Origin: Acidobacteriota bacterium
GTDB taxonomy: Bacteria > Acidobacteriota > Terriglobia > Terriglobales > Acidobacteriaceae
Assembly: GCA_013289685.1 (NCBI GenBank)
Contig: JABCZL010000001.1
Location: 437,838-501,837, forward strand
Direction of reading: 5' to 3'
DNA length: 64,000 nt
Under the pieces are notes generated by a model. It saw nothing but the letters and a program-made list of their open reading frames with translations, was not told the DNA's origin and did no database searches. Numbering within the stretch: position 1 is the stretch's first letter; every line of letters begins with the position of its first letter. Both the position numbers and the translations under genes were made by a program. Below are positions 1-64,000 of this stretch, in pieces.

Positions 1-436
1 TTTCGAGTCCCGCACCGCGCCAGCATCATCCAAACGGATTCAAGCTTTGCCAGCAATTTATCAGTTCCGGGAGCGAAACGGTGCGGGGCAAGTCCAGTTC
101 GGTCAGCTATACTGAAGGGTTTCCGCGCGGAACCTGGGACTCCAAGATGGAAGCTGCTTGGCCGCTGCCTCCCGGGAAACGCCGCGAACAGGGACCCAGG
201 ACGAGCACAGAGCAGGCGCAGCGCTGGGAAAAGTCGGTTTTCTTCCAGCTTTCAGGAACCTTCGGCCGGCTCTTTGCGTACCAAAGCCTGGGTAGGATTT
301 ATTTCCGCAGGTTTGGCTGTCTCAGGTGAAACCCGAAGTGCATTCGCAGCAAGGTCTTAATCAGTTAGTTCTTAAACGAACAGTATCTCAAACGAACAGT
401 ACTGACGAACTGGTACTAACGAACGGAGAAGAGTAG
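1..436. other. Intergenic region, no gene seen; tandem repeat at its right end
   Basis: I find no convincing gene here: the short open frames have no ribosome binding site and no recognisable protein. The last 60 bases hold a degenerate 15-16 bp tandem repeat (units near 374, 390 and 405, core AAACGAACAGTA), directly followed by the ribosome binding site GGAG at 425-428 of the TolC gene. The promoter of the TolC pair probably lies in this stretch, but I could not place a -10/-35 pair with confidence. Confidence 0.5.
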
Positions 437-2509
437 ATGCTATTGCCACGTTTGAAGTCGACCGTGCGGCTCGCCGCCGCTGCCAGCCTATTCGCAACTC
501 TGCCCCTCGGGTGCTGGGCTCAGGAAGCGCCTGCTGCTCCTATGCCGCAGGGGGCGTCCACCAAGCCGCTGCCGGTTCTGAATTATACGCAGCCGGTATC
601 GCATTTTCCCAATCCGATTGCCCCGTACATTCCGCGGCATCTGTCGGCCCCGAATCTTTCGAATACCGGGCGCATTGATCAGCTCATGCACGATGGCAAA
701 CTCTACTTGTCGCTCGACGATGCCATCGCACTCGCGCTCGAAAACAATCTCGACATCGCGATCGCCCGCTACAACCTCAACATCGCCGACACAGACATCC
801 TGCGGGCCAAAGCCGGCGCTGCCGTTCTCGGTGTGCCGAGCGGCATTGTGCAAAATACACCCGGCGGTGACGTCGGCGGTCTAGGTGGACAAGTCGGCTC
901 CGGCAGCGGGGGTACCAGCCTGGGGGCGGGCGGCGCGGGCGCTGGAGCTGGCGGCCTGAACGGGTCAACGCTTGGCTTCGGCCCGCAGATCACGAGTTTC
1001 GACCCGATTCTTACGGGGACGCTGCAGAGTGACCATGCCAGTTTTATTCCGACCAGCCCGTTTGTCGGAACCAGTCAGAAGACGACCACGGGAAACTTCG
1101 CGTACACGCAGGGGTTTCAATGGGGCACAAACGTCTCGGTGGGCTTCAACAATACCCGGACCACAAACAACAGTGGGTTCCAGACAGTCAGCCCAGCGCT
1201 GAACTCCAATTTCAACTTCCGGCTCACGCAACATCTACTACAAGGATTTGGCTCCGCCGGCAATGCCCGCTACATCCATATCGCCAAGAACAATCGCGAA
1301 CTTTCCGACGTGGCGTTCCGCCTGCAGATCATTACTACCGTGAATCAGATTCAGAACTTGTACTGGAATTTGGTCTACGCCTACGAAAACGCTCGCGTGC
1401 AACAGGAATCGCTGGCCTTTGCGCAAAAGACCCTTTCCGACACGAAGAAGCAGGTGGAAATCGGCAGCCTGGCGCCCATCGAGGTGGTCCGCGCCCAGAG
1501 TACGGTCGCCCAGGACCAGCAAGGACTGACGCTTGCCCTAACCAACTTGCAGTTGCAGCAGTTGCTCATGAAAAACGCGCTTAGCCGCACCTTGCGCGAT
1601 CAGCTCCTGGCAGGAGCCGAAGTGATTCCCACCTCCACCATGGAGATTCCCGCCAATGAACCGGTCCAGCCCACACAGGATCTGGTGGCCAGCGCCTTGC
1701 AGCATCGCGCCGAGCTGGTGGAGTCCCGCATTCAGCTCAACACCACCGAACTAAGCAACAAGGCGGTGCGGAATGCCTTGCTGCCATCCCTTGATCTGTT
1801 CGCCTACTATGGCGGCTCCGGATTAGGCGGATCGCAGAACCCCGCGAATCTTTGCCTCGCCCCTAATCAACCTTATTGCGCCGTCGCCCCTCCGAACATT
1901 CCGAACCCTCTGATCGGACAGACTGGGATCGCTCCCTCCACAAGCTACGGCGCCACTCTGAATCAGCTCGTCAACTCCACGGCACCCGACAAGGGCGTGG
2001 GAATCCAGCTCAACATACCCCTGCGGAATCGCACCGCGCAGGCCACGCAGATCCGCTCCGAACTGGAGTTTCAGCAGGCCCAGATGGCGCTGCAACAATC
2101 GGAGAACCGGATCAACATCGAGGTCCGCAATGCGCAGTTCGGAGTCGAGCAGAACCGAGCCAGTGTCGCCTCCGCCCAAGCCGCGGTGGACTATGCCAAG
2201 CAGTCACTGGATGCCGAACAGAAGAAATATCAGTTCGGCACCTCGACCACGACGGCCGTTCTGCAGACCCAGAGTGCGTTGGCCACAGCGGAATCCACGT
2301 TGATGTCGGCCATGGCCGCCTACGAAAAGTCACGAATCGAGTTGGATCGCGCAGTCGGCGTCACGCTCGATCATGCCGGCATCAGCATCGACGATGCCGC
2401 CCGCGGCCAGGTCACGCGCATGCCCAGCGTCCCCTACGTTGCGCCACGCAAGGACTTGCCGTCGCTGACTCAACCGGCTCAGCCGGCACCACCAACGCCC
2501 CAGCAATAG
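437..2509 (+). CDS. TolC-family outer-membrane efflux protein (paralogue 1)
   Basis: Predicted outer-membrane channel of a tripartite efflux or type I secretion system. A signal peptide (about residues 1-29, ending CWAQ) is followed by a Pro-rich linker, then the typical OEP helix starting LSLDDAIALALENN near residue 91 and long Gln/Ala-rich coiled-coil helices (about 290-420 and 540-650). At 690 residues it is much longer than E. coli TolC (about 490). Part of the excess is a Gly-rich insertion at about residues 140-177, also found at the same place in the next gene. The ATG has GGAG eight bases upstream. No adaptor or pump gene is adjacent, so the substrate cannot be inferred. A terminator follows at 2529. 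Confidence 0.88.
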   Translation: MLLPRLKSTVRLAAAASLFATLPLGCWAQEAPAAPMPQGASTKPLPVLNYTQPVSHFPNPIAPYIPRHLSAPNLSNTGRIDQLMHDGKLYLSLDDAIALALENNLDIAIARYNLNIADTDILRAKAGAAVLGVPSGIVQNTPGGDVGGLGGQVGSGSGGTSLGAGGAGAGAGGLNGSTLGFGPQITSFDPILTGTLQSDHASFIPTSPFVGTSQKTTTGNFAYTQGFQWGTNVSVGFNNTRTTNNSGFQTVSPALNSNFNFRLTQHLLQGFGSAGNARYIHIAKNNRELSDVAFRLQIITTVNQIQNLYWNLVYAYENARVQQESLAFAQKTLSDTKKQVEIGSLAPIEVVRAQSTVAQDQQGLTLALTNLQLQQLLMKNALSRTLRDQLLAGAEVIPTSTMEIPANEPVQPTQDLVASALQHRAELVESRIQLNTTELSNKAVRNALLPSLDLFAYYGGSGLGGSQNPANLCLAPNQPYCAVAPPNIPNPLIGQTGIAPSTSYGATLNQLVNSTAPDKGVGIQLNIPLRNRTAQATQIRSELEFQQAQMALQQSENRINIEVRNAQFGVEQNRASVASAQAAVDYAKQSLDAEQKKYQFGTSTTTAVLQTQSALATAESTLMSAMAAYEKSRIELDRAVGVTLDHAGISIDDAARGQVTRMPSVPYVAPRKDLPSLTQPAQPAPPTPQQ

Positions 2510-2528
2510 TCGCTGGGAGCAACTCACG

Positions 2529-2572
2529 GCGCCGCTGTTCGTCACCGACAGCGGCGCTTTCTCTTTTCTTCC
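2529..2572 (+). terminator. Rho-independent terminator after the first TolC gene
   Basis: A perfect 10-bp stem GCGCCGCTGT / ACAGCGGCGC (2529-2538 with 2548-2557) and a 9-base loop is followed by the pyrimidine-rich, T-rich tract TTTCTCTTTTCTT. It lies 20 bases after the stop codon, so the two TolC genes may be separate transcripts despite being adjacent. Confidence 0.8.
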
Positions 2573-2720
2573 TCACAATTCTTTACAATCTCCCGCCTTT
2601 TCCATGAAACTTCTCCCGCTAAGATGAAGTGACCCGGTTTACGTTTGGCATCCAATACTGGCATTATCAGAATTCCGCTCGCGAAAAATGCGCGCCCGCT
2701 TTCATCCAAGGAGAAGACCT

Positions 2721-4790
2721 ATGCTCTTACCGCGTTTGATTTCGATGGTCCGGCTGCTCCCGCTGTACGTGGCTTCGGTCCTTTTATCAGGGACTGTTCC
2801 AGCACTCTGGGCGCAGCAAGCCGCGCCTCCCGCAGCGCCTCAGCCGGCCCAGCCGCAGCCCGTCCATCTGAAGGACTACTCGATTCAGCGCTCGGCCTTC
2901 CCTCACGTTCTGCAGCCCTACAAGCCAGTGGAGGTCGCGCAGCCGAATCTCGGCAACTCCCCGCGCATCGACTCGCTCATGCGGGACGGCAAAATTTATC
3001 TCTCGATTGATGACGCCGTTGCGCTCGCTCTCGAGAACAATCTCGACCTCGACATCGCCCGCTATAACTTAAACATCGCCGAAGCCGACCTGCTGCGCGC
3101 GAAATCCGGCTCTAGCATTCTCGGCGTCAACACCGGCATCGTGCAGAACACACCCGGCGGAGGCGTCGGCGGACTCGGCGGCACAGTGGGCTCGGGCACC
3201 GGCGGCACCACCGTCGCGGCTGGCGGCGCCGGCACCGGAACCAACGGGCTGGTTAGTTCAACCCTGGGCGTCGGATCGCCCATCACCAGCTTCGATCCGC
3301 AGCTCACCGGCACGTTTCAACTCGACAAGAACAACACCGAATCCGTGAGCTTACTCAGCCCCGCCCCCGGCGGCGTCGTCTCGCAAAACACTTACACTTC
3401 GGACATTGCCTATACCCAGGGCTTTCACTGGGGCACTACTCTGACCGCGGGCTTTAATAACACCCATGTGACCACTAACAGCACCGTGAGCCTGCTGGGC
3501 CCACAACTCGGCTCCAACTTTCAATTCCGACTCACCCAAAACCTTCTCCAGGGATTCGGTTCTCTTCCCAACACGCGATTCATTCGCATTGCCAGGAACA
3601 ACCGTGAGATTTCCGATGTGGCTTTCCGCCTGCAGGTCATCACTACCGTCGACCAGATCGAGAACATGTATTGGGACCTGGTCTTCGCCTACGAAAATGT
3701 GCGCGTGCAGCAGGAGTCGCTGACCTACGCTCAGAAGGCTCTCGACGACAGCAAGCGCCAGGCGCAAGTCGGCACCGCTCCTCCCATTCAGGTCGTGAGC
3801 GCGCAGAGCACAGTTGCCACCGGCCAGCAGAATCTGATCGTGGCCCAGAACAACCTGCAGCTGCAGCAACTGCTCATGAAGAACGCGCTCAGCCGCAGCA
3901 TCGAAGATCCGGTGCTCGCCGAGGCCGATGTCGTCCCGACCTCAAGCGTGCAGGTGCCAGAGCAGGAGCCGGTTATTCCCATTCAGGACATGATCAACGA
4001 CGCCATGCACAATCGCGCGGAACTGGTGGAGTCGCGCATCGATCTCAACTCACGCGACATCAACACCAAAGCCGTGCGCAACTCCATGCTGCCCACGCTG
4101 GACGCATTTGCCTACTACGGGGGCTCCGGCGTTGGCGGAGACTTGAACGCGCTATGCCAGCAAAATGGCAATCCTTGCTTACCCCCGCCAATCTTTCACG
4201 GCGCGACTTCGTTGAGCTATGGCGCAACTCTGAATCAGCTCGTGAATGCTACCGCCCCGGACAAGGGCGTTGGCTTGACGCTTACCATCCCTATTCGCAA
4301 CCGGCTGGCGCAATCAAACCAGGTGCGCGCTGAACTCGAATACCGCCAGGCGCAGGTGCGCGAGCTGCAGCTGGAGAATCAGGTGCGGATCGAGGTCCGC
4401 AACGCGCAATTTGATGTGAAGCAGAACCGCGCAGCGGTGCAATCCGCGCAATTCGCGGTCGACTTTGCCCGCCAGACGTTGGACGCCGACCTGCAGAAAC
4501 TGAAAGTGGGCCTGACCACGCAGACCGCAATCCTGCAGGACGCGGCCACTTTGACCACAGGTGAGTCCAATCTGGTCTCGGCAAAAGCAGCCTACGAGAA
4601 GTCGCGCATCGAACTGGATCGCGCCACCGGATTGCTGCTCGACCACGCCGGAATCGACGTCGCCGACGCCACGCGCGGCCAGGTCACGCACCTGCCGAAC
4701 GTGCCGTATGTCGCGCCGCGTCAGGACGCGCCTCCAACTGGACAGCCATCGTCGCCGACGCCGCCGGCTCAGCCCGGAGGGCAAATGTAG
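2721..4790 (+). CDS. TolC-family outer-membrane efflux protein (paralogue 2)
   Basis: Second OEP-family outer-membrane channel protein, clearly paralogous to the upstream gene along its whole length: same MLLPRL start, same DDAVALALENNLD helix, same Gly-rich insertion after VQNTPGG, same YYGGSG and LNQLVN(S/A)TAPDKGVG motifs and the same Pro-rich tail. I place the start at 2721 because it aligns with the paralogue's start and has AAGGAG at 2709-2714; an in-frame ATG at 2688 lacks such a site. A signal peptide covers about residues 1-32. The pair looks like a tandem duplication that has since diverged. Partner pump and substrate are unknown. Confidence 0.87.
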   Translation: MLLPRLISMVRLLPLYVASVLLSGTVPALWAQQAAPPAAPQPAQPQPVHLKDYSIQRSAFPHVLQPYKPVEVAQPNLGNSPRIDSLMRDGKIYLSIDDAVALALENNLDLDIARYNLNIAEADLLRAKSGSSILGVNTGIVQNTPGGGVGGLGGTVGSGTGGTTVAAGGAGTGTNGLVSSTLGVGSPITSFDPQLTGTFQLDKNNTESVSLLSPAPGGVVSQNTYTSDIAYTQGFHWGTTLTAGFNNTHVTTNSTVSLLGPQLGSNFQFRLTQNLLQGFGSLPNTRFIRIARNNREISDVAFRLQVITTVDQIENMYWDLVFAYENVRVQQESLTYAQKALDDSKRQAQVGTAPPIQVVSAQSTVATGQQNLIVAQNNLQLQQLLMKNALSRSIEDPVLAEADVVPTSSVQVPEQEPVIPIQDMINDAMHNRAELVESRIDLNSRDINTKAVRNSMLPTLDAFAYYGGSGVGGDLNALCQQNGNPCLPPPIFHGATSLSYGATLNQLVNATAPDKGVGLTLTIPIRNRLAQSNQVRAELEYRQAQVRELQLENQVRIEVRNAQFDVKQNRAAVQSAQFAVDFARQTLDADLQKLKVGLTTQTAILQDAATLTTGESNLVSAKAAYEKSRIELDRATGLLLDHAGIDVADATRGQVTHLPNVPYVAPRQDAPPTGQPSSPTPPAQPGGQM

Positions 4791-4798
4791 CGGGGTGT

Positions 4799-4850
4799 GT
4801 AGCGCCGCCGTCTCGGCGGCTGTCGTGGCGGCGTCTCGCCGCCACCGCCG
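4799..4850 (+). repeat. GTAGCGCC intergenic hairpin repeat
   Basis: Two adjacent hairpins, GCCGCCG-TCT-CGGCGGC (4804-4820) and TGGCGGCG-TCT-CGCCGCCA (4826-4844), lie just after the TolC stop codon. The 25 bases 4799-4823 recur exactly, reverse-complemented, at 58332-58356, so this is a dispersed element. It may act as a terminator but has no T-tract. Confidence 0.75.
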
Positions 4851-4942
4851 CGAGGGAATTTCATTCGACACGCCCGTTCAACCTACCGTTGAACGTGCCG
4901 AGGCGATCCCCGCGCCACCATCGCCTGATAAACTACGCCCCG

Positions 4943-5818
4943 ATGAATCTTTCCGTCGTGATCATTACCTTCAACGAAGAAGCCAACCTCGGCCGCACGC
5001 TCGCCAGTGTGCAGCCGCTGGTCGCCGACGGCAAAGGAGAAATCATCGTCGTCGATTCCGGATCGACCGACCGCACAGTCGAGATTGCAAAATCGTTCAG
5101 CGCAAAAGTGTTCGTCGAAGAATGGAAGGGCTTCGCGGAGCAGAAGAATTCGACCATCGACAAGGCAACCGGAGATTGGATTCTGAGTCTCGATGCGGAT
5201 GAGGAAGTGGAACCTCAGTTGCAAAGAGCAGTCCACGACTTATTGGAAGCCTTGGACGGCCTATCGGCTCTCGGCAAGCAGGCAGGTGATCATTCGCCTT
5301 CCACTGTTGCCACTACATCCCACGTCCCTATTCCTCATGCTGACTTCGACGGCCTGTGGATACCCCGGAAGAATGAATTCCTCGGCCGTTGGATTAGGCA
5401 CGGCGGGTATTGGCCTGATCCGAAGCTGCGACTCTTCCGTCGCGGAAAAGGAAAGTTCGAAAGCCGCGCAGTCCACGAGGATGTTCAGGTTGCCGGAATA
5501 ACCAGACAGATCCAATCCGGCGCGCTCCTCCACCACTCCTACCCCACGCTCTCCGATTACATCGAGCACATGAACCGCTACTCGTCGCTGGGCGCGGAGA
5601 TGGTTGTGGCCAAGGGCAATGGCAGAGCCCGGTTCAGCGCAATCAACATAGTCTTGCGGCCGCTGGCGACGTTTGTCTACAACTATTTCATCCGCCTTGG
5701 ATTCCTAGACGGCCGCGAAGGCCTGCTGCTGCACCTCTACCACGCGGTTTACGTTTCATGGAAATACGCCAAGGCATGGGAACTCTCGCGCAAGCAGACT
5801 GCAAGACCTATTCCTTAG
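4943..5818 (+). CDS. Glycosyltransferase family 2, LPS-core KdtX/WaaE-like
   Basis: GT-A fold glycosyltransferase that probably adds a sugar to lipopolysaccharide core or another surface glycan at the cytoplasmic face of the inner membrane. It starts with the family-2 signature VVIITFNEEANLGRTL, has VVDSGSTDRT at about residues 36-45 and the nucleotide-sugar/metal motif SLDADEE. The middle (GLWIPRKNEF, WIRHGGYWPD, KLRLFRRGKG) and the C-terminal hydrophobic segment (about 230-275) are typical of the KdtX/WaaE subgroup. Length, about 291 residues, is normal. I chose the ATG at 4943 because VVIITFNEE normally sits at the extreme N-terminus. The nearest upstream gene is TolC 2, 152 bases away; a repeat element follows. 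Confidence 0.85.
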   Translation: MNLSVVIITFNEEANLGRTLASVQPLVADGKGEIIVVDSGSTDRTVEIAKSFSAKVFVEEWKGFAEQKNSTIDKATGDWILSLDADEEVEPQLQRAVHDLLEALDGLSALGKQAGDHSPSTVATTSHVPIPHADFDGLWIPRKNEFLGRWIRHGGYWPDPKLRLFRRGKGKFESRAVHEDVQVAGITRQIQSGALLHHSYPTLSDYIEHMNRYSSLGAEMVVAKGNGRARFSAINIVLRPLATFVYNYFIRLGFLDGREGLLLHLYHAVYVSWKYAKAWELSRKQTARPIP

Positions 5819-5820
5819 AG

Positions 5821-6042
5821 TGTCATCCTGAGCGCAGCGAGTGCTTCGCATCAGCGAAGCGCTCGCGGAGTCGAAGGATCCCTATGTTCTGCTACGCCCA
5901 GGACACTCCGGAAGTTTCTCTAAGAAGCCGCGGACGGAACGCCTTTCGAGCACCGCATTCAAGTAGCAAGCAGCAGTCATAGAGATACTTCGACTGCGTG
6001 GGAAGTTCGCATTCGCGAACTTCCCACTTCGCTCAGAATGAC
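5821..6042. repeat. Composite intergenic repeat with inverted ends
   Basis: The block begins GTCATCCTGAGCGCAGCGAG and ends with the complementary CGCTCAGAATGAC, so GTCAT(C/T)CTGAGCG forms inverted termini about 220 bp apart. It contains a near-perfect 11-bp hairpin GGGAAGTTCGC-ATTC-GCGAACTTCCC and another around GCGAAGC. No protein is encoded. It resembles the non-coding palindromic elements scattered through acidobacterial genomes and fills most of the 340-base gap between flanking genes. Confidence 0.7.
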
Positions 6043-6158
6043 CGGGACGAAGTTCGTACAGACCGACCGGTCGTTACGATGCCGCACTCCCGCCTTGCTC
6101 CCGTGCGCCCACTTCCCTATCATCGAGAAAGAGCACCGGGTTGATAGGGAAAGCACGC

Positions 6159-7955
6159 ATGGAAAAGAAGCCGCTGAAGCCGCAAGTCGCCGAGAGTCCG
6201 ATCGCCGACGTTTTTGCGAACCGCCATCCGGACGCCGCCGAAAAACAATGGGCCGAGAAGACCCTGGCGCCTACGCTCGAGAAATCTCCCGAGCGGCCGA
6301 TTGGCGCGCCCACCGGGGTGAATCTCGACGAGCACGCCCACGCGCGCTTCACCACGATTTCCGGCGTGCCGATTCGCCGTCTCTACACCCAGGCCGATCT
6401 CCCAGAAGACTGGAGCGAGGAACAGTATCTCGGCTATCCCGGCCAAGCGCCCTACACGCGCGGCATTCACGCCACCGGATATCGCGGCAAACTTTTCACC
6501 ATGCGGCAATTTTCGGGCTTCGCCTCGCCCGAGGAAACCAACCAGCGCTACAAATATTTGCTCGAACACGGTGGCAGCGGGCTTTCTGTAGCGTTCGACT
6601 TGCCCACGCTCATGGGCTACGACTCCGACCATCCGGCCAGCGAAGGTGAAGTCGGCAAGTGCGGCGTCGCCATCGATTCGCTCGAAGACATGGAAATTCT
6701 TTTCGGAGGCATCGACCTGGAGAAGACCACGGTCTCGATGACCATCAACTCGCCCGCGTCGGTGCTGTGGGCCATGTATCTGGTGGTCGCGGAAAAGCAG
6801 GGCGCTGACTGGAAGAAAATTTCCGGCACGATTCAGAACGACATTCTCAAGGAATACATCGCGCAGAAGGAATATATCTATCCCCCGGCGCCGTCGATGC
6901 GCCTGGTGATCGACACATTCGAGTTCGGCTCGAAGTTCACGCCGCGCTTCAACACAATTTCCATCAGCGGATATCACATTCGCGAGGCCGGCTCCACCGC
7001 CTTACAAGAACTGGCGTTCACCCTCTACGACGGCGTCGAATATGTGGAGTGGGCAAAGCGCCGTGGTCTCGATGTAGACGATTTTGGCCCGCGGCTCAGC
7101 TTTTTCTTCAACGCGCACAACGATTTCTTCGAAGAGATCGCCAAATACCGCGCTGCCCGGAAGATTTGGGGTCAAGTAATGAAGACCCGCTTCGGCGCGA
7201 AGAACCAGCGCACCTGGCTGATGCGCTTCCACACTCAGACCGCGGGAGTATCTCTGCCCGCGCAGCAGCCGATGAATAACATTGCGCGCGTGGCCGTGCA
7301 GGCCCTAGCGGCGGTGCTGGGCGGAACGCAGTCGCTGCACACCGACTCCTACGACGAGGCCCTCGCTCTGCCCACCGAAGAAGCCGCGCGTATCGCGCTA
7401 CGCACGCAGCAGATCATTGCCTACGAATCTGGCGTCACGCAGACGGTCGATCCACTTGGCGGGTCGTACTTCTTAGAAAACTTAACGCTGCAAATGGAAA
7501 ACGGCGCACTCGATTATTTCGGCAAGCTCGACGCCATGGGCGGCATGGTGAAGGCCATCGAGCGCGGCTATCCGCAGAAAGAAATAGCTGAAGCGTCCTA
7601 CCAGTACCAGCGCGCAGTAGAAGCTCGCGAGAAGGTGATTGTCGGCGCCAACGAGTTCGTCATCGAAGAGGGGTCGCCGCACATTCTCTACATCGACGAG
7701 ACCGTAGCCCGCCAGCAGTCAGCCAAGCTGAAAACCCTCCGCGCGCGGCGCTCGAATGAGGCCGTGCACCGCGCCCTTGAGGCACTGAAGAAGGCCGCGG
7801 CCCAGGAACCGAACGCAGGCACGAATGGCAACGTTTCCTCCGCCAATACAATGCCCTACATCGTGGACGCCGTCCGCGCCTACGCCACCGTAGGGGAAAT
7901 CTGCGAGGCCCTGCGGCAGGTCTACGGCACCTACACCGAAGTTAGCGTCACATAG
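6159..7955 (+). CDS. Acyl-CoA mutase large subunit, isobutyryl-CoA mutase-like
   Basis: Catalytic TIM-barrel subunit of an adenosylcobalamin-dependent acyl-CoA mutase. The family match is clear: [30 protein letters not shown] with the catalytic His (H273), [13 protein letters not shown]. There is no C-terminal B12 domain, so a separate small subunit is needed; none is in the window. The specificity positions are informative. Methylmalonyl-CoA mutase uses Tyr89 (TIRQY) and Arg207; here they are Phe118 (TMRQF) and Gln236 (EYIAQKEY), with spacings 118 and 37 to the catalytic His exactly as in the reference enzyme. Isobutyryl-CoA mutase has Phe and Gln at these sites. Automatic annotation would probably say methylmalonyl-CoA mutase. 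Start taken at ATG 6159; a TTG at 6141 is possible. Confidence 0.85.
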
Positions 7956-8278
7956 TCATCGTGGCTATGCCTTCCATTCTGTTTATTAAAGGCCACAACG
8001 TAAACGCAGCCTGTGGCATCCGCTCGCCCCTCTGAATACGGCGTGAAAAGGCCCAGAGGGTGCGGTGAAAAACACGACCCTTCATGATCCAAACTCCGGA
8101 TGCCCCATCCTGATCCTCGCAAGCCATTGAAAACCAAGGATCACCACGTAACTGGCCAGTTGGCAGTCGGCTTGCCTCGTATACGCTAGACCGCTTGCGT
8201 GCCAGGCTTCTAAGGCGTAACGGGACGTGGGACAGGGGGCGCTGGACGCGCTCCAAGAAGCACCGAAAAGGACAAGAA
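7956..8278. other. Intergenic region upstream of the TPR genes
   Basis: No gene is supported on either strand; the open frames here are short or overlap the TPR gene antisense. The only notable element is a sigma-54-like promoter match at 8161-8176, listed separately. Confidence 0.5.
8161..8176 (+). promoter_or_regulatory. Candidate sigma-54 (-24/-12) promoter
   Basis: TGGCAGTCGGCTTGCC has the invariant GG and GC with exactly ten bases between them, against the RpoN consensus TGGCAC-N5-TTGC. It is about 100 bases upstream of the first TPR gene. An NtrC-type activator is encoded at 26827, which makes sigma-54 control plausible in this genome. A single match of this length can occur by chance. 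Confidence 0.35.
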
Positions 8279-8938
8279 ATGAGCCTGAACGAAGTCCAAT
8301 CCGCCACAGTGCGCGGTTGGAAGCCCGCCCAGGTATACACGATGGCCGGCATCTGTGTGGTCATAGGTCTGGCCCTCGGATATCTGTTCCGCGGTTCGGC
8401 CTCCAATGCGGTTCCCGCTTCCCCAGTGGTGCAGGCCTCCGGCCAAGGCGCCACGACAGCGACGGCGCCGGCTCAAATGCCCAGCCTCGACCAGATGAAA
8501 CAAATGGCGGACAAGCAAGCCGCGCCCCTGCTGGCCAAACTGAAAAGCGATCCCAACAACTCTAATCTGCTCAATCAGATCGGCACAGTCTACAAAGCCA
8601 CCCATCAGTTCAAGCAAGCCATCGGCTTCTACCAGAAAGCCGTGCAGGCTGATCCCAGGAACCACCTGGCCCGCACCGACCTGGCTTCCTGTCTTTACTA
8701 CGAGGGTGACGTTGACGGTGCCCTGAAGCAATTGCAGCAGGCGCTCACCAACAATCCCAAGGACGCCGATTCCCTGTTCAATTTGGGCATGATTCGTTGG
8801 AAAGGCAAGGGAGACACAAATGGAGCTACCCAGGCCTGGACGCAGTTGCTGCAGTCGAACCCGCAGCTCGATCCGCCGAAGAAAACTCAGGTTGAGAAAT
8901 TGCTGGCCCAGGTTCAAGGACAGAAAAGCACGAACTAA
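8279..8938 (+). CDS. Membrane-anchored TPR protein
   Basis: A protein of 219 residues with one N-terminal membrane segment (YTMAGICVVIGLALGYLF, about residues 20-37), an Ala/Pro-rich linker and at least three tetratricopeptide repeats (about residues 75-215: NLLNQIGTVYKATHQFKQAIGFY, ARTDLASCLYYEGDVDGALKQL, DSLFNLGMIRWKGKGDTNGA). The TPRs should face the periplasm and act as a protein-interaction scaffold. The architecture recalls CcmG/CycH-type TPR proteins used in cytochrome c assembly, but I see no specific diagnostic motif. Start 8279 has AAAAGGACAAG upstream. The next gene is a close paralogue 24 bases downstream, so the two are probably co-transcribed. Confidence 0.75.
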   Translation: MSLNEVQSATVRGWKPAQVYTMAGICVVIGLALGYLFRGSASNAVPASPVVQASGQGATTATAPAQMPSLDQMKQMADKQAAPLLAKLKSDPNNSNLLNQIGTVYKATHQFKQAIGFYQKAVQADPRNHLARTDLASCLYYEGDVDGALKQLQQALTNNPKDADSLFNLGMIRWKGKGDTNGATQAWTQLLQSNPQLDPPKKTQVEKLLAQVQGQKSTN

Positions 8939-8962
8939 GTTTGCAGTGGTGAGGAGAACGGA

Positions 8963-9630
8963 ATGTCAGAAAACAAAGGTGTGATCTGGACCGATGTGCA
9001 GGCCTACACGATGGCTGTAATCTGCCTGCTGTTGGGCGTTGCGGGCGGATGGCTGCTTCGCGGTTCGCAGTCGCCGGCAGTGTCGGCGGTGGCGGCCGCA
9101 AGCGCTCCGGCGCCGAACGGCATGAGCGGCGCGATGGGCGGGGCGATGAACGGCCAGCCTTCCGCAGAACAACTCCGGCAAATGGCGGACGCGCAGGCCG
9201 CGCCACTGATCGAGAAACTGAAATTGGATTCGAAGAACGCCGACCTGATCGTCAACATCGGCAACTCCTATTACGACGCGCAGCAATATCCTGTCGCCGT
9301 CGACTATTACGGACGCGCGCTTGAAATAAAGCCGTCCGAGGCCTCGGTGCGTACGGACATGGCGACTGCCTACTGGTATATGGGCGACACCGACCGTGCG
9401 ATTGCCGAGTTCAACCAGACGAGCCCAACAAGGCGAATGCCCTCTTCAATCTCGGACTGGTGAAGTGGCGTGGAAAAATGGACGTCAACGGAGCCGTGGC
9501 AGATTGGGAAAAACTGCTTGCCACGAACCCGCACTATGAAGGTAAAGACAAGGTTGAGCAGCTGATCGCCGAGGCAAAGAAGCACGCCGGGGTCAAGCCG
9601 GGAACCAAGGCCCAGCCTCTCGCTCAGTAA
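8963..9630 (+). pseudogene. Second TPR protein, interrupted by a frameshift
   Basis: Paralogue of the previous gene: membrane segment (YTMAVICLLLGVAGGWLL), Gly/Met-rich linker, then TPRs (DLIVNIGNSYYDAQQYPVAVDYY, VRTDMATAYWYMGDTDRAIAEF). The first frame ends at 9463 after a non-homologous tail. The missing C-terminus is present in another frame from about 9420 to 9630 (EPNKANALFNLGLVKWRGKM and on to AQPLAQ-stop), matching NPKDADSLFNLGMIRWKGKG of the paralogue. Aligning the two, about 10 bases are missing near 9418-9422, between FNQ and EPNKAN. It is either a decaying gene or a sequencing/assembly error. It has a good ribosome binding site (GAGGAG). Confidence 0.85.
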
Positions 9631-9681
9631 CCATCGCCGACAACAAATGTCGAGAACCATCGTCGACAGCAATAGTCGACC
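9630..9681. repeat. 26-bp degenerate tandem duplication after the TPR genes
   Basis: Two copies of a 26-bp unit (9630-9655 and 9656-9681, both beginning ACCATCG and containing GTCGA) directly follow the stop codon of the second TPR gene. This is one of many such duplications at gene ends in the window. Confidence 0.7.
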
Positions 9682-9905
9682 ACGGCGACTGCGGTCCGAC
9701 CTACTTTCTGCTGTGGTCCTGCACGCTTGCCATTTCCGTCGAGAGCTTCGCGAAACCGCCGCTGACTTGCCAGTAGGCCAGAGTTTCATCCCGCCAGAGA
9801 GGCGCACGCAATGCCAGACGCCGGATCGACGGCGAAGCAAAAAGCGCGACGGGATAAAACACGCTGGTCGAAGATGACAGCGCTCCGGGGAGCGGTCGCC
9901 ATTCT

Positions 9906-11795
9906 TCACTTCTTCAACAAACCACCACCCTGCGACGCAGTGACGCTACCGTTTGGGTTATGCGCAGTCCCATGACACGCCAGCACGCAGGTGTTTGTAT
10001 TCTGGTTGTAGGTGATGGGCAGGGCGCCATTCTGGCCAACCACGTTGACGTCAAAATTTACCAGCCGCTGCCCGCTCAGGTTGGGATCGATCCCTCCCAG
10101 CCCGTGGGCGGTGTGACATACCGAACAGCTGAAGCCGGCATTGATATGGCTCTGGTGCTGGTTGAAGCTGGCGTTCGTCATGATGTTGCTCAGGCTGTGG
10201 CACTTGCCGCAAAGCGCGTAGGGTCCGTTTATGCTGAGATCGGGCGCCCTGAACAGATTTGTGACCAGCTGACCAGGAGCGACCGCCTGGCTGAATTCGT
10301 AGCGGCGTTCCAGAATATGGGTCCACTTGGATCCATGTGGACCGTTCGGGCCGGGCCCTCCGAATTCTCGATTGTCATCGCTGTTGTGGCAGTCGGTGCA
10401 GAAAATCTGCGTTCCCATGGGACGCCCCGGTGTCATCCCGTCGAGATTCAACATGCTGCTCAACAGGCTCGGCTGCGGCAGCGAACTGCTGCTGACGTGG
10501 GTCACAGGATGGCTCGAGGTGGCAGTGACGCTGAATTGGGGAATGATGTTCAGCGGATCGCCTCCGGAAGCCGCCCGCGCTGGAAGGTAGCCAAAGACTG
10601 GACGAACCGCTTTCCCGGTGCCGCTGCCGTGACAGCGGAAGCAGTTTTCATATTGATTCACCACTGGGGCCAGCACCGTGATTCCGTTGGTGGCGCTGAT
10701 TCCCGCAGCATCCCTCTGGGAAAGGCGGACGAGGGGCGGCCCCGCGAACGTTGTCACCTGGGCTGACCCGTGACCGCTGTGGCAATCCACGCAAGTAGCG
10801 TGGCGGTTGTTGTTGAGCAGCACGCTCTCGGCAGCGTCATGAGCGTTGGTGGCCGTAGGGAATGGATGCCCCACTTTGGGAGAAGCGTACTCGGCGAAGA
10901 CGTTCGGCGCCGCCGGCGTTAAGTTGCTCCCGCCGTTGTGGCAGGCGATGCAATCCTGCTCGTTTTGTCCGCGGAGCAGGCGAGCTGGACCCTGAGCATT
11001 GTGGGGTGCGTGGCACCCGATGCACGCATCCTGGGCTACGGTCGTGTAACTCCCCACATTGGCCTGCGGAGAAAGTTTGTTCTGCACCAACGCGTGGGCG
11101 CTGATCGCCCAATCCGCAATGGGGTTCACCTTACCGCCAATTTGGCGGTTGGGATCATGGCAGGCCAGACACATCTGGCCGCTTGAACTGTCGCGGACCA
11201 GAAAACTCTGCGAGATCAGATCTTTTGCCTGCACGTGAGCGTTATGACAGGTCGTGCACTCGATGTTGCCGTTGACGAGGCGAATCGCCCCGGTTGGATC
11301 TCCCGTCTTGCCGGTGGCGGCGAGCGATGCAATGAGATCGATGTTGTCTTTCAAGGGCAAAGCCAGGGCGATCGGATGTGACGGCTGCAGGTTGCTGCCG
11401 AAGATGTCGGAGGTATTCATCGATCCGAACATCGCGACCTTGCCAAAGGCGGCGGTGGTTCCGGGAGCAACCGTCCCGTCGTGACACGAGAGGCACAGAG
11501 TGCTGTCAGCTCCCATCATGGGCTGCGTGGCTTTATTGACCTCTGTGGCGCTGCTGTACAACGTGTAGCTTTGCACCGACAGTTTCTGATTCCAGAGCGG
11601 GGTTCGACCACCGACTCCGCTATGCGGCTCGTGACAGTACATGCAGAAATCGGGCCGGGCGCCCGTGATGGGCGACTTGCTGCCCGGGCCCAAGTCGTGC
11701 ATCCCGATCACATCGCCGGAGACCTGAGCGAAAAGAGCTCCGCCGCTCAACAGAATCGTCGCGCACGCGGAGAGAACCCTGGCCCCTACAGACAT
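9906..11795 (-). CDS. Secreted 12-heme c-type cytochrome with an OmcE-like N-terminal module
   Basis: Exported multiheme cytochrome c of 629 residues. Signal peptide about residues 1-23 (ending ALFAQ). There are eleven CXXCH motifs plus one CX3CH (CVLACH, residues 603-608), giving up to twelve hemes. Residues 24-213 carry four CXXCH (51, 101, 180, 209) and exactly four further His (33, 58, 140, 187), in the same order as the tetraheme protein at 16324-17199. Shared local motifs are DV(I/L)GxH, CHxPH, CLSCHDG, SHP and CT(T/S)CHNxH. The remaining 400 residues add eight hemes. Its ATG overlaps the stop of the upstream NHL gene (TAATG), so translation is probably coupled. Likely role: periplasmic or surface electron carrier working with the barrel and propeller. 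Confidence 0.88.
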   Translation of the reverse strand: MSVGARVLSACATILLSGGALFAQVSGDVIGMHDLGPGSKSPITGARPDFCMYCHEPHSGVGGRTPLWNQKLSVQSYTLYSSATEVNKATQPMMGADSTLCLSCHDGTVAPGTTAAFGKVAMFGSMNTSDIFGSNLQPSHPIALALPLKDNIDLIASLAATGKTGDPTGAIRLVNGNIECTTCHNAHVQAKDLISQSFLVRDSSSGQMCLACHDPNRQIGGKVNPIADWAISAHALVQNKLSPQANVGSYTTVAQDACIGCHAPHNAQGPARLLRGQNEQDCIACHNGGSNLTPAAPNVFAEYASPKVGHPFPTATNAHDAAESVLLNNNRHATCVDCHSGHGSAQVTTFAGPPLVRLSQRDAAGISATNGITVLAPVVNQYENCFRCHGSGTGKAVRPVFGYLPARAASGGDPLNIIPQFSVTATSSHPVTHVSSSSLPQPSLLSSMLNLDGMTPGRPMGTQIFCTDCHNSDDNREFGGPGPNGPHGSKWTHILERRYEFSQAVAPGQLVTNLFRAPDLSINGPYALCGKCHSLSNIMTNASFNQHQSHINAGFSCSVCHTAHGLGGIDPNLSGQRLVNFDVNVVGQNGALPITYNQNTNTCVLACHGTAHNPNGSVTASQGGGLLKK

Positions 11796-12886
11796 TACAT
11801 TCCCGCTTTCGCCGGTTTCTTCAGACCGAAATAATGAAATACCTGAATGCGGCTGTTAAACGAGTCGACTACAAAAATCCGGTCATCGCGGTCGATGAAT
11901 ATGCCCGTCGGCAACTGAAACTCTCCCGGGCGCGTGCCCCGCCGCCCAAAGTAATAGAGCAGATCACCCTGGCGGTTGAACACCTGAACCACACCCCATG
12001 CGCCATCGACGATGTAGAGATCGTCTTCGGAGTCGACGCCAATCCCTTTCGGACGAAATAAGTCTCCGCTACTGTCGCCCAGCTTCCCGATTGCCGAGTG
12101 GAACGACCCGTCGCGGCCCAGTACCTGCACCCGCGAGTTCATCGCGTCCACCACAATCAATTCCTGGCCATCGAGCCGCAACTCGGTCGGCAGATTGAAC
12201 TCCAGATTGCCATCGCCATTCTTGCCGATCGTCTGCAAGATGCTGCCCTGCATATCCATCATGAAAATCTCGTCGCGTAAGGTGTCAGTCACGTAGATGC
12301 GCTGGGCGGCCGAGTCTACTGCGATTCCCGTCGGCCGTTTGAAATAACCTTCGCCACCTTTGATGCTGCCGATCGCCCGCTCATATTTTCCGCTGGCGCT
12401 GAAGACGAAGATCTTGCCGGTGTCTGAATCCGTGACGTAGATATTGTCCTGCGCATCGACCGCAACGCACTGCGGACTGAGCATCGCATCCTTGCCTTTT
12501 TCGCGGCGGTCGAGGAACTTGTATTTCTGCTGCGCGAAGTCGAAGATGTGCACGCCGCCGGCGCCCGGATCGCTCACGATGATGCGCCCGTGGGAATCCG
12601 TGGCAACGCTATAGGGCCGCACCAGGGTGTGGAATTCCGGTTCCCCCGCGATCACGTCCACCACACGGTTCCAAAATCCGCGCTTGGGTTTGACTTCCCG
12701 TTCGGAGCCGAAGCTGCGCTCGTAGATGAGCTTGCGGCCGCCTTCCAGTTCCAGATCCGGAGGCTTCGCCCCCTCCACTTTCGCGGTCTTCGCGGCCCAG
12801 CCCGGAATGGTGAGCAGCAGGGCGACCGCGACCGTACTCAGCTTGAGCGTGTACCGCATCCTGAGTTCTGTTTCTGGCGAGGGCAT
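11795..12886 (-). CDS. Secreted NHL-repeat beta-propeller protein (363 residues)
   Basis: Exported six-bladed beta-propeller. After a signal peptide (hydrophobic LSTVAVALLLTIPGWAA) comes a short conserved pre-domain (GFWNRVVDVIAGE), then NHL repeats from about residue 85 with the typical P-x-G-(I/V)-A-V-D, (I/L)YVTD-(S/T) and R-(I/V)-(Q/K)-V-F motifs. The same architecture is seen in the 458-residue NHL protein at 17729-19105. The first ATG, 12886, follows the barrel gene's stop by three bases, consistent with reinitiation; ATG 12859 would give a more standard signal peptide. It lies between a barrel and a cytochrome in one operon, so it is probably a partner of electron transfer or cytochrome export. 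No catalytic residues are recognisable. Confidence 0.82.
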   Translation of the reverse strand: MPSPETELRMRYTLKLSTVAVALLLTIPGWAAKTAKVEGAKPPDLELEGGRKLIYERSFGSEREVKPKRGFWNRVVDVIAGEPEFHTLVRPYSVATDSHGRIIVSDPGAGGVHIFDFAQQKYKFLDRREKGKDAMLSPQCVAVDAQDNIYVTDSDTGKIFVFSASGKYERAIGSIKGGEGYFKRPTGIAVDSAAQRIYVTDTLRDEIFMMDMQGSILQTIGKNGDGNLEFNLPTELRLDGQELIVVDAMNSRVQVLGRDGSFHSAIGKLGDSSGDLFRPKGIGVDSEDDLYIVDGAWGVVQVFNRQGDLLYYFGRRGTRPGEFQLPTGIFIDRDDRIFVVDSFNSRIQVFHYFGLKKPAKAGM

Positions 12887-12889
12887 GGT

Positions 12890-14737
12890 CTAGAAGAAAT
12901 TGAACCACCGAGATACGCCGATGAAAAACGCCGATACATGCTCCGGTGGAGTCCCTGACTGGCTGAACCCCTGCACCAGATTGCTGTATCCACCGGTCAG
13001 GTACATTTTACGAAATTGGTATTGGAAAAACGTATTGATCTGCTTCGTGTTGCTCTCGGAAGCGCTCCCAGCCAGGCTGCTGTTGCTCACGGCCTTGGCG
13101 TAGCTGGCACTCAGCGTGAGCCGGCGTACCGGGTTGCTGCTCAAGCCAAACCCGAAACTGTTGCCGCCAAAAAGAATCAGATCGGTGTTGCCCAGCACCG
13201 GCTCCGGCGTCGAAGTTACCACGATCCCCGCGCCGCTCTCGATTCCCGTTCCCGTCGATTTCGAGTATGAGCCGTTGAGGGTGGCCCACTTTGAGTAGTG
13301 GATTCCGGTATTGAAACTCTCGCTGCTGCTGGTGATTCCTGCCTGTGTCGTCAAGCCTGTCTTGCTGACGCTGGCGCCTGCGTTCCATCCGAACTCGCCC
13401 CAGGCTCGCCGGATCGTGCCCCCGTAGCTGTACATGGACGACATATATGCGATCAGCAGCGTCTCCACGTTCTGGGAATAACTAAAGTATCCCCCCGCCG
13501 TCCAGCCGTTGAATCTCTTGTTGTAATTGACCGACCCGCTGAAACCGAGGGCGTTGCCGCTGGAAGCGCTGCTCGTATTATCGGTCAACGAGAGAGCTGA
13601 GTTGAAGCTGCCGCCGAAGAGTACATGCCCGTAGGTGACCCCCCCGCCGTAGGAATCGGCGGAGTAATTCTTCCCCAGGAAAGATTGCTGCCGGTGGTCC
13701 GCCGTGGCCAACCCTTGCAGATTCGGCAAGATCGAGTAGCTGGCGTTGCCCAGCAGGTCGAATGCGTGCGACGACTGCCCTTGTTCGGGCGGCACCACCA
13801 CGCCCCCCGTCGCCGTGATCGCCTGATACAGCGTGCCCGTGAGGTTATCCGAATAGGTGGTGCTCACCGAATAGTGAAACTTCTGCGTGGGCTGAAAACT
13901 TGCCGTGCCCGTGACCGTATCGATGGTGCCGTGATAGCTGTTGCCGAGGTAGTTGGAATCCACATAGGAGCTGTTAAAGGCTCCGGAGAAGCCTCCATGC
14001 ATAGGAAGCTGGTGCCCGACGGAAAACCCATATCCCCTGTTGCTGGACGTTGCCGATTCGGCTTGCGTCGAGCCCTCGAGCAACTGGGGTATGTCGGCGT
14101 GCGAGCCGCCGTCGGTGAAATAGGCGCCCAGGTTAAAGCCCTGGAGCAGGTACGACGAGCGCAGACCGAAGGAATGCGAAGCGGTGCTTCCGTCGGCATT
14201 CGCTCCATAAATCGAGTACTGGTTGCTCCCCGTCTGGAAGCTCGCGGAGATGCTGGGCAGATTTGGCAGGGTTTCTGCCCAGTTGATGCCGAAGGTATCG
14301 CTGTTGCCACGCGTCGTATAGTTAGCCACGCCGGGGATCGCGAAGTTGCCCTCGCTGTTGTAGGCCTTGGAGTAGGTGACTGAGCCCGGGAAATGGCTGC
14401 CGCCGAAAATCGAGCTGTTGAAATTCACCCCGCTGGCGTTGGAAATGGATTGATAGGAGGAGTTGTCCCGCCCCTGGTTCATGAAAGGCGAAACCGTGTA
14501 GGAGATAAAATTGGGATTGTAGTAATAGCCGGAGAGGCTGGCCGTCCCACCGACAGAGAGGCTGTGATCGGAATTGATCAGGTTGCCGTAGTCGCCGGTA
14601 TATCCCGCGGAAATCGTGCCGCTCAGGTTCGAACTGGACTCTCCCAGCTTCAATTGCGCGCCGGCCGGCAACGCCAGCAGTAACGTCACGAGAAGCCCGC
14701 ACAGTGCCCAACCGGCTTTTCTCGGAGTTCCTTCCAC
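12890..14737 (-). CDS. Outer-membrane beta-barrel protein, candidate channel of the cytochrome locus
   Basis: A protein of 615 residues with a signal peptide (about 1-28, ending LPAGAQ) and then a continuous series of alternating, aromatic-rich strands rich in Ser, Gly, Tyr and Asn (for example SLSGYYYNPNFISYTVSPF, FGFGLSSNPVRRLTLSASYA). It ends in a strand with terminal Phe (SAFFIGVSRWFNFF), the usual signal for outer-membrane barrel insertion. I estimate 20 or more strands. No plug or TonB box is visible. Sequence does not identify a family, but its place directly before the propeller and 12-heme genes suggests a porin-like sheath or secretion channel for cytochromes, analogous to MtrB/PioB-type barrels or the channel proteins of nanowire loci. 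That role is inferred from context. Confidence 0.7.
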   Translation of the reverse strand: MEGTPRKAGWALCGLLVTLLLALPAGAQLKLGESSSNLSGTISAGYTGDYGNLINSDHSLSVGGTASLSGYYYNPNFISYTVSPFMNQGRDNSSYQSISNASGVNFNSSIFGGSHFPGSVTYSKAYNSEGNFAIPGVANYTTRGNSDTFGINWAETLPNLPSISASFQTGSNQYSIYGANADGSTASHSFGLRSSYLLQGFNLGAYFTDGGSHADIPQLLEGSTQAESATSSNRGYGFSVGHQLPMHGGFSGAFNSSYVDSNYLGNSYHGTIDTVTGTASFQPTQKFHYSVSTTYSDNLTGTLYQAITATGGVVVPPEQGQSSHAFDLLGNASYSILPNLQGLATADHRQQSFLGKNYSADSYGGGVTYGHVLFGGSFNSALSLTDNTSSASSGNALGFSGSVNYNKRFNGWTAGGYFSYSQNVETLLIAYMSSMYSYGGTIRRAWGEFGWNAGASVSKTGLTTQAGITSSSESFNTGIHYSKWATLNGSYSKSTGTGIESGAGIVVTSTPEPVLGNTDLILFGGNSFGFGLSSNPVRRLTLSASYAKAVSNSSLAGSASESNTKQINTFFQYQFRKMYLTGGYSNLVQGFSQSGTPPEHVSAFFIGVSRWFNFF

Positions 14738-15165
14738 CCTGCACCCACCTTCTTCTTCTGCCTACTACCCGGCGGCGCAGGCCAGGCAGCTGTAACTTCC
14801 TCGATAAAGACAGGTGCACGTACCGAACCAAATTAGAATGACGATAACTAACTGTTAATAAGTGGTTTAGAGCGATATCGCCGATCCGTGGAAGGCCCCC
14901 TCTGGGTCATATAACCCAGCAAATCCAGGGCTGATAAGGCTTTCGGCGCAACGGGGGAAAAGGGGTCAGGTCGAACCGTGGTGATGATGCTCCCGCCTCG
15001 AGGTCATCCCGACCGCAGCCGCTTTTCAGGCGGAGGGAGGGATCTCCCGCGCAAGGATGTCTGTAGGACGGAGGTCCCTCGCCCGTGGAGAAAACGCGGG
15101 CCTTCGAGATGACGCCGCAAGAGTTGAGGAAATTTCAGACCGACCACAGTAAGCGGGCTGGGGTG
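14738..15165. other. Intergenic gap between prolyl isomerase and barrel genes
   Basis: No gene seen. The part next to the barrel gene (about 14825-14880) is AT-rich compared with its surroundings and could hold the promoter of the barrel-propeller-cytochrome operon. The rest is occupied by the sequence GGGGTCAGGTCGAACCG near 14956 and by the inverted-end repeat 15003-15113. Confidence 0.5.
15003..15113. repeat. Inverted-end intergenic repeat
   Basis: The block starts GTCATCCCGA and ends TTCGAGATGAC, so the ends are imperfect inverted repeats (GTCATC(C/T)CGA). The interior contains GGAGGGATCTCCC-type palindromes. It resembles the element at 5821-6042 in its ends but not its interior. Non-coding. 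Confidence 0.55.
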
Positions 15166-16206
15166 TTACAGTTCTTCCACCTTGGCAGTTTTGCGCAGGC
15201 GCTTGTCGAGGGCCGCCCGCACTTCCTCGGTCTTGCGCTTTTCGAGTTCCTGACGCAGCGAATCCTTCACCTGATCGAAGGTTCGTTTCCCGGCAGGGAT
15301 GTGCTGGTTCAACCGGATGATGGTATAGACCTGCTCCACCTGGATGATGCCGGTGATCTCGCCCGGTTTGATGGCGAGCAGGGCCTGCACAGCCTGTGGA
15401 GCCAGCTTGGAACGCTCGACCGCCTTGTGGTCTCCCATCATGACCCGGTAATCGTCTTCGGAAATTTTCTCCGCCAGGATTCCGAACTGCTCGTAGTTCG
15501 TGGTCGCTTTGGCCTGCTGCAGGGCGTTCTCCGCGCGCTTTCGCGCTTCCGCCAGATTTGCCGCCGTGGGCTTGTCCGGGGGCAGGAAAGAGATGGTCTG
15601 AATCGCAAAAGCCTCGGGATATTCGAACCGGCCGGGATTCTTGTCGTAATAAGCCCGCATCTCGGCCACCGTCACCGTGGACCGGTTCTGCACCTCCGAC
15701 TGCAAAGCAGCGTCAATCACCAGGGAGCGGCGGATCTTTTCGTGCAGAGCTTTTTCGGAACCGTTGAACTCCGAATTCAGGAATTGCCGGTACTGGTCGG
15801 GACTCTCGAACTGGGCGCGGAAATCGCCTTCAGCTTTCTGCAGCTTGGCCGGCGGAACGGTCACGCCGCGGCGCACTGCATCCTGATACACCAGTTCCTC
15901 AAACTCGATCATCTTCAGCGCGCCCGCGCGCAGCTGGGGCAACAGCTCTTGCGGTATGTCGCCGCCGTGCTGCCGCGCGTAGGGGAACAAGCTGTACATC
16001 TCGCGCGTCAGGTCTCGATCCGTCAGCACCGTTCCATTGATGCGGGCGACGGGCTTGTCCGCCGGTTGCAGGCTCAGGTTGGCCGGTTGCGTGGCCGCGA
16101 CCGTCGTCTGCTTATGGGATGTGGCAAGCTGTTGCGCGCCTGCCACTGAACCTAGCGCCAGCAGGGCCAGGAGAATCTGGATCGAGTTTGTTAGCTGCCG
16201 TTTCAT
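15166..16206 (-). CDS. Periplasmic SurA/parvulin-type prolyl isomerase chaperone
   Basis: Exported folding factor of 346 residues. Signal peptide about 1-24 (ending GSVAGAQ). Residues about 50-190 form the SurA-like N-terminal chaperone region (VARINGTVLTDRDL, then an Arg/Glu-rich helical segment). About 200-320 correspond to a parvulin rotamase domain (YPEAFAIQTISFL, KPGEITGIIQVEQVYTIIRLNQHIPAG), followed by a charged helical tail. The parvulin part is divergent, so isomerase activity is likely but not certain. It is next to cytochrome genes rather than the usual LPS-transport neighbours, which suggests a dedicated chaperone for the cytochromes or the barrel. Prolyl-isomerase chaperones accompany nanowire cytochromes in Geobacter. 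Confidence 0.8.
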   Translation of the reverse strand: MKRQLTNSIQILLALLALGSVAGAQQLATSHKQTTVAATQPANLSLQPADKPVARINGTVLTDRDLTREMYSLFPYARQHGGDIPQELLPQLRAGALKMIEFEELVYQDAVRRGVTVPPAKLQKAEGDFRAQFESPDQYRQFLNSEFNGSEKALHEKIRRSLVIDAALQSEVQNRSTVTVAEMRAYYDKNPGRFEYPEAFAIQTISFLPPDKPTAANLAEARKRAENALQQAKATTNYEQFGILAEKISEDDYRVMMGDHKAVERSKLAPQAVQALLAIKPGEITGIIQVEQVYTIIRLNQHIPAGKRTFDQVKDSLRQELEKRKTEEVRAALDKRLRKTAKVEEL

Positions 16207-16267
16207 AGAACTTCCTCGTTCAGGAGTGCTCGTTCACAAACGTACTCAGTATCCGCCAGAAATTGGG

Positions 16268-16300
16268 TCAAAAAAAGGGGAGAGTTGCTGCTCTCTCCCC
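16268..16300 (-). terminator. Rho-independent terminator of the tetraheme cytochrome gene
   Basis: Read on the minus strand, GGGGAGAG and CTCTCCCC form an 8-bp stem (16277-16284 with 16293-16300) with an 8-base loop, followed by seven T. It lies 24 bases after the tetraheme stop codon and before the isomerase gene, so the cytochrome gene can be expressed as a single-gene transcript. Confidence 0.88.
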
Positions 16301-16323
16301 TCCGTGCTGCGATGCCGACAGAT

Positions 16324-17199
16324 TTAGAAGGTCGTCGGGATCGTGTAGCTTCCGTTGGACTCGTTCGCCTCTCCGCCATGGCACTGCCGGCAGAATTGCG
16401 CGGTCTGGTTCGAGCCCGCGGTTCCGCTGGCCGGGTTGTAGGGAGCGCGGATGAAGAACATGGTCGCATAGGTGCCAGCCGGCAGGCCGGACTTCTTGGC
16501 GGTCACGCTGACCACGTTCATCAAGTGCTGGTTGTGGCAACTCGTGCAAGTCACAACCGCGGTGTTGTTGTACGCGCTGAGGCTGACGAAGAAGCCATAG
16601 TTCTTTACGAATGCGCTGGAGTTCGGGCCGGTCATCGCGATCACGCCATTGGTCTCAACGCAATCCCAGCTATACTGGCCGCCGCAACTAACGGCGGCGT
16701 TCAGGCCCACCGGGTGGCTGGCGAGATACCCTTCAACGTTTGTCCCTTTGCCCAGCAGAGTCGGAATCGTGTTGAGGCTTCCATAGGTAGCAGGCAGCGT
16801 CTCATAGACCTGGTTCTTCATCATTGCGCCCTCAGCATAGTTGCCGTCATGGCAGCTGAGGCAGGTCAGAAGTCCGCCCACATCGGGCGTTCCAGCGGCC
16901 ATGCTGGCCGGCAGAACTTCCGTGAAGCCGGTGGATCCATCGGTGCTGCCGGTGATGATGGTCTTGCCAAACAGCGCGCCTACGTCTTGGCCCCAAAGAG
17001 CGACTGTGCCGCCCGTCAGGTCGCCGGACTTGTTGATGCCGTTGCCGCTGGCGCCGTTGTGCGGTGCGTGGCAGCCTGCGCAGCCACGGCCGTAGTTGAG
17101 GTGGGCGCCCAATACGTCAGATGTTGGCGCCTGGATCTGGGCTGACGCAAATGCCACCAGCCCCAGAACGAGCAGTACTGCTATGAATACCTTCCTCAT
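16324..17199 (-). CDS. Secreted tetraheme cytochrome, OmcE-like nanowire subunit candidate
   Basis: A small exported cytochrome: 291 residues with a clean signal peptide (MRKVFIAVLLVLGLVAFASAQ). It has four CXXCH motifs (Cys 40, 113, 218, 270) and, in the whole protein, exactly eight His: four in the motifs plus H33, H47, H162 and H225. Every heme can thus be bis-His ligated with none left over, as in polymerising OmcE-type cytochromes. A Cys pair (172, 180) could form a disulfide. The start at 17199 has a perfect AGGAGGT; an upstream in-frame ATG at 17385 would lack a signal peptide. It has its own terminator (16268) and a CRP-type site at 17525. The assignment to the nanowire class is inferred from the ligand pattern and context, not from measured similarity. 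Confidence 0.85.
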   Translation of the reverse strand: MRKVFIAVLLVLGLVAFASAQIQAPTSDVLGAHLNYGRGCAGCHAPHNGASGNGINKSGDLTGGTVALWGQDVGALFGKTIITGSTDGSTGFTEVLPASMAAGTPDVGGLLTCLSCHDGNYAEGAMMKNQVYETLPATYGSLNTIPTLLGKGTNVEGYLASHPVGLNAAVSCGGQYSWDCVETNGVIAMTGPNSSAFVKNYGFFVSLSAYNNTAVVTCTSCHNQHLMNVVSVTAKKSGLPAGTYATMFFIRAPYNPASGTAGSNQTAQFCRQCHGGEANESNGSYTIPTTF

Positions 17200-17206
17200 G
17201 GAAAAA

Positions 17207-17213
17207 ACCTCCT
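17207..17213 (-). promoter_or_regulatory. Perfect Shine-Dalgarno of the tetraheme cytochrome
   Basis: On the minus strand AGGAGGT lies seven bases before the ATG at 17199. It is among the strongest sites in the window, fixes the start, and points to high expression. Confidence 0.85.
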
Positions 17214-17524
17214 GTAAACTTGCAACTTTTATTGCGACTCTTATTACGAAATGATCATTTCTGAATGCGGGGAGCTGGATATGCCCGTTAAGCTGGTCGA
17301 CCGTGACTAAGTCTCTTCGGCTCATACACTCCATCTCCGCCTTTAGTAATGCACGCGGCAGACCGCGATGCGTCGGGCTGTTCAAAACCTGTCTGACACA
17401 TCTAACCTACTCATACGAAATCAGTTACAACATCCATCAGTCAGTATTGAAAACTGCGCAATTTACCCCACTGGGCTTTCTGGCCCACTGCTGCTGGTGA
17501 AATTCCTCACAGGAACTCAAATTA

Positions 17525-17540
17525 TGTGATTGGAATCACA
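17525..17540. promoter_or_regulatory. CRP/FNR-family operator, TGTGATTGGAATCACA
   Basis: An inverted repeat with 7-base arms (TGTGATT/AATCACA) around GG. It fits the CRP-type pattern TGTGA-N6-TCACA. It lies 326 bases upstream of the tetraheme start, inside the only region where that gene's promoter can be. Confidence 0.7.
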
Positions 17541-17684
17541 GGGTTTAGAGGGAAGCCGTTTGCACGGTCAGAGTCTTGGTTGGGATCGCATCCATCAGCC
17601 GCGGCCGAATCGGGAAGAGCACGAGTTTCACTCGTGCCGCTAAGCTGCCGAGAAACAGAACCGCGCTTTAGCGTCTGCGGTTCT

Positions 17685-17726
17685 CCTGGATATGTTCGCC
17701 TGGATACGTTCGCCTCGATACGTCAG
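17685..17726. repeat. 14-bp x3 degenerate tandem repeat after the NHL gene
   Basis: Three 14-bp units start at 17685, 17699 and 17713; the first two read CCTGGATATGTTCG and CCTGGATACGTTCG. The repeat abuts the stop codon of the minus-strand NHL gene. Confidence 0.7.
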
Positions 17727-17728
17727 TT

Positions 17729-19105
17729 CTACTTCGATGACGGATCCTTCGCCGACCCAGGGTCCTTCTGCGGGGCCGTGTCGGGTTTTTGAGCTGGAGG
17801 CTGGGTGGACGCCGGCGCCGGAGTTGCCGCCGCGGGCGTGGCTGGAGCTCCGGTCGCGGCCGCAGCTCTGCGGGCCTCGGCCTTTTGCTCGGCCTCGTCC
17901 TCGCGCCGCTTCTTTTCGGCCGCAGCCTCGGCGTCGGTGATGTAGCGGAACATCTGCATGCGGCCGGGATATTGTTCCGTGGTGAACACGCGATTCTGCT
18001 TGTCAATGGCTACGCCGACCAGAGCTTTGAACTGGCCGGGACCGTTGGCATGGGTATCGCCAATGTACGTGAGCAATTGGCCGTCGCGGTTGAACACCTG
18101 CAGACGGTCCTGGAATTGATCCGCAACCCAGATGTGGCCATCGCAATCGACCGCGATGCCCTTGGGCCGGAAGAGATATCCCGGGCCGTCGCCCGCCTTT
18201 CCGAAAGTGCTGATGAAGTTGCCGTCGGCGTCGAAGATTTCTACGCGGCTGTTCATAGTGTCGGTGACGTAGATGTTGCCGTCGGCGTCGACCGCAACAT
18301 TGGTCGCGCCGCCGAAATCTCCAGGCGTGGTGAGCGAGTGCTTCTTGCCCGGGGTGCCGATGCGGCGCAGCTCTTTCAAACTGTCAGCGTCGTAAACCAT
18401 GACCTGGTCCTGCTGCTCATCGACCACATATAAAAACCGATTCTCGTTGTCGATGGCTAGGCCCACCGGGTCGATCAGCCCCTCGGAGATCTGACCTTCA
18501 ATCTCGTGTTTGGGGTTGAAGACGAGCACTCGATGCAGGTGTCCGTCAGCGACGAAAAGGCGGTCGCCGTCGTCGATGGCAAGTCCGTTGATCAAATCAA
18601 AATGGGCATCGGTCCCGTTTTTGATGAGCGCAACGTCGTGGGTCTCAGTGTTGAAGATGAAGATGGCTCCGACTTTTTGGTCGGCGACATACACCAATCC
18701 TTTGGAGTCGATGGCGATGCCATAGGGTCCGATCAGCTGCCATGGAAATGTTTTGAGTTTGTCGGTGTTGTCTTCCTGCTTAGTGCCGGCCACGCGGTCC
18801 ATCCAGCTCTGCTTTTTCTTGGTGGTGGGAGCCGGAGTGTGATCGATCTTCATGCCCGCGTAGTAATTCAGCCACCGGACCCGAGCGATATTCGGAGGAT
18901 TGGGCCAAACCAGCTTGGAAGTGTCGATATCCAACTTGGGCGGCTCCGGAGGCGGGGCGGCTTCCGTTTTCTTCTTGTTTTTATCGCTGCCCTGCAATGC
19001 CATCGGCGAAGCCAGGGCCATGGCCAGCACAACGAAAAGCATTGCCACTATCCGGCCGCTGCGATGTGATTTAGCAAGATGTGATTTGGAAAAAAGCGCG
19101 CCCAT
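17729..19105 (-). CDS. Secreted NHL-repeat beta-propeller protein (458 residues)
   Basis: Second propeller of the locus. N-terminal signal or anchor (MLFVVLAMALASPMALQG, about residues 22-39), a Pro-rich linker, the pre-domain WMDRVAGTKQ that parallels WNRVVDVIAG of the shorter paralogue, then six NHL-type blades (about 120-385; for example PYGIAIDSKGLVYVAD, RPKGIAVDCDGHIWVADQ). A low-complexity tail rich in Ala, Pro, Glu and Lys follows (385-458), with a charged helix and then a Pro/Ala-rich region, perhaps a cell-wall or membrane spanner. It begins 16 bases after the 16-heme cytochrome gene, in the same operon. Its N-terminus contains a 15-bp duplication (19063-19092). Confidence 0.82.
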   Translation of the reverse strand: MGALFSKSHLAKSHRSGRIVAMLFVVLAMALASPMALQGSDKNKKKTEAAPPPEPPKLDIDTSKLVWPNPPNIARVRWLNYYAGMKIDHTPAPTTKKKQSWMDRVAGTKQEDNTDKLKTFPWQLIGPYGIAIDSKGLVYVADQKVGAIFIFNTETHDVALIKNGTDAHFDLINGLAIDDGDRLFVADGHLHRVLVFNPKHEIEGQISEGLIDPVGLAIDNENRFLYVVDEQQDQVMVYDADSLKELRRIGTPGKKHSLTTPGDFGGATNVAVDADGNIYVTDTMNSRVEIFDADGNFISTFGKAGDGPGYLFRPKGIAVDCDGHIWVADQFQDRLQVFNRDGQLLTYIGDTHANGPGQFKALVGVAIDKQNRVFTTEQYPGRMQMFRYITDAEAAAEKKRREDEAEQKAEARRAAAATGAPATPAAATPAPASTQPPAQKPDTAPQKDPGSAKDPSSK

Positions 19106-19121
19106 AACTGATCTCCTGTTT

Positions 19122-20633
19122 CTAGTTTCCTTCCGTCGTGTTCAGCATGTTGATTCGGTTCTTGTGGCAGTTATCGCAGAATGCCATGTTATTTTGCTGA
19201 TCTTTCACCAGCAATCCGGCTTGAGCCGAAGCGTGCGGCTGATGACAACTCAGACAAGAGAGGTGAGTCTTGACCTGGTTGATATTCGCCGGATCCATCA
19301 CGTCTCCCACGGGATGCTTGGCCACGGGATGTCCCAACCCGTACCGTAAGGGGAGGATCGGCACCTGATTCTTCTTGTAATAGTCCTCCGGCAGTTTCAC
19401 CTGGCCGTTAAATATGGTAAGCAGGTGTTCGGCCGCCAGCTTTTGCGGTACCGCGTCCGGGCCGTGACATTCCAGGCAGAGTGCATTCCCCTTCACCCGC
19501 AGCAGATGGTCATTGTCGCCGCCGTGCGGCGTGTGGCAAGTGGCGCAGCCTTGACTGAACGCGGGCTGATGGTGGACCGGTTTCTTGGCCAGATCGGAAA
19601 TATCACTATGGCAACTCAGGCAGATCTCCACAGCGTTGGTCTTGGGCAGTCCAGGTTGGGCGCTCGCATGCGGGCTGTGGCAGTCGGTGCAATCACCGGC
19701 CGCGCCCGGATGTTGCACTTTGGCGGTCGCGATCAGTTTGGCTTTATCGTCGTGGCAGGTGACGCACAAGGACTTGACGTCAGTTTGGGTCAAAACCACC
19801 TTGCCGTCTTTCGCTGCAGCGTGGCAAATGTCACATTGCTTGTCGGCAAAAGGCGGATGCGTAAATTTGGCCATGAGCTTCGGCGCAGCGGACTGGTGCG
19901 GGTCGTGACAGCTTAGGCAATCCGCTTTTTCAAAAGGCTGGTTCTGATGTGCCTTTTGCAGCTCGGGGGTTTTCGGATCATGACAGTCGATGCACAACGC
20001 CGGGCTTGCTTTGGTCAAATGGAAATCAAACTCAGCCTTTCCGATCTGACCTGTCTTGTGCGTTATGTGGCAGGTATCGCAGCCCATATCGAGCGCGGGG
20101 TGACGGCTGCCATTTTCCGGCACATTCGTCCCCATCTCGTGGCACGTGAGGCAGAGGTTGTCCTTCTTGTCGCCCGACGTGGCTTTCAGCAGCTGATTCT
20201 TGTTGTCGGACGTATGCGGATCATGACAGGTCAGGCAGTCGCGAACCGCCGGCGGATGGACCCGGCCCTGAATCTTTGTGGCATCCTTATTGCTGTGGCA
20301 ACTCAGGCACACTTTGTACGGCACGGGGCTCGTCAGCGTGACGTGGGTTACTTCTTTGTTGGTTCGAATCTGGTGACAGCTCAAACACCCCATCGCGATA
20401 GCGGAGTGAACTGCCTTGCCCTTGCTTTTGTCCTCGTGGCATTCCAAACATTTTGCCGAGTCCGTCTTTGGATCGAGCGGCACGGGGTGTGTCTTGGCCA
20501 GCGCGGGCATCACCGCAACTACGATCATGAATGTCCCGAGCAGAAAGAGACGCAGAGAGAGTCGCAGAAAGAAACGCGGACGCGTCTGTTCGATCGGCTT
20601 GCTTATCGTTGGCTGGCTTGTCAATGCACGCAT
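19122..20633 (-). CDS. Secreted multiheme cytochrome c, 16 CXXCH motifs
   Basis: Large exported cytochrome of about 503 residues from the preferred start. An N-terminal hydrophobic segment (LFLLGTFMIVVAVMPALA) acts as signal peptide or anchor. I count sixteen CXXCH motifs, many in CXXCHxPH form typical of doubled-CXXCH families, spread evenly from CLECHED near the N-terminus to CDNCH near the C-terminus. Fourteen or more extra His can serve as distal ligands. Likely a periplasmic or outer-surface electron conduit feeding the smaller cytochromes. The frame is open upstream to 20759, but only the ATG at 20633 gives a plausible signal peptide. A CRP-type palindrome lies about 250 bases upstream, in the divergent region shared with the ResB gene. 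Confidence 0.87.
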   Translation of the reverse strand: MRALTSQPTISKPIEQTRPRFFLRLSLRLFLLGTFMIVVAVMPALAKTHPVPLDPKTDSAKCLECHEDKSKGKAVHSAIAMGCLSCHQIRTNKEVTHVTLTSPVPYKVCLSCHSNKDATKIQGRVHPPAVRDCLTCHDPHTSDNKNQLLKATSGDKKDNLCLTCHEMGTNVPENGSRHPALDMGCDTCHITHKTGQIGKAEFDFHLTKASPALCIDCHDPKTPELQKAHQNQPFEKADCLSCHDPHQSAAPKLMAKFTHPPFADKQCDICHAAAKDGKVVLTQTDVKSLCVTCHDDKAKLIATAKVQHPGAAGDCTDCHSPHASAQPGLPKTNAVEICLSCHSDISDLAKKPVHHQPAFSQGCATCHTPHGGDNDHLLRVKGNALCLECHGPDAVPQKLAAEHLLTIFNGQVKLPEDYYKKNQVPILPLRYGLGHPVAKHPVGDVMDPANINQVKTHLSCLSCHQPHASAQAGLLVKDQQNNMAFCDNCHKNRINMLNTTEGN

Positions 20634-21088
20634 GAGGATCCCGGGAACATCCCTAACCACATGAGCACGAACCTCGCCTTCATCGTGGGAACTGCCGCTC
20701 TGGCGCCAGTTGAGTTGTAAACTATTGCAACATAGTACGTTGTGACGTTGCTGCCCCATTGCCTGAATGCTTGAAAACCATTTTCAGTTCCGGGAATGGG
20801 CTTTCTCCCACAGTCGAAGCGGTGAAATAGCGCATCCTTTCCCCAGAATCATTGCACCGCTAACGCCGTACTCCAGCCTTTTTTGGTGATTTCAATCACA
20901 TGGTTTCTGCCCGCTGGGTGAAATCGCAGCACGCCCCAGGAAAGATGAGTGTTATCACCCCAAGCGTGAGCGGTCCATGGGCCGGCTTGACCTCCGAACA
21001 TATTGATTTCACGACACTTCAACAGTTGACTCCCGGTTGGTGCCGAACGTGCATTACCCCAGGCGAATACTGGGGAGACGCAAAACTC
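20634..21088. other. Divergent regulatory region between cytochrome and ResB units
   Basis: No gene is supported. The open frame preceding ResB has no signal or family match and is best read as leader. The region contains the CRP-type palindrome at 20885-20900 and must hold the promoters of both divergent operons. Confidence 0.55.
20885..20900. promoter_or_regulatory. CRP/FNR-family operator in the divergent region
   Basis: GGTGATTTCAATCACA contains the perfect 14-bp palindrome GTGATT-TC-AATCAC and differs from TGTGA-N6-TCACA only at the first base. Its core matches the site at 38964 exactly. It could serve both the 16-heme cytochrome (minus) and ResB (plus) operons. Confidence 0.65.
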
Positions 21089-22654
21089 ATGACTTCACCA
21101 TTTCGCTCCTCGTGGCACACGACCTGGCAGACGCTGAGTTCCATTAAGACAGGTGTAGTCCTCATCATATCGGTCGTTATCTTCTCGGCGGCGGGCACGA
21201 TCATCCTGCAGCGTCCCATGACCGATCCCGACGACATGACGCGCGCGTATTCGCCTGCCATGCTGCGCTTTCTCGACGTCACCGGCCTGACCGACATCTT
21301 CCATACGCGTTGGTTTATCGCCCTGATGATTCTGGTCAGCCTCAGCATCGTCGCCGCGTCCGTGCAGCGCTTCCCCAATGCCTGGCGGTACTTTGCGCGT
21401 CCTTATAAGAGTCCCGATGAAAGCTTTCGCAAGGTTCTGCCGACGCAGGCCCAGATTCCGCTTGCCAATAATGACAATGACGAAGAGCAGGGATTGAGCG
21501 CCGCGGAACGCGCCTTCCGCCACATGGGACTGAAAGCCGAACGCATCGTCCGCACCGACAGCTTCTCTTTGTTCTCCGAGCGCAATCGCATTTCCGAGAT
21601 GGCGGTCTACATCGTGCATGCCAGCCTGCTGCTGATTTTCCTGGGCTTCATTGTGGATTCAGTTTACGGATGGCGCGCATTCCTGGTGCTGAGTCCCGGA
21701 ACAGCGAGCAATCAGGTTGAAACCAAAGACGGCTCCAAGCGAACCATCCCATTCTCCATCCGCTGCGATGGCACGGGAGAAGAAACCTACGCCGACGGTT
21801 CACCCAAGCGCTGGTGGTCGAAACTGGCGGTGGTCGACGGGGGACGCGAGGTGTCGCGCAAAGAGATCGTGGTCAACGACCCGCTGGTGTATCACGGACT
21901 ACGCTTCTACCAGGCGACGTACGGCCGCACTGGCAAGCTCGATCAGTTGATTCTCAACGCGACGCCGGCGAACGGCAAAGCTACGCCTCAGGAAATCTCC
22001 CTGGCGATGAGCCAGACCGTGGCTCTCGACGTCGACACCAGCGTGCAACTGGCGGAGTTTATCCCGGACTTCGTGGTCCAGGACGGCCGAGTCTACGCCC
22101 GCAGCAATGACGTGACGAACCCCGCGGTCCACCTGATCGTCACCTCGAAGAAAGCCAAAGGCAGCGTGAGCGTGAATGTCTGGCTGCCGCAAATGCCTGG
22201 CATTGACGAGAACGCTTCCTCCCCCTACACCTTCGATCCCAAGGACTTGAAGACCGGCCTTTACACCGGACTGCAGGTCTCGCACGAACCCGGCCAGTGG
22301 GCGGTGTGGGCCGGCGTCGTGCTCATGGGCATCGGCCTGACTTTTGTTTTCTACGTGGTTCACATGCGCTTCTGGGTGGTTCCCGTCGTCGATGCCCGCG
22401 GCCGCACCGCGCTCTGGATCGGCGGCACCGCGAACCGCAATCGCGATGCATTTGAACTTAAATTCAAAAATGTAGTGGAGCAGATTCAGAAGGAATTGAA
22501 ACGCGAACTCGCGGCCTCTGTCGAGGCGCCCGCAACGATCTCAGGAACAACGATCTCAGGAACAACGATCTCGAGAACAACGATCTCAGGCACAACGATC
22601 GCCGGTTCGGTGAGTCCGGCAACGGAGGAAGTGTATGGCACGCGCAAGAGCTGA
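21089..22654 (+). CDS. resB: ResB-like cytochrome c maturation protein
   Basis: Membrane component of the system II heme-export and attachment complex, which works with CcsA to deliver heme to apocytochromes outside the inner membrane. Two N-terminal membrane segments (TGVVLIISVVIFSAAGTIIL; WFIALMILVSLSIVAASV), a third after a loop (MAVYIVHASLLLIFLGFIVDSVYGW), a large periplasmic domain (about 190-400) and a C-terminal segment (WAVWAGVVLMGIGLTFVFYVVH) match ResB. Start at ATG 21089, with GGGGAGA upstream; the frame is open further upstream without family sequence. The C-terminus carries a Thr/Ile/Ser repeat encoded by a 15-bp tandem repeat. The gene overlaps the CcsA start by 20 bases. Confidence 0.88.
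   Translation: MTSPFRSSWHTTWQTLSSIKTGVVLIISVVIFSAAGTIILQRPMTDPDDMTRAYSPAMLRFLDVTGLTDIFHTRWFIALMILVSLSIVAASVQRFPNAWRYFARPYKSPDESFRKVLPTQAQIPLANNDNDEEQGLSAAERAFRHMGLKAERIVRTDSFSLFSERNRISEMAVYIVHASLLLIFLGFIVDSVYGWRAFLVLSPGTASNQVETKDGSKRTIPFSIRCDGTGEETYADGSPKRWWSKLAVVDGGREVSRKEIVVNDPLVYHGLRFYQATYGRTGKLDQLILNATPANGKATPQEISLAMSQTVALDVDTSVQLAEFIPDFVVQDGRVYARSNDVTNPAVHLIVTSKKAKGSVSVNVWLPQMPGIDENASSPYTFDPKDLKTGLYTGLQVSHEPGQWAVWAGVVLMGIGLTFVFYVVHMRFWVVPVVDARGRTALWIGGTANRNRDAFELKFKNVVEQIQKELKRELAASVEAPATISGTTISGTTISRTTISGTTIAGSVSPATEEVYGTRKS
22534..22608 (+). repeat. 15-bp x5 tandem repeat in the end of resB
   Basis: Five units of AACGATCTCAGGAAC, the last ones diverged, start at 22534, 22549, 22564, 22579 and 22594. 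They encode a repeated T-I-S-G/R-T pentapeptide in the cytoplasmic tail of ResB. The length preserves the reading frame, so copy number can vary harmlessly. Confidence 0.85.
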
Positions 22655-24032
22655 ACAGCATCCCGCGACCGGCACGACGATGGTCGTGATGGTTGGGTTG
22701 GGAATGGCTTTCCTGCTGTTCATGTCATTTCTGAACGTGGTCAAGAGCGGAAACATTCTGAGTGAAGCCAACCTGCTGTTCGCCGCGCTGGTTTTCTATG
22801 CCGGCGCGGGAGCTCTATATCTAGGCTTCGGCGTCACCGGAACCGACTCCTACATCAAGTTCGCTTCTCTCATGACCTGGGCCGGACTGCTGGCCAACAC
22901 CGGCGCCGTGGCCCATCGCTGGTATGAAGCCGGCCATCCTCCCTTCGCCAGTATCTATGAAATGCTGCTGAGTTTCGTCTGGACGCTCGCCGCGCTCACC
23001 CTGATCGCCGAAAAGCGCTACGGCGTGAAGGTCATCGGCACAGTGACCATGCCGGTGGCGATTGTCGGCGTCATTCTGATGCAACTTCTGCCCAGCGACG
23101 TACGCCCCCTGGTGCCGGCACTGCAATCCACCTGGCTGCACGTACACGTCACGCTCGCGATGCTGGCGTACGCGGCATGCGCTCTGAGTTTCGCGCTGGC
23201 CATGATGTTCCTGATCCAGGACCGCGTGAAAACGGAAATGTTCCTGGCGGCCACCAGCATATTTACCGTGGGAATTTACGCCGCAGTCCTGACTCGCTTC
23301 GAGAGATGGGGCGGGCTCAACGTGATCGCCTGGGATACCGGAAATAAATCCGAAGTGTTCATCTCGCGCGGTGTACGGTTGTTCGTCACCATTCCGGATC
23401 TCGGCTGGCTGATGCTGCTGGTCTTCGTCGCCGTGGCTGCGCCGCTCGTGCTCTACATCCTGGCGCGTGTAAAGAAAAATTCGGGATTTCTGGCGGTTGC
23501 CGATCGCGCGGTCTTCATCAGCATTCTGTTGCAATCTCTGGCCCTGGTGTTCTTCCTGCTGCGCGTGCGCGACGGACAATATCCCTCGCTCGACGCGGAG
23601 GGGCTATACGCCACGAGCCTGGCTGCGAGCCCGTTCATTCTGGCGGCGCTGGTCGGCGGAATTTTCGCCAACCTGCTGTACCTCTTGCTGCTGTGGCGGC
23701 GAGCTGATCTGGAAAGACTTCTCCCCGATGCCGACGCGCTCGACCGCATCACTTACAAAACCATTTGCATTGCCTTCCCACTGCTCACCCTGATGATCGC
23801 CGCCGGCGCCTACTGGGCCAACCGAGCCTGGGGTTCCTACTGGAACTGGGACCCCAAGGAGACGTGGGCGGCGATTACGTGGCTCGTGTATGCCCTCTAT
23901 CTGCACCTGCGCATCACCCGCGGCTGGCGCGGACGCCGTGCAGCCTACTTCGCCATCCTGGGATTCGCGGTGGTGATGTTCACCTTCTTCGGCGTTACCT
24001 ACTTACTGCGTGGATTACATGCGTATGCCTGA
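22635..24032 (+). CDS. ccsA: CcsA/ResC cytochrome c synthase subunit
   Basis: Heme-handling protein of system II cytochrome c maturation, with about ten membrane segments. The WWD heme-binding motif is clear near the C-terminus (WGSYWNWDPKETWAAITWLVYALYLHLR), with flanking conserved His (WLHVHVTLAMLAYAA; GAVAHRWYEAGHPPFASIYEML). It pairs with ResB, whose gene it overlaps, to attach heme to CXXCH motifs. Being beside 33 heme motifs in three multiheme cytochromes, it is well placed to mature them. The 465-residue length is larger than plastid CcsA (about 320) and resembles bacterial ResC. The last 23 bases overlap the histidine kinase gene. Confidence 0.9.
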   Translation: MARARAEQHPATGTTMVVMVGLGMAFLLFMSFLNVVKSGNILSEANLLFAALVFYAGAGALYLGFGVTGTDSYIKFASLMTWAGLLANTGAVAHRWYEAGHPPFASIYEMLLSFVWTLAALTLIAEKRYGVKVIGTVTMPVAIVGVILMQLLPSDVRPLVPALQSTWLHVHVTLAMLAYAACALSFALAMMFLIQDRVKTEMFLAATSIFTVGIYAAVLTRFERWGGLNVIAWDTGNKSEVFISRGVRLFVTIPDLGWLMLLVFVAVAAPLVLYILARVKKNSGFLAVADRAVFISILLQSLALVFFLLRVRDGQYPSLDAEGLYATSLAASPFILAALVGGIFANLLYLLLLWRRADLERLLPDADALDRITYKTICIAFPLLTLMIAAGAYWANRAWGSYWNWDPKETWAAITWLVYALYLHLRITRGWRGRRAAYFAILGFAVVMFTFFGVTYLLRGLHAYA

Positions 24033-25323
24033 GACTATGCGTGATACGAAGCCTGAGACTATGCCTGATACTGGGAACCAACAGATCGATCCCGACGTTC
24101 CGGCTGAAGAGGTCTCTGCATCTGCCTCTTCGCGCGCGCGCTCCGGCTTTTTTAGCACGGCGTATTCAAGCTCGGGCCTGCCGACGGATCCTATTTCGAT
24201 TGGCCCGCTCGCCGGGGATTCCGCTCGAACTGCAACCTCCGAGGATCCCGAATTGCCCTGGCTGCGCATCAACTGGGAAATCAAGGCGCTGGTCCCGATC
24301 GCGCTGGTTCTTCTGGGTGGAATGTTGCTGTTCCTTCTGGCAACGCTCTCCTGGCGCGATCCTGAGCGCCACATGGTGCTGTTAGTTGCCGGTGCGGGCG
24401 CAGTCGCGATTTGCGGCGCGCTCCTGGTCGTGCTCACCTACACCGTGCAGCGCCCCATGGTGGAACTGCAGCAGAAGATCGCCCAACTCGGAGCCGGTGA
24501 TCTCAGCGTAGCTGTGAGTTTTGCCCGCCGCAACGACGAGATCGGCGACCTTGGACGAAATTTCAATCAGATGGTGCTGCAGCTTCGAGAGAGCCGGGAA
24601 GAAATCGAACGCCTGCACCGCACCCAGATGTCGCGCGCCGAGCACTTCGCCACTCTCGGCGAAATGGCCACCGGCTTGGCCCACGAAATCCGCAACCCGC
24701 TGGCGGGGATCGCCGGCGTCATCGAGATCATTGGCCGCGACCTCCCCGCGACCAGCCCCGCGCGCTCCGTGGTCAAAGACGTTCGCCAGGAGATCGCGCG
24801 CATCAATCACATCGTCACCGATCTGCTGCAGACGGCGCGGCCGCATCCGCCGAAAGTTCGCAAGAGCGATCTCAATACCACCGTCGAGCATGCCGTGATG
24901 CTGGGCCGCCAGCAGGCGCTCGCGAAATCAGTCGACATCGCTTTGCACAAAGATCCCTCGCTGCCCGAGGTGGAACACGACAGCGATCAGATTCACCAGG
25001 TGCTGCTCAACCTGCTGCTCAACGCGCTGCAGGCCATCGATCTCAAGGGAAAAATCGCGGTCACCGTAGAATTAAAGGGATCGACAGCGGTCGTCGAGGT
25101 CGCCGACAACGGCCGCGGCATTGCGCCCGATCACCTGCCCAACATCTTCCGCCCCTTCTACACCACCAAAGGCGACGGCACCGGCCTGGGACTCTCCCTC
25201 GCCCGCCGCATCGTCGAAGACCACCAGGGCCGCATCGAGGTCACCAGCACCGTCGGCAAAGGCACGACCTTCGCAGTGGTGCTGCCGTTGCAAAGAGCAG
25301 CCGCGCCCGTCTCTGCGCCCTAG
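24010..25323 (+). CDS. Membrane-bound sensor histidine kinase (HAMP-HisKA-HATPase)
   Basis: Two-component sensor kinase of 437 residues. After a variable N-terminus there are two membrane segments (about 97-117, ALVPIALVLLGGMLLFLLAT; about 122-146), a HAMP domain (about 147-200), a HisKA dimerisation domain with the phospho-acceptor H225 in LAHEIRNPLAG, and a HATPase domain with N, G1 and G2 boxes (NLLLNALQA, VADNGRGI, GDGTGLGLSLARRI). There is almost no periplasmic loop, so it probably senses a membrane or cytoplasmic cue. The GTG start overlaps the end of CcsA by 23 bases; ATGs at 24019 or 24025 are alternatives. The NtrC-type regulator at 26827 is the likely partner. The first codons contain a 24-bp direct duplication (24027-24074). 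Confidence 0.88.
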   Translation: MDYMRMPETMRDTKPETMPDTGNQQIDPDVPAEEVSASASSRARSGFFSTAYSSSGLPTDPISIGPLAGDSARTATSEDPELPWLRINWEIKALVPIALVLLGGMLLFLLATLSWRDPERHMVLLVAGAGAVAICGALLVVLTYTVQRPMVELQQKIAQLGAGDLSVAVSFARRNDEIGDLGRNFNQMVLQLRESREEIERLHRTQMSRAEHFATLGEMATGLAHEIRNPLAGIAGVIEIIGRDLPATSPARSVVKDVRQEIARINHIVTDLLQTARPHPPKVRKSDLNTTVEHAVMLGRQQALAKSVDIALHKDPSLPEVEHDSDQIHQVLLNLLLNALQAIDLKGKIAVTVELKGSTAVVEVADNGRGIAPDHLPNIFRPFYTTKGDGTGLGLSLARRIVEDHQGRIEVTSTVGKGTTFAVVLPLQRAAAPVSAP

Positions 25324-25415
25324 GCAGCTCCCACTGAACCGGCGCGCTGGGACTTTCACAAGAACAGCGAAACCCGTCAATGTGCGAAATGGTCAGTTGT
25401 CGGGGCGTACAAAGC

Positions 25416-25862
25416 CTACTCTTCTAGCTCGCTTTCTTCTGGCGCATCGGTCGGGCTCTCAAACTCTATGCGATAGCCGTCGGGATCGGTAACCGGCACA
25501 ACCCAGAGACGATTTCCGACAGTCGGTCGATTCCGCGTCTGAATTCCGCGCGATTTGAACTCGCGATAAAGAGCCAGCGCGTCCCCGCACTGGAAACAGA
25601 TATTTACTCCAGTCCCCAGCGTTTCCTTCGGGCTCTCTCCGGGCCGGAATTCCTGGAGCATGATCGCGGCATCGCCAAGCTCAAGCCAGCACCAGCGAAT
25701 TCTCCCGTCAGGATGGTCTTCGGTGCGGTCGGGAATCCAGTAGTTCTTCATTTTGAACCCAAGCCCATCAACGTAGAACCGTAGAGAAGACTCCATGTTG
25801 GTGACGCCGAAAAACGGCACAGCCTGCTTAACGTTCACGCTCGTGACGGTCGCAACGGGCAT
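25416..25862 (-). CDS. VOC-superfamily (glyoxalase/bleomycin-resistance) protein
   Basis: Small cytoplasmic protein (148 residues) of the vicinal oxygen chelate fold: AVPFFGVTNMESSLRFYVDGLGF at the N-terminus, WCWLELGDAAIMLQEF in the middle, and VVPVTDPDGYRIEFESPT at the C-terminus, which holds the usual metal-ligand Glu. The substrate is not predictable; members act as glyoxalases, dioxygenases or drug-binding proteins. Start ATG 25862 has GAGGTGA upstream. It lies on the opposite strand between the kinase and regulator genes and is probably unrelated to them. Confidence 0.8.
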   Translation of the reverse strand: MPVATVTSVNVKQAVPFFGVTNMESSLRFYVDGLGFKMKNYWIPDRTEDHPDGRIRWCWLELGDAAIMLQEFRPGESPKETLGTGVNICFQCGDALALYREFKSRGIQTRNRPTVGNRLWVVPVTDPDGYRIEFESPTDAPEESELEE

Positions 25863-26058
25863 AATTCACCTCACAAACAACCCTTTTATAGTAGCAATGG
25901 AAGCCAATTGACGAAAAATCTTATCGACCCGCCCTCGAGGTCGGCTCAGCAAACTTGCCCCATCCCGCCATCGCCTTTCAGGTACGTCCGTAACTTTCAC
26001 CCGACAATTCTGTTCACTAACCTAGGCCCGAGGGGCAACTTGGGGAGAGGACTCTATT

Positions 26059-26757
26059 ATGGACAACCGTCGTTGGCTTTGGATCGGCGCGACTCTGCTG
26101 GTAGCGGGCGTAATCTTCTGGGCAGTGGGCCAGGCCGTGAACCCCAGCAGCGGCGACATGGAGTTCAAAAAAACACTGGAATCGATCAAGCAGGTCAAAA
26201 GCTTCCGCGGCACCTACATCGAGAGCGCGTCGGGCGCCCAGCATTCGGAAAGGCTCTGGGAGGTGGATTGCAACCAGGTTATTGTCCACCAGCAGTCTCA
26301 CGACTCACAGGCCAATACGGATTCTCCTTTCGACATGAAAGAGGATGAGTTGCTGGTCGGCGAGCAGAGGTACAGCCGCACCAGCGACGGAGCCTGGGAG
26401 AACAACGGGTACGCAGGCGAGCGTGGTTCCGCCAAGTGGTATTGCGACAACCTGGCTCGCGGCACCGTTCGCGATCTGCTGCCGGATATGTACACCCTGG
26501 TCAGCCACGCCATCACGGAAGAAGGCGATAAGAAGACGGTAAACGGTGTTCGCTGCCGGGAATGGAAGTTCGCCGTAAGAACAGCCACTATTGCTGAAGA
26601 CGGTTCGATGTGCATCGGCCTGGACGACCATCTGCCCTACGAGATGACCATGAAAGGCGCGGGCCACTATTCCTACTCCGATTACAACCGCCCCATTCAA
26701 TTCGATGTGCCTGAAGCCGTGCTGCAACCGGCCAGTTCGACCGGCGGATCGAACTGA
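26059..26757 (+). CDS. Membrane-anchored protein of unknown function
   Basis: A protein of 232 residues with one N-terminal membrane segment (WLWIGATLLVAGVIFWAVG, about 6-24) and a periplasmic domain. The pattern of the domain (SFRGTYIESAS, ERLWEVDCNQVIVHQ, RTSDGAWENNG, DDHLPYEMTMKG, Tyr-rich end) suggests an antiparallel beta fold of the LolA/LppX type that carries a hydrophobic ligand; that is a guess from strand pattern and length. Cys residues at about 76, 132, 165 and 182 could form disulfides. It has a good ribosome binding site (GGGGAGAGG) and sits 69 bases before the NtrC-type regulator gene, so may be co-expressed with it. Confidence 0.65.
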   Translation: MDNRRWLWIGATLLVAGVIFWAVGQAVNPSSGDMEFKKTLESIKQVKSFRGTYIESASGAQHSERLWEVDCNQVIVHQQSHDSQANTDSPFDMKEDELLVGEQRYSRTSDGAWENNGYAGERGSAKWYCDNLARGTVRDLLPDMYTLVSHAITEEGDKKTVNGVRCREWKFAVRTATIAEDGSMCIGLDDHLPYEMTMKGAGHYSYSDYNRPIQFDVPEAVLQPASSTGGSN

Positions 26758-26826
26758 ATAAACCCAGCGAGCTCCGTTTACCCCACGCGTGCCCCGTCCT
26801 TCCTTCCGTAGTAAGCTTGATCAAGC

Positions 26827-28302
<1,476 letters not shown>

Positions 28303-28373
28303 AAGCCATCTGATCAGTGGTTTGGGTAGGGCGTAGGGCTCGGCTTTAGCCGTGCCGAGCGGGCAACGTGATT

Positions 28374-28440
28374 GGCCAACGTGGAAGAGCCGCCAACGTG
28401 GAAGAGCCGCCAACGTGGAAGAGCGCCAACGTGGAAGAGC
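28374..28440 (+). repeat. 17-bp x4 tandem repeat and hairpin
   Basis: Four units of GCCAACGTGGAAGAGC(C) run from 28374 to 28440, then a GGCGC-TTGA-GCGCC hairpin. The surrounding 28330-28500 also contains the palindromic CTCGGC-TTTAGCCGT-GCCGAG and GGGCTTTAGCCC elements common in acidobacterial genomes. Between the convergent regulator and cyclase genes; no gene inside. Confidence 0.75.
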
Positions 28441-28569
28441 GGCGCTTGAGCGCCGCGTCAAGGCGCCAGGAAATCCGCGGGCTTTAGCCCCTGAGGTGCC
28501 CGCCTGTCCGACCGTTGCGGATTCCTGTTTCAGCCCGCCGGGTTTCGTTTCTTGCTTAAGAAAGACTTC

Positions 28570-29559
28570 TTACCCCGCCGTGGTTCGATCTCCGCCCGAA
28601 CGCTTGCTCTCATACATCAACTCATCCGCTCTGCGAATCGAGGCGGTCGCGGAGTCAATATGGCTCAGCACCGTCGCTCCGATGGAAGCTGTAACTGAGG
28701 CCTGCGACTGTCCCGTCGCGACGGAAGATTGCGCGACCAACACCCGGCAGCGCTCCGCGAGTTCGCCCAACTCGATGGCATCGAGATCGGGCATCAGGAC
28801 CAGAAATTCGTCCCCGCCCCAGCGTCCCACGATGTCCACGGTTCTCAGGCCCTGCTCCAGCGTCTCGGCCATGGCCTTCAGCAACGCATCGCCCGCCTGG
28901 TGGCCATGGGCATCGTTCACCTGTTTGAAGCGGTCGACGTCAAACATCAGCAAGCCAAAGAGCCGGCCAAAGCGGCGATGTTCTTCCAGCCCCTGCTCCA
29001 CTTTCAGTTCAAGATACCGGCGATTCGGCAAGCTCGTGAGTGCATCGCGATAGGCCAGTTGCTCCAGTTCGCGTACTCTCTTCTCGCCTTTCCTCTTCGC
29101 TGTATCGCTGAAGACTTGCGCCGCGCCTACAATACCTCCTTCGCGGTTCCGCACCCGCAAGTTGATGGGAACCCGTCGTCCTTCCTTACGGTGGAGATAG
29201 TACTCCGCCTCCCGGAGCTTCTCGTGGAACCCAGTGGAAAAACGTATGCCCCACAGGCTCTCGCACGAATCCTGCGTGCCCACTCCATACAGGCGTCCAC
29301 CATTCTGCGAGCCCATCGGAGCCACGACCCGCCCGGCCACGATTTCATCGGTGCCGATCCGGCGTATCTGAATAGCCTGGTCTGCCTGCAGCAGGCGCGG
29401 CAGGGCCACGCAGCAGCCGTAGCGGCTCACCATTGTCGTCCGGGTTCTGTCGGAAAAATGATTCCCGTAGAGATCGGTCCCCAAAATTTCTACCGGAAAG
29501 GCGATCGATACACGCTCACTCCTTCGGCAGGCGGAATAGGCTAGAGATCGTGAGGCCAT
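28570..29559 (-). CDS. Diguanylate cyclase with PilZ-like N-terminal domain
   Basis: Makes cyclic di-GMP from GTP. The C-terminal GGDEF domain (about residues 165-325) has the intact active site RWGGDEF and an inhibitory I-site RTVD five residues before it. Residues about 12-105 (RRSERVSIAFPVEILGTDLYG...) look like a PilZ-type beta barrel that begins with the RRxxR-like RRSERV. Between them is only the C-terminal half of a PAS domain (EAEYYLHRKEGRRVPINLRV, IVGAAQVFSDTA). There are no membrane segments. A PilZ module upstream of GGDEF suggests product feedback or surface/biofilm control, but the ligand is uncertain. Confidence 0.85.
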   Translation of the reverse strand: MASRSLAYSACRRSERVSIAFPVEILGTDLYGNHFSDRTRTTMVSRYGCCVALPRLLQADQAIQIRRIGTDEIVAGRVVAPMGSQNGGRLYGVGTQDSCESLWGIRFSTGFHEKLREAEYYLHRKEGRRVPINLRVRNREGGIVGAAQVFSDTAKRKGEKRVRELEQLAYRDALTSLPNRRYLELKVEQGLEEHRRFGRLFGLLMFDVDRFKQVNDAHGHQAGDALLKAMAETLEQGLRTVDIVGRWGGDEFLVLMPDLDAIELGELAERCRVLVAQSSVATGQSQASVTASIGATVLSHIDSATASIRRADELMYESKRSGGDRTTAG

Positions 29560-29895
29560 ACCCCATCATTTCGGCAGGCACCCGACAAACTTCAATGAGT
29601 GACGACTGCGAAGGGTTGGATTTCTTCAGCAATCTTCCCGATCCGGGCGTTTGGTCTTGGATGGAACACTTATCACGAACCGTCGTCTCCCGCCCGCGAT
29701 CTGCCTGACCACATCGACTTAGGCCGGCATCGCAATCACGGCGGTGAGTGACCACAATCACTGACCAACTCCCCTGCCTCCGGTGAAACTGTATGACGAT
29801 TAGTTCGTTCTTATCCAGTCTCAACACTGGTCCGCGAGATTCCCCTGCTTCAGCCGCGGATGCAGCGGCGAGACTACTTAAAAGGAAATGCAATC
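29560..29895. other. Divergent intergenic region, cyclase and cytochrome c
   Basis: Open frames on both strands are short, lack ribosome binding sites and match nothing I recognise. It probably holds the promoters of the two divergent genes. No CRP-type palindrome matches here. Confidence 0.45.
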
Positions 29896-30231
29896 ATGAA
29901 GATGTCGAAGCTCGTAATCCTGATCGTGATGATCGCACTGGCGTTATTCCTCGTTCTGCCCAACCTTTCCTGGGCGGCCGACGACGGCGCATCCATCTAC
30001 AAAGCAAAGTGCGCCATGTGCCATGGGGCAGACCTCGCAGGAAAACCGGCTGCCAAGATTCCCAGCCTGGTTGGCGATGATGCCAAGAAAGCCTCTGACG
30101 CCGACCTGACCGACATGATCGCCAACGGCGGCAAGGACAAGAAAGCCACGCACGCGTTCGCGAACAAGGGCGTGACCCCGGACCAGATCAAAATGGTCGT
30201 GTCCTACCTGCGCGACGCGCAGAAGAAGTAG
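29896..30231 (+). CDS. Small monoheme cytochrome c
   Basis: Exported class I cytochrome of 111 residues: signal peptide (LVILIVMIALALFLVLPNLSWAA), then one heme motif CAMCH in GASIYKAKCAMCHGADLAGK, a C-terminal helix (DQIKMVVSYLRDAQ) and several Met/His candidates for the sixth ligand. It resembles c6/cbb3-subunit-III-type shuttle cytochromes. It probably carries electrons in the periplasm between membrane complexes and other carriers. ATG 29896 is preferred (AAAGGAAA upstream); ATG 29902 is possible. A cluster of TCGCTAGT repeats follows the stop codon. Confidence 0.88.
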   Translation: MKMSKLVILIVMIALALFLVLPNLSWAADDGASIYKAKCAMCHGADLAGKPAAKIPSLVGDDAKKASDADLTDMIANGGKDKKATHAFANKGVTPDQIKMVVSYLRDAQKK

Positions 30232-30939
30232 TTCGGATCTTCGCTAGTGGCATCATCGCTAGTCGGAGCATCGCTAGTTAAGATCGTCGCTAGTCGAGTC
30301 ATCTCTTAGTAAGATCGCTGTTCCAAAAAAGGCGAGTTCGCGCCGCTAAAGCAGGCCGCGCGACACGTGAGGGTGAGTGATTCGCTTACCGGCAATCTCT
30401 GGCCGTTGCCAAGTGCCGGGCATCGCCCCTCCGGCTCGCCACCACACGGAACAGCCAGCCCGGGTCTATGTGCTCACCCCTGGACCCGGGCATTTATTTC
30501 CGTGCCATCCATCGCTAATTCTCAACGTGCGTAAAACGCTTCGTTTCGTCAGTTGACTCAGTTGGAGAGTCTAGGGGGTTCCCACCAATAGCACTAATAG
30601 GCACTAAGGTGGTTGTTTTGCCAGCCCCTATAACCTCCTTCAGAGCCTGCGTAAACATAGTGAGGATTTTCAAGCGGCATCCCGTGGCCGCTGCCCTCAT
30701 CGACCAACGAGACCCTGTTTGTCGAGAGCGTCTGCGTATTCTTCAATTGAACCTACGAAGGCGAGAATCATTAACCCATAACTCAAAAGACGCCTTATGA
30801 ACTTCTCGCCCGCTTGCATCCACCGAGTGGAATCCCGACGCCAAACCTTGATTCGGAGGCGTTGTCGGTGCGGCGGTTTTCTGATACACTCCGCGCCAGT
30901 CTGGTTCCCCCTACCCAAGCATTTGCTGGAGTGACTCCC
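30232..30939. other. Long intergenic region with tandem repeats and a hairpin
   Basis: No gene is supported. Just after the cytochrome stop, TCGCTAGT recurs at 30241, 30256, 30271 and 30287 in a 15-16 bp rhythm. At 30458-30491 a 9-bp inverted repeat GCCCGGGTC/GACCCGGGC is followed by ATTTATTT and may be a terminator. The rest (30500-30930) has no recognisable protein on either strand. Confidence 0.5.
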
Positions 30940-32166
30940 ATGCAGCAGATTATCCGTAAGCGCGCCTTTTGTTTTGCAGCCGCGGCCGTCGTGGTGTTTG
31001 CTCTTTGTGCACCGCGCGCGCAAGGTCAGGTCGAGAAAGTCATTCACAGCTTCACCGGAGGAACGGACGGACTCAACCCCTATGGTGGCCTGCTTATTGA
31101 TGCAAGCGGGAATTTGTACGGTGTTACGCAGTATGGTGGCACGTATGGCGGCGGCACGGTGTACGAGCTGAGTCCCGGGAGTGGAGGCACGTGGACCAAG
31201 ACGGTGCTGTACTCGTTCACCTTTGGCGCAGGAGACATAGACTTCCCGACCTCGAATCTCGTCGTTGATGCGAAGGGGAATCTGTACGGCATGACCTGGG
31301 AGAGTGGAGCGAACGGTTTCGGCGGGATTTTCGAACTCTCGCCGGGGTCGAACGGGCCATGGACAGAGAAGGTCATCTACAGCTTCACGGGAGGCACCGA
31401 CGTCGTGTCCTTTCAGTCGTACCTGGCGATTGACAGCGCCGGTAATCTCTATGGTTATCGCGGGAATTTTATTTCGACGTCGGGCACGACCAGTTACGGT
31501 GGCATTTTTGAAATACACGCTAATGCAAATGGCACGTGGACCGAAAAGGTTCTGCACACTTTTTCAGGTGGGAACGACGGCAGCGCCCCTTACGGGGGCC
31601 AACTCGTTGTTGATTCTGCTGGAAACTTGTATGGGCAGGCTTACAACGGCGCTCGCGATTTTGGTCTCGTGTTCGAGTTAGTGCGAGGCTTGAACGGAAG
31701 CTGGAGTGAGAAGACCTTACATACCTTTACGGGCGCGGCCGATGGTTTCTCTGTTGCTCCGGGAACTTTAGTTATTGATGCCAGCGGAAACATTTTTGGG
31801 ACATCCGTGTGGAATGCCTTCGAACTCGTTCCCGATTTGAATGGAACCCGGACCGAGAAGATACTGCACACCTTCAACGGCGGCAGCGATGGCGCTTATC
31901 TGGAGGCGGGGTTGACCCTGAGTACGTCAGGCACTCTCTATGGGACAACCTATTACGGAGGTATGCACCACGGTACCGTTTTTCAGTTGACGCCTGGCTC
32001 GAACGGAACCTGGACCGAGAAAGTGCTCCACCGATTCACGGCTACCGGGGGCGACGGCATCTATCCTAACTCGCCACTCGTTGTGGACGCACACGGCAAT
32101 CTCTTTGGGACGACTATGGATGGCGGCATATCGAACAGTGGCGTTGTTTTTGAAGTGACGCCATAA
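30940..32166 (+). CDS. Secreted GloVer-type (TIGR03803) repeat protein
   Basis: Exported protein of 408 residues, almost wholly made of about eight beta-propeller-like repeats with the GloVer pattern: L-h-x-F-(T/S)-G-G-x-D-G, P-x-G-x-L-x-(I/V)-D-x-x-G-N-L-Y-G-T-T-x-x-G-G, then G-x-(I/V)-F-E-L-x-P-G-x-N-G-x-W-(T/S)-E-K. Signal peptide about residues 1-29 (ending APRAQGQ). These repeats are greatly expanded in Acidobacteriota; their function is unknown, probably surface adhesion or carbohydrate binding. I chose ATG 30940 because the signal peptide starts there and GGAG lies just upstream. No C-terminal anchor is obvious. Confidence 0.85.
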   Translation: MQQIIRKRAFCFAAAAVVVFALCAPRAQGQVEKVIHSFTGGTDGLNPYGGLLIDASGNLYGVTQYGGTYGGGTVYELSPGSGGTWTKTVLYSFTFGAGDIDFPTSNLVVDAKGNLYGMTWESGANGFGGIFELSPGSNGPWTEKVIYSFTGGTDVVSFQSYLAIDSAGNLYGYRGNFISTSGTTSYGGIFEIHANANGTWTEKVLHTFSGGNDGSAPYGGQLVVDSAGNLYGQAYNGARDFGLVFELVRGLNGSWSEKTLHTFTGAADGFSVAPGTLVIDASGNIFGTSVWNAFELVPDLNGTRTEKILHTFNGGSDGAYLEAGLTLSTSGTLYGTTYYGGMHHGTVFQLTPGSNGTWTEKVLHRFTATGGDGIYPNSPLVVDAHGNLFGTTMDGGISNSGVVFEVTP

Positions 32167-32663
32167 ATGGGGACCGATCCTCCGGCACCAAGAGTTACCG
32201 AGAGATCGGCTGCTTTTGTGGCAAATCTTCGCCTTGGTCGCTCCGACCCGTGCGCATGCCGGATTCCCCAATCTGCGTTAGCTCCACCGCTCGATGGCAC
32301 TTGACCGACCGAGGTACCTTCGTGCCATAGCACAGGAAACCATCGACCGTTCCCGCGATGACGAAGTTGCCTCGTCTAACAATCTCTTTGTCCGGCAGCT
32401 GGACGATTCTCGTGGAAGGTATGAGTATCAATGCGATCATGGCTGCATAGATCATCAGTCGCCTGTTGACGCTACCTGCCTGGGCGTAGGCCCGTGTCCC
32501 GTTTGTCAAGGGGCCCTGAGCGTCCTTACCAGGAAACAGTACAGTCGGGCTCAGGAAGTGTGAACTGGTAGAAATGTCACTTCGGTTAGCGTGTCCGAAC
32601 GGGATTAATGGCATGGTCCCATCTGATAACGTCATTTATTCACCTGCGCTGTCGGAGTGGCGT

Positions 32664-32679
32664 TGTGATCTTGGTCACA
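32664..32679. promoter_or_regulatory. CRP/FNR-family operator, TGTGATCTTGGTCACA
   Basis: Matches TGTGA-N6-TCACA in full and the classical CRP consensus TGTGATCTAGATCACA at 13 of 16 positions. It lies about 107 bases before the orphan receiver gene. Confidence 0.7.
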
Positions 32680-32686
32680 TGCGATA

Positions 32687-32700
32687 GTGACAGCTGTCAC
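32687..32700. promoter_or_regulatory. Perfect palindrome GTGACAGCTGTCAC
   Basis: A 14-bp perfect palindrome eight bases from the preceding operator, sharing the GTGA/TCAC ends. It may bind a second dimer of the same or a related regulator. Confidence 0.5.
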
Positions 32701-32746
32701 AGTGCCTATTGCCAATCGAGGAGAAGATCAGCGAATCGTGGGGACA

Positions 32747-32760
32747 TGTGAAACATCACA
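32747..32760. promoter_or_regulatory. Palindrome TGTGAAACATCACA
   Basis: TGTGA and TCACA arms with a four-base rather than six-base spacer, 26 bases before the receiver gene. It resembles the other sites, but the shorter spacer may prevent normal CRP binding. Confidence 0.4.
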
Positions 32761-32785
32761 CGGTTAATCCCGCCGTCTCTTGAAT

Positions 32786-33244
32786 ATGGCCAAGGCCGAT
32801 ATTCCTAAATCTCCTGTACGCATTCTTGTGGTGGATGATTTTGAGCCGTGGCGACAGCACATTTGCTCCACGCTCAAAACACGCCAGGAATTTCAGATGG
32901 TCGGCGAAGCATCCGATGGACTAGAAGCAGTTCACAAAGCCGAAGTACTGAAACCAGACCTGATTCTGCTCGACATCGGGCTTCCAAACTTGAACGGAAT
33001 TGAGGCCGCTCGACAGATTCGCAAACTTTCCCCGGAATCCAAAATAATCTTCGTGAGCCAGGAGTCTTCTCTTGACGTGGTGCAAAAAGCACTCAACTTG
33101 GGGGCGCGGGGCTACGTTGCGAAAACAAGAGCCACAACTGACCTACTAGCTGCTGTGGAAGCGGTTCTTGAGGGCAGGCAGTTTGTCAGCGCGGGATTGT
33201 CGGGTCAGTATTTTACTGACGCAAAAGTCCCCCACCGCCGATAA
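32786..33244 (+). CDS. Orphan single-domain response regulator
   Basis: A CheY-like receiver (about residues 10-130 of 152) of the NarL/FixJ sequence type: RILVVDDFEPWRQ, phospho-acceptor D63 in LILLDIGLPNLNG, conserved S/T region (IIFVSQESS) and K in GYVAKTRA. After about residue 135 there is only a short tail, so the helix-turn-helix output domain of NarL proteins is missing. It may act as a phosphate sink or by protein contact. No kinase gene is adjacent. ATG 32786 is preferred over an upstream TTG at 32780. Confidence 0.85.
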   Translation: MAKADIPKSPVRILVVDDFEPWRQHICSTLKTRQEFQMVGEASDGLEAVHKAEVLKPDLILLDIGLPNLNGIEAARQIRKLSPESKIIFVSQESSLDVVQKALNLGARGYVAKTRATTDLLAAVEAVLEGRQFVSAGLSGQYFTDAKVPHRR

Positions 33245-33617
33245 CTATTAAGCAGCCGCAGAATCGTCGCATCACCGGCAGGAAGCTCACCAGGAAATAA
33301 AGGTGCTGCCATCACGCGAATCTTGCTTACTGCTCGCTCGACTGGCGAAAAATCGCGATAGCACTCACTGACCCTGAGCCGGGAGTCTTAAGTAAAGTTG
33401 ACGCCTGTTAACGCCAGTTAACTTTCGAATTGTCGGCCAAACCTCTCGCCAGCGGGCCAGCACGCGCGTGCGTTCAGAAAAAGATCGGTCAGCTACCACT
33501 GCAAACCCTTGAGTCTTTTATGGTTGTGGGATTTTCAGGTCCGGCGAAACTTAATTTTGCTCCCAGGGTTCAGCAAAGGTAAGACCCATCGAGGCTGACC
33601 CTCCCAGGAGCCCCCAA
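33245..33617. other. Intergenic region with one copy of a dispersed repeat
   Basis: No gene seen. It contains a minus-oriented copy of the GAGTGCTAT repeat (33341-33374), then sequence with no recognisable feature up to the next gene. Confidence 0.5.
33341..33374 (-). repeat. GAGTGCTAT dispersed repeat, copy 1
   Basis: On the minus strand GAGTGCTATCGCGATTTTTC then GCCAGT matches the copies at 36092, 36808 and 37912. Core shared by all: GAGTGCTAT followed by a GATTT/GGTTT and CG-CAG block. Confidence 0.65.
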
Positions 33618-35369
33618 ATGTCCCCACGTCTATGGCTCGTCGCGATCGTTCTTTTGTTTCTTGCAGCGGCGCAGACGCCAGAATTGGCCGCGCAGTCTAG
33701 CCCGGCTTCCTCGCTCGAACAGCGCGAGCCGCAGCCGGTAGCAGCATCCGTGAGCACCGCGCCCGCCTCGCTACAGTCTGCCACGATGGACCAGGTGGTG
33801 GACCGCGCGATCGAGCGGGAGCACGCTCTGATAGAACTGCTGAAAACCCGCACCCCGTTGGTTGAGACCTACCTGCAAAATCTGAAGTTTGTCCCGCGAG
33901 TCGGCCCGGCACCGGTGCAAGACCATTACTTCCTCGGCCGCATGGATCTCGGCGAAAGCATGGACCGCCGGGACTATCTCTCCAAAGACACCAGCTTTGA
34001 GAGCCGCCTGTTGGGCGGCTTCAACAGGTTATATAAGCTTGAATACAAACCCATGGGTTTCTCATGGATGATTTACGCCGACCGCGACGACTTCAATCGC
34101 AAAACCTACGATTTCAAGTACGTGCACCGCGAGTTTCTAGGTGATGTCCGCTGTATCGTCTTCGAGGTGTCCGCCAAGCCGGGCACCGGCAATGGCCGCT
34201 TCCGTGGCCGAATTTGGGTAGAAGACCAGAATTACAACATTGTGCGTCTGAATGGCTTCTATGAACCGCACCCCCGCAACGCTTACTTCTTCCACATGGA
34301 TAGCTGGCGCTTGAACCTGATCTCGGGCTACTGGGTACCAGCCTACATCTACAGCGAGGAAGGTGATTTCAGCTACCGTTCGAACGACAAGATTACCTTC
34401 AAGGCCCAGACCCGGCTCTGGGGTTATGACCTGCAGAAGGGCGCCAAGAACGGCGAATTTACCGAGGTGGTGGTGGACTCCACGGTGAAGGACGAGAGTC
34501 CGGCGAGGCAGGATGCTTCTCCGCTGCAAGCGCAGTGGCGATGGCAGCAGCAGGCAGGAGACAACGTGATCGAGCGGCTGCAAAATGCCGGCCTGCTCGC
34601 TCCCGAGGGCGAAGTGGACGTGGTGCTGGAGACCGTTGTCAACAATTTGCTGACCACCAACAACATCGAGCTCCCGGGCCCGGTGCACGCCCGTGTGATG
34701 CTGACTTTGCCACTCGAGACGTTCAGCGCGGGCAACACCATCGTGGTAAGCCGCGGCCTGTTGGACGTGCTCCCGGATGAAGCCAGCCTGGCTATGGTGC
34801 TTTCGCGCGAACTGGCCCACATCATCCTGGGGCACAACTTGGGCAGCAAGTACGCCTTCTCCGATCGCTTGTTGTTCTCTGATGAATCCACCTATCAGAA
34901 CCTGGGTTTCCGGCACGTTCCCGAGGAGGAAACTGCAGCCGACGAGAAGGCTATCGAGCTGCTGAAGAATTCACCGTACGCGCAGAAGCTGAATACACCA
35001 GGACTGTTCCTGCGCGAGGTGGCAGCGCGAGGCCCGGCACTTTCCGCGCTACTGACTCCACACTTGGGCACTGGCTTCACCAACCGCAAGGGTGCGATGG
35101 ATCGCATGGTTCTGTTGATGAACTCCGCTCCGGCCCTCGATCCCACCAAACTGGACCAGATCGCAGCCCTGCCTTTGGGCGGACGCGTCAAGCTCAACGC
35201 CTGGGATGACCATGTGGACTTGATCAAGACCACGCCGGTGGCCATCACCTCGGCGCGCTACAAGATGCCGCTGGAAGTGACGCCATTTTCCCCCTGGCTT
35301 ACCCGCTCCGGAGCAGTCATCAACCCGACCGCTACTGCGAACGCCGCTAACCCAACTCCCAGGAAATAG
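33618..35369 (+). CDS. Secreted protein with an M48-like domain lacking the first zinc His
   Basis: A 583-residue exported protein: signal peptide (LWLVAIVLLFLAAAQTPELAAQ), a beta-rich N-terminal region (about 60-300) of unknown family, then an M48-metallopeptidase-like region (about 320-500). The expected zinc motif HExxH reads RELAH: residue 397 is Arg (CGC) where M48 has His; the second His and the downstream E-x-x-A-D-like EETAADEKA are kept. It is therefore probably not a normal zinc peptidase; it could be a pseudo-enzyme with a chaperone or scaffold role. A single base change (CGC/CAC) would restore His, so a sequencing error should be excluded. No operon partner is evident. Confidence 0.75.
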   Translation: MSPRLWLVAIVLLFLAAAQTPELAAQSSPASSLEQREPQPVAASVSTAPASLQSATMDQVVDRAIEREHALIELLKTRTPLVETYLQNLKFVPRVGPAPVQDHYFLGRMDLGESMDRRDYLSKDTSFESRLLGGFNRLYKLEYKPMGFSWMIYADRDDFNRKTYDFKYVHREFLGDVRCIVFEVSAKPGTGNGRFRGRIWVEDQNYNIVRLNGFYEPHPRNAYFFHMDSWRLNLISGYWVPAYIYSEEGDFSYRSNDKITFKAQTRLWGYDLQKGAKNGEFTEVVVDSTVKDESPARQDASPLQAQWRWQQQAGDNVIERLQNAGLLAPEGEVDVVLETVVNNLLTTNNIELPGPVHARVMLTLPLETFSAGNTIVVSRGLLDVLPDEASLAMVLSRELAHIILGHNLGSKYAFSDRLLFSDESTYQNLGFRHVPEEETAADEKAIELLKNSPYAQKLNTPGLFLREVAARGPALSALLTPHLGTGFTNRKGAMDRMVLLMNSAPALDPTKLDQIAALPLGGRVKLNAWDDHVDLIKTTPVAITSARYKMPLEVTPFSPWLTRSGAVINPTATANAANPTPRK

Positions 35370-35433
35370 AAAGGAAAACCAATCGCGAACAGTTATCCTC
35401 CCTCCCCAATCCAACGAGATGATCTGGGGGAGA

Positions 35434-35994
35434 CTAGTGGGAGGAAACGGGTGAAGACCAGTGAGCGTCGCGGAACTGCCAGCGTCCCTCGCGATATTCT
35501 GCAAGTCCGGTAAAGTATCCCGTTTCGGTAACGCTGTGCCCGGCTGTGTCGACTTGTATTTCGCGCCATGAGACCGCGACTACGGCGAACTCGTCGCTGA
35601 GCGGATCGACGCGCAAATCATCTCCCCAATTCAATTCAATGTGACGGATGGTTTGGGCAAACTTGCGAGTACCTTCTTGTGCCGCAGCAGGATTCGGGAA
35701 GGCCATCTGGCCGTTAACGGCCATAAAGAATGCGGGACTCGCATCGAAATACTTGATCCAAGCCGTGGGCCCATCCTGGGTGACGGAATGGGAGACGGTT
35801 TGCATGAACGCGCGCACCGCTTGGTCGACCGAGGGAGCTCCGTCCGGGGTCACGGAGTGGGAAGGGCTGGCGCCAGCCGCGCCAAGAACGCAGCCTGCCA
35901 ACGTGACCGCCAGCAGCAGCGAACGGATTCGCAACTTGCGCGAAGGGAACGGAGCAGGAAGAACGCGAGTCGAAGACGACATAGAAACCTCCAT
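35434..35994 (-). CDS. Secreted SnoaL/NTF2-like protein
   Basis: A 186-residue protein with a signal peptide (LLLAVTLAGCVLGAAGA, possibly a lipoprotein box at LAGC) and a small cone-shaped alpha+beta domain typical of DUF4440/SnoaL-like proteins: WIKYFDASPAFFMAVNGQ, FAQTIRHIELNWGDDLRVDPLSDEFAVVAVSW, TGYFTGLAEYREGRWQFRDAHWS. Such domains often bind small ligands or have steroid-isomerase-like roles; function here is unknown. The motif SHSVT occurs three times (about residues 45, 68 and 153). ATG 35994 or 35982 could be the start. Confidence 0.65.
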   Translation of the reverse strand: MEVSMSSSTRVLPAPFPSRKLRIRSLLLAVTLAGCVLGAAGASPSHSVTPDGAPSVDQAVRAFMQTVSHSVTQDGPTAWIKYFDASPAFFMAVNGQMAFPNPAAAQEGTRKFAQTIRHIELNWGDDLRVDPLSDEFAVVAVSWREIQVDTAGHSVTETGYFTGLAEYREGRWQFRDAHWSSPVSSH

Positions 35995-36058
35995 CTACCG
36001 CCGAGCCGGAATAATGAGTCTAACCGTATAACAAAGGGAATCTAGTGCGTCAATTGTC

Positions 36059-36125
36059 GTAACATCGCCATTACACTCAACCCCCCGGCTAGGATTCTGA
36101 GTGCTATCGCCTGATTTCGTCAGCC
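36059..36125 (+). repeat. GAGTGCTAT dispersed repeat, copy 2 (long form)
   Basis: About 67 bp. The right part (36092-36123) contains GATTCTGAGTGCTATCGCC and GATTTCGTCAG; the left part has CATCGCCATTACACTCAA. Both parts recur in the same order at 36771-36841. Confidence 0.7.
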
Positions 36126-36195
36126 ATGCTCATCAGAGCTGGAACCGACCTGATGAGATGACCCTAGACGGAGTCCAAAACATCGGTGTACAACA

Positions 36196-36765
36196 TTGTT
36201 CGTGAACCGACGAGCAATACAACTTGGTGTCGCAAGTGTCCTAGTCTTTATTGCCGCCGTGGTGATCATCGAGGGTCGGCATCATCACAAGTTCGGGCAC
36301 TTCGTCAGATACGGCTTGCACGCGGATATAGTCGTCGGCAACTCCGATATTGGCACTAGCGACACATACTTCGCGCAGCTCTGGAATCTTTCCCTAGCCA
36401 CTGTCGATGTCGAAGGATGCAGACTACCGGGAGGGTATGCAGGTGAGGGTATCTTGTATCGGTGGGATGTCCAAAAGTGGAACACGGCCACTCAGGCGTG
36501 GAACAGCTTGCATGGTGCCGACACGTGGGTTGCGAAACCGTTCGGTGGATACTGGAACGAAGAAGGGTGCCTGCCCGAAATGACTCACATCCGACCACTT
36601 TCATGGCGGAAAGTTGCGTGGGTCTATAAAGATTGGGTGACCACAGGGGACCCTATCCGAATTGCAGTTCACACTTCAGCGACGACTCCACCGGAGAGAC
36701 AGCAAATTCTATATACCGAGCTTTTCGTGGTAAGAAGGCCGCCCAACATGCCCCCTGCGCAGTAG
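36196..36765 (+). CDS. Hypothetical membrane-anchored protein
   Basis: A 189-residue protein I do not recognise. One N-terminal membrane segment (LGVASVLVFIAAVVIIEG, about 9-26) is followed by HHHKFGH and a probably extracytoplasmic beta-rich domain with many Trp/Tyr (TYFAQLWNLSLATVDVEGC, ILYRWDVQKWNTATQAWNSL) and two Cys (about 74 and 124). Translation must start at TTG 36196 or GTG 36202, as no ATG is suitable. It is flanked on both sides by copies of the GAGTGCTAT repeat. It looks like an accessory gene of narrow distribution. Confidence 0.55.
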   Translation: MFVNRRAIQLGVASVLVFIAAVVIIEGRHHHKFGHFVRYGLHADIVVGNSDIGTSDTYFAQLWNLSLATVDVEGCRLPGGYAGEGILYRWDVQKWNTATQAWNSLHGADTWVAKPFGGYWNEEGCLPEMTHIRPLSWRKVAWVYKDWVTTGDPIRIAVHTSATTPPERQQILYTELFVVRRPPNMPPAQ

Positions 36766-36770
36766 CTGTT

Positions 36771-36841
36771 GAAACATCCCCATTACCCTCAAAATACCGG
36801 GAACAGGGGATTCTGAGTGCTATGGTCTGGTTTCGTCAGTT
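36771..36841 (+). repeat. GAGTGCTAT dispersed repeat, copy 3 (long form)
   Basis: About 71 bp, starting six bases after the stop codon of the preceding gene. It keeps the left block (CATCCCCATTACCCTCAA) and the right block (GATTCTGAGTGCTATGGTC, GGTTTCGTCAG) seen in copy 2. Confidence 0.7.
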
Positions 36842-36879
36842 GTCTGGAAATAAGCCCGCGTCGGGCGTAGAGTGCTGGG

Positions 36880-37911
36880 GTGAGTGAGTCGCTCCAGTCT
36901 CGCCTATTAACGCGCCATTGGCCCCTTGTGATACCGGCCTTGGTGTGGCTTCTGCTTTTCACAGGATTTCTTCAGTCGGAAGTCCTTCGCGCCGCGGTGG
37001 CGGTTGCGTGTATCGCCTTAATGCTTTACCAATGGCTGGCATATCGCAAGACGAGCACTGGAGCACGATTCGTCTTACTGTCCCTCATCGTGGCTGGTTT
37101 CGGCCTCTCATCTGTCTGGCTCGCACTTAATGTCGTTCGGTTCTATACCTATGGCCATGAATCCGCCGGCATGGGCTTGTGGCATGTATACGTTATCCAC
37201 GCTCAGGACATCCTCCTGTGGTTTATAGGGACACTTGTGGTCGTCGTCTCGGTCTGGGTAGTGTCCGGTTGGTCGATTCAAAGGCAAGTTGCTCGTAGGC
37301 GCTTGCGCAAACTTGGTTTCAGCGCCGATGACATGAGGTCCGAAGACGCGATTTTCAAGAAGTGGGGCGAGATTGCCGCCGCAAAGTTCCCGCAGAAAAT
37401 ATCCTTCAACGAAATCACTTCGCACTCTTGGAGCCAGCCGTCAAAGTATGAACAGTCCAAAACGGCATTTGAAGCGCTTGGTTTCCGACGAAACTGTATG
37501 TTTGTAGCTTCGCCGCAGAATTGGATCGTGGAGTTTTGGCTTAGCGACGAACCCGGACTTTTTGCGACGATCGTTGACGCCAAGTCACGCGGGGTCTATT
37601 CGGAAGTCACGGTTATGAAAAACGACGGTTCCACCGTTGGCTTTGACAACTTAGAGGATTGCGGACTGCAACACTACAAACCCGATAGCTGTTTTCACTG
37701 CGGCTTAATCGCGCCCGATCAGCTAGTTGAGAGGGCGTTTCAGGCGAGGCAGCCAAACGATTTCAAGCAAACGGGCCTGGCCGAATGTGTGAGGGTGTAC
37801 GAGCAGAGTGTCAACGAATACCTTGCCTGGAGACGAAGCGTCGGGATCAGCGGGAGCGAGATGAAACAAACCCTCGAGCGCCTAAAAAGAATGGGTTCGC
37901 TTAAAAAGTGA
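36880..37911 (+). CDS. Hypothetical membrane protein with a cytoplasmic C-terminal domain
   Basis: A 343-residue protein of unknown function. Four membrane segments lie in the first 135 residues (WPLVIPALVWLLLFTGFL; VLRAAVAVACIALMLYQW; FVLLSLIVAGFGLSSVWLAL; ILLWFIGTLVVVVSVWVVSG). The rest is soluble, about 200 residues long, with Cys-containing segments (DSCFHCG near 270, CxxC) and a helical C-terminus. No catalytic signature is visible. It starts with GTG at 36880 and ends one base before a repeat copy. Its setting among repeats and unrecognised genes suggests an accessory region. Confidence 0.6.
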   Translation: MSESLQSRLLTRHWPLVIPALVWLLLFTGFLQSEVLRAAVAVACIALMLYQWLAYRKTSTGARFVLLSLIVAGFGLSSVWLALNVVRFYTYGHESAGMGLWHVYVIHAQDILLWFIGTLVVVVSVWVVSGWSIQRQVARRRLRKLGFSADDMRSEDAIFKKWGEIAAAKFPQKISFNEITSHSWSQPSKYEQSKTAFEALGFRRNCMFVASPQNWIVEFWLSDEPGLFATIVDAKSRGVYSEVTVMKNDGSTVGFDNLEDCGLQHYKPDSCFHCGLIAPDQLVERAFQARQPNDFKQTGLAECVRVYEQSVNEYLAWRRSVGISGSEMKQTLERLKRMGSLKK

Positions 37912-37945
37912 ACTGGCGATAAATCCCCATAGCACTCATTGACCC
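37912..37945 (-). repeat. GAGTGCTAT dispersed repeat, copy 4
   Basis: On the minus strand GGGTCAATGAGTGCTATGGG then GATTTATCGCCAGTT, closely matching copy 1 at 33341. It sits immediately after the stop codon of the membrane-protein gene. Confidence 0.7.
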
Positions 37946-37949
37946 GGAT

Positions 37950-38156
37950 CTATGCGGCTCGACCTTCCCTTAGCAGACACAGATCGCGTTCCGGGAGGGT
38001 GCAATGGGTAAAGCCGCAATCTAGGCAGATCGTGAGGGTTGGGAATACCAACACACCGGGCTTGTCCAGATTTTTCGGCTGGGAAAAGGAAAAATGGATG
38101 TTAGCCTCTGCGACGAACGTTGACTCATTTGTGGACCCGCAAGATTTGCAAGCCAT
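37950..38156 (-). CDS. Small zinc-ribbon protein
   Basis: A 68-residue protein with two CxxC knuckles: MACKSCGSTNES at the N-terminus and ICLDCGFTHC in the middle, separated by about 40 residues, the layout of a small zinc ribbon. ATG 38156 has GGGAGG six bases upstream, which supports a real gene despite its size. Similar stand-alone ribbons are usually of unknown function or contact nucleic acid. It is convergent with the preceding membrane-protein gene. Confidence 0.72.
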   Translation of the reverse strand: MACKSCGSTNESTFVAEANIHFSFSQPKNLDKPGVLVFPTLTICLDCGFTHCTLPERDLCLLREGRAA

Positions 38157-38319
38157 CAGAGCCTCCCGAGATTTCTTAGATCGTGCAACCTTGGCGTGGG
38201 AAGCGTGCATCGAGGCAGCTCACCGGTTCGGCCCTGCCCTAACCTAACCTAAATGTTAGGGTGAAGCGCTTTTGTTTGAACCAGTCAATCCTGGCCAGCA
38301 GTACCCCCGTCTATAGCTG

Positions 38320-38496
38320 CTACGCTGCGTTTCCCGTTGCCGCCCGCCGCCGCACCATCTCTGAATAGATCTGCCAGAATTTCTGCACCTCGGCGTCGTC
38401 CAGCCCTTCACTACGAGCCAGCGCGAGCACGCGAGCCAGTGCTCCCCTCAACTCCTCATCCGTGTAAGTGGCGGGGTCTATCGTTGGATTGGTCAT
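38320..38496 (-). CDS. Small acidic-helical protein of unknown function
   Basis: A 58-residue protein: MTNPTIDPATYTDEELRGAL then a long amphipathic helix (ARVLALARSEGLDDAEVQKFWQ and on). ATG 38496 is preceded by AGGAGGGAG, a near-perfect ribosome binding site; upstream in-frame starts lack one. The DEELRxxLxxxLxxARxEGLxDxEV pattern suggests a small adaptor or toxin-antitoxin-like regulator, but I recognise no family. Confidence 0.6.
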   Translation of the reverse strand: MTNPTIDPATYTDEELRGALARVLALARSEGLDDAEVQKFWQIYSEMVRRRAATGNAA

Positions 38497-39057
38497 GTGC
38501 TCCCTCCTGGGCGGCGCAAGCCCTCTTCCGATGCACTTACATGGCCTACGGCATTTCGATGCACAACTTATTGTGTTGACAAGGTCGGAAAGCAGGTTCC
38601 GGCGACGCAAGGGTCTGGCGCGATGGTGCACCATTCCGCTGTTGAAGCACTGCGTTTTCCACAGACAGAACCGCAGCCATGTTCACATAACCTTGACCGA
38701 GAGATTTCGTTCCGCGATACTGGCTTGGACCATCCGGGATCCGATCTCGGACTGTAACTCCTAGCGGCTCAAGATTTTGCCCCTAAGTGATTGCAGCCCA
38801 TAGATTAATTCTCGAATTTCCCCGAAGTTGTTGATTCCAATGGACCGGGGGAGGGGGGGGAGTTATCAAAGAGTAAACTTTCCCAAAAATAGTCCGTCGT
38901 CGTCCTCACGCAACCCCAGGGTCATCTCTGGCCCTTTCCTCTGCGAGATGAGTCACCCGTCGCTGTGATTTCAATCACAGCCTTTTCCCCGCTCAAAAAG
39001 TACTCTGAACTTGCTTGTGGGAGTCCTTTTAGAGTCACTCGCCGAAGGGGGAACGTC
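38497..39057. other. Intergenic region upstream of the radical SAM gene
   Basis: No gene is supported. A G-run (38847-38862, GGGGGAGGGGGGGGAG) that could form a quadruplex lies about 100 bases before the CRP-type palindrome at 38964. The final 80 bases hold the presumed promoter and the ribosome binding site GAAGGGGGAA. Confidence 0.5.
38964..38979. promoter_or_regulatory. CRP/FNR-family operator, TGTGATTTCAATCACA
   Basis: Perfect inverted repeat with 7-base arms around TC; one more base each side also pairs (CTGTGATTTCAATCACAG). It is 79 bases upstream of the radical SAM start. The core is identical to the site between the cytochrome and ResB operons (20886-20899). Confidence 0.75.
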
Positions 39058-40173
39058 ATGGGGATCGCCGGTAATCATCCAATGATGGGTCGTGGGGCTC
39101 ACGATTTTTCCAGAAATCCAATGCTGGTCTACTGGGAGATGACCCAAGCCTGCGGCCTCGCCTGCAAACACTGCCGCGCCGAGGCAATGCCGAATGCAAA
39201 TCCACTGGAACTCAACACCGAACAGAGCAAACGCTTCCTGAATCAAGTAGTCGAGTTTGGCAATCCGCTGCCGCACCTGATTCTGACCGGCGGCGATCCG
39301 CTGAGCCGCAAAGATATTTATCCGCTGATCGACTATGCCAACGGGCTAGGACTGGAAGTTTCCATCACTCCGAGCGCGACTCCCGAGTTGACCAACGAAG
39401 CCATCTCCAAGCTCAAGGATCACGGAATTCAGAGTCTGGGACTCAGCCTCGACGGCTCCTCGGTCGAGAGACACGACAACATCCGCGCCGTCGCGGGAAC
39501 GTTTGAGCGCACCATGGAAGCCGCCCGCCATTGCGGACGCCTCGGCATTCCCATCCAGGTCAACACTCTGGTCGCGGAAGAAACCGCCGACGACCTGCCC
39601 GCTATTTACCAGTTGCTGCGCACCAGTTTTCCGGTCATGCGCTGGAGCCTGTTCTTCCTGATCTCAGTGGGACGCGGCAAAGCCCTGAACGAAGTCTCCC
39701 CCGAAGATGGCGAAGTCATTATGAAGTGGGTGTTTGATCTCTCTCCCCGCTCGCCCTTTGCCATAAAGACCACCGAGGCTCCGTCCTACCGCCGCATCGC
39801 TCTTGACCAGATGCGCGCCTCCGGCATGCCGACGCCCGACATGAAAGCCACGTCTGTGTACAAGGGATTCCAGATTCGCGACGGTCACGGTATCGTCTTC
39901 GTCTCCAACCTGGGGGAAATTTATCCCTCCGGATTCCTGCCGCTGCGCTGCGGCAACGTCCGCACCGGTTCGCTGGTCGACGTCTACCGCAACTCCGACA
40001 CCTTCCGCGCCCTGCACTCTCCCGACCAGTTCCACGGAAAGTGCGGCGCCTGCGAGTACAGCCACATTTGCGGAGGGTCGCGCGCCCGAGCCTACGCCCA
40101 CACCGGCGATGCCTTGGGCACGGACCCGTTCTGTACATACGAACCCGCGACCGCAGAAAGGGTTACGGCATAG
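39058..40173 (+). CDS. Radical SAM/SPASM protein, TIGR04053-like, AhbD/NirJ-related
   Basis: A 371-residue radical S-adenosylmethionine enzyme. The 4Fe-4S/SAM cluster motif is CGLACKHC (C32, C36, C39) after MLVYWEMTQA; LILTGGDPLSRKDIY and SLGLSLDGSS are the usual SAM-binding strands. A second Cys cluster at the C-terminus (CGACEYSHICGGSRARAYA, DPFC) is of the SPASM-like type shared by the heme-pathway enzymes AhbC/AhbD and NirJ and by TIGR04053. A role in heme or tetrapyrrole modification would fit the cytochrome-rich window and the shared operator, but that is inference; peptide modification is possible. ATG 39058 is preferred over 38965, which falls inside the operator region. Confidence 0.85.
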   Translation: MGIAGNHPMMGRGAHDFSRNPMLVYWEMTQACGLACKHCRAEAMPNANPLELNTEQSKRFLNQVVEFGNPLPHLILTGGDPLSRKDIYPLIDYANGLGLEVSITPSATPELTNEAISKLKDHGIQSLGLSLDGSSVERHDNIRAVAGTFERTMEAARHCGRLGIPIQVNTLVAEETADDLPAIYQLLRTSFPVMRWSLFFLISVGRGKALNEVSPEDGEVIMKWVFDLSPRSPFAIKTTEAPSYRRIALDQMRASGMPTPDMKATSVYKGFQIRDGHGIVFVSNLGEIYPSGFLPLRCGNVRTGSLVDVYRNSDTFRALHSPDQFHGKCGACEYSHICGGSRARAYAHTGDALGTDPFCTYEPATAERVTA

Positions 40174-40189
40174 CGGAGCGCGTGAGTAT

Positions 40190-41380
40190 TCAGGAATACA
40201 GCTTGATGGGCGCAACTACGCGCGTAATGGTTCCACCGGGACTCGGTTGGTCCGGCTTCAGGCCGCAGCGCATGGAGGCGAACAGGCCGATCAACTGGCC
40301 CAGCATCACATCGAGCACGGGCCGATACTGATCCGGAAAATCGGCACAATTCAATGACAACGTGAAATCGGCCAGCGCCGACACATCGTCGCCGCTGCGC
40401 GCCGTAACCACGGCCCGCACCCGGCCCAGATGTTTGCGATCAATCTCCCGCAGCAGGTCAAGTTCGTAGCCGCGGCGCCGCGGCTCGCTCGACAGGAAAG
40501 CCACAAATAAAGTCTGGCTATCTACGCTTGACAGCGGCCCGTGACGCAGCCCGAGCGGCGTCTCCGCCAAAGTGGTCACTTTGCCCGCGCTCAGTTCCAC
40601 CACTTTCAACGCGGATTCGTCGGCCACTGCCCGCAGCACTCCCGCGCCCACAAAACAGGCACGAGTCCAGTCCAGCATGGTAATGGCCTCGGCGGCTTCC
40701 GCCGCGGTGGGAAGGAACTGCCGGCCTACTTCAGACATCTGAGCCACTACCTCGCCGAACGGCGCCAACTCTTCCAGATGCCCCACACACTGCCCGGCAA
40801 GAACCATGTTGCTGAACGAGCTGGTCATGGCGAGGCCGCGGTCGTTCACTGCATCGTCCAGTACCAGAACCACCGCACGATCCGGATGCCGCAGGCACAG
40901 TTGCGCCATCGTCCCCTGCTGGTTGCAGGTGATGACCACATGCCGGATGTCGCGATGCCGGTCCAGCGCCTGCTCCAACAGCGCCACGCCCTCCGGACTC
41001 TCTCCCGAACGGGAGAACGAGATCCAGAGATAGTCTCTTCCCGGACGGTGAAACTCTTCGAAATCCGTGAGCAACGTGGTACTCGGAATGGGCCAGACGT
41101 CACAGCCCCAGCGCCGACGAAGCAACGGAGCCAGCGCCCGGCCGGTATAGTCCGACGTGCCCGCGCCCACCAGATACACAGTGGGAGAGGAGGTGCTGCC
41201 GCGCCCGATTCCGGCCCTGCGCAGCGCGTCGTTCAATTCGCCCTGGCGTTCCTGGCAGCGCTCGTAGGTTTTGCTCCACGTTGCGGGCTGCTGCCAGATT
41301 TCGCGGGGCGTGTGCTCCAGCCCCCGCTCCGTTTTTTCCTGTTCCGGCAACTCCAACAGCGTGCCCAGCGGATCTCCCAA
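40190..41380 (-). CDS. SIS-domain sugar-phosphate isomerase/deaminase, AgaS-like
   Basis: A 396-residue cytoplasmic protein with two sugar-isomerase (SIS) domains: YLVGAGTSDYTGRALAPLL and WISFSRSGESPEGVALLEQAL in the first; CFVGAGVLRAVADESALKVVELSAGKV with ETPLGLRHGPLS in the second. This is the layout of AgaS/tagatose-6-phosphate ketose-aldose isomerases and of the GlmS isomerase half; there is no glutaminase domain. It probably isomerises or deaminates an amino-sugar phosphate. The start appears to be TTG at 41380, because GGGAGG lies nine bases upstream and no ATG is available. No transport or PTS gene is adjacent. Confidence 0.83.
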   Translation of the reverse strand: MGDPLGTLLELPEQEKTERGLEHTPREIWQQPATWSKTYERCQERQGELNDALRRAGIGRGSTSSPTVYLVGAGTSDYTGRALAPLLRRRWGCDVWPIPSTTLLTDFEEFHRPGRDYLWISFSRSGESPEGVALLEQALDRHRDIRHVVITCNQQGTMAQLCLRHPDRAVVLVLDDAVNDRGLAMTSSFSNMVLAGQCVGHLEELAPFGEVVAQMSEVGRQFLPTAAEAAEAITMLDWTRACFVGAGVLRAVADESALKVVELSAGKVTTLAETPLGLRHGPLSSVDSQTLFVAFLSSEPRRRGYELDLLREIDRKHLGRVRAVVTARSGDDVSALADFTLSLNCADFPDQYRPVLDVMLGQLIGLFASMRCGLKPDQPSPGGTITRVVAPIKLYS

Positions 41381-41591
41381 TGTAGAGCCTCCCGCCCAAG
41401 TCTATTACAAGCCGACTCCGTTGAAAAGCATTCGAAAGGAAAAGAAATGCTGTTCGGAAGCAAACGTCAGAAAGAGAGTCGGGGCGGTTCTGCAGGCAAC
41501 CGTTTCAGCCAGTTGACTTTCCTGATCCACCCGTTCGCTTTCAGCAACTACTCAGCGCGAGATGTGTTTCATTATCTGGAAGGAGAACAAC

Positions 41592-41879
41592 ATGAGCCGT
41601 GGTTCACATCCCCTGAGTTCCCTGCTGCTGGCGGCTGCGCTAGCTTCATCTTTGGCCGGAGTCGCCTGCGAACATCATTACTATCGCGTTTATGATCCCT
41701 ACTACACCGACTATCACGTGTGGAACAACGACGAGGTTGTGTACTACCATCGGTGGGCCGATGAGAACCATCGCGACCGCGACCGTGACTTCCGCAAGCT
41801 TCGTCCCGAAGAGCAGAAGGAATACTGGACCTGGCGCCACAACCACGGCGACCATGATCGGGATAAAGATCATCGCTAG
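41592..41879 (+). CDS. Small exported Tyr/His/Asp-rich protein
   Basis: A 95-residue protein with a signal peptide (LSSLLLAAALASSLAG) that ends near VAC, so it may be a lipoprotein. The mature part is strikingly rich in Tyr, His, Asp and Arg (EHHYYRVYDPYYTDYHVW; RDRDRDFRKL; NHGDHDRDKDHR), which suggests metal binding or interaction with a charged surface. ATG 41592 has AAGGAGAA upstream. I do not recognise a family. Confidence 0.65.
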   Translation: MSRGSHPLSSLLLAAALASSLAGVACEHHYYRVYDPYYTDYHVWNNDEVVYYHRWADENHRDRDRDFRKLRPEEQKEYWTWRHNHGDHDRDKDHR

Positions 41880-41896
41880 ACTTCCGGCTGAGGCTC

Positions 41897-42511
41897 TCAG
41901 CGGCCGAGCGCCCTGAGAGCCTGGTCCGTCGTTGTGAGTAGTGCCCCAAGGCGCTCTAACTCCGCAATCGTCTTCCGTCCGTCTTCCTGTTTCAGAGTTT
42001 CGATGGCATCTTGCACCACGGCCACGCGCCGTCCCCGCTCGAGCAGCCCTTTGACGGCAAAGCTGACGCAATACTCCGTGACCACGCCAAACACCACAAA
42101 CACCGCCTGACTTCCGAGACGCTGCACGAGAGCATCGGCGTGACGGCTCTCAAAAATATTTAGCGTCTGCTTTTCCAGCAGGATCTGCTGGTAGCAGGAC
42201 AAATCTTCCGGCAGCGTGGCCTCGGCGTCATTCGGTACGCGCGCAACTTTATCAGTCACGGCTTCGCCGACAAGTTCTGCTCCGGCGGTTCCCTTCACGC
42301 AATGCGGCGGAAAGATTTTGAACTCGGGATCGTCCGTCGTGTGAAAGCATCCGTGCGAAACCAGGAACACCTTCCCCTGCCGCGCCGCATCGGTGAGCCG
42401 CCGGATGTTGGGCAGCAACTTCTCCGCCCCCGGCACGTAAAGCTTCCCCCCCGGCAACATAAAATCGGCCTGTACATCCACCTCCCAGAAGATGAAGTCC
42501 TGCGAAATCAT
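41897..42511 (-). CDS. Isochorismatase-family cysteine hydrolase, nicotinamidase-like
   Basis: A 204-residue alpha/beta hydrolase of the isochorismatase/nicotinamidase superfamily. The catalytic triad can be placed: Asp in WEVDVQADF, Lys in ILLEKQTLNIF, Cys in VFGVVTEYCVSFAVKGLL. The segment FPPHCVKGTAGAEL closely resembles the nicotinamidase metal-site region (PxHCVQGTPGAEL). The upstream D-x-H metal motif is replaced by SHGCFH, so metal binding may be altered. Amide hydrolysis of nicotinamide would fit the neighbouring N-heterocycle genes, but related enzymes act on other amides. ATG 42511 has AAAGGAGAA upstream. Confidence 0.75.
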   Translation of the reverse strand: MISQDFIFWEVDVQADFMLPGGKLYVPGAEKLLPNIRRLTDAARQGKVFLVSHGCFHTTDDPEFKIFPPHCVKGTAGAELVGEAVTDKVARVPNDAEATLPEDLSCYQQILLEKQTLNIFESRHADALVQRLGSQAVFVVFGVVTEYCVSFAVKGLLERGRRVAVVQDAIETLKQEDGRKTIAELERLGALLTTTDQALRALGR

Positions 42512-42627
42512 GATTCTCCTTTGTGGCATCGAAGGCCGAGCGTAGCATCATTGCTTCAGCGCTGACAAATTCCGCGGCAGGCTGGCGGGGCGCCGCGCGC
42601 TATGAGCTAATCTACCGAAATCATTCT

Positions 42628-42966
42628 ATGAAGAAGCAACCCGTCACTTACGACATTGTGCGCCGCGTTGGTCTCACTCTGCCTAACGTAAAGGTGAGCA
42701 CGTCGTACAGAACTCCCGCGCTGAAGGTCCACGGGAAACTGTTCGTACGGCTGCACCAGGACCTGGACAAGATTGTGGTCAAAATGCCCTTCGACCGCCG
42801 GGAGGAACTGATGGCGGCCGATCCGAAAACCTACTTCATCACCGACCACTATCGCGACTACCCGTGGATATTGGTGAGCCTTTCGAATGTGCGCGAGGAC
42901 GCTCTGCCCGACCTTCTGAAGATCGCTCATCGGGAAGCTTCACCGGCGAAGAAGCGTCGGGTATGA
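42628..42966 (+). CDS. MmcQ/YjbR-family protein
   Basis: A 112-residue cytoplasmic protein of the MmcQ/YjbR fold: YDIVRRVGLTLPNVKVSTSY at the N-terminus, LKVHGKLFVRLHQDLDKIVVKM, then FITDHYRDYPWILVSLSNV. The family has a double-wing DNA-binding-like fold but no established role. ATG 42628 aligns with the usual family start; the frame is open further upstream. A 13-bp tandem repeat (42981-43019) separates it from the enamidase-like gene. Confidence 0.8.
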   Translation: MKKQPVTYDIVRRVGLTLPNVKVSTSYRTPALKVHGKLFVRLHQDLDKIVVKMPFDRREELMAADPKTYFITDHYRDYPWILVSLSNVREDALPDLLKIAHREASPAKKRRV

Positions 42967-42980
42967 TCGGCAGGTTCGAA

Positions 42981-43019
42981 AACATCATTCGATAACGTCA
43001 TTCCATAACATCAGCAGAA
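42981..43019 (+). repeat. 13-bp x3 degenerate tandem repeat
   Basis: Units AACATCATTCGAT, AACGTCATTCCAT and AACATCAGCAGAA, in the gap between the MmcQ/YjbR and enamidase-like genes. Confidence 0.65.
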
Positions 43020-43029
43020 AGCAGACTTC

Positions 43030-44229
43030 ATGAGCAGCGACGCCCCGGCAAAATCCGCGGCCCCTGACAAACTGGTGATCCGCAACATAGGCCTTCTCCT
43101 CAGCGGCGACCTCGACCATCCAATTCTCGACGCCGATACGGTCATCGCCATTGACGGCGTCATCCACGCCGTGGGCAAAGAAAAAGACATCGACACCGCT
43201 GGCTCTACGACGACGATCGATGCCAAGGGCACGGCGCTCGCTCCCGGACTCATTGACAGTCACGTGCATCCCGTCTGCGGCGATTGGACGCCTCGCCAGA
43301 ATCAGCTCGGCTGGATCGACAGCTGCCTGCACGGAGGCGTCACCACGATGGTCTCCGCCGGAGAAGTCCACACGCCCGGCCGCCCCAAAGATATTGTCGG
43401 CCTGAAAGCGATGGCCATTTTCGCGCAGCGCGCCTTTCAGTCGTTTCGTCCCGGAGGCGTCAAGGTCTACGCCGGCGCGCCCGTGCTCGAACAAGGCATG
43501 GTCGAAGACGACTTCAAGGAACTCGCCGCCGCTGGGGTGAAGTTTCTCGGCGAGGTCGGTCTGGGCAGCGTGAAAGACGGAATCACCGGGCGCCGCATGG
43601 TCGCCTGGGCCCGCAAATACGGCATCCAGAGCACGATTCACACCGGAGGCCCGTCGATTCCGGGGTCGAGTCTGATCGACAAAGATATGGTGCTCGAAAC
43701 CGACGCGGACGTGGTCGGCCACATCAACGGCGGACACACCGCACTGCCGGACGACCAGATCGTGGAGCTCTGCGAGCGCTCGCCACGCGCCCTGGAAATT
43801 GTCCACAACGGGAATGAGCGCGCGGGGCTGCTGGCGTTGCGGACGGCGAAGGATCTAAAACAACTCCATCGCGTGATTCTTGGCACGGATTCGCCTGCGG
43901 GTTCGGGAGTTCAACCGCTGGGCATTCTGCGCATGATCTCGATGCTGTCGTCGCTCGGAGAGATTCCTGCAGAAGTGGCGATCTGCCTGGCGACCGGGAA
44001 CACCGCGAAAATGCGCAGCCTGAACTGCGGCCTGATCGCCGCCGGACGCGAAGCCAGTTTCGTCTTCCTCGATACGGCGCAGCAATCCGCCGGCAAGAAT
44101 CTGCTCGACAGCATTCAAAAGGGCGATCTGGCCGGGATCGGCATGGTCGTCATCGACGGCGCGGTCAGCATCCACCGCAGCCGCAACACGCCCCCAGCCA
44201 CGCGCGTACCCGAGGTGATAAAGCCATGA
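43030..44229 (+). CDS. Enamidase-like amidohydrolase
   Basis: A 399-residue metal-dependent amidohydrolase closely resembling, as I recall it, enamidase of the Eubacterium barkeri nicotinate pathway, which opens 1,4,5,6-tetrahydro-6-oxonicotinate to 2-formylglutarate. Shared features: KLVIRNIGLLLSGDL start, metal motif GLIDSHVHPVCGDW, LHGGVTTMVSAGEVHTPGRPKD, GVKVYAGAPVLEQGM, GEVGLGSV, HTGGPSIPGSS, HINGGHTALPD, GTDSPAGSGVQPLGILR and the C-terminal SRNTPPATR. The His/Lys-type metal ligands are kept except that the carboxylated Lys position is uncertain. Its stop overlaps the start of the MBL-fold gene (ATGA). The Hnr-like and Mo-hydroxylase genes lie convergently 3-9 kb away. Confidence 0.82.
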   Translation: MSSDAPAKSAAPDKLVIRNIGLLLSGDLDHPILDADTVIAIDGVIHAVGKEKDIDTAGSTTTIDAKGTALAPGLIDSHVHPVCGDWTPRQNQLGWIDSCLHGGVTTMVSAGEVHTPGRPKDIVGLKAMAIFAQRAFQSFRPGGVKVYAGAPVLEQGMVEDDFKELAAAGVKFLGEVGLGSVKDGITGRRMVAWARKYGIQSTIHTGGPSIPGSSLIDKDMVLETDADVVGHINGGHTALPDDQIVELCERSPRALEIVHNGNERAGLLALRTAKDLKQLHRVILGTDSPAGSGVQPLGILRMISMLSSLGEIPAEVAICLATGNTAKMRSLNCGLIAAGREASFVFLDTAQQSAGKNLLDSIQKGDLAGIGMVVIDGAVSIHRSRNTPPATRVPEVIKP

Positions 44230-45227
44230 CAGACCGTGTGGCGAGGGCTGCCTCGGCCGCCCAAGCGAAGGCGAAGCCGAGCGCCCCTGACGGAAAAGCA
44301 CGTGGTGGCAAAGCTGCTGGCCGCTTCGCTTTCATTCTTCTTGTCTCCTCCACGCTGTTCGCGCAAAGCTCAATCCCCGACTGGTGCCGTCCCCTCCCGC
44401 GCCCGGAATACAAAAGTCTCGAGCGCGTCCCCGTCACCGACCCCTGGTTCGAAGTCTACAAACCCGCGCCCGGAGTCTTCGCCATCTACGAACCGCACCA
44501 GGCGGAAGAAGTCATCAGCTATCTCATCGTCGGAGGGAAGCATGCTCTGCTGTTCGACACCGGCATGGGCATCAGTGACATCAAGAAAGTCACGGCGGAA
44601 CTCACCAAGCTGCCCATCATCGTGCTGAACTCCCACACCCACGACGATCACGTGGGCGGCAACTGGGAATTCGCAACCGTCTACGCGATGGATACAGATT
44701 TCACGCGCAAGAACGCACAAGGCTCGCGCGAAGACGCGCAAGCCGAAATCACGCCCGATCAGATCTGCGGCACACTGCCCAAGGGATTCGACGCGAAGGC
44801 CTACTCAACTCGCCCGTGGAAAATCACAGCCTATAAACATGACGGCGATCGCATCGATCTGGGCGGCCGCACTCTGGAGATCATCACCACTCCCGGCCAC
44901 ACGCCGGACGCGATTTCACTTATCGATCGCGCTAATGGTCTGCTGTTAACGGGCGACACTTATTATCCCGCGCCCATCTGGCTCTTCCGGCCGGAAACCG
45001 ATCTCGACGCGTATGCCGCGTCGATTCGCCGCCTGGCTGCGCTTGCGCCAAAGATAAAGCTGGTTCTGGGCGCGCATAACATTCCGGTCGCACAGCCGTC
45101 GATACTTCCGCGACTCGTGACAGCGTTCGCCGCGGTGCGGGCGGGTAAGGTGAAAGCGACTCCGGATTCGCCTGGGAAGGTTCTCTACAAAGTAGACAAC
45201 ATTTCTTTTCTGATGCGGGCACCGTGA
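44226..45227 (+). CDS. Exported MBL-fold metallo-hydrolase
   Basis: A 333-residue metallo-beta-lactamase-fold protein with a signal peptide (FAFILLVSSTLFAQ, after a charged N-region of about 32 residues). The zinc motif is SHTHDDHVGG, with further ligands in TTPGHTPDAISL, LLTGDTYYPAP and LGAHNIP, a complete two-zinc site. Fold members hydrolyse esters, lactones or phosphates; the substrate is unknown. Translation is coupled to the enamidase-like gene by a four-base ATGA overlap, so it may act on the same compound class. Since it is exported, it may work on a substrate or precursor before uptake. Confidence 0.8.
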   Translation: MTDRVARAASAAQAKAKPSAPDGKARGGKAAGRFAFILLVSSTLFAQSSIPDWCRPLPRPEYKSLERVPVTDPWFEVYKPAPGVFAIYEPHQAEEVISYLIVGGKHALLFDTGMGISDIKKVTAELTKLPIIVLNSHTHDDHVGGNWEFATVYAMDTDFTRKNAQGSREDAQAEITPDQICGTLPKGFDAKAYSTRPWKITAYKHDGDRIDLGGRTLEIITTPGHTPDAISLIDRANGLLLTGDTYYPAPIWLFRPETDLDAYAASIRRLAALAPKIKLVLGAHNIPVAQPSILPRLVTAFAAVRAGKVKATPDSPGKVLYKVDNISFLMRAP

Positions 45228-45230
45228 ATA

Positions 45231-45261
45231 TGTGGGGACAGCCGCCTCGGCTGTCCCCACA
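45231..45261. terminator. Bidirectional hairpin between convergent genes
   Basis: TGTGGGGACAGCCG-CCT-CGGCTGTCCCCACA: a perfect 14-bp stem with a 3-base loop, four bases after the MBL-fold stop codon and 27 before the end of the convergent AA_synth gene. There is no T-tract, so it may stop transcription in another way or be a dispersed palindrome. Confidence 0.7.
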
Positions 45262-45288
45262 TTCTGCCCATGGCTTTTAACAAACGCG

Positions 45289-45873
45289 TCAGCGCAGTCC
45301 GTCCTCGCCTTTGATCTGATCTTTCGTCAACCCGCCCACGCGAGCCAGCGGACGCCCGCTGTCGGTCACCGCAATCGCCACCATAATTTCATTGGCGCGC
45401 GGCGCGTCATTGATTCGCACTTCCATGCCGTCGAAGTGGCTTCGCACAAACGCAGCATCTTTGTGACCCAGCGGGATGTCGAGCACCACACCCATGCCGC
45501 CGCGCTTTTTCGACGACGGAATCAGTGCCGCGCCCTTGCCCAGCACGCGCCGCACCGGCGTCCCCAGCTTGGGATGGAGAATTGCCGCGGCATGTTCGAG
45601 CTCGCCGTTCTCGCCAACCGCTGCCGCCTTGCCATAGCTTTCCGCCGAAGGCCCCGGAATTCCCAGCGCCGCCACTGCGCGCGATGTGAGCAGTTCCCCG
45701 AGTTCCTCGCCGATCGCCATCAACTCCGAAAGATCCTCCACGTATTTTCCCGTGCACGGATTCTCAATTACGGCTACGGCCGCGGCCCGCCGCGCCGGCG
45801 GCGATATCGCCCGGTCCATTTCGCGCTGAGTCTCTTCCAGGAACGTCGCGATCTTGCGGATCTTCGCTTTCAT
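45289..45873 (-). CDS. AA_synth (PF06684)-family protein, copy 2
   Basis: A 194-residue protein of the 'amino acid synthesis' family, whose biochemical role is not established to my knowledge. Family features: IRKIATFLEETQREMDR, AAAVAVIENPCTGKYVEDLSEL, YGKAAAVGENGELEHAAAILHPK, DIPLGHKDAAFVRSHFDGMEVRINDAPRANEIMVAIAV, GRPLARVGGLTKDQIKGEDGLR. It is a clear paralogue of the next gene upstream, 15 bases away; both end in the same KGEDGLR. They probably form a heteromer or act on successive intermediates of the N-heterocycle pathway encoded around them. Confidence 0.8.
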   Translation of the reverse strand: MKAKIRKIATFLEETQREMDRAISPPARRAAAVAVIENPCTGKYVEDLSELMAIGEELGELLTSRAVAALGIPGPSAESYGKAAAVGENGELEHAAAILHPKLGTPVRRVLGKGAALIPSSKKRGGMGVVLDIPLGHKDAAFVRSHFDGMEVRINDAPRANEIMVAIAVTDSGRPLARVGGLTKDQIKGEDGLR

Positions 45874-45888
45874 GCTTTCGCCCTCGGC

Positions 45889-46473
45889 TTATCTCAGCCC
45901 ATCTTCCCCTTTGATCTCGGACACCTTCAATCCACCCACGCGGGCATGCACCCGCGCGCCGGTCGTCATCACCAGAGCGAGCAGGATTTCGTCCGCCCGC
46001 GGAGCATCGTTCACCCCCACTTCCATAGCGTCGAAGTGACTGCGCACGTACGACGCGTTGATGTGTGTGATGGGCACATCCAGCCGCGTCCCCGGCCCGC
46101 CAACTTTTTTCGTCGAGGCAACGATCGCTTTCGCCCCGCCCAAGACCTCGCGCATTGCGTATCCGCCCGGAACATGCCACAGAGCGCCGTGCTCAATTTC
46201 TCCCGCAGCGCCTACAATCGCGCCCTTCCCATAACCCTCGACGACCTTCGCATCTCCGCCCAGCGCCGCGACCAGCGCCCGCGCCATCTCCAAGCCCAGA
46301 GGCTTCAAGTCGTCCATGAAGCCTTCGATGCTCTGGACGTACTTCTCCGCAAACGGATTTCGAATGACCGCGATCGCCGCCGCGCGGCGCAGTGGATTCT
46401 CCGCCACTGGCCCGCCTTCGTGAAAAATCTCTTCCACGCATGTGACTTTCTTTCGCACCACGACCTCAGGCAT
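45889..46473 (-). CDS. AA_synth (PF06684)-family protein, copy 1
   Basis: A 194-residue paralogue of the downstream protein: MPEVVVRKKVTCVEEIFHEG start, AAAIAVIRNPFAEKYVQSIEGF, GYGKGAIVGAAGEIEHGALWHVPGG, DVPITHINASYVRSHFDAMEVGVNDAPRADEILLALVM, VHARVGGLKVSEIKGEDGLR. Equal length and even spacing of motifs show a tandem duplication followed by divergence. Its ATG overlaps the end of the UPF0280 gene by eight bases, so it belongs to the same operon. Confidence 0.8.
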   Translation of the reverse strand: MPEVVVRKKVTCVEEIFHEGGPVAENPLRRAAAIAVIRNPFAEKYVQSIEGFMDDLKPLGLEMARALVAALGGDAKVVEGYGKGAIVGAAGEIEHGALWHVPGGYAMREVLGGAKAIVASTKKVGGPGTRLDVPITHINASYVRSHFDAMEVGVNDAPRADEILLALVMTTGARVHARVGGLKVSEIKGEDGLR

Positions 46474-47365
46474 GCACCAGTCCCCTTTCGCGAACCGGAG
46501 TGGCGATCATTCGCGATTCTCCCAACAATCCCACCACGCGAGTTTCTCCCTGCAGACTCAGGGCAGCCGACCGGATCAGCCCCATTTTCAACAATCGCTC
46601 CGCGGTCAGCGTGCCAGCTTCCAGAGCCTGATTCACTTCTTCCACCGTTAACTCGCCGACAGCTTGCGTCACGGGCCGATCCCCGAGATCGCTGTCGGGT
46701 GCAAGTTCGCGAGCTGGAACGCGAACAATCGCAGGATGCCCCGGAAGGTCGACCGCATTGGCGATAATGGTTGCCGCCGCGTCGGCCGCCGCAGCACGAT
46801 CGGCGAGCACGGTGACTGCATCCGCAATTCCGAGTGAAAAGCTGCGCCCTCGCCATCCGCTGGTCGCAATACCGCGCACGGGATGGGCCGCATGCACCGT
46901 CGTAGTCCCGAGCAACGAAGGGCGGTCGGGCCGCTCTACCATGCCGACCACAAACTTTTCTCCCGTGGCCAGGTGCAGAGAAATGTCCCCGCCGTCGTTG
47001 ACGTATGCGGACGACAATTCAGCCGCGTCCACCATCGCCGCCAGAATTTCTTCCGCGACTGCGCCCGCTACCGCGGCCATGGGTGTAATGAAATACTCTG
47101 CTGCGTATGGCATCACCGCGGCCGTCATCCTGCGTGCCACCGCGCCTTGCGGCCACGCTGCATCCGCAGAGCAGGCCCGGCGCAAATATGACAGCTCGCT
47201 GCACAACTCGTCGAGCACCGTCACAAAACGCGCGCTGGCAGCCCGATACGCCGCCTCCACTTCGCGCAGTGCGCCGAACGCCTCGACGATCAAGTCGATC
47301 GGCCCGTCGTTCAGGTGCAGCCGCCGTCCATCAGGCAGCATCCGGATTTGCGCGCGCTGATTCAT
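46466..47365 (-). CDS. UPF0280 family protein (ApbE-like fold)
   Basis: A protein of about 299 residues of the UPF0280 family, distantly related to ApbE flavin transferases. Typical segments: RMLPDGRRLHLNDGPIDLIVEA near the N-terminus, MTPMAAVAGAVAEEI-like VAGAVAEEILAAM, AYVNDGGDISLHL, GIATSGWRGRSFSLGIADAVTVLA and DAAATIIANAVDLPGHPAI. The glycine-rich NDGGDI and the TSG region match the parts of ApbE that bind FAD and metal. A role in flavinylating the neighbouring Hnr-like flavoenzyme is possible but unproven. The first ATG (47383) is also possible; 47365 is preferred. Confidence 0.78.
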   Translation of the reverse strand: MNQRAQIRMLPDGRRLHLNDGPIDLIVEAFGALREVEAAYRAASARFVTVLDELCSELSYLRRACSADAAWPQGAVARRMTAAVMPYAAEYFITPMAAVAGAVAEEILAAMVDAAELSSAYVNDGGDISLHLATGEKFVVGMVERPDRPSLLGTTTVHAAHPVRGIATSGWRGRSFSLGIADAVTVLADRAAAADAAATIIANAVDLPGHPAIVRVPARELAPDSDLGDRPVTQAVGELTVEEVNQALEAGTLTAERLLKMGLIRSAALSLQGETRVVGLLGESRMIATPVRERGLVHA

Positions 47366-47392
47366 CGTTTCTTCGTTTAGCACTTCTTCTTT

Positions 47393-48886
47393 TTAGCGCT
47401 TCTTTGTTCTTGCTTCAGACTCAAGCGGCCACGGATTATCCGATCGGGCAGCCATGCGCCGCCGGCTTTCATCGGCCGCGGCCATCGAACTCAGGGGACG
47501 CACGTGCTCGACATATCCGCCCAAAGCGGCGTAATCCGCCAACCGCAGTGTGAACTCGATCGGCGCCACCAGCGCGGGCGTCGGCACATATCCAAATGCG
47601 TTCTGCGGCATGCGAGTCACGTCGACCATGAAGGTGATCCCGCCGCCAGGCCAAACGTAGACCGGGGCGCCGCCACAGGTCACGCGCGTGAGCGTGTCGC
47701 GCACGGAGTGGGTCAGCTTCACCGGATTCTCGGTCACGCCCGCCCGCAACGATCCTCCGGCGCCGCCCATGAACAAAACCGTGCACAGCGCGGGCTCGCA
47801 GTTTTCCCGGATGCGCGCCACCGACTCCCGCAAGACAGCCGGCAGCTCTTTTTCCAGCGGCTTCAAATCTTCGTCCAGCTCGAAATATCCATAGTGCTCG
47901 CCGGTCGTGCTCACCATCAGCAGGCGCAACCCAGGCCAGGCCTTTTTCGCGTTGAACTTCCCAAGAATCTGTAGCGGATCTTCAATGTCAGTCCCGCCCC
48001 AGGACGTGCCCGGCTCAGCGACCTGAAAATATCTTCCCGGTGTGGACCGTCTGCCCTTCAGTTTGATTCCGGTCTCGGGCACGCCGAGTAGTTTGCCAGC
48101 CTGATGTTCTGAGAGTACGCCGGTGATGTGATCGTCGACCACCACAACTTCGTCCACTTTGCCGAACCATTGTTTAGCAAACATGCCAATGGTCGCCGAG
48201 CCGCAGCCCACGCGCATGCGCTCTTCCTGCGCACCATCCACAATCGGCGGCTTGCCCGCCTGCACCACGACTTTCGCGCCGTCCTCAATTTTCAATTCCA
48301 CGGCGCAGCCGTTGCACAAGTTCAGCAGCGTCTCGCAGGTGGCTGTGCCTTCGTGCCGGCTGCCGCCGGTCAAATGCTTCACTCCTCCCAGCGACAGCAT
48401 CTGCGATCCATATTCGCTGGTCGTCACATGCCCTACGGCCTCTCCCTGCGCCCGCACCGTGCTGCATTCTGCGCCCAGATGCCGGTCGGTATCGATCTTC
48501 ACCTTGACGCCGCAGTAACTAAAAATTCCTTCGGTCACCACCGTGACCATGTCGACGCCTTGCACCTGCGATGAAATGATGAAGGGCGCCGGTTTGTAAT
48601 CGGGATATGTTGTGCCCGCCCCGATTGCAGTCACAAACGTTTCCCCGCGGACCTCCCCGTGGTTGACCGTGCTTTGATGAATCAGCGTCCCGTCCCAGTC
48701 GTGTCCGGGATCCAGAAATGGCACTACCGACTCTCCGCGCTCTAGTGCTCGATCCAGCACGATATGCGGATCCAGCCGCACCAGCTTGCCCTCGTGATTG
48801 CCGTAGCGGTCGCACGATCCCGTCCGTCCCGGCTTGATGTAGCACAGCACGGGACAGGCATCGCAGCGAATGGCGTCGTCAGGCAC
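47393..48886 (-). CDS. 6-hydroxynicotinate reductase-like flavo-iron-sulfur protein
   Basis: A protein of about 497 residues similar, as I recall, to proteins annotated as 6-hydroxynicotinate reductase (Hnr), which reduces the hydroxylated pyridine ring to 1,4,5,6-tetrahydro-6-oxonicotinate using ferredoxin. The N-terminus has a four-Cys iron-sulfur motif, CDACPVLCYIKPGRTGSCDRY (Cys 8, 11, 15, 25), then LVRLDPHIVLDRALERGE. The rest contains several Gly-rich and Cys-containing segments (CNGCAVELKIEDGAKVVVQ, RMRVGCGSATIGMFAKQW). I take GTG 48886 as start: it overlaps the end of the Mo-hydroxylase gene by eight bases and lies just before the Cys motif; the frame upstream is antisense-like filler. 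Confidence 0.72.
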   Translation of the reverse strand: MPDDAIRCDACPVLCYIKPGRTGSCDRYGNHEGKLVRLDPHIVLDRALERGESVVPFLDPGHDWDGTLIHQSTVNHGEVRGETFVTAIGAGTTYPDYKPAPFIISSQVQGVDMVTVVTEGIFSYCGVKVKIDTDRHLGAECSTVRAQGEAVGHVTTSEYGSQMLSLGGVKHLTGGSRHEGTATCETLLNLCNGCAVELKIEDGAKVVVQAGKPPIVDGAQEERMRVGCGSATIGMFAKQWFGKVDEVVVVDDHITGVLSEHQAGKLLGVPETGIKLKGRRSTPGRYFQVAEPGTSWGGTDIEDPLQILGKFNAKKAWPGLRLLMVSTTGEHYGYFELDEDLKPLEKELPAVLRESVARIRENCEPALCTVLFMGGAGGSLRAGVTENPVKLTHSVRDTLTRVTCGGAPVYVWPGGGITFMVDVTRMPQNAFGYVPTPALVAPIEFTLRLADYAALGGYVEHVRPLSSMAAADESRRRMAARSDNPWPLESEARTKKR

Positions 48887-51713
48887 GGGGCCCTCCGCTG
48901 TGCTCGTGTGGGACGGACACTCCTGTCCGTCGCTCTTGACCACCCTTTTGCGCGGCCAGAATCGCCGCCCGCACCCGGTCCGGCGTCGCCGGAACTTTGT
49001 GCATGCGGATCCCAATCGCATCGTGAATCGCGTTGAGAATCGCGGGCGCCGTTGGAATCACGGCCTGCTCGCCAATTCCCTTTGCGCCGAACGGGCCGAT
49101 GGAAGATGGGTCTTCAATCAGGATCGATTCCACGGGAGGAACGTCTCCGGCCGTTGGGATCAGATAGTCGTGGAGATTCTCTCCCTTGCCGGGAAAAAAT
49201 TCTTCCATCAACGCCATCCCCAGGCCTTGCGCCACGCCACCTTCGATCTGCCCCTCGATCAGCGTGGGATTGATCGCGCGCCCCACGTCGTGCGCGGCCG
49301 TCACTTTCAGCACACGCACGGTGCCCAGTTCCGTATCGACTTCAATCTCCGCCAGGTGCGCACCGAAGCCGAACACCGCGTACGGACTTCCCTGCCCATT
49401 CTCATCCAGCGGACTGGTGGGCGGATCGAACGTTGCCTCGCAGGTAATCACGTACCCATGCGTGTCCAGCGGCAACTCCCGCAGAGCAAGTACTTTTCGC
49501 TTTCCATCTTCGTCCACCGACACACTGCCGTCGCCGAACTCGATCTTCGCGCAGTCACACGCCCCGGCCAGCTTCAGGATCTCACTGTGCAATTTCGTTC
49601 CCGCCATGTGCGCCGCTTTGCCGGTGACGAACGTCTGCCGCGATGCTGAGGTCTTGCCGCAATCGGGCGAGAGCGCAGTGTCACCTGAAACCAGATCGAA
49701 CTGCGCCACCGGAGCTCCCAGCGCGTCGGCGCAAATCTGCGTGACGATGGTATTCGACCCCTGACCGATGTCGACTGCGCCCTGATGCAAGACGATGCGT
49801 CCATCGCGCTTCAATCCGATACGCACGGTCGACGGATTCGGCAGCGACGTATTGCCGCATCCATACCACATACCCGCCACGCCGACCCCGCGCCGCAACA
49901 GCCTCGCCGCACTCGCGTTGAATGTGGCTGCGTCGGCGCGCGCAGCCTGCCATCTCGGCCGCAACACCTCGAAGCAGGCACGTATTCCTACGCCTTCGCC
50001 GAGCACTTGCCCAGTCACAGTTGAAGTATCGTCCTGCAGCGCGTTGAGAATGCGAAACTCCAGCCGATCCATTCCAATGCGATCCGCGAGCTCGTCATAA
50101 AGCTGCTCCTGCGCAATCGCCGCCTGCGGCACGCCGAATCCGCGAAACGCTCCCGCCGGTACAATGTTGGTGTGCACGGCACGAGTCAGCGCCCGGTAGT
50201 TTGGAACGCGGTACGGCCCTGAAGCATGCACCGGCACGCGCCCCGCAACCGTCGGTCCCCAGGACGAATACGCGCCCGTGTTGAAGTCTGCGGAAAAGTC
50301 GAGCGCCGTGAGTTTGCCGTCCCGCGTCGCTCCAGCGAGCAGGCGCATGCGTGCGGGATGCCGCTTGGTCGTCGCGATAATCGACTCGGTTCGCGAATAC
50401 ACCATGCGTACGGGCCGCCCCAGTTTCCACGCAGCCAGCGCAACAAACGGCTGCACTGAAAGATCAAGCTTCGCTCCAAATCCGCCGCCGACCGCTGTCG
50501 GAATGATTCGTACCTTCTCCAACGGAATGCCCAGAATCTTCGCGACATCGTGGCGATCCATGTATGGAGCTTGCGTGCAGGCCTGAACCTCGATTCGATC
50601 CCCAACGCGACGCGCGAACCCCGCTTCCGGTTCGATGTAGGCGTGCTCGACAAATCCCGTTTCGTATTCGCCCTCGGCCACAACGTCCGCTTCGGCGAGA
50701 GCTTTCTCTACGTCACCGCAAACCACTCGCCCGCGCACCAGAACATTTTGCTCGCGATGCGCGTGCATACGAGGCGCATCGGGGGCCAACGCCTCGTCAA
50801 TCGTTTGGAGCGGCGGCAACTCTTCCCAGCGGACGGGAAACTCCGCGAGGTCGAGGGCCTCCAGCGCATCTGCTTCTCCCACCAACGCTGCCACCGCTTC
50901 CCCGCGAAAGCGCGCTTCGTGATTCGCAAACACCGGCTGATCTGCATATTTCGGTATCACGCCGTAGCAATCGATGCCGGGCACATCCTTCGCTGTCAGA
51001 ATCAGCATCACACCCGGATGGGCCGCAACAAATTGATCGAGATCGCCGAACTGAAATCGGGCGCGATGATGCGGGCAGCGAATCACGCGCACCCCCAGCG
51101 CACCCGCAGGAGTTTCATCCGCCCCGAAAATCTCCAAGCCCTCGACTTTCTTTTTGCCGTCGAGCCGCACCAGACGGGCTCCCACCGCCGTTCCAGCCGC
51201 GGCCGACGGCTCCAAGGCAGCACTCGTCCCCGCCTGCATAATCGCGGTGATGATCTTCCGGTATCCCGTGCAGCGGCAAAGCACGCCACCGATCGCATCC
51301 ATCACTTCGCGTTCGCTGGGAGATGAATTCTTTCCGAGCAGCGCCGTTGCAGCCACCAGCATCCCAGGAGTGCACGCACCGCATTGCGCGGCCCCGTGAG
51401 AAAGAAAGGACTGCTGCAACTGGCCGTACAACGGAGTGCGCCCAGCCAGTCCCTCGACGGTTGTAATTTCACATCCCGCGGCCTGCCCCGCCGCCACCAG
51501 GCACGCGCAGACCGGCTCGCCATTCAGCAATACCGTGCAGGCACCGCAGTCGCCCGCATCGCATCCCACTTTTGTTCCGGTCAGTCCAAGATCGTCGCGC
51601 AGCACCCGCGATAACCGCCGCGTCCCTGGCGCCGCAACCTCTACACTACGTCCGTTCACCGAGAACGAAATCAAATCAGACTCCACCGCGAGCACCTTCT
51701 CCGTGGTCGCCAT
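48879..51713 (-). CDS. Molybdenum hydroxylase, fused [2Fe-2S] and Mo-cofactor subunit
   Basis: A 944-residue xanthine-dehydrogenase-family protein. Residues about 1-165 form the two [2Fe-2S] domains (CDAGDCGACTVLLNGEPVCAC; CGACTPG with CRCTGYRKI). Residues about 175-940 form the molybdopterin-binding region (TAVGGGFGAKLDL, RGFGVPQAAIAQEQ, GAVDIGQGSNT, AHDVGRAINPTLIEGQIEGGVAQGLGMAL) with the active-site Glu in GAKGIGEQAV. There is no FAD domain; that is the adjacent gene. It hydroxylates an N-heterocycle next to the ring nitrogen using water; nicotinate is the best guess from the neighbours. ATG 51713 overlaps the stop of the FAD gene (TGATG). Confidence 0.87.
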   Translation of the reverse strand: MATTEKVLAVESDLISFSVNGRSVEVAAPGTRRLSRVLRDDLGLTGTKVGCDAGDCGACTVLLNGEPVCACLVAAGQAAGCEITTVEGLAGRTPLYGQLQQSFLSHGAAQCGACTPGMLVAATALLGKNSSPSEREVMDAIGGVLCRCTGYRKIITAIMQAGTSAALEPSAAAGTAVGARLVRLDGKKKVEGLEIFGADETPAGALGVRVIRCPHHRARFQFGDLDQFVAAHPGVMLILTAKDVPGIDCYGVIPKYADQPVFANHEARFRGEAVAALVGEADALEALDLAEFPVRWEELPPLQTIDEALAPDAPRMHAHREQNVLVRGRVVCGDVEKALAEADVVAEGEYETGFVEHAYIEPEAGFARRVGDRIEVQACTQAPYMDRHDVAKILGIPLEKVRIIPTAVGGGFGAKLDLSVQPFVALAAWKLGRPVRMVYSRTESIIATTKRHPARMRLLAGATRDGKLTALDFSADFNTGAYSSWGPTVAGRVPVHASGPYRVPNYRALTRAVHTNIVPAGAFRGFGVPQAAIAQEQLYDELADRIGMDRLEFRILNALQDDTSTVTGQVLGEGVGIRACFEVLRPRWQAARADAATFNASAARLLRRGVGVAGMWYGCGNTSLPNPSTVRIGLKRDGRIVLHQGAVDIGQGSNTIVTQICADALGAPVAQFDLVSGDTALSPDCGKTSASRQTFVTGKAAHMAGTKLHSEILKLAGACDCAKIEFGDGSVSVDEDGKRKVLALRELPLDTHGYVITCEATFDPPTSPLDENGQGSPYAVFGFGAHLAEIEVDTELGTVRVLKVTAAHDVGRAINPTLIEGQIEGGVAQGLGMALMEEFFPGKGENLHDYLIPTAGDVPPVESILIEDPSSIGPFGAKGIGEQAVIPTAPAILNAIHDAIGIRMHKVPATPDRVRAAILAAQKGGQERRTGVSVPHEHSGGPRA

Positions 51714-52579
51714 CAGCGGCTCCCCACGCAAGCTTCCAGCGCGCGTCGCACCAGAGTCAGCGACGCATCGCGCCGGTAGTCAGCCGTCGCTCGCACATCG
51801 TCAATCGGAGAAAGACTGCGTAGGTGCTCCGCTCTGATAGCCGCACCAATTCCCGCCTTCGCGGGTAACCCCACTAAGTCATTTTCTAAATCGTCCAGTC
51901 GCCGCGGTGTCGCCGAACAGGATCCCACCGCGACGTGGACCTCCGCCACACGGCCCGCTTCATCGGCCCGCACAACGGCGGCCACCATCGAAATGGAGAT
52001 AACCAGATAGCGACGCGCGCCCAGTTTCACGAAAGCCGAGGCCGCGTCTTCCAATCGCCGTGGAACCAGCACCGCCGCCAGAATCTCATCCGGACGCCGC
52101 ATCGTGCGGCGATTGCCAGCGATAAACTGCCCCAGCGGCATGCGACGCCTCCCCGCCGCAGAAGCCAGTTCGACCTCCGCATCCAATGCGAGCAAAGGTG
52201 GCACGCCATCCGCCGCCGGAGAAGCGTTGCACAAATTCCCGGCCACCGTCCCGCGATTCTGAATCTGCATCGAGCCCACTTCCCTCGCCGCCGCCTTCAG
52301 CGCATCAAAGCAACGTGGCAGCGGCGCGCGAATGACTTCGCTCCACGTGGTCAGCCCGCCGATACGAATCTGCTCGCTGTCCACGGCAATGCCGCGGATT
52401 TCGCCGAGGGCTGTAATGTCGACAACACGCCCTTGCGGCAGCCGTTCCCCCAGAGCCGGATAGAAATCCGTTCCCCCAGCCAGAATCTGTCCGCCCGGAG
52501 AAGTCAGCAGAGAAACCGCCTCATCCAATGTTTTCGGCTTGAGATACAAAAGTCGGGCCCCCAAAATCGCACGCCACAC
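51713..52579 (-). CDS. FAD-binding subunit of the molybdenum hydroxylase
   Basis: A 288-residue CoxM/xanthine-dehydrogenase medium-subunit homologue that passes electrons from the iron-sulfur clusters to FAD and on to the acceptor. The FAD-binding motifs are ILAGGTDFYPAL near residue 34 and TVAGNLCNASPAADGVPPLL near 112; the CO-dehydrogenase flavoprotein C-terminal domain follows (about 190-285). It is the first gene of the minus-strand operon. The start is uncertain: GTG 52579 or TTG 52564, both just before LLYLKPKTLDEAV. The divergent serine-hydrolase gene starts at 52695, so the promoter must lie in this 115-base gap. Confidence 0.85.
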   Translation of the reverse strand: MWRAILGARLLYLKPKTLDEAVSLLTSPGGQILAGGTDFYPALGERLPQGRVVDITALGEIRGIAVDSEQIRIGGLTTWSEVIRAPLPRCFDALKAAAREVGSMQIQNRGTVAGNLCNASPAADGVPPLLALDAEVELASAAGRRRMPLGQFIAGNRRTMRRPDEILAAVLVPRRLEDAASAFVKLGARRYLVISISMVAAVVRADEAGRVAEVHVAVGSCSATPRRLDDLENDLVGLPAKAGIGAAIRAEHLRSLSPIDDVRATADYRRDASLTLVRRALEACVGSR

Positions 52580-52694
52580 ACCGCTTTCAGAGTTTGTATA
52601 CGAAGCCAGTGGCTTTGTACAGGCTCCCTTCCGGCTCGTTCTGTGTTCTAATCTCCGCGTCGTAATTCTTTCACCGAATCATTCGGAGACACGG

Positions 52695-54296
52695 ATGCCA
52701 AAGACCTGCTCGAAAAAGAGCTGCTCGAGAAAGATCTGCCTGAAGCGGTACGCCTTCGTTGTTGCCCTCACTCTTGCGACCTCGGCATTCGCGCAATCGT
52801 CGGGCGCTCCGGCTGACCTCGACGCCTTCGTCGCTTCTTCCATGAAAACATTCGACGTCCCCGGCATGGCAGTGGCCATTGTGAAGGACGGCAAGATTGT
52901 CGTCGCCAAAGGGTACGGCGTTCGGAGACTCGGCGATCCCGCACCGGTCGACGAATTCACCATGTTCGGCATCGGCTCGAACACCAAGGCATTCACCACC
53001 GCCGCCCTCGCCACACTGGTCGACGAAGGTAAGCTTTCATGGGACGATCCCGTCTACCAGCGCCTGCCCGGCTTCGTCATGTACGACCCCTACGTCTCGC
53101 ACGAGATGACCATCCGCGATCTGCTCACGCATCGCAGCGGCATGGGACTGGGCGAGGGAGATCTCCTCTTCTGGCCGCACTCGACCTACTCGCGCGAGGA
53201 CGTCATCTACAAACTGCGCTTCATGAAGCCGCAGTCCAGCTTCCGCAGCCACTACGCCTACGACAACCTGCTCTACATGACTGCGGGACAAATCGTCCCC
53301 GCCGTCACCGGCATTTCCTGGGACGACTACATTCGTCAGCGCATTTTCGCACCGCTCGGGATGAACCACTCCAACGTCAGCAACCAGGCCTTCAAGCCCG
53401 GCGACGACTACGCCTTTCCGCATTCCAACGTGGATGGCAAGCTGCAAGTGATTCCCTTCGGGAATCTGGAAAACGCAGGGCCCGCCGGCGCGATTAACTC
53501 CTCGGCCGCGGACATGGCGAAGTGGGTACAGTTGCAACTCAACCGCGGAAAGCTTGTCGACCGGGAAGGCCGCCTCTTCACCGAGCAGCGGTCGAAAGAA
53601 ATGTGGTCGGCCCAGACCATCCTTCCGGTTCGCGATCCTCCGCCTCCTCTTAAAGGTCTAAGAGCCAACTTCGCCGATTACGCACTCGGCTGGGGATTGC
53701 GCGACTATCACGGCCGCAAGCTGGTCGGACACACGGGCGGAGTCGGCGGCTTCGTTTCGCGCGTCATGCTGGTGCCCGAAGAAAATCTTGGTGTCGTTGT
53801 GCTGACCAATGCCGAAGAGAGCGGTGCTTTCGATTCCATCCTCTACCACGTGGTCGATCATTATTTTCAGTTGCCGCCCACCGACTGGATCGCGGCTTAC
53901 AAGACTGTGAACGATAAAGAAGAAAAGGACGCCGCCGAGACCATGAAGAAAGCCGAGGGATCGCGCGACGCCAATTCCAAGCCTTCCCTGCCCCTCGAAA
54001 AATATGCCGGCGTTTATGTCGATGCCTGGTACGGTCCCATCACGATCAAGTCTGAAAACAGCGGACTGGTCATCACCTTCGATCACACACCGACCATGAT
54101 CGGCGACCTGCAACACTGGCAACACGACACGTTCAAAGCCCACTGGCGCGTGCGGACGATCGAAGACGCCTTTGTTACTTTCTCGCTGAACCCAGACGGC
54201 AGCATCGACAGCGCGAGAATGGCGGCAGTCTCTCCGCTCGCCGACTTCAGCTTCGACTATCAGGACCTGCTGCTGAAGCCGGCAGAGAAGAAATAA
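52695..54296 (+). CDS. Exported serine hydrolase, beta-lactamase class C/S12 family
   Basis: A 533-residue protein with a signal peptide (FVVALTLATSAFAQ, about 21-34) and a penicillin-binding-protein-like domain (about 40-390): catalytic S95 and K98 in FGIGSNTKAF, Tyr in SHYAYDNLLYM, and GHTGGVGGF as the third motif. A C-terminal lipocalin-like domain (about 430-530, DUF3471 type: YAGVYVDAWYGPITI, FDHTPTMIGDLQHWQHDTFKAHW) follows. Enzymes of this build are esterases or D-aminopeptidases more often than beta-lactamases. The N-terminus contains a 15-bp duplication (52706-52735) giving CSKKSCSRKICLK. Confidence 0.85.
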   Translation: MPKTCSKKSCSRKICLKRYAFVVALTLATSAFAQSSGAPADLDAFVASSMKTFDVPGMAVAIVKDGKIVVAKGYGVRRLGDPAPVDEFTMFGIGSNTKAFTTAALATLVDEGKLSWDDPVYQRLPGFVMYDPYVSHEMTIRDLLTHRSGMGLGEGDLLFWPHSTYSREDVIYKLRFMKPQSSFRSHYAYDNLLYMTAGQIVPAVTGISWDDYIRQRIFAPLGMNHSNVSNQAFKPGDDYAFPHSNVDGKLQVIPFGNLENAGPAGAINSSAADMAKWVQLQLNRGKLVDREGRLFTEQRSKEMWSAQTILPVRDPPPPLKGLRANFADYALGWGLRDYHGRKLVGHTGGVGGFVSRVMLVPEENLGVVVLTNAEESGAFDSILYHVVDHYFQLPPTDWIAAYKTVNDKEEKDAAETMKKAEGSRDANSKPSLPLEKYAGVYVDAWYGPITIKSENSGLVITFDHTPTMIGDLQHWQHDTFKAHWRVRTIEDAFVTFSLNPDGSIDSARMAAVSPLADFSFDYQDLLLKPAEKK

Positions 54297-54365
54297 AACA
54301 CGGGAGGATGCCCCAGCCTTGTCGCGTTCTTTGCGACAGAGCCTGCCCTGAGCGGAGTCGAAGGG

Positions 54366-55832
54366 GTGGGGATTTTGACTTTTCTACCGAGAAACAGAAC
54401 CTTGACCGCGCCGCATAATCCGCTAGAGAAAGCCGAGGCCGAAGTCCAATCCCACAGCGCCTCTCTGCGCCGCGAACTCGGCATCGCAGACTTGGTATTC
54501 GCCCAGATCCTCATCATCATCGTCCCCGAGTTCTACGGGACCGCTGTGAAGGCCGGCAACGCTCATGTCGTTCTGTGGCTGCTGGCTATTGTTCTCTTCT
54601 TCATACCGCACGCTCTCGTCGTCGCTTACCTGAATCGCCTGATGCCTCTGGAGGGCGGCCTCTACGAATGGGCGCGGCTGGGGTTTAGTGATCGAGTTGG
54701 ATTTCTCACGGCATGGAACATGTGGCTGTTGCAGACCGTTCAGGTCTCGCAGATTGCGCTGGTCACGACGACCTACATCTCCTATGCCGCACCACGCGCT
54801 GCCTGGATCGCCACCAGCCGGCCGGCTCTGGTGGCCGCCTCCGTCGTGTTGTTTGCGCTCATGATGCTCATCGCGCGCCTCGGTCTCGGCATCGGCAAGT
54901 GGTTCAGCAACGCTGGCAGCGCGGTCACTGTTTTCATTTTGACGGTGCTGATCCTCTTGCCGTACTTCAACGTCTGGCGCGGACATCTGCCCGCGTATCA
55001 CCCGCTCCCGCTAGTCCTGCCGCCGATGACTTTGTTGAGCTTCAGCATATTCAGCAAGATGACTTTCGGGGCGTTGTCGGGCTTTGAGACCGTCGCCATC
55101 TTTGCCGGAGAATCCCGCCACCCCGCGCGCAACATCGCCCGCTCCATCCTCTTCACTGCGCCGATCATCGCCGTGCTCTACATCCTCGGCACCAGCGCGA
55201 TCCTCGCTTTCGTTTCCCCCGATGCGATCGACGTGATCGGGCCCATCCCGCAGGCGCTGCGGAGCGGATTCTCCGGATTTGGCCAGGCGGGCCCGATCGT
55301 TGCCATCGCAATCCTGCTGCTGTTGCTGAACTACCTTTGCTCCTACACGCTCTATTTTTCCGCCAACACGCGCTTGCCCATGGCCGCCGGATGGGACCAC
55401 TTGCTGCCGGGCTGGTTCACGCGTCTCCATCCCAGGCACCGCACTCCGGTGAATTCAATTCTTTTTATGGGAGGGGTGGCCCTGGCGGCGAGCACGGCAG
55501 TGCTGATCGGAACCGGCAGCCAGGAGTCGTTCGTGCTGCTGCAGACGTGGGCCTGGACGTTTTATGGCCTGGCCTACCTGGTGAAGTTTGCGATTCCTCT
55601 GGTCTCGGCGAAAGAAAAAGGATTGCGCCCCGGCACATGGATGCGTCTCGGAGCCGCATCCGGATTTCTCGTGACTCTGCTCTTTGTTTTGCTTTCGGTG
55701 CAACCCGTAATCCCGGTCGCCAGCAAGGCAGGATATTTTGCAAAAGTCGTTCTCGTGGTCCTCGGGGCCGACGTTTTCGGATGGATGATTTATCGCGCGG
55801 GACAGCGGAAGAGCGATCGAACAATCGACTGA
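54366..55832 (+). CDS. APC-superfamily amino acid permease
   Basis: A 488-residue inner-membrane transporter of the amino acid-polyamine-organocation type with about twelve membrane segments. Helix 1 (IADLVFAQILIIIVPEFYGTA) has the unwound region of the family, helix 6 (FGALSGFETVAIFAGESRHPARNIARSILFT) the conserved F-x-G-F-E-x-(V/I)-x-x-x-x-x-E-x-x-x-P-x-R. It imports an amino acid or amine by proton symport or exchange; the substrate is not predictable. It starts with GTG 54366, 69 bases after the hydrolase gene, separated by a TGAGCGGAGTCGAAGG repeat fragment. If the hydrolase releases amino acids, the two could cooperate. Confidence 0.85.
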   Translation: MGILTFLPRNRTLTAPHNPLEKAEAEVQSHSASLRRELGIADLVFAQILIIIVPEFYGTAVKAGNAHVVLWLLAIVLFFIPHALVVAYLNRLMPLEGGLYEWARLGFSDRVGFLTAWNMWLLQTVQVSQIALVTTTYISYAAPRAAWIATSRPALVAASVVLFALMMLIARLGLGIGKWFSNAGSAVTVFILTVLILLPYFNVWRGHLPAYHPLPLVLPPMTLLSFSIFSKMTFGALSGFETVAIFAGESRHPARNIARSILFTAPIIAVLYILGTSAILAFVSPDAIDVIGPIPQALRSGFSGFGQAGPIVAIAILLLLLNYLCSYTLYFSANTRLPMAAGWDHLLPGWFTRLHPRHRTPVNSILFMGGVALAASTAVLIGTGSQESFVLLQTWAWTFYGLAYLVKFAIPLVSAKEKGLRPGTWMRLGAASGFLVTLLFVLLSVQPVIPVASKAGYFAKVVLVVLGADVFGWMIYRAGQRKSDRTID

Positions 55833-55955
55833 TCTCGCGGTTATGTTTTGGATGGCCGCGTACGCCGTAGGCCGATTAGCAGATTGATGTGAACGGATTC
55901 GATTTTTGACGGGGAAGCTGGTAATCGATAGTATCTCCGCGATAGGAAGAACACT

Positions 55956-56915
55956 GTGCGAATTCTCAAGCTCTTGATGGCATTTTGGATCACATCGCTC
56001 GTCGCAATCCGTCCGCAGGCCTCGGCACAGGAAGCTTCATGCGACGTGCCACTCGTTGTCACTCATTTCGTAGCCTCGAGCGGAACCGTTGAGATGGTTA
56101 AGGACCTCACCGCCAAAGACCTGACGGTCAAGATCGGCGGATCAGCGGGCACTGTGACAAATGCATCCGTCGACACGGGCAGCAAGCGAGTTGCTCTGAT
56201 CCTGGACGCGAGCACGAAAGTTCCGACGGATGAGTGGAGGTTAGAGACGGAAATGGCCGTCACCTTGATTCAGAATGCGCGCGCCCTTGACCGATTTTCG
56301 CTCTTTCTCGTCGGAACTGGTACTCCCGCTGGTCCGCGGCTGCCCTCTGCGGACCTGCAAACGCAACTGAGAGAGATGACCTCATCCCGGCCACCGACCG
56401 TCGATGCGAATGAAAGAATTTACGACGCGCTGCTTGCCGCGGCCAAGCATATGGACCCTCCCGAGTTCGGAGATGCGATTTTCCTGTTCGGACATCCAGA
56501 TGATACGGGTAGCAAAGCGACTCCGGAGCAAGTCGAAGAACTCATCCTGCGCAACAGGGTGCGCTTCTACGCTATGAGTTTCACGGATCTACTGCGGGGC
56601 AAACATCCTGCGGCGAACAAGCCACTGCCGAAGGGTCTAGGCCAAGAACGGGCAGATAAGATTAGTCACGCCACGGGCTATTTTTTCTCGTACCATGCAG
56701 TCGACGTTCTCAGAATTCCGGGCCAGCGAGCGCTACTCGAAGGATTCCTCGGAGATCTGTATGCAGGTATCGCCCAGCCCTACCGGGTTACGATCGGACT
56801 GAAGATGTCGGATAAAACCGCTCTCGACTTGGCCGTGGTGAACGGTAAAGATCGGAACATTCGCCTGGACGATGTGCACTACCCACACTTTATTTATCCG
56901 TGCACATCACGATGA
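55956..56915 (+). CDS. Exported VWFA-related protein, acidobacterial type
   Basis: A 319-residue exported protein: signal peptide (LLMAFWITSLVAIRPQASAQ), a short beta domain (VVTHFVASSGTVEMVKDLTAKDLTVKIGG) and a von Willebrand factor A-like domain (about 75-250: RVALILDASTKVPTDEW, RIYDALLAAAKHMDPPEFGDAIFLFG, VRFYAMSF). The layout matches the VWFA-related family (TIGR03436) that is very numerous in Acidobacteriota. The MIDAS DxSxS is degenerate (DAST), so metal-dependent adhesion may be lost. Start is GTG at 55956. Function is unknown, probably cell-surface protein interaction. Confidence 0.78.
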   Translation: MRILKLLMAFWITSLVAIRPQASAQEASCDVPLVVTHFVASSGTVEMVKDLTAKDLTVKIGGSAGTVTNASVDTGSKRVALILDASTKVPTDEWRLETEMAVTLIQNARALDRFSLFLVGTGTPAGPRLPSADLQTQLREMTSSRPPTVDANERIYDALLAAAKHMDPPEFGDAIFLFGHPDDTGSKATPEQVEELILRNRVRFYAMSFTDLLRGKHPAANKPLPKGLGQERADKISHATGYFFSYHAVDVLRIPGQRALLEGFLGDLYAGIAQPYRVTIGLKMSDKTALDLAVVNGKDRNIRLDDVHYPHFIYPCTSR

Positions 56916-56955
56916 TCTGAGGCTCCCATACGCCGCCGCACTCGTTGTATTCAAA

Positions 56956-58242
56956 TCACCGCAGAAACACCCTCCCCGCATCCTCCACCCGCACACTCGA
57001 CTTCCGCCGCGCTCCCGTCCCAACGGTGTAAACCACCAGCACATGATTCTCGACGATCAGAATTTCCTTTTCGCTGAGCCATCCCACCAAGGTCGCGTGC
57101 GGCACGAAGGCCAACTGGCGCGGCGTGTCTTCGATGCTCTTCACTTCCACCGCCGGCAACTCCGGTAGGACCTTGCGAATGCGCTGCGACTCCTCCGGAT
57201 TTGCCTCTGCATCTTCCGCCAGTTGAATCGTCTTGTTGGTTTCGGCCGTCGAAACGATGGTCATCGCCACCGATCCGATTTCCGGCGACAGGTGCGCGTT
57301 CGAGGTATAGAAACTCACATCGTAGTCAGGATTTTTATACGTCGCCCGTTCGTCAAACACCGTGATCTTCTTGCCGCTGCTCAGCACGAGCGTCTGATCG
57401 TTGCTCTGATTCAACCACCCGCAGCATCCAGTGTCGGGAATCGCCTCAACCATCGTCTGACCGTCCGAGCTCGCACCCAGCACGCGCTGCAAAGGCTTGC
57501 CCAGAGCCGTGGCCGTCCACTTCCCACCGTCTTCCCGATAGCTCGTCGTCGCCCCGTACTCCGGACCAACTTGCCCCGCGACAAACTGCGTCATCAGAAG
57601 AAACTTTTCGACGCCGCCGTCCGGCGCCCAGACCACGCCATAGGGACAACTCTCCTCGCACGTCCCCGTTTCACAGCGGCAGTCGGCAAATTTCGCGGTG
57701 ACCAGCTCCACGCGGCCCGCCCCGGTCAGATCAGTCTGCCAGGCTTGCCACGTCGTCGTGGTCGAAAGGTCGACTCCCTCCCGCTGCAGCCGCCGCGCCT
57801 GATTGGCGAACCAGAACAAATGCGCGCCGTCCGCCGCAAGATACGGCGCCGGAGCCGTCTCGGTAACGACCTGATTCGATCCCGCGGTGCCGACCTCGCG
57901 CTTCACCCCTTCATCAATCGTGGCCGCCGCGCGCCCGTTCCAAAACCATGCCTTGTGCGCCGATGCGGCCTCTTCTTCGGAAAGCGGCATCGACACCGCC
58001 GGGGCGAACAGAATTTGCCCCAGCCGGTTCACCTGAACATTTCCCGGCGACTGCACCGCCTCGGCTGGCACTTTGACCGTCTGCTTTACCGCAAATGTCG
58101 CCGGATCGTATTCCACCATCTCTCCTGGCGCGCGCAGCACCCAGAGCCGCTTGCCCTGCGCCAGTAAGGGAGTGGCGGTCAATACCAGACCAGCCACCAG
58201 ACCAGCGACCAGACCAGCGACAAGTTGCAATGCTGTTCTCAT
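56956..58242 (-). CDS. Exported propeller-like protein of unknown function
   Basis: A 428-residue exported protein. Signal peptide MRTALQLVAGLVAGLVAGLVLTATPLLAQG, in which LVAG is repeated by a 12-bp tandem duplication (58184-58219). The mature part has repeated beta patterns with Trp/Gly (LWVLRAPGEMVEYDP, HLFWFANQARRL, VVWAPDGGVEKFLL, VLSSGKKITVFD), consistent with a beta-propeller. A Cys-rich loop (CRCETGTCEESC, residues near 205) could be disulfide-bonded or bind metal. I do not recognise the family. ATG 58242 is preferred because the signal peptide starts there. Confidence 0.65.
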   Translation of the reverse strand: MRTALQLVAGLVAGLVAGLVLTATPLLAQGKRLWVLRAPGEMVEYDPATFAVKQTVKVPAEAVQSPGNVQVNRLGQILFAPAVSMPLSEEEAASAHKAWFWNGRAAATIDEGVKREVGTAGSNQVVTETAPAPYLAADGAHLFWFANQARRLQREGVDLSTTTTWQAWQTDLTGAGRVELVTAKFADCRCETGTCEESCPYGVVWAPDGGVEKFLLMTQFVAGQVGPEYGATTSYREDGGKWTATALGKPLQRVLGASSDGQTMVEAIPDTGCCGWLNQSNDQTLVLSSGKKITVFDERATYKNPDYDVSFYTSNAHLSPEIGSVAMTIVSTAETNKTIQLAEDAEANPEESQRIRKVLPELPAVEVKSIEDTPRQLAFVPHATLVGWLSEKEILIVENHVLVVYTVGTGARRKSSVRVEDAGRVFLR

Positions 58243-58256
58243 AGGAACTTCGTTGG

Positions 58257-58356
58257 TAGCGCCGGCATCTTGCCGGCTGTCGCGTGGGCGTCCCGCCCTC
58301 GCAACCTGGCGGGCGAGGACGCCCGCCAGCACAGCCGCCGAGACGGCGGCGCTACT
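58257..58356. repeat. GTAGCGCC inverted intergenic repeat
   Basis: A roughly 100-bp element with GTAGCGCCGGC at the left and its near-complement GGCGGCGCTAC at the right, enclosing GGCGGGCG/CGCCCGCC palindromes. Bases 58332-58356 are the exact reverse complement of 4799-4823. It separates two minus-strand genes. Confidence 0.75.
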
Positions 58357-58362
58357 GTTCGC

Positions 58363-60351
58363 TCATTTCATCTCGACAATCGGCAACTCAACAAAACTTG
58401 CCTGATCCGCCGAGTGAAAGATCCGCTGTGTCGCCTTCTTGTAATCCCCCGGCTTGGCCCAAAAAATATTCGGCACAAACGTTTGCGGATTCCGATCATA
58501 CAGCGGGAACCAGCTCGACTGTACCTGCACCATGATCCTGTGTCCCGGCAGAAAAACGTGATTCGCGGTCGGCAGCAGGAAGTGATAGAACAACGGCTTA
58601 TCGGGCGTGATCGCCTTCGGCGTCTCCGGGCTCTCGCGATACCGACCACGGAAAATGTCCGCCGAAATCATTAGCTGATAGCCGCCCATCCTCGGATCCG
58701 TGCCCACCTCATCGGGATAAACATCAATCACCTTCACTACCCAGTCCGAATCCGTCCCGCTGGTCGAGGCGATCACGTTCGCGACCGGCTGCCCGCTGAT
58801 CTTCACCGGCTCCTTCAACACATCCGACGTAAAAGAAATAACGTCCGGACGCCCTGACGCTTCTCGCTGATCGTCGACCAGCCACTGCGCCCAGGTGAAC
58901 TCCCCTCCGTATCCTACAGGTTGAATCGGCCGCGGGCGGAACGTTACAGGTTTCGCCGGATCTGAAACATATTCCTCGTACGCTACGTCGCCGCTCTTCG
59001 GAACATCGAAGCCCAACTTGAGTCCTGCTTCCAGATAAAGCCGTGTCGCCCGGATCGCACATCCACTGGAACATCCCGCCGGCCACGCCGGCAGACGCCG
59101 CCACGTGTTCGCTCCCGTCTCAAAAGCGGTCACCGGAGCCACGTCCGCCTTCGGCGCGCCGTCTTTCAGATACTGATCGAGAAACGGCCGCAGAATGTTC
59201 TCGCGGAAATACAGCCCGGTATCGCTGTTAAACTTCAACGCCCCGAGCGTGCTGCCATCGCCAATTTCCTGCCCGTGGTGCCACGGCCCCAGCACGAGAA
59301 ACACTTTATCGTTGCCGGTGTCCTTCGGTTTGATGGCCTTGTAAACCGCGGGCGCCCCATAAATGTCTTCCTGATCCCACAGGCTGGCGACCAGCATCAC
59401 CGGCACTTTCAACGGCTGCGCTGCCAGAATCTTGTCCATGGCTTGCTGTTGCCACCATGCATCGTAGCTGGGATGCTCCAGAATTTTGCGCCAGAATCCG
59501 ACTTGCTCAAGGCCATGGCGCCGTCCCAGTTCGCCGGCCGATCCCGCCTGCATGTAGACGTCGTAGTCGTCGAAGTGATCGGTCCACCACAGTGACCTGT
59601 TGTCCCGCGTCGCTTCCTGCTCCCAGATGTACGGCATGTTCTGCTCGCGAAACGCGCCGTTGTGAAACCAGTCGTCGCCCATCCAGCCATCGACCATGGG
59701 ATTCATGGGCACCGACACTTTCAGCGCGGGGTGCGGATTCACCAGCGCCATCAGCGGCAGAAAACCATCGTAGGAGATGCCGAGAATCCCCACCTTTCCA
59801 TTACTCTCCGGCAAATTCTTCACCAGCCAGTCGATGGTGTCATAGGTGTCGGTCGCATGATCGACCTCGGTCGGATTCAGCGGCCCGTGCAGCGGCCGCG
59901 TCATCACGTAGTCGCCCTCCGACCCGTACTTGCCACGCACGTCCTGCACCACGCGGATGTAGCCGCCTTTAACAATCACTTCCACGGCGTTGTCGTAGCC
60001 ATTCAGAATCGGCCCCAGGTGCGAACTCTGCGCGTGATTCAGTTGCGCGCTGGCGCTGTAAGGCGTCCGCGTCAGTAGGATCGGCGCATTCTTCGCACCC
60101 TTGGGAGTCACGATCACCGTGTGCAACTTCACCCCGTCGCGCATGGGAATCATCACATCCCGCTTAACGTAGTCGAAGCTATCCGTGACTGGTTCAATTT
60201 TGGCGGGAGTTTCGCTGGGGAACCCGGCAGCAGTTTGTGCCGCCGGCGTTGCGGGAAAAATCCAGCAGGCAAGAGACAGCGTGAGACAAGCCGAACTTCT
60301 GCAACCCAGGCTTCTCCAGTCCACACGGCGAACGTGGCAGAACATTTTCAT
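58363..60351 (-). CDS. Exported CocE/NonD-type alpha/beta hydrolase (X-Pro dipeptidyl-peptidase family)
   Basis: A protein of about 662 residues with a signal peptide (ACLTLSLACWIFPATPAAQT) and the S15/CocE layout: alpha/beta-hydrolase domain with the nucleophile in GILGISYDGFLPL, acid and His further on (ASLWDQEDIYG; LGPWHHGQ), a helical cap (GDDWFHNGAFREQNMPYIW) and a C-terminal jelly-roll (about 420-660). Members hydrolyse esters, glutaryl-cephalosporins or X-Pro peptides; the substrate here is open. ATG 60351 has AAGGAAA upstream; the longer frame to 60474 does not give a better signal peptide. Confidence 0.85.
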   Translation of the reverse strand: MKMFCHVRRVDWRSLGCRSSACLTLSLACWIFPATPAAQTAAGFPSETPAKIEPVTDSFDYVKRDVMIPMRDGVKLHTVIVTPKGAKNAPILLTRTPYSASAQLNHAQSSHLGPILNGYDNAVEVIVKGGYIRVVQDVRGKYGSEGDYVMTRPLHGPLNPTEVDHATDTYDTIDWLVKNLPESNGKVGILGISYDGFLPLMALVNPHPALKVSVPMNPMVDGWMGDDWFHNGAFREQNMPYIWEQEATRDNRSLWWTDHFDDYDVYMQAGSAGELGRRHGLEQVGFWRKILEHPSYDAWWQQQAMDKILAAQPLKVPVMLVASLWDQEDIYGAPAVYKAIKPKDTGNDKVFLVLGPWHHGQEIGDGSTLGALKFNSDTGLYFRENILRPFLDQYLKDGAPKADVAPVTAFETGANTWRRLPAWPAGCSSGCAIRATRLYLEAGLKLGFDVPKSGDVAYEEYVSDPAKPVTFRPRPIQPVGYGGEFTWAQWLVDDQREASGRPDVISFTSDVLKEPVKISGQPVANVIASTSGTDSDWVVKVIDVYPDEVGTDPRMGGYQLMISADIFRGRYRESPETPKAITPDKPLFYHFLLPTANHVFLPGHRIMVQVQSSWFPLYDRNPQTFVPNIFWAKPGDYKKATQRIFHSADQASFVELPIVEMK

Positions 60352-60705
60352 GGTTTCCTTGGAAGAGCCGAAATAGTAACCCGTCAACCGGAGCCATGCC
60401 AAACCGCGCTCTACGTTACCCGGCGTTCGGCTGCGCCTCCAGTCTTTCACGAAACAGCTCGCAGAAGGCTGCACTCTTCGCGCCTTTTTCCTTTTTTCCG
60501 GATAAGCGTGAACTCAATATCCGAACCGCCCTGGAAAGTGATAGGCTACCCAATCCTGATCTGTCGGTGGCGAGGGGCCGGGCCGAAGGCGAAAGCGGCA
60601 GGCTTACCTTATAATGACCGGGGTCCGAAACGCCATTTCGATTGCTTTGGAGTCCGTCGCACGCAGATTCATTGCGAGAGTTGTGACAAGCGCTCGTTCG
60701 CATCT
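60352..60705. other. Divergent intergenic region
   Basis: No gene is supported; the frame of the phosphatase is open upstream through this stretch, but the sequence is Arg/Ser-rich and unlike the family. It must contain the promoters of the hydrolase (minus) and phosphatase (plus) genes. I see no clear operator. Confidence 0.45.
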
Positions 60706-61482
60706 ATGGCCGTTGAATTGAAAACTCCAAAGCCTGGCATCGAAGCCGCGAGCCTGACCGACGTCGGCCGCCAGCGCTCCAATAACGAAGACTCTTTTAT
60801 CTACTGGGAGCCCGACTCCGACGAGGACTTCCGCCGCAAGGGCCGTCTCGCCGTAATCGCCGATGGCATGGGCGGATATGAAGGCGGGCAGGAGGCTAGC
60901 CGCCTCGCCGTCGAGACCGTGCGCAGCGTCTACGACAACGGGTTCGCCGGCGATCCGCAAGAGACGCTGATCGAAGCCTTCGAAGCCGCTCACCAGAACA
61001 TTCAGCGCTTTGCCCAGGACCATCCCCAGTTCTACGGGATGGGTACGACCTGCACCGCGCTCGCCATCGTCGACCGCCAGCTCTCGTTTGCGCATGTTGG
61101 CGACAGCCGCCTCTACCTGATTCGCGCCGAGACCATCACCCGCCTGACGCGCGATCATTCTTATGTAGGCCGCCTGGTCGAGAGCGGCATCGTGCGCTCC
61201 GAAGACGCCGAGTCGCACCCGCAACGCCACATTCTTACTGCTGCGCTCGGCTCCGGCCGGGACGTTACGCCGAACGTTCCGGAGCACCCGTTCCCGCTGG
61301 AAGACGGCGACACGCTTCTCCTCTGCACCGACGGACTCTGGGGTCTGGTCGGCGACCCGGATCTCGCGCGCGTCGTCCAAACCAATCCCCCGGCGGAAGC
61401 CTGCCTAAAGTTGGTGGCCATGGCGCTGGAGCGCGGCGGCCCCGATAACATCACCCTGCTGCTGCTCCGCGTTTCCGCCTGA
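60706..61482 (+). CDS. PP2C-family serine/threonine protein phosphatase
   Basis: A 258-residue cytoplasmic phosphatase with all PP2C motifs: TDVGRQRSNNEDS (metal Asp), LAVIADGMGGYEGG, GTTCTALAIVDRQLSFAHVGDSRLYL, LTRDHS, LLCTDGLWGLVGD and GGPDNITLLLLRV. It removes phosphate from Ser/Thr residues, normally opposing Hanks-type kinases; no such kinase is in the window. Start at ATG 60706, just before the conserved domain; no good Shine-Dalgarno is visible. A 15-bp tandem repeat directly follows the stop codon. Confidence 0.9.
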   Translation: MAVELKTPKPGIEAASLTDVGRQRSNNEDSFIYWEPDSDEDFRRKGRLAVIADGMGGYEGGQEASRLAVETVRSVYDNGFAGDPQETLIEAFEAAHQNIQRFAQDHPQFYGMGTTCTALAIVDRQLSFAHVGDSRLYLIRAETITRLTRDHSYVGRLVESGIVRSEDAESHPQRHILTAALGSGRDVTPNVPEHPFPLEDGDTLLLCTDGLWGLVGDPDLARVVQTNPPAEACLKLVAMALERGGPDNITLLLLRVSA

Positions 61483-61934
61483 CGCATTTCGGCGCAATCG
61501 GTTTTTGTGCGATCAGTTTTTGCGCCATCAATTTGGCCAACACCTGGCTTTCCACGACGGTCTTCCTCAACCGTCTTTCCTCAACTGTCTTGGATTATTC
61601 GATCACTCATTGCGCGGGCGCAACGACAGCTAACCAGGAGCCGCGCATTATCAGTGCAGTATTGCCAGTCCAAATGATCTGGCAATTCCAGTACGTCCTC
61701 CTGGCAGCACCGGTGCTGGTTTCAAGACCTGCGGCCGGGCCCAGTCCCAAAGCCCGCTCTCAAGATGTCCGGAGGCAAACTCAGGCTGAAGAACAGCGAT
61801 TTTCGTCTCGGCATCAGAGACTCACGGGAGCCAACCTGAGAACGGCCTCTCAATTGCCCTGAGTACGGCTTGCCCTATTCCATCAAACGCGCGCCCCTTC
61901 GGGCGACGCTGAAATCAGGAGAAGAAACGATTTA
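61483..61934. other. Intergenic region with tandem repeats
   Basis: No gene is supported. A 15-bp degenerate repeat starts ten bases after the phosphatase stop (units at 61492, 61507 and 61522; core GCG-ATCAGTTTTT). A 14-bp duplication follows (61557-61584, core TCTTCCTCAAC). The remainder, up to the HAF gene's ribosome binding site AGGAGAAG near 61917, is featureless. Confidence 0.55.
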
Positions 61935-63026
61935 ATGAACAAACGACGGGTTGTCCGACTGCTCTTATGCTGCATTGTTTTGCTCACCATGTCTGTGGCC
62001 TGGGGCCAGACCCCGACCTTCCAGTTGCTAATCGACCCCACCGGCTCCGGCACCTGGGTAAACTACGCCCTCTCCCATGATGGCAAGGTGATGGCGGCGA
62101 ACTACGGTGGTTCCATCTACCGTTGGACTCCGGACACTCCGAAATTTCCCTTTGGCGGATTCAGCTTCGTTGGGCCAGGGAATTTTCTAAACTCCGAGAT
62201 TGGAATTTCGAGCGACGGAACCACCATCGTCAGCGCTCGCACCGGGCCTGACGGCAACGTGAATCCGGCGATGTGGAAACAATCGACTGGCTGGATCGAC
62301 CTCGGTCATCCTGCCAACGGATGCATTCTAGACGGCCAATGGGGCGGCGGTTACGCCCTGAACGGCGACGGCACGGTAGCGGTTGGACTCGCGTGGTACT
62401 GCCCCGGGGCCGAGGGCTTCGTGTGGAATCGCACGAACGGTATGACCAGCCTTTCGCATCCTGCCGGTCCTTATGGCACCAGCAGCCGGGCGTCGGCGAT
62501 CTCCGCCGATGGCCGGACAATCGTGGGCTTTTCCGAGGATCCGCCAACGGGTGTGCGACGCCCGGTTCGCTGGTTCGGCGGCAAGACTTATTTGTTCGCA
62601 GGACTTCACACTCCCGGCGAAGCTTCCGGAGTCAGCTCAGACGGCTCGCAGATTGTTGGACAGGTGTGGGATTTCACCGCCTCGAGCTCCTATGCGTTCC
62701 ACTACGCCGCTGGCAAGGTCACTTCTCTGGGGACCATCTCTGGAATCCAGTTCGATCAGAGCTACGCGAATGCCGTTGCCGACAACGGGACGACTGTCGG
62801 GTGGAGCGGCGACCCATTCGGCGTAGGCATCCAGGCCTTCATCTGGAGCCCCAAACTTGGGATGCAATCCCTCTCCCACTACTTGCATCAGCGCGGCGTG
62901 CTCCTTCCGTATGGCCTCACCCTGACTTCCGCACTCGACATTTCAGCCGATGGTTCGACGATTGTTGGGGTGTGGCAGGACGCGAACTACCGCCAGGGTG
63001 GCTGGATGGTTCGGCTCAAGAAATAG
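61935..63026 (+). CDS. Exported HAF-repeat propeller protein
   Basis: A 363-residue exported protein: signal peptide (LLLCCIVLLTMSVAWGQ) and six to seven repeats of the HAF type, in which D/N-G-x-(T/V)-(I/V)-V-G is followed by an aromatic strand (SSDGTTIVSARTG, NGDGTVAVGLAWY, SADGRTIVGFSED, SSDGSQIVGQVWD, ADNGTTVGWSGD, SADGSTIVGVWQD) and A-F-(I/V/H)-W. The repeats should close into a beta-propeller. Function is unknown; such proteins are common in soil bacteria and are thought to be surface or matrix proteins. No PEP-CTERM or other sorting motif is visible. Confidence 0.8.
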   Translation: MNKRRVVRLLLCCIVLLTMSVAWGQTPTFQLLIDPTGSGTWVNYALSHDGKVMAANYGGSIYRWTPDTPKFPFGGFSFVGPGNFLNSEIGISSDGTTIVSARTGPDGNVNPAMWKQSTGWIDLGHPANGCILDGQWGGGYALNGDGTVAVGLAWYCPGAEGFVWNRTNGMTSLSHPAGPYGTSSRASAISADGRTIVGFSEDPPTGVRRPVRWFGGKTYLFAGLHTPGEASGVSSDGSQIVGQVWDFTASSSYAFHYAAGKVTSLGTISGIQFDQSYANAVADNGTTVGWSGDPFGVGIQAFIWSPKLGMQSLSHYLHQRGVLLPYGLTLTSALDISADGSTIVGVWQDANYRQGGWMVRLKK

Positions 63027-63055
63027 CCCGCAGCGCCGTCAGGAATCATTCTGTA

Positions 63056-63097
63056 CCAGTATCGGTTCCCAGTATTCGGCTCACCCGCATTCGGTTC
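63056..63097 (+). repeat. 13-15 bp x3 degenerate tandem repeat after the HAF gene
   Basis: Units CCAGTATCGGTTC, CCAGTATTCGGCTC and ACCCGCATTCGGTTC lie between the HAF stop codon and the sedolisin gene. Confidence 0.55.
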
Positions 63098-63166
63098 AGA
63101 AGTCCTGCGTCTTACAAATACAAACGAAGAATTCAAAGATACAGACCTCAAGGAGAAAGTAAACAG

Positions 63167-64000
63167 ATGAAGATCGCTCTAAATAAGTTTGGCACTCTGG
63201 TTTTAACGGCTGCATTTTCTTTCGGCGCGATAAGCCTTGCGTCGGCCCAGGCACAACACCGCGGCGGCCAGGTCACAATTCCCGCATCCAGCACGGAACG
63301 CAAGGGCGATATTGGACTGCGCGCGCACACCAACATTAAGGTCTTCACGCCCACCGGAGGCCTCCCCAAGCAGTCCGCTGCCGTAGCAGTCGGTCCTCCT
63401 TTCGCCGGTTATCTCTTCGAGACTCCGGCCTCGCTCGCCTGCATCTACAATCTGGTTCCGCAATCGACCGGCTGCAATCCCAACACGGTCAGAGCGGTCC
63501 CAACCGGTGGCTCGACGTCCATCGCCATCGTCGATGCCTACGACGACCCGGGAGTCACCAAGGATCTGGCCAAGTTCTCCAAGCAATTCGGTCTGCCGCT
63601 CGCGAACTTCCAGGTGGTATTCGCGGACGGCACCCGACCCTACAATGACCCCGGTTGGGAAATCGAAGAGTCGCTCGATGTTCAGTGGGCGCACGCCATG
63701 GCTCCGGGCGCCAAGCTTTACTTGGTGGAAGCGGCTTCCAACAGTTTCTATGATCTGCTGACGGCCGAAACCGTAGCCGCATCGCTGGTGGCGAATGACG
63801 GCGGTGGCGTGGTTTCCAATAGCTGGGGTGGCAGCGAGTTTGTCGACGAAGCCGCCTACGACTCCTTCTTCACCTACCCGGGTGTGGTCTATTTCGCATC
63901 CGCGGGAGATGGGCCGGGCGTCATCTATCCCAGTGCGTCTCCCTACGTGGTTGCGGTCGGTGGCACAACCCTGAGCCGCAACCCCAACGATGGTGCTTAC
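63167..64000 (+). CDS. Sedolisin (S53) serine-carboxyl peptidase, truncated by the window edge
   Basis: First 278 residues of an exported peptidase. Signal peptide (LVLTAAFSFGAISLASAQ), a short region in place of a full pro-domain, then the catalytic domain: TSIAIVDAYDDPG, the Glu/Asp pair in EESLDVQWAHAMAPGA, VVSNSWGGSEF and VVYFASAGDGPG with the oxyanion-hole Asp. The catalytic Ser (GTSxSxP) would lie beyond 64000. S53 enzymes act in acid conditions, which would suit an acid-soil bacterium. ATG 63167 has AAGGAGAAAG upstream. The prodomain seems unusually short (about 80 residues between signal peptide and catalytic domain). Confidence 0.85.
   Translation, partial: MKIALNKFGTLVLTAAFSFGAISLASAQAQHRGGQVTIPASSTERKGDIGLRAHTNIKVFTPTGGLPKQSAAVAVGPPFAGYLFETPASLACIYNLVPQSTGCNPNTVRAVPTGGSTSIAIVDAYDDPGVTKDLAKFSKQFGLPLANFQVVFADGTRPYNDPGWEIEESLDVQWAHAMAPGAKLYLVEAASNSFYDLLTAETVAASLVANDGGGVVSNSWGGSEFVDEAAYDSFFTYPGVVYFASAGDGPGVIYPSASPYVVAVGGTTLSRNPNDGAY

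Follow-up and report, generated by a model that had tools for sequence, protein, structure and literature searches.

An acidobacterial gene cluster combines a predicted Mtr-like conduit with cytochromes of the OmcE family

A conserved gene set, found in a soil acidobacterium and in many related bacteria, looks suited to export electrons via a pore in the outer membrane to a putative wire of heme proteins related to OmcE, the nanowire protein of Geobacter. The explanation we favour, and hold with middling confidence, is an electron-transfer locus in which an Mtr-like outer-membrane conduit is joined to a cytochrome of the OmcE family, the latter most likely a filament subunit. The parts are of known kinds; their combination is new. 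The locus lies within a window of 64,000 nucleotides, the whole stretch of DNA that was analysed (papers are cited by PMC number, with "in part" where an excerpt served as the source).

Gene content and conservation

The sequence-only reading of this DNA listed a 16-CXXCH cytochrome, two propellers, a tetraheme cytochrome, a prolyl isomerase, an outer-membrane barrel and a 12-heme cytochrome on one strand, with divergent ResB/CcsA heme-attachment genes. All are present as it described them. The first seven are encoded on the minus strand, with frame coordinates running from high to low in transcription order, and the two heme-attachment genes on the plus strand. Pfam backs the cytochromes, the propellers and the isomerase. 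The features of the locus are:

9906-11795, minus strand: 12-heme cytochrome (11 CXXCH and one CX3CH; Pfam PF09699 and PF22113 over cut-off)
11148-11723, minus strand: OmcE-like domain of the 12-heme cytochrome, putatively a filament base or cap
11795-12886, minus strand: NHL-repeat propeller 1, with a leader peptide (Pfam NHL 85.9 bits; 26 of 26 full-flank loci)
12890-14737, minus strand: predicted outer-membrane barrel (AF2 pLDDT 79.2, pTM 0.64)
15166-16206, minus strand: PpiC/SurA-type prolyl isomerase (Pfam Rotamase_2 58.8 bits, and SurA_N_3)
16270-16300, minus strand: terminator-like hairpin, 8 pairs and seven T, just 3' of the tetraheme gene
16324-17196, minus strand: OmcE-family tetraheme cytochrome of the long form, secreted, with eight His ligands, candidate filament subunit
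17729-19105, minus strand: NHL-repeat propeller 2 (Pfam NHL 89.7 bits; 25 of 26 full-flank loci)
19122-20633, minus strand: 16-heme cytochrome of MtrA-like sequence (16 CXXCH; frame open to 20759), candidate trans-outer-membrane wire
20900-22654, plus strand: ResB, c-type heme attachment (Pfam ResB 261.4 bits; 18 of 26 full-flank loci)
22635-24032, plus strand: CcsA/CcsB, c-type heme attachment (NCBIfam CcsB 251.4 bits, cut-off 187.6; 18 of 26 full-flank loci)

Synteny was counted only in those loci of relatives that have full flanks (n = 26). The block running tetraheme, isomerase, barrel, propeller and 12-heme cytochrome has one order in all 26 of them, so that gene set and order are kept in other Terriglobia, a check that the earlier reading had proposed. 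A comparison across 200 genomes of this class puts the tetraheme in 23, the barrel in 29 and both in 22 (Fisher p 3e-22); the remaining tetraheme genome has part of a barrel where its contig ends. The unit is kept together far beyond chance.

Most of the cluster is also present in the cultured Occallatibacter savannae AB23 (locus L051), where the 16-heme gene is located elsewhere and has one in-frame TGA. The record titles of several relatives name bog, fen and palsa as their origin.

The tetraheme cytochrome

The listed frame of the tetraheme gene starts at 17385, and the signal peptide begins at the ATG at 17196. Short relatives that occupy the same slot of the locus match Geobacter sulfurreducens OmcE (7TFS), with E 1.7e-14 for a single sequence and E 5.5e-43 for their profile. 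The long form, to which the window protein belongs, exceeds the short one by about 60-80 residues, and a profile comparison ties the two together at E 4.7e-21 across the N-terminal half, in an alignment that covers three of the four heme sites only. A single-sequence search with the window tetraheme gave no OmcE match. The profile of the long family weakly matches 9YUQ, with E 3.7e-4 over the full sequence and 0.34 over its best stretch, and reaches E 0.079 against 7TFS.

OmcE and 9YUQ arrange their four CXXCH and their four distal His in one order, which recurs in 76 of 76 non-redundant tetraheme rows. The eight His are likewise invariant in all 76; as the rows were chosen for four CXXCH and the first distal His, it is H26, H141 and H204 that represent unselected ligands. 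We conclude from these comparisons that the tetrahemes and OmcE are homologues and that the window protein, tied in via the profiles, belongs to a diverged OmcE subfamily. Its mature part is longer than OmcE, with 270 aligned residues compared to 232 in the 7TFS chain; the protein of locus L146 has 186. The OmcE-like ligand order noticed earlier is matched by membership of the OmcE sequence family. The further suggestion that the locus is an independent version of a nanowire assembly system is not supported, since a subunit that is a homologue of OmcE, and not an analogue, did not evolve independently. Nor is the pairing with a propeller special to this class: in eight of eight loci from outside it, an NHL-propeller gene neighbours the OmcE-like tetraheme gene.

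Homology to OmcE is not proof of polymerisation. The AF2 model of the tetraheme, made without hemes, has a mean pLDDT of 57.8 and no Foldseek match at E <=0.001; because this heme-free model is poor and matched nothing, filament formation is something that we infer. In OmcE and OmcS, one heme ligand is shared across subunits (PMC9473688, in part).

A second OmcE-like domain

In the 12-heme cytochrome, an N-terminal OmcE-like tetraheme domain is fused to about eight further hemes. A profile of this domain built from 40 sequences matches 7TFS at E 2.1e-30 and 9YUQ at E 6.5e-25, and hhalign aligns the domain to the long tetrahemes (profile A1) at E 2.7e-20 over 175 columns and to profile A2 at E 2e-40. 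The full-length 12-heme protein as query gave no OmcE match at E 0.01. Judged by its profile, the N-terminal domain is an OmcE homologue with the OmcE ligand order.

The locus thus differs from OmcE itself in having a second OmcE domain, fused into another protein. This domain, which opens the 12-heme cytochrome, is one of the new points here and is a candidate filament base. We tentatively propose, with somewhat less than even confidence, that the 12-heme cytochrome is an encoded filament base whose OmcE-like domain and eight-heme connector would couple an MtrAB-like conduit to a nanowire of the OmcE type.

A possible Mtr-like pair

The best PDB sequence match of the 16-heme cytochrome is MtrA (6r2q_A, E 1.7e-17, the next best being 0.0085; the query began at 20672). 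Against the NCBIfam DmsE family it scores 167.9 bits, below the cut-off of 192.2. The barrel sequence has no Pfam or NCBIfam family and no PDB sequence match, and is thus not placed in the MtrB family by sequence. Its AF2 model contains 28 predicted strands of >=10 residues. The best Foldseek match of this model is MtrB (6r2q_B, E 1.6e-9, TM 0.47, rmsd 13.5) among 241 matches at E <=0.001, and is non-specific in that many large barrels match too. The same PDB entry, 6R2Q, was reached independently by the 16-heme cytochrome through sequence and by the barrel through fold, suggesting that the pair is an electron conduit.

The likeness to MtrCAB (6R2Q) extends to the 12-heme cytochrome, placed outside in our proposal, which has an MtrC/MtrF-type Pfam match over cut-off, although the 16-heme cytochrome scores there too. 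The two systems differ in heme number (16 here, 10 there) and in barrel strands (28 predicted here, 26 there; PMC7198977, in part). They differ also in the barrel, which lacks a sequence family match here, and in the OmcE-type domains and propellers that are added.

It is conceivable that the same hardware works inward, taking up electrons for example from iron(II) oxidation. Some species use MtrA homologues to oxidise iron, and flow in both directions is therefore conceivable (PMC3669403, in part); the direction is not readable from sequence. Several relatives come, by their records, from wetland settings where reduction of iron or humics is plausible, which leans against uptake with nothing specific either way. 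We consider inward flow very unlikely.

Possible excess production of the tetraheme

Of 92 unique regions downstream of long-form tetraheme genes, 53 contain a terminator-like hairpin. After the other genes of the set the share is 3-12 %, with the isomerase gene at 4 of 75. Only one of the eight short-form clusters has a terminator signal. This pattern suggests that the tetraheme is made in excess.

The suggested excess bears on an alternative in which a porin-cytochrome conduit acts with non-polymeric relays and the tetraheme, secreted as a monomer or a short oligomer, serves as an electron shuttle. The MtrA/MtrB-like pair would suit such a shuttle, and the additional residues of the long form could block stacking. 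The hairpin pattern, the retention of all eight OmcE ligands and the recurrence of an OmcE domain in the 12-heme cytochrome argue against it, and we regard relays of this kind as unlikely, if with some substance.

Comparison with the osc cluster

The osc cluster of Geobacter counts an isomerase and a propeller among its parts. The roles of the osc (omcS-companion) proteins have been described (PMC13194489, in part). The two loci have in common a filament cytochrome, an isomerase, channel-like proteins and a propeller. The present locus differs in having an OmcE-type tetraheme instead of the hexaheme OmcS, an MtrA-like 16-heme cytochrome, two propellers and an isomerase that is not universal. 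The isomerase occurs in 26 of 26 full-flank long-form loci and is absent from six of the eight short-form clusters (present in two). The earlier view of a prolyl isomerase as companion of the nanowire cytochrome therefore stands for the long form and fails for most short-form clusters, whose lack of it rules out the isomerase as a constant part.

One reading of the likeness is an osc-like assembly and secretion machine, in which the tetraheme would leave through the barrel as its secretion channel, be chaperoned by the isomerase and be matured with the help of a propeller, with the other cytochromes secondary. Several observations agree with it: the part list, which resembles that of the osc cluster; the size of MtrB, close to that of secretion barrels of 24-26 strands (PMC7198977, in part); and the NHL-propeller gene, which adjoins the OmcE-like tetraheme gene in all eight loci examined outside the class. 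We find it quite unlikely, given the short-form clusters without isomerase and given that the barrel and the 16-heme cytochrome both match the MtrAB pair best. With MtrB as the nearest solved fold of the barrel and MtrA as the nearest solved sequence of the 16-heme cytochrome, a secretion channel is no better an explanation than a porin-cytochrome conduit, and may be a poorer one.

Proposed mechanism and implications

The electron-transfer reading of the locus is backed by the OmcE-family tetraheme and the conserved gene set. In the mechanism we propose, ResB and CcsA would attach the hemes, and the propellers, with the isomerase where present, may aid folding or docking of the cytochromes. 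The 16-heme cytochrome would sit partly inside the barrel and carry electrons across the outer membrane. The 12-heme cytochrome would lie outside, its OmcE-like domain taking the place of the first 'subunit', with secreted tetraheme stacking onto it. Neighbouring tetrahemes would share one His ligand, as in OmcE, and the hairpin terminator would allow their production in excess. In wet soil, the system likely serves to respire iron oxides or humics.

A literature search, with subscription papers mostly outside its scope, found no title on OmcE-type cytochromes in Terriglobia. The homology described here would extend these cytochromes to a class that is common in peat and soil. A 2025 review lists as unsolved how cytochrome nanowires are anchored in the membrane, how they are secreted and at which points electrons enter and leave them (PMC12307469, in part). 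The conserved cluster offers a specific, testable model in which the wire is MtrA-like, the barrel MtrB-like and the base an OmcE-domain fusion that carries the filament subunit. If the 12-heme cytochrome is indeed the filament base, it would reveal the anchoring site of a cytochrome nanowire and the place of electron entry, and one cluster would encode the entire path from periplasm to wire.

Gene organization of the locus

Between about 20633 and 9906 this acidobacterial genome carries seven minus-strand genes, in the order 16-heme cytochrome, NHL propeller, tetraheme cytochrome, PpiC/SurA isomerase, barrel, NHL propeller and 12-heme cytochrome, and the ResB and CcsA/B genes are divergent from them. 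Each of the seven products starts with a hydrophobic leader, as judged by eye from the translations. The part list given by the sequence-only reading, which had proposed a candidate nanowire or electron-export locus, is correct.

17729-19105, minus strand, NHL propeller (propeller-2)
16324-17196, minus strand, tetraheme cytochrome
11795-12886, minus strand, NHL propeller (propeller-1)

The intergenic gaps are, in gene order, 16, 532, 117, 428, 3 and -1 bases, so the 16-heme gene and its propeller form one tightly coupled group and barrel, propeller and 12-heme gene another, with the tetraheme gene more isolated. A TPR protein gene (8195-8938) adjoins the 12-heme gene and weakly resembles a TPR domain of cytochrome c biogenesis, CcmH/CycH (40.1 bits, below the cut-off of 42). 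A sensor histidine kinase gene directly after ccsA (24010-25323) and, beyond it, a sigma-54 response regulator gene (26827-28302) are possible regulators of the locus.

The tetraheme cytochrome as a relative of OmcE

All 94 aligned tetraheme rows with four CXXCH, some being the same gene fetched twice, share exactly eight conserved His columns, as do 76/76 rows after near-duplicate removal. As a single query the window tetraheme gave no OmcE match. With its family profile, the whole-sequence E-value against 9YUQ was 3.7e-4, that of the best single stretch 0.34, and OmcE scored 0.079. In related genomes a shorter protein occupies the tetraheme slot (L146, L145 and L133, and by ligand order L186-L190). 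The L146 short form alone matches OmcE of Geobacter sulfurreducens (7TFS) at 1.7e-14 and 9YUQ at 2.4e-14; a profile of ten short forms reaches 5.5e-43 and 5.8e-39, respectively, and OmcS at 1.1e-5 over about 40 positions. Profile-profile comparison joins the long, window-type family to the short one over the first three heme sites (99.4% probability, E 4.7e-21). The ligand order of the tetraheme rows, H, CXXCH-x2-H, CXXCH, HP, CXXCH-x2-H, CXXCH, is the one that OmcE shows when aligned with the short forms. Judged from these comparisons, the tetraheme is a relative of OmcE with OmcE's ligand order, and the earlier proposal of an independent version of a Geobacter-like assembly system is not borne out. 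Heme ligation is shared between OmcE subunits (excerpts of PMC9473688; PMC12954529; PMC12307469).

Outside the class the tetraheme search gave nine matches, and the eight loci fetched all have an NHL gene as same-strand neighbour of the OmcE-like gene, seven times upstream of it and in L139 downstream. In other Acidobacteriota, multiheme cytochromes of very large size are encoded close to OmcE-like genes, one open frame having 42 CXXCH (L135:14358-17597) and another 23 CXXCH (L133:297-2270).

IMG/VR contigs (L149, L150, L151, L152, also L153-L155) hold a lone OmcE-like tetraheme gene, near 10001 in L149-L151 and at 7730-8212 in L152; a profile of five of these proteins matches 7TFS at 3.8e-45. 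PHROGs matches include a DnaB-like helicase and primase (L150), an RNA ligase (L151), and ribonucleotide reductase, thymidylate synthase and exonuclease (L152), so at least some of these contigs, which could be misassigned, look like large phages carrying a nanowire-type cytochrome. No such phage-borne cytochrome was a title subject among the best-ranked literature matches.

Conservation of the cluster

Scanning genome contigs for the tetraheme gave 68 loci, 26 with full flanks, mostly from sources named as Acidobacteriaceae or Terriglobia MAGs plus one Occallatibacter isolate. Tetraheme, isomerase, barrel, propeller and 12-heme genes keep one order and strand in 26/26 full-flank loci; the gene order, which the sequence-only reading had marked for comparison, is therefore conserved in other Terriglobia. 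The 16-heme gene and its propeller share that strand in 25/26, with 20 cases upstream and 5 downstream, and are missing from L051; ResB/CcsA genes lie on the opposite strand in 18/26. In the isolate, Occallatibacter savannae AB23 (L051 / L194), the 16-heme gene is outside the 20.9 kb around the tetraheme, and the best match elsewhere in the genome carries one in-frame TGA.

In a 200-genome draw of the class, a single-sequence search found the tetraheme in 23 genomes and a profile search the barrel in 29, with both in 22 (Fisher p 3e-22, the genomes being related and not independent). The one tetraheme genome with no detected barrel, G192, has a barrel fragment at a contig end (L193). None of the seven barrel-only genomes is a clear case of a cluster without a tetraheme: in G140 and G184 the barrel is at a contig edge, and the other five (G143, G005, G022, G090 and G044, the last with a partial barrel match only) hold the cluster, their tetraheme being of the short form and having escaped the single-sequence search. 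A 7-heme protein replaces the 16-heme one in four of these five. The isomerase gene does not always belong to the cluster, being absent from 6/8 short-form clusters. Tetraheme copies without the rest of the cluster occur in L088, in L092, where the copy is split over frames, and, as a lone extra copy, at L147:9117-10031 in G103, a genome with three copies in total.

About 24 bases past the tetraheme stop, the window has a terminator-like hairpin of eight pairs and then a run of seven T. Applying a single rule within 160 bases of the stop to all genes, we found such hairpins downstream of 53/92 unique tetraheme genes, compared to 4/75 for isomerase, 4/55 for barrel, 3/63 for propeller-1, 7/88 for propeller-2, 7/61 for 16-heme, 7/58 for 12-heme, 3/24 for resB, 2/26 for ccsA and 56/2040 shuffled tetraheme downstreams. 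Short-form clusters have it in only 1/8. A tetraheme subunit needed in excess would explain this pattern, as might other reasons.

A candidate conduit and filament base

The closest known systems are the OmcE filament, the MtrCAB complex (6R2Q) and the Geobacter osc (omcS-companion) cluster. The best PDB sequence match of the 16-heme cytochrome is 6r2q_A (E 1.7e-17; next best 0.0085), which we take to be MtrA, the chain being annotated as a synthase in an entry titled as the Mtr complex. The barrel gave no match in family and PDB sequence searches. Its structure model, built from 47 sequences (pLDDT 79.2, pTM 0.64), has 28 strands of at least 10 residues by our count, and in Foldseek it ranks 6r2q_B, MtrB, first (E 1.6e-9, TM 0.47, rmsd 13.5). 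This likeness is suggestive and not specific, because further barrels, siderophore-type ones among them, match from 8.5e-8 onward and 241 matches have E <=0.001. MtrB has 26 strands and a size like that of LptD and FimD (excerpt of PMC7198977).

One alternative is a secretion machine like that of the osc cluster, whose original paper is reportedly Shen et al. 2025. OscH is assigned to folding, OscE-G to secretion and OscD to morphology (excerpt of PMC13194489). Two independent searches gave two partners of one Mtr complex for the 16-heme protein and barrel, and we therefore consider a conduit more probable for this pair than a pure secretion channel.

We take the OmcE domain of the 12-heme protein as the most informative new point. 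The strict OmcE ligand-order pattern stands at the N-terminus in 54/64 homologous frames, which include a few duplicates and a few where it starts at a leader His. Nine of the other ten deviate at a single position, the one following the first His, and the tenth (L024) is truncated where its locus ends. A profile of 40 such domains matches 7TFS at 2.1e-30, 9YUQ at 6.5e-25, the short tetrahemes at 2e-40 and, across 175 columns, the window tetraheme family at 2.7e-20. The domains were chosen by the pattern, so that their ligand conservation is not independent evidence, and the 7TFS match is. Searching with the entire 12-heme sequence alone gave no OmcE match at E 0.01. Offering an OmcE-like face and carrying eight further hemes, the 12-heme protein is a natural candidate base or cap for a filament.

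From the observed homology, gene order and terminator pattern we infer the contacts, the filament and the direction of flow as follows. Inner-membrane donors encoded outside the locus would reduce the 16-heme wire, which would pass through the barrel; the 12-heme protein would receive the electrons outside, and its OmcE-like domain would initiate the tetraheme filament. Alternatively, the conduit may feed non-polymeric relays, or the same parts may serve electron uptake.

The spread of OmcE-type nanowires is reportedly the subject of Baquero et al. 2023, which may mention Terriglobia; among the literature matches listed, no title concerned cytochromes of the OmcE type from Terriglobia. An excerpt of an Arctic-peat study proposes, on the basis of decaheme genes, that Acidobacteria reduce iron, and reports that OmcE, OmcS and OmcZ genes were not found in its metagenomes (PMC3669403). 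Taken together, the locus is real and conserved, and it probably serves electron transfer by means of a subunit of the OmcE family. A single cluster that unites a candidate conduit, a candidate fusion base and the subunit is a new combination that merits experiment.
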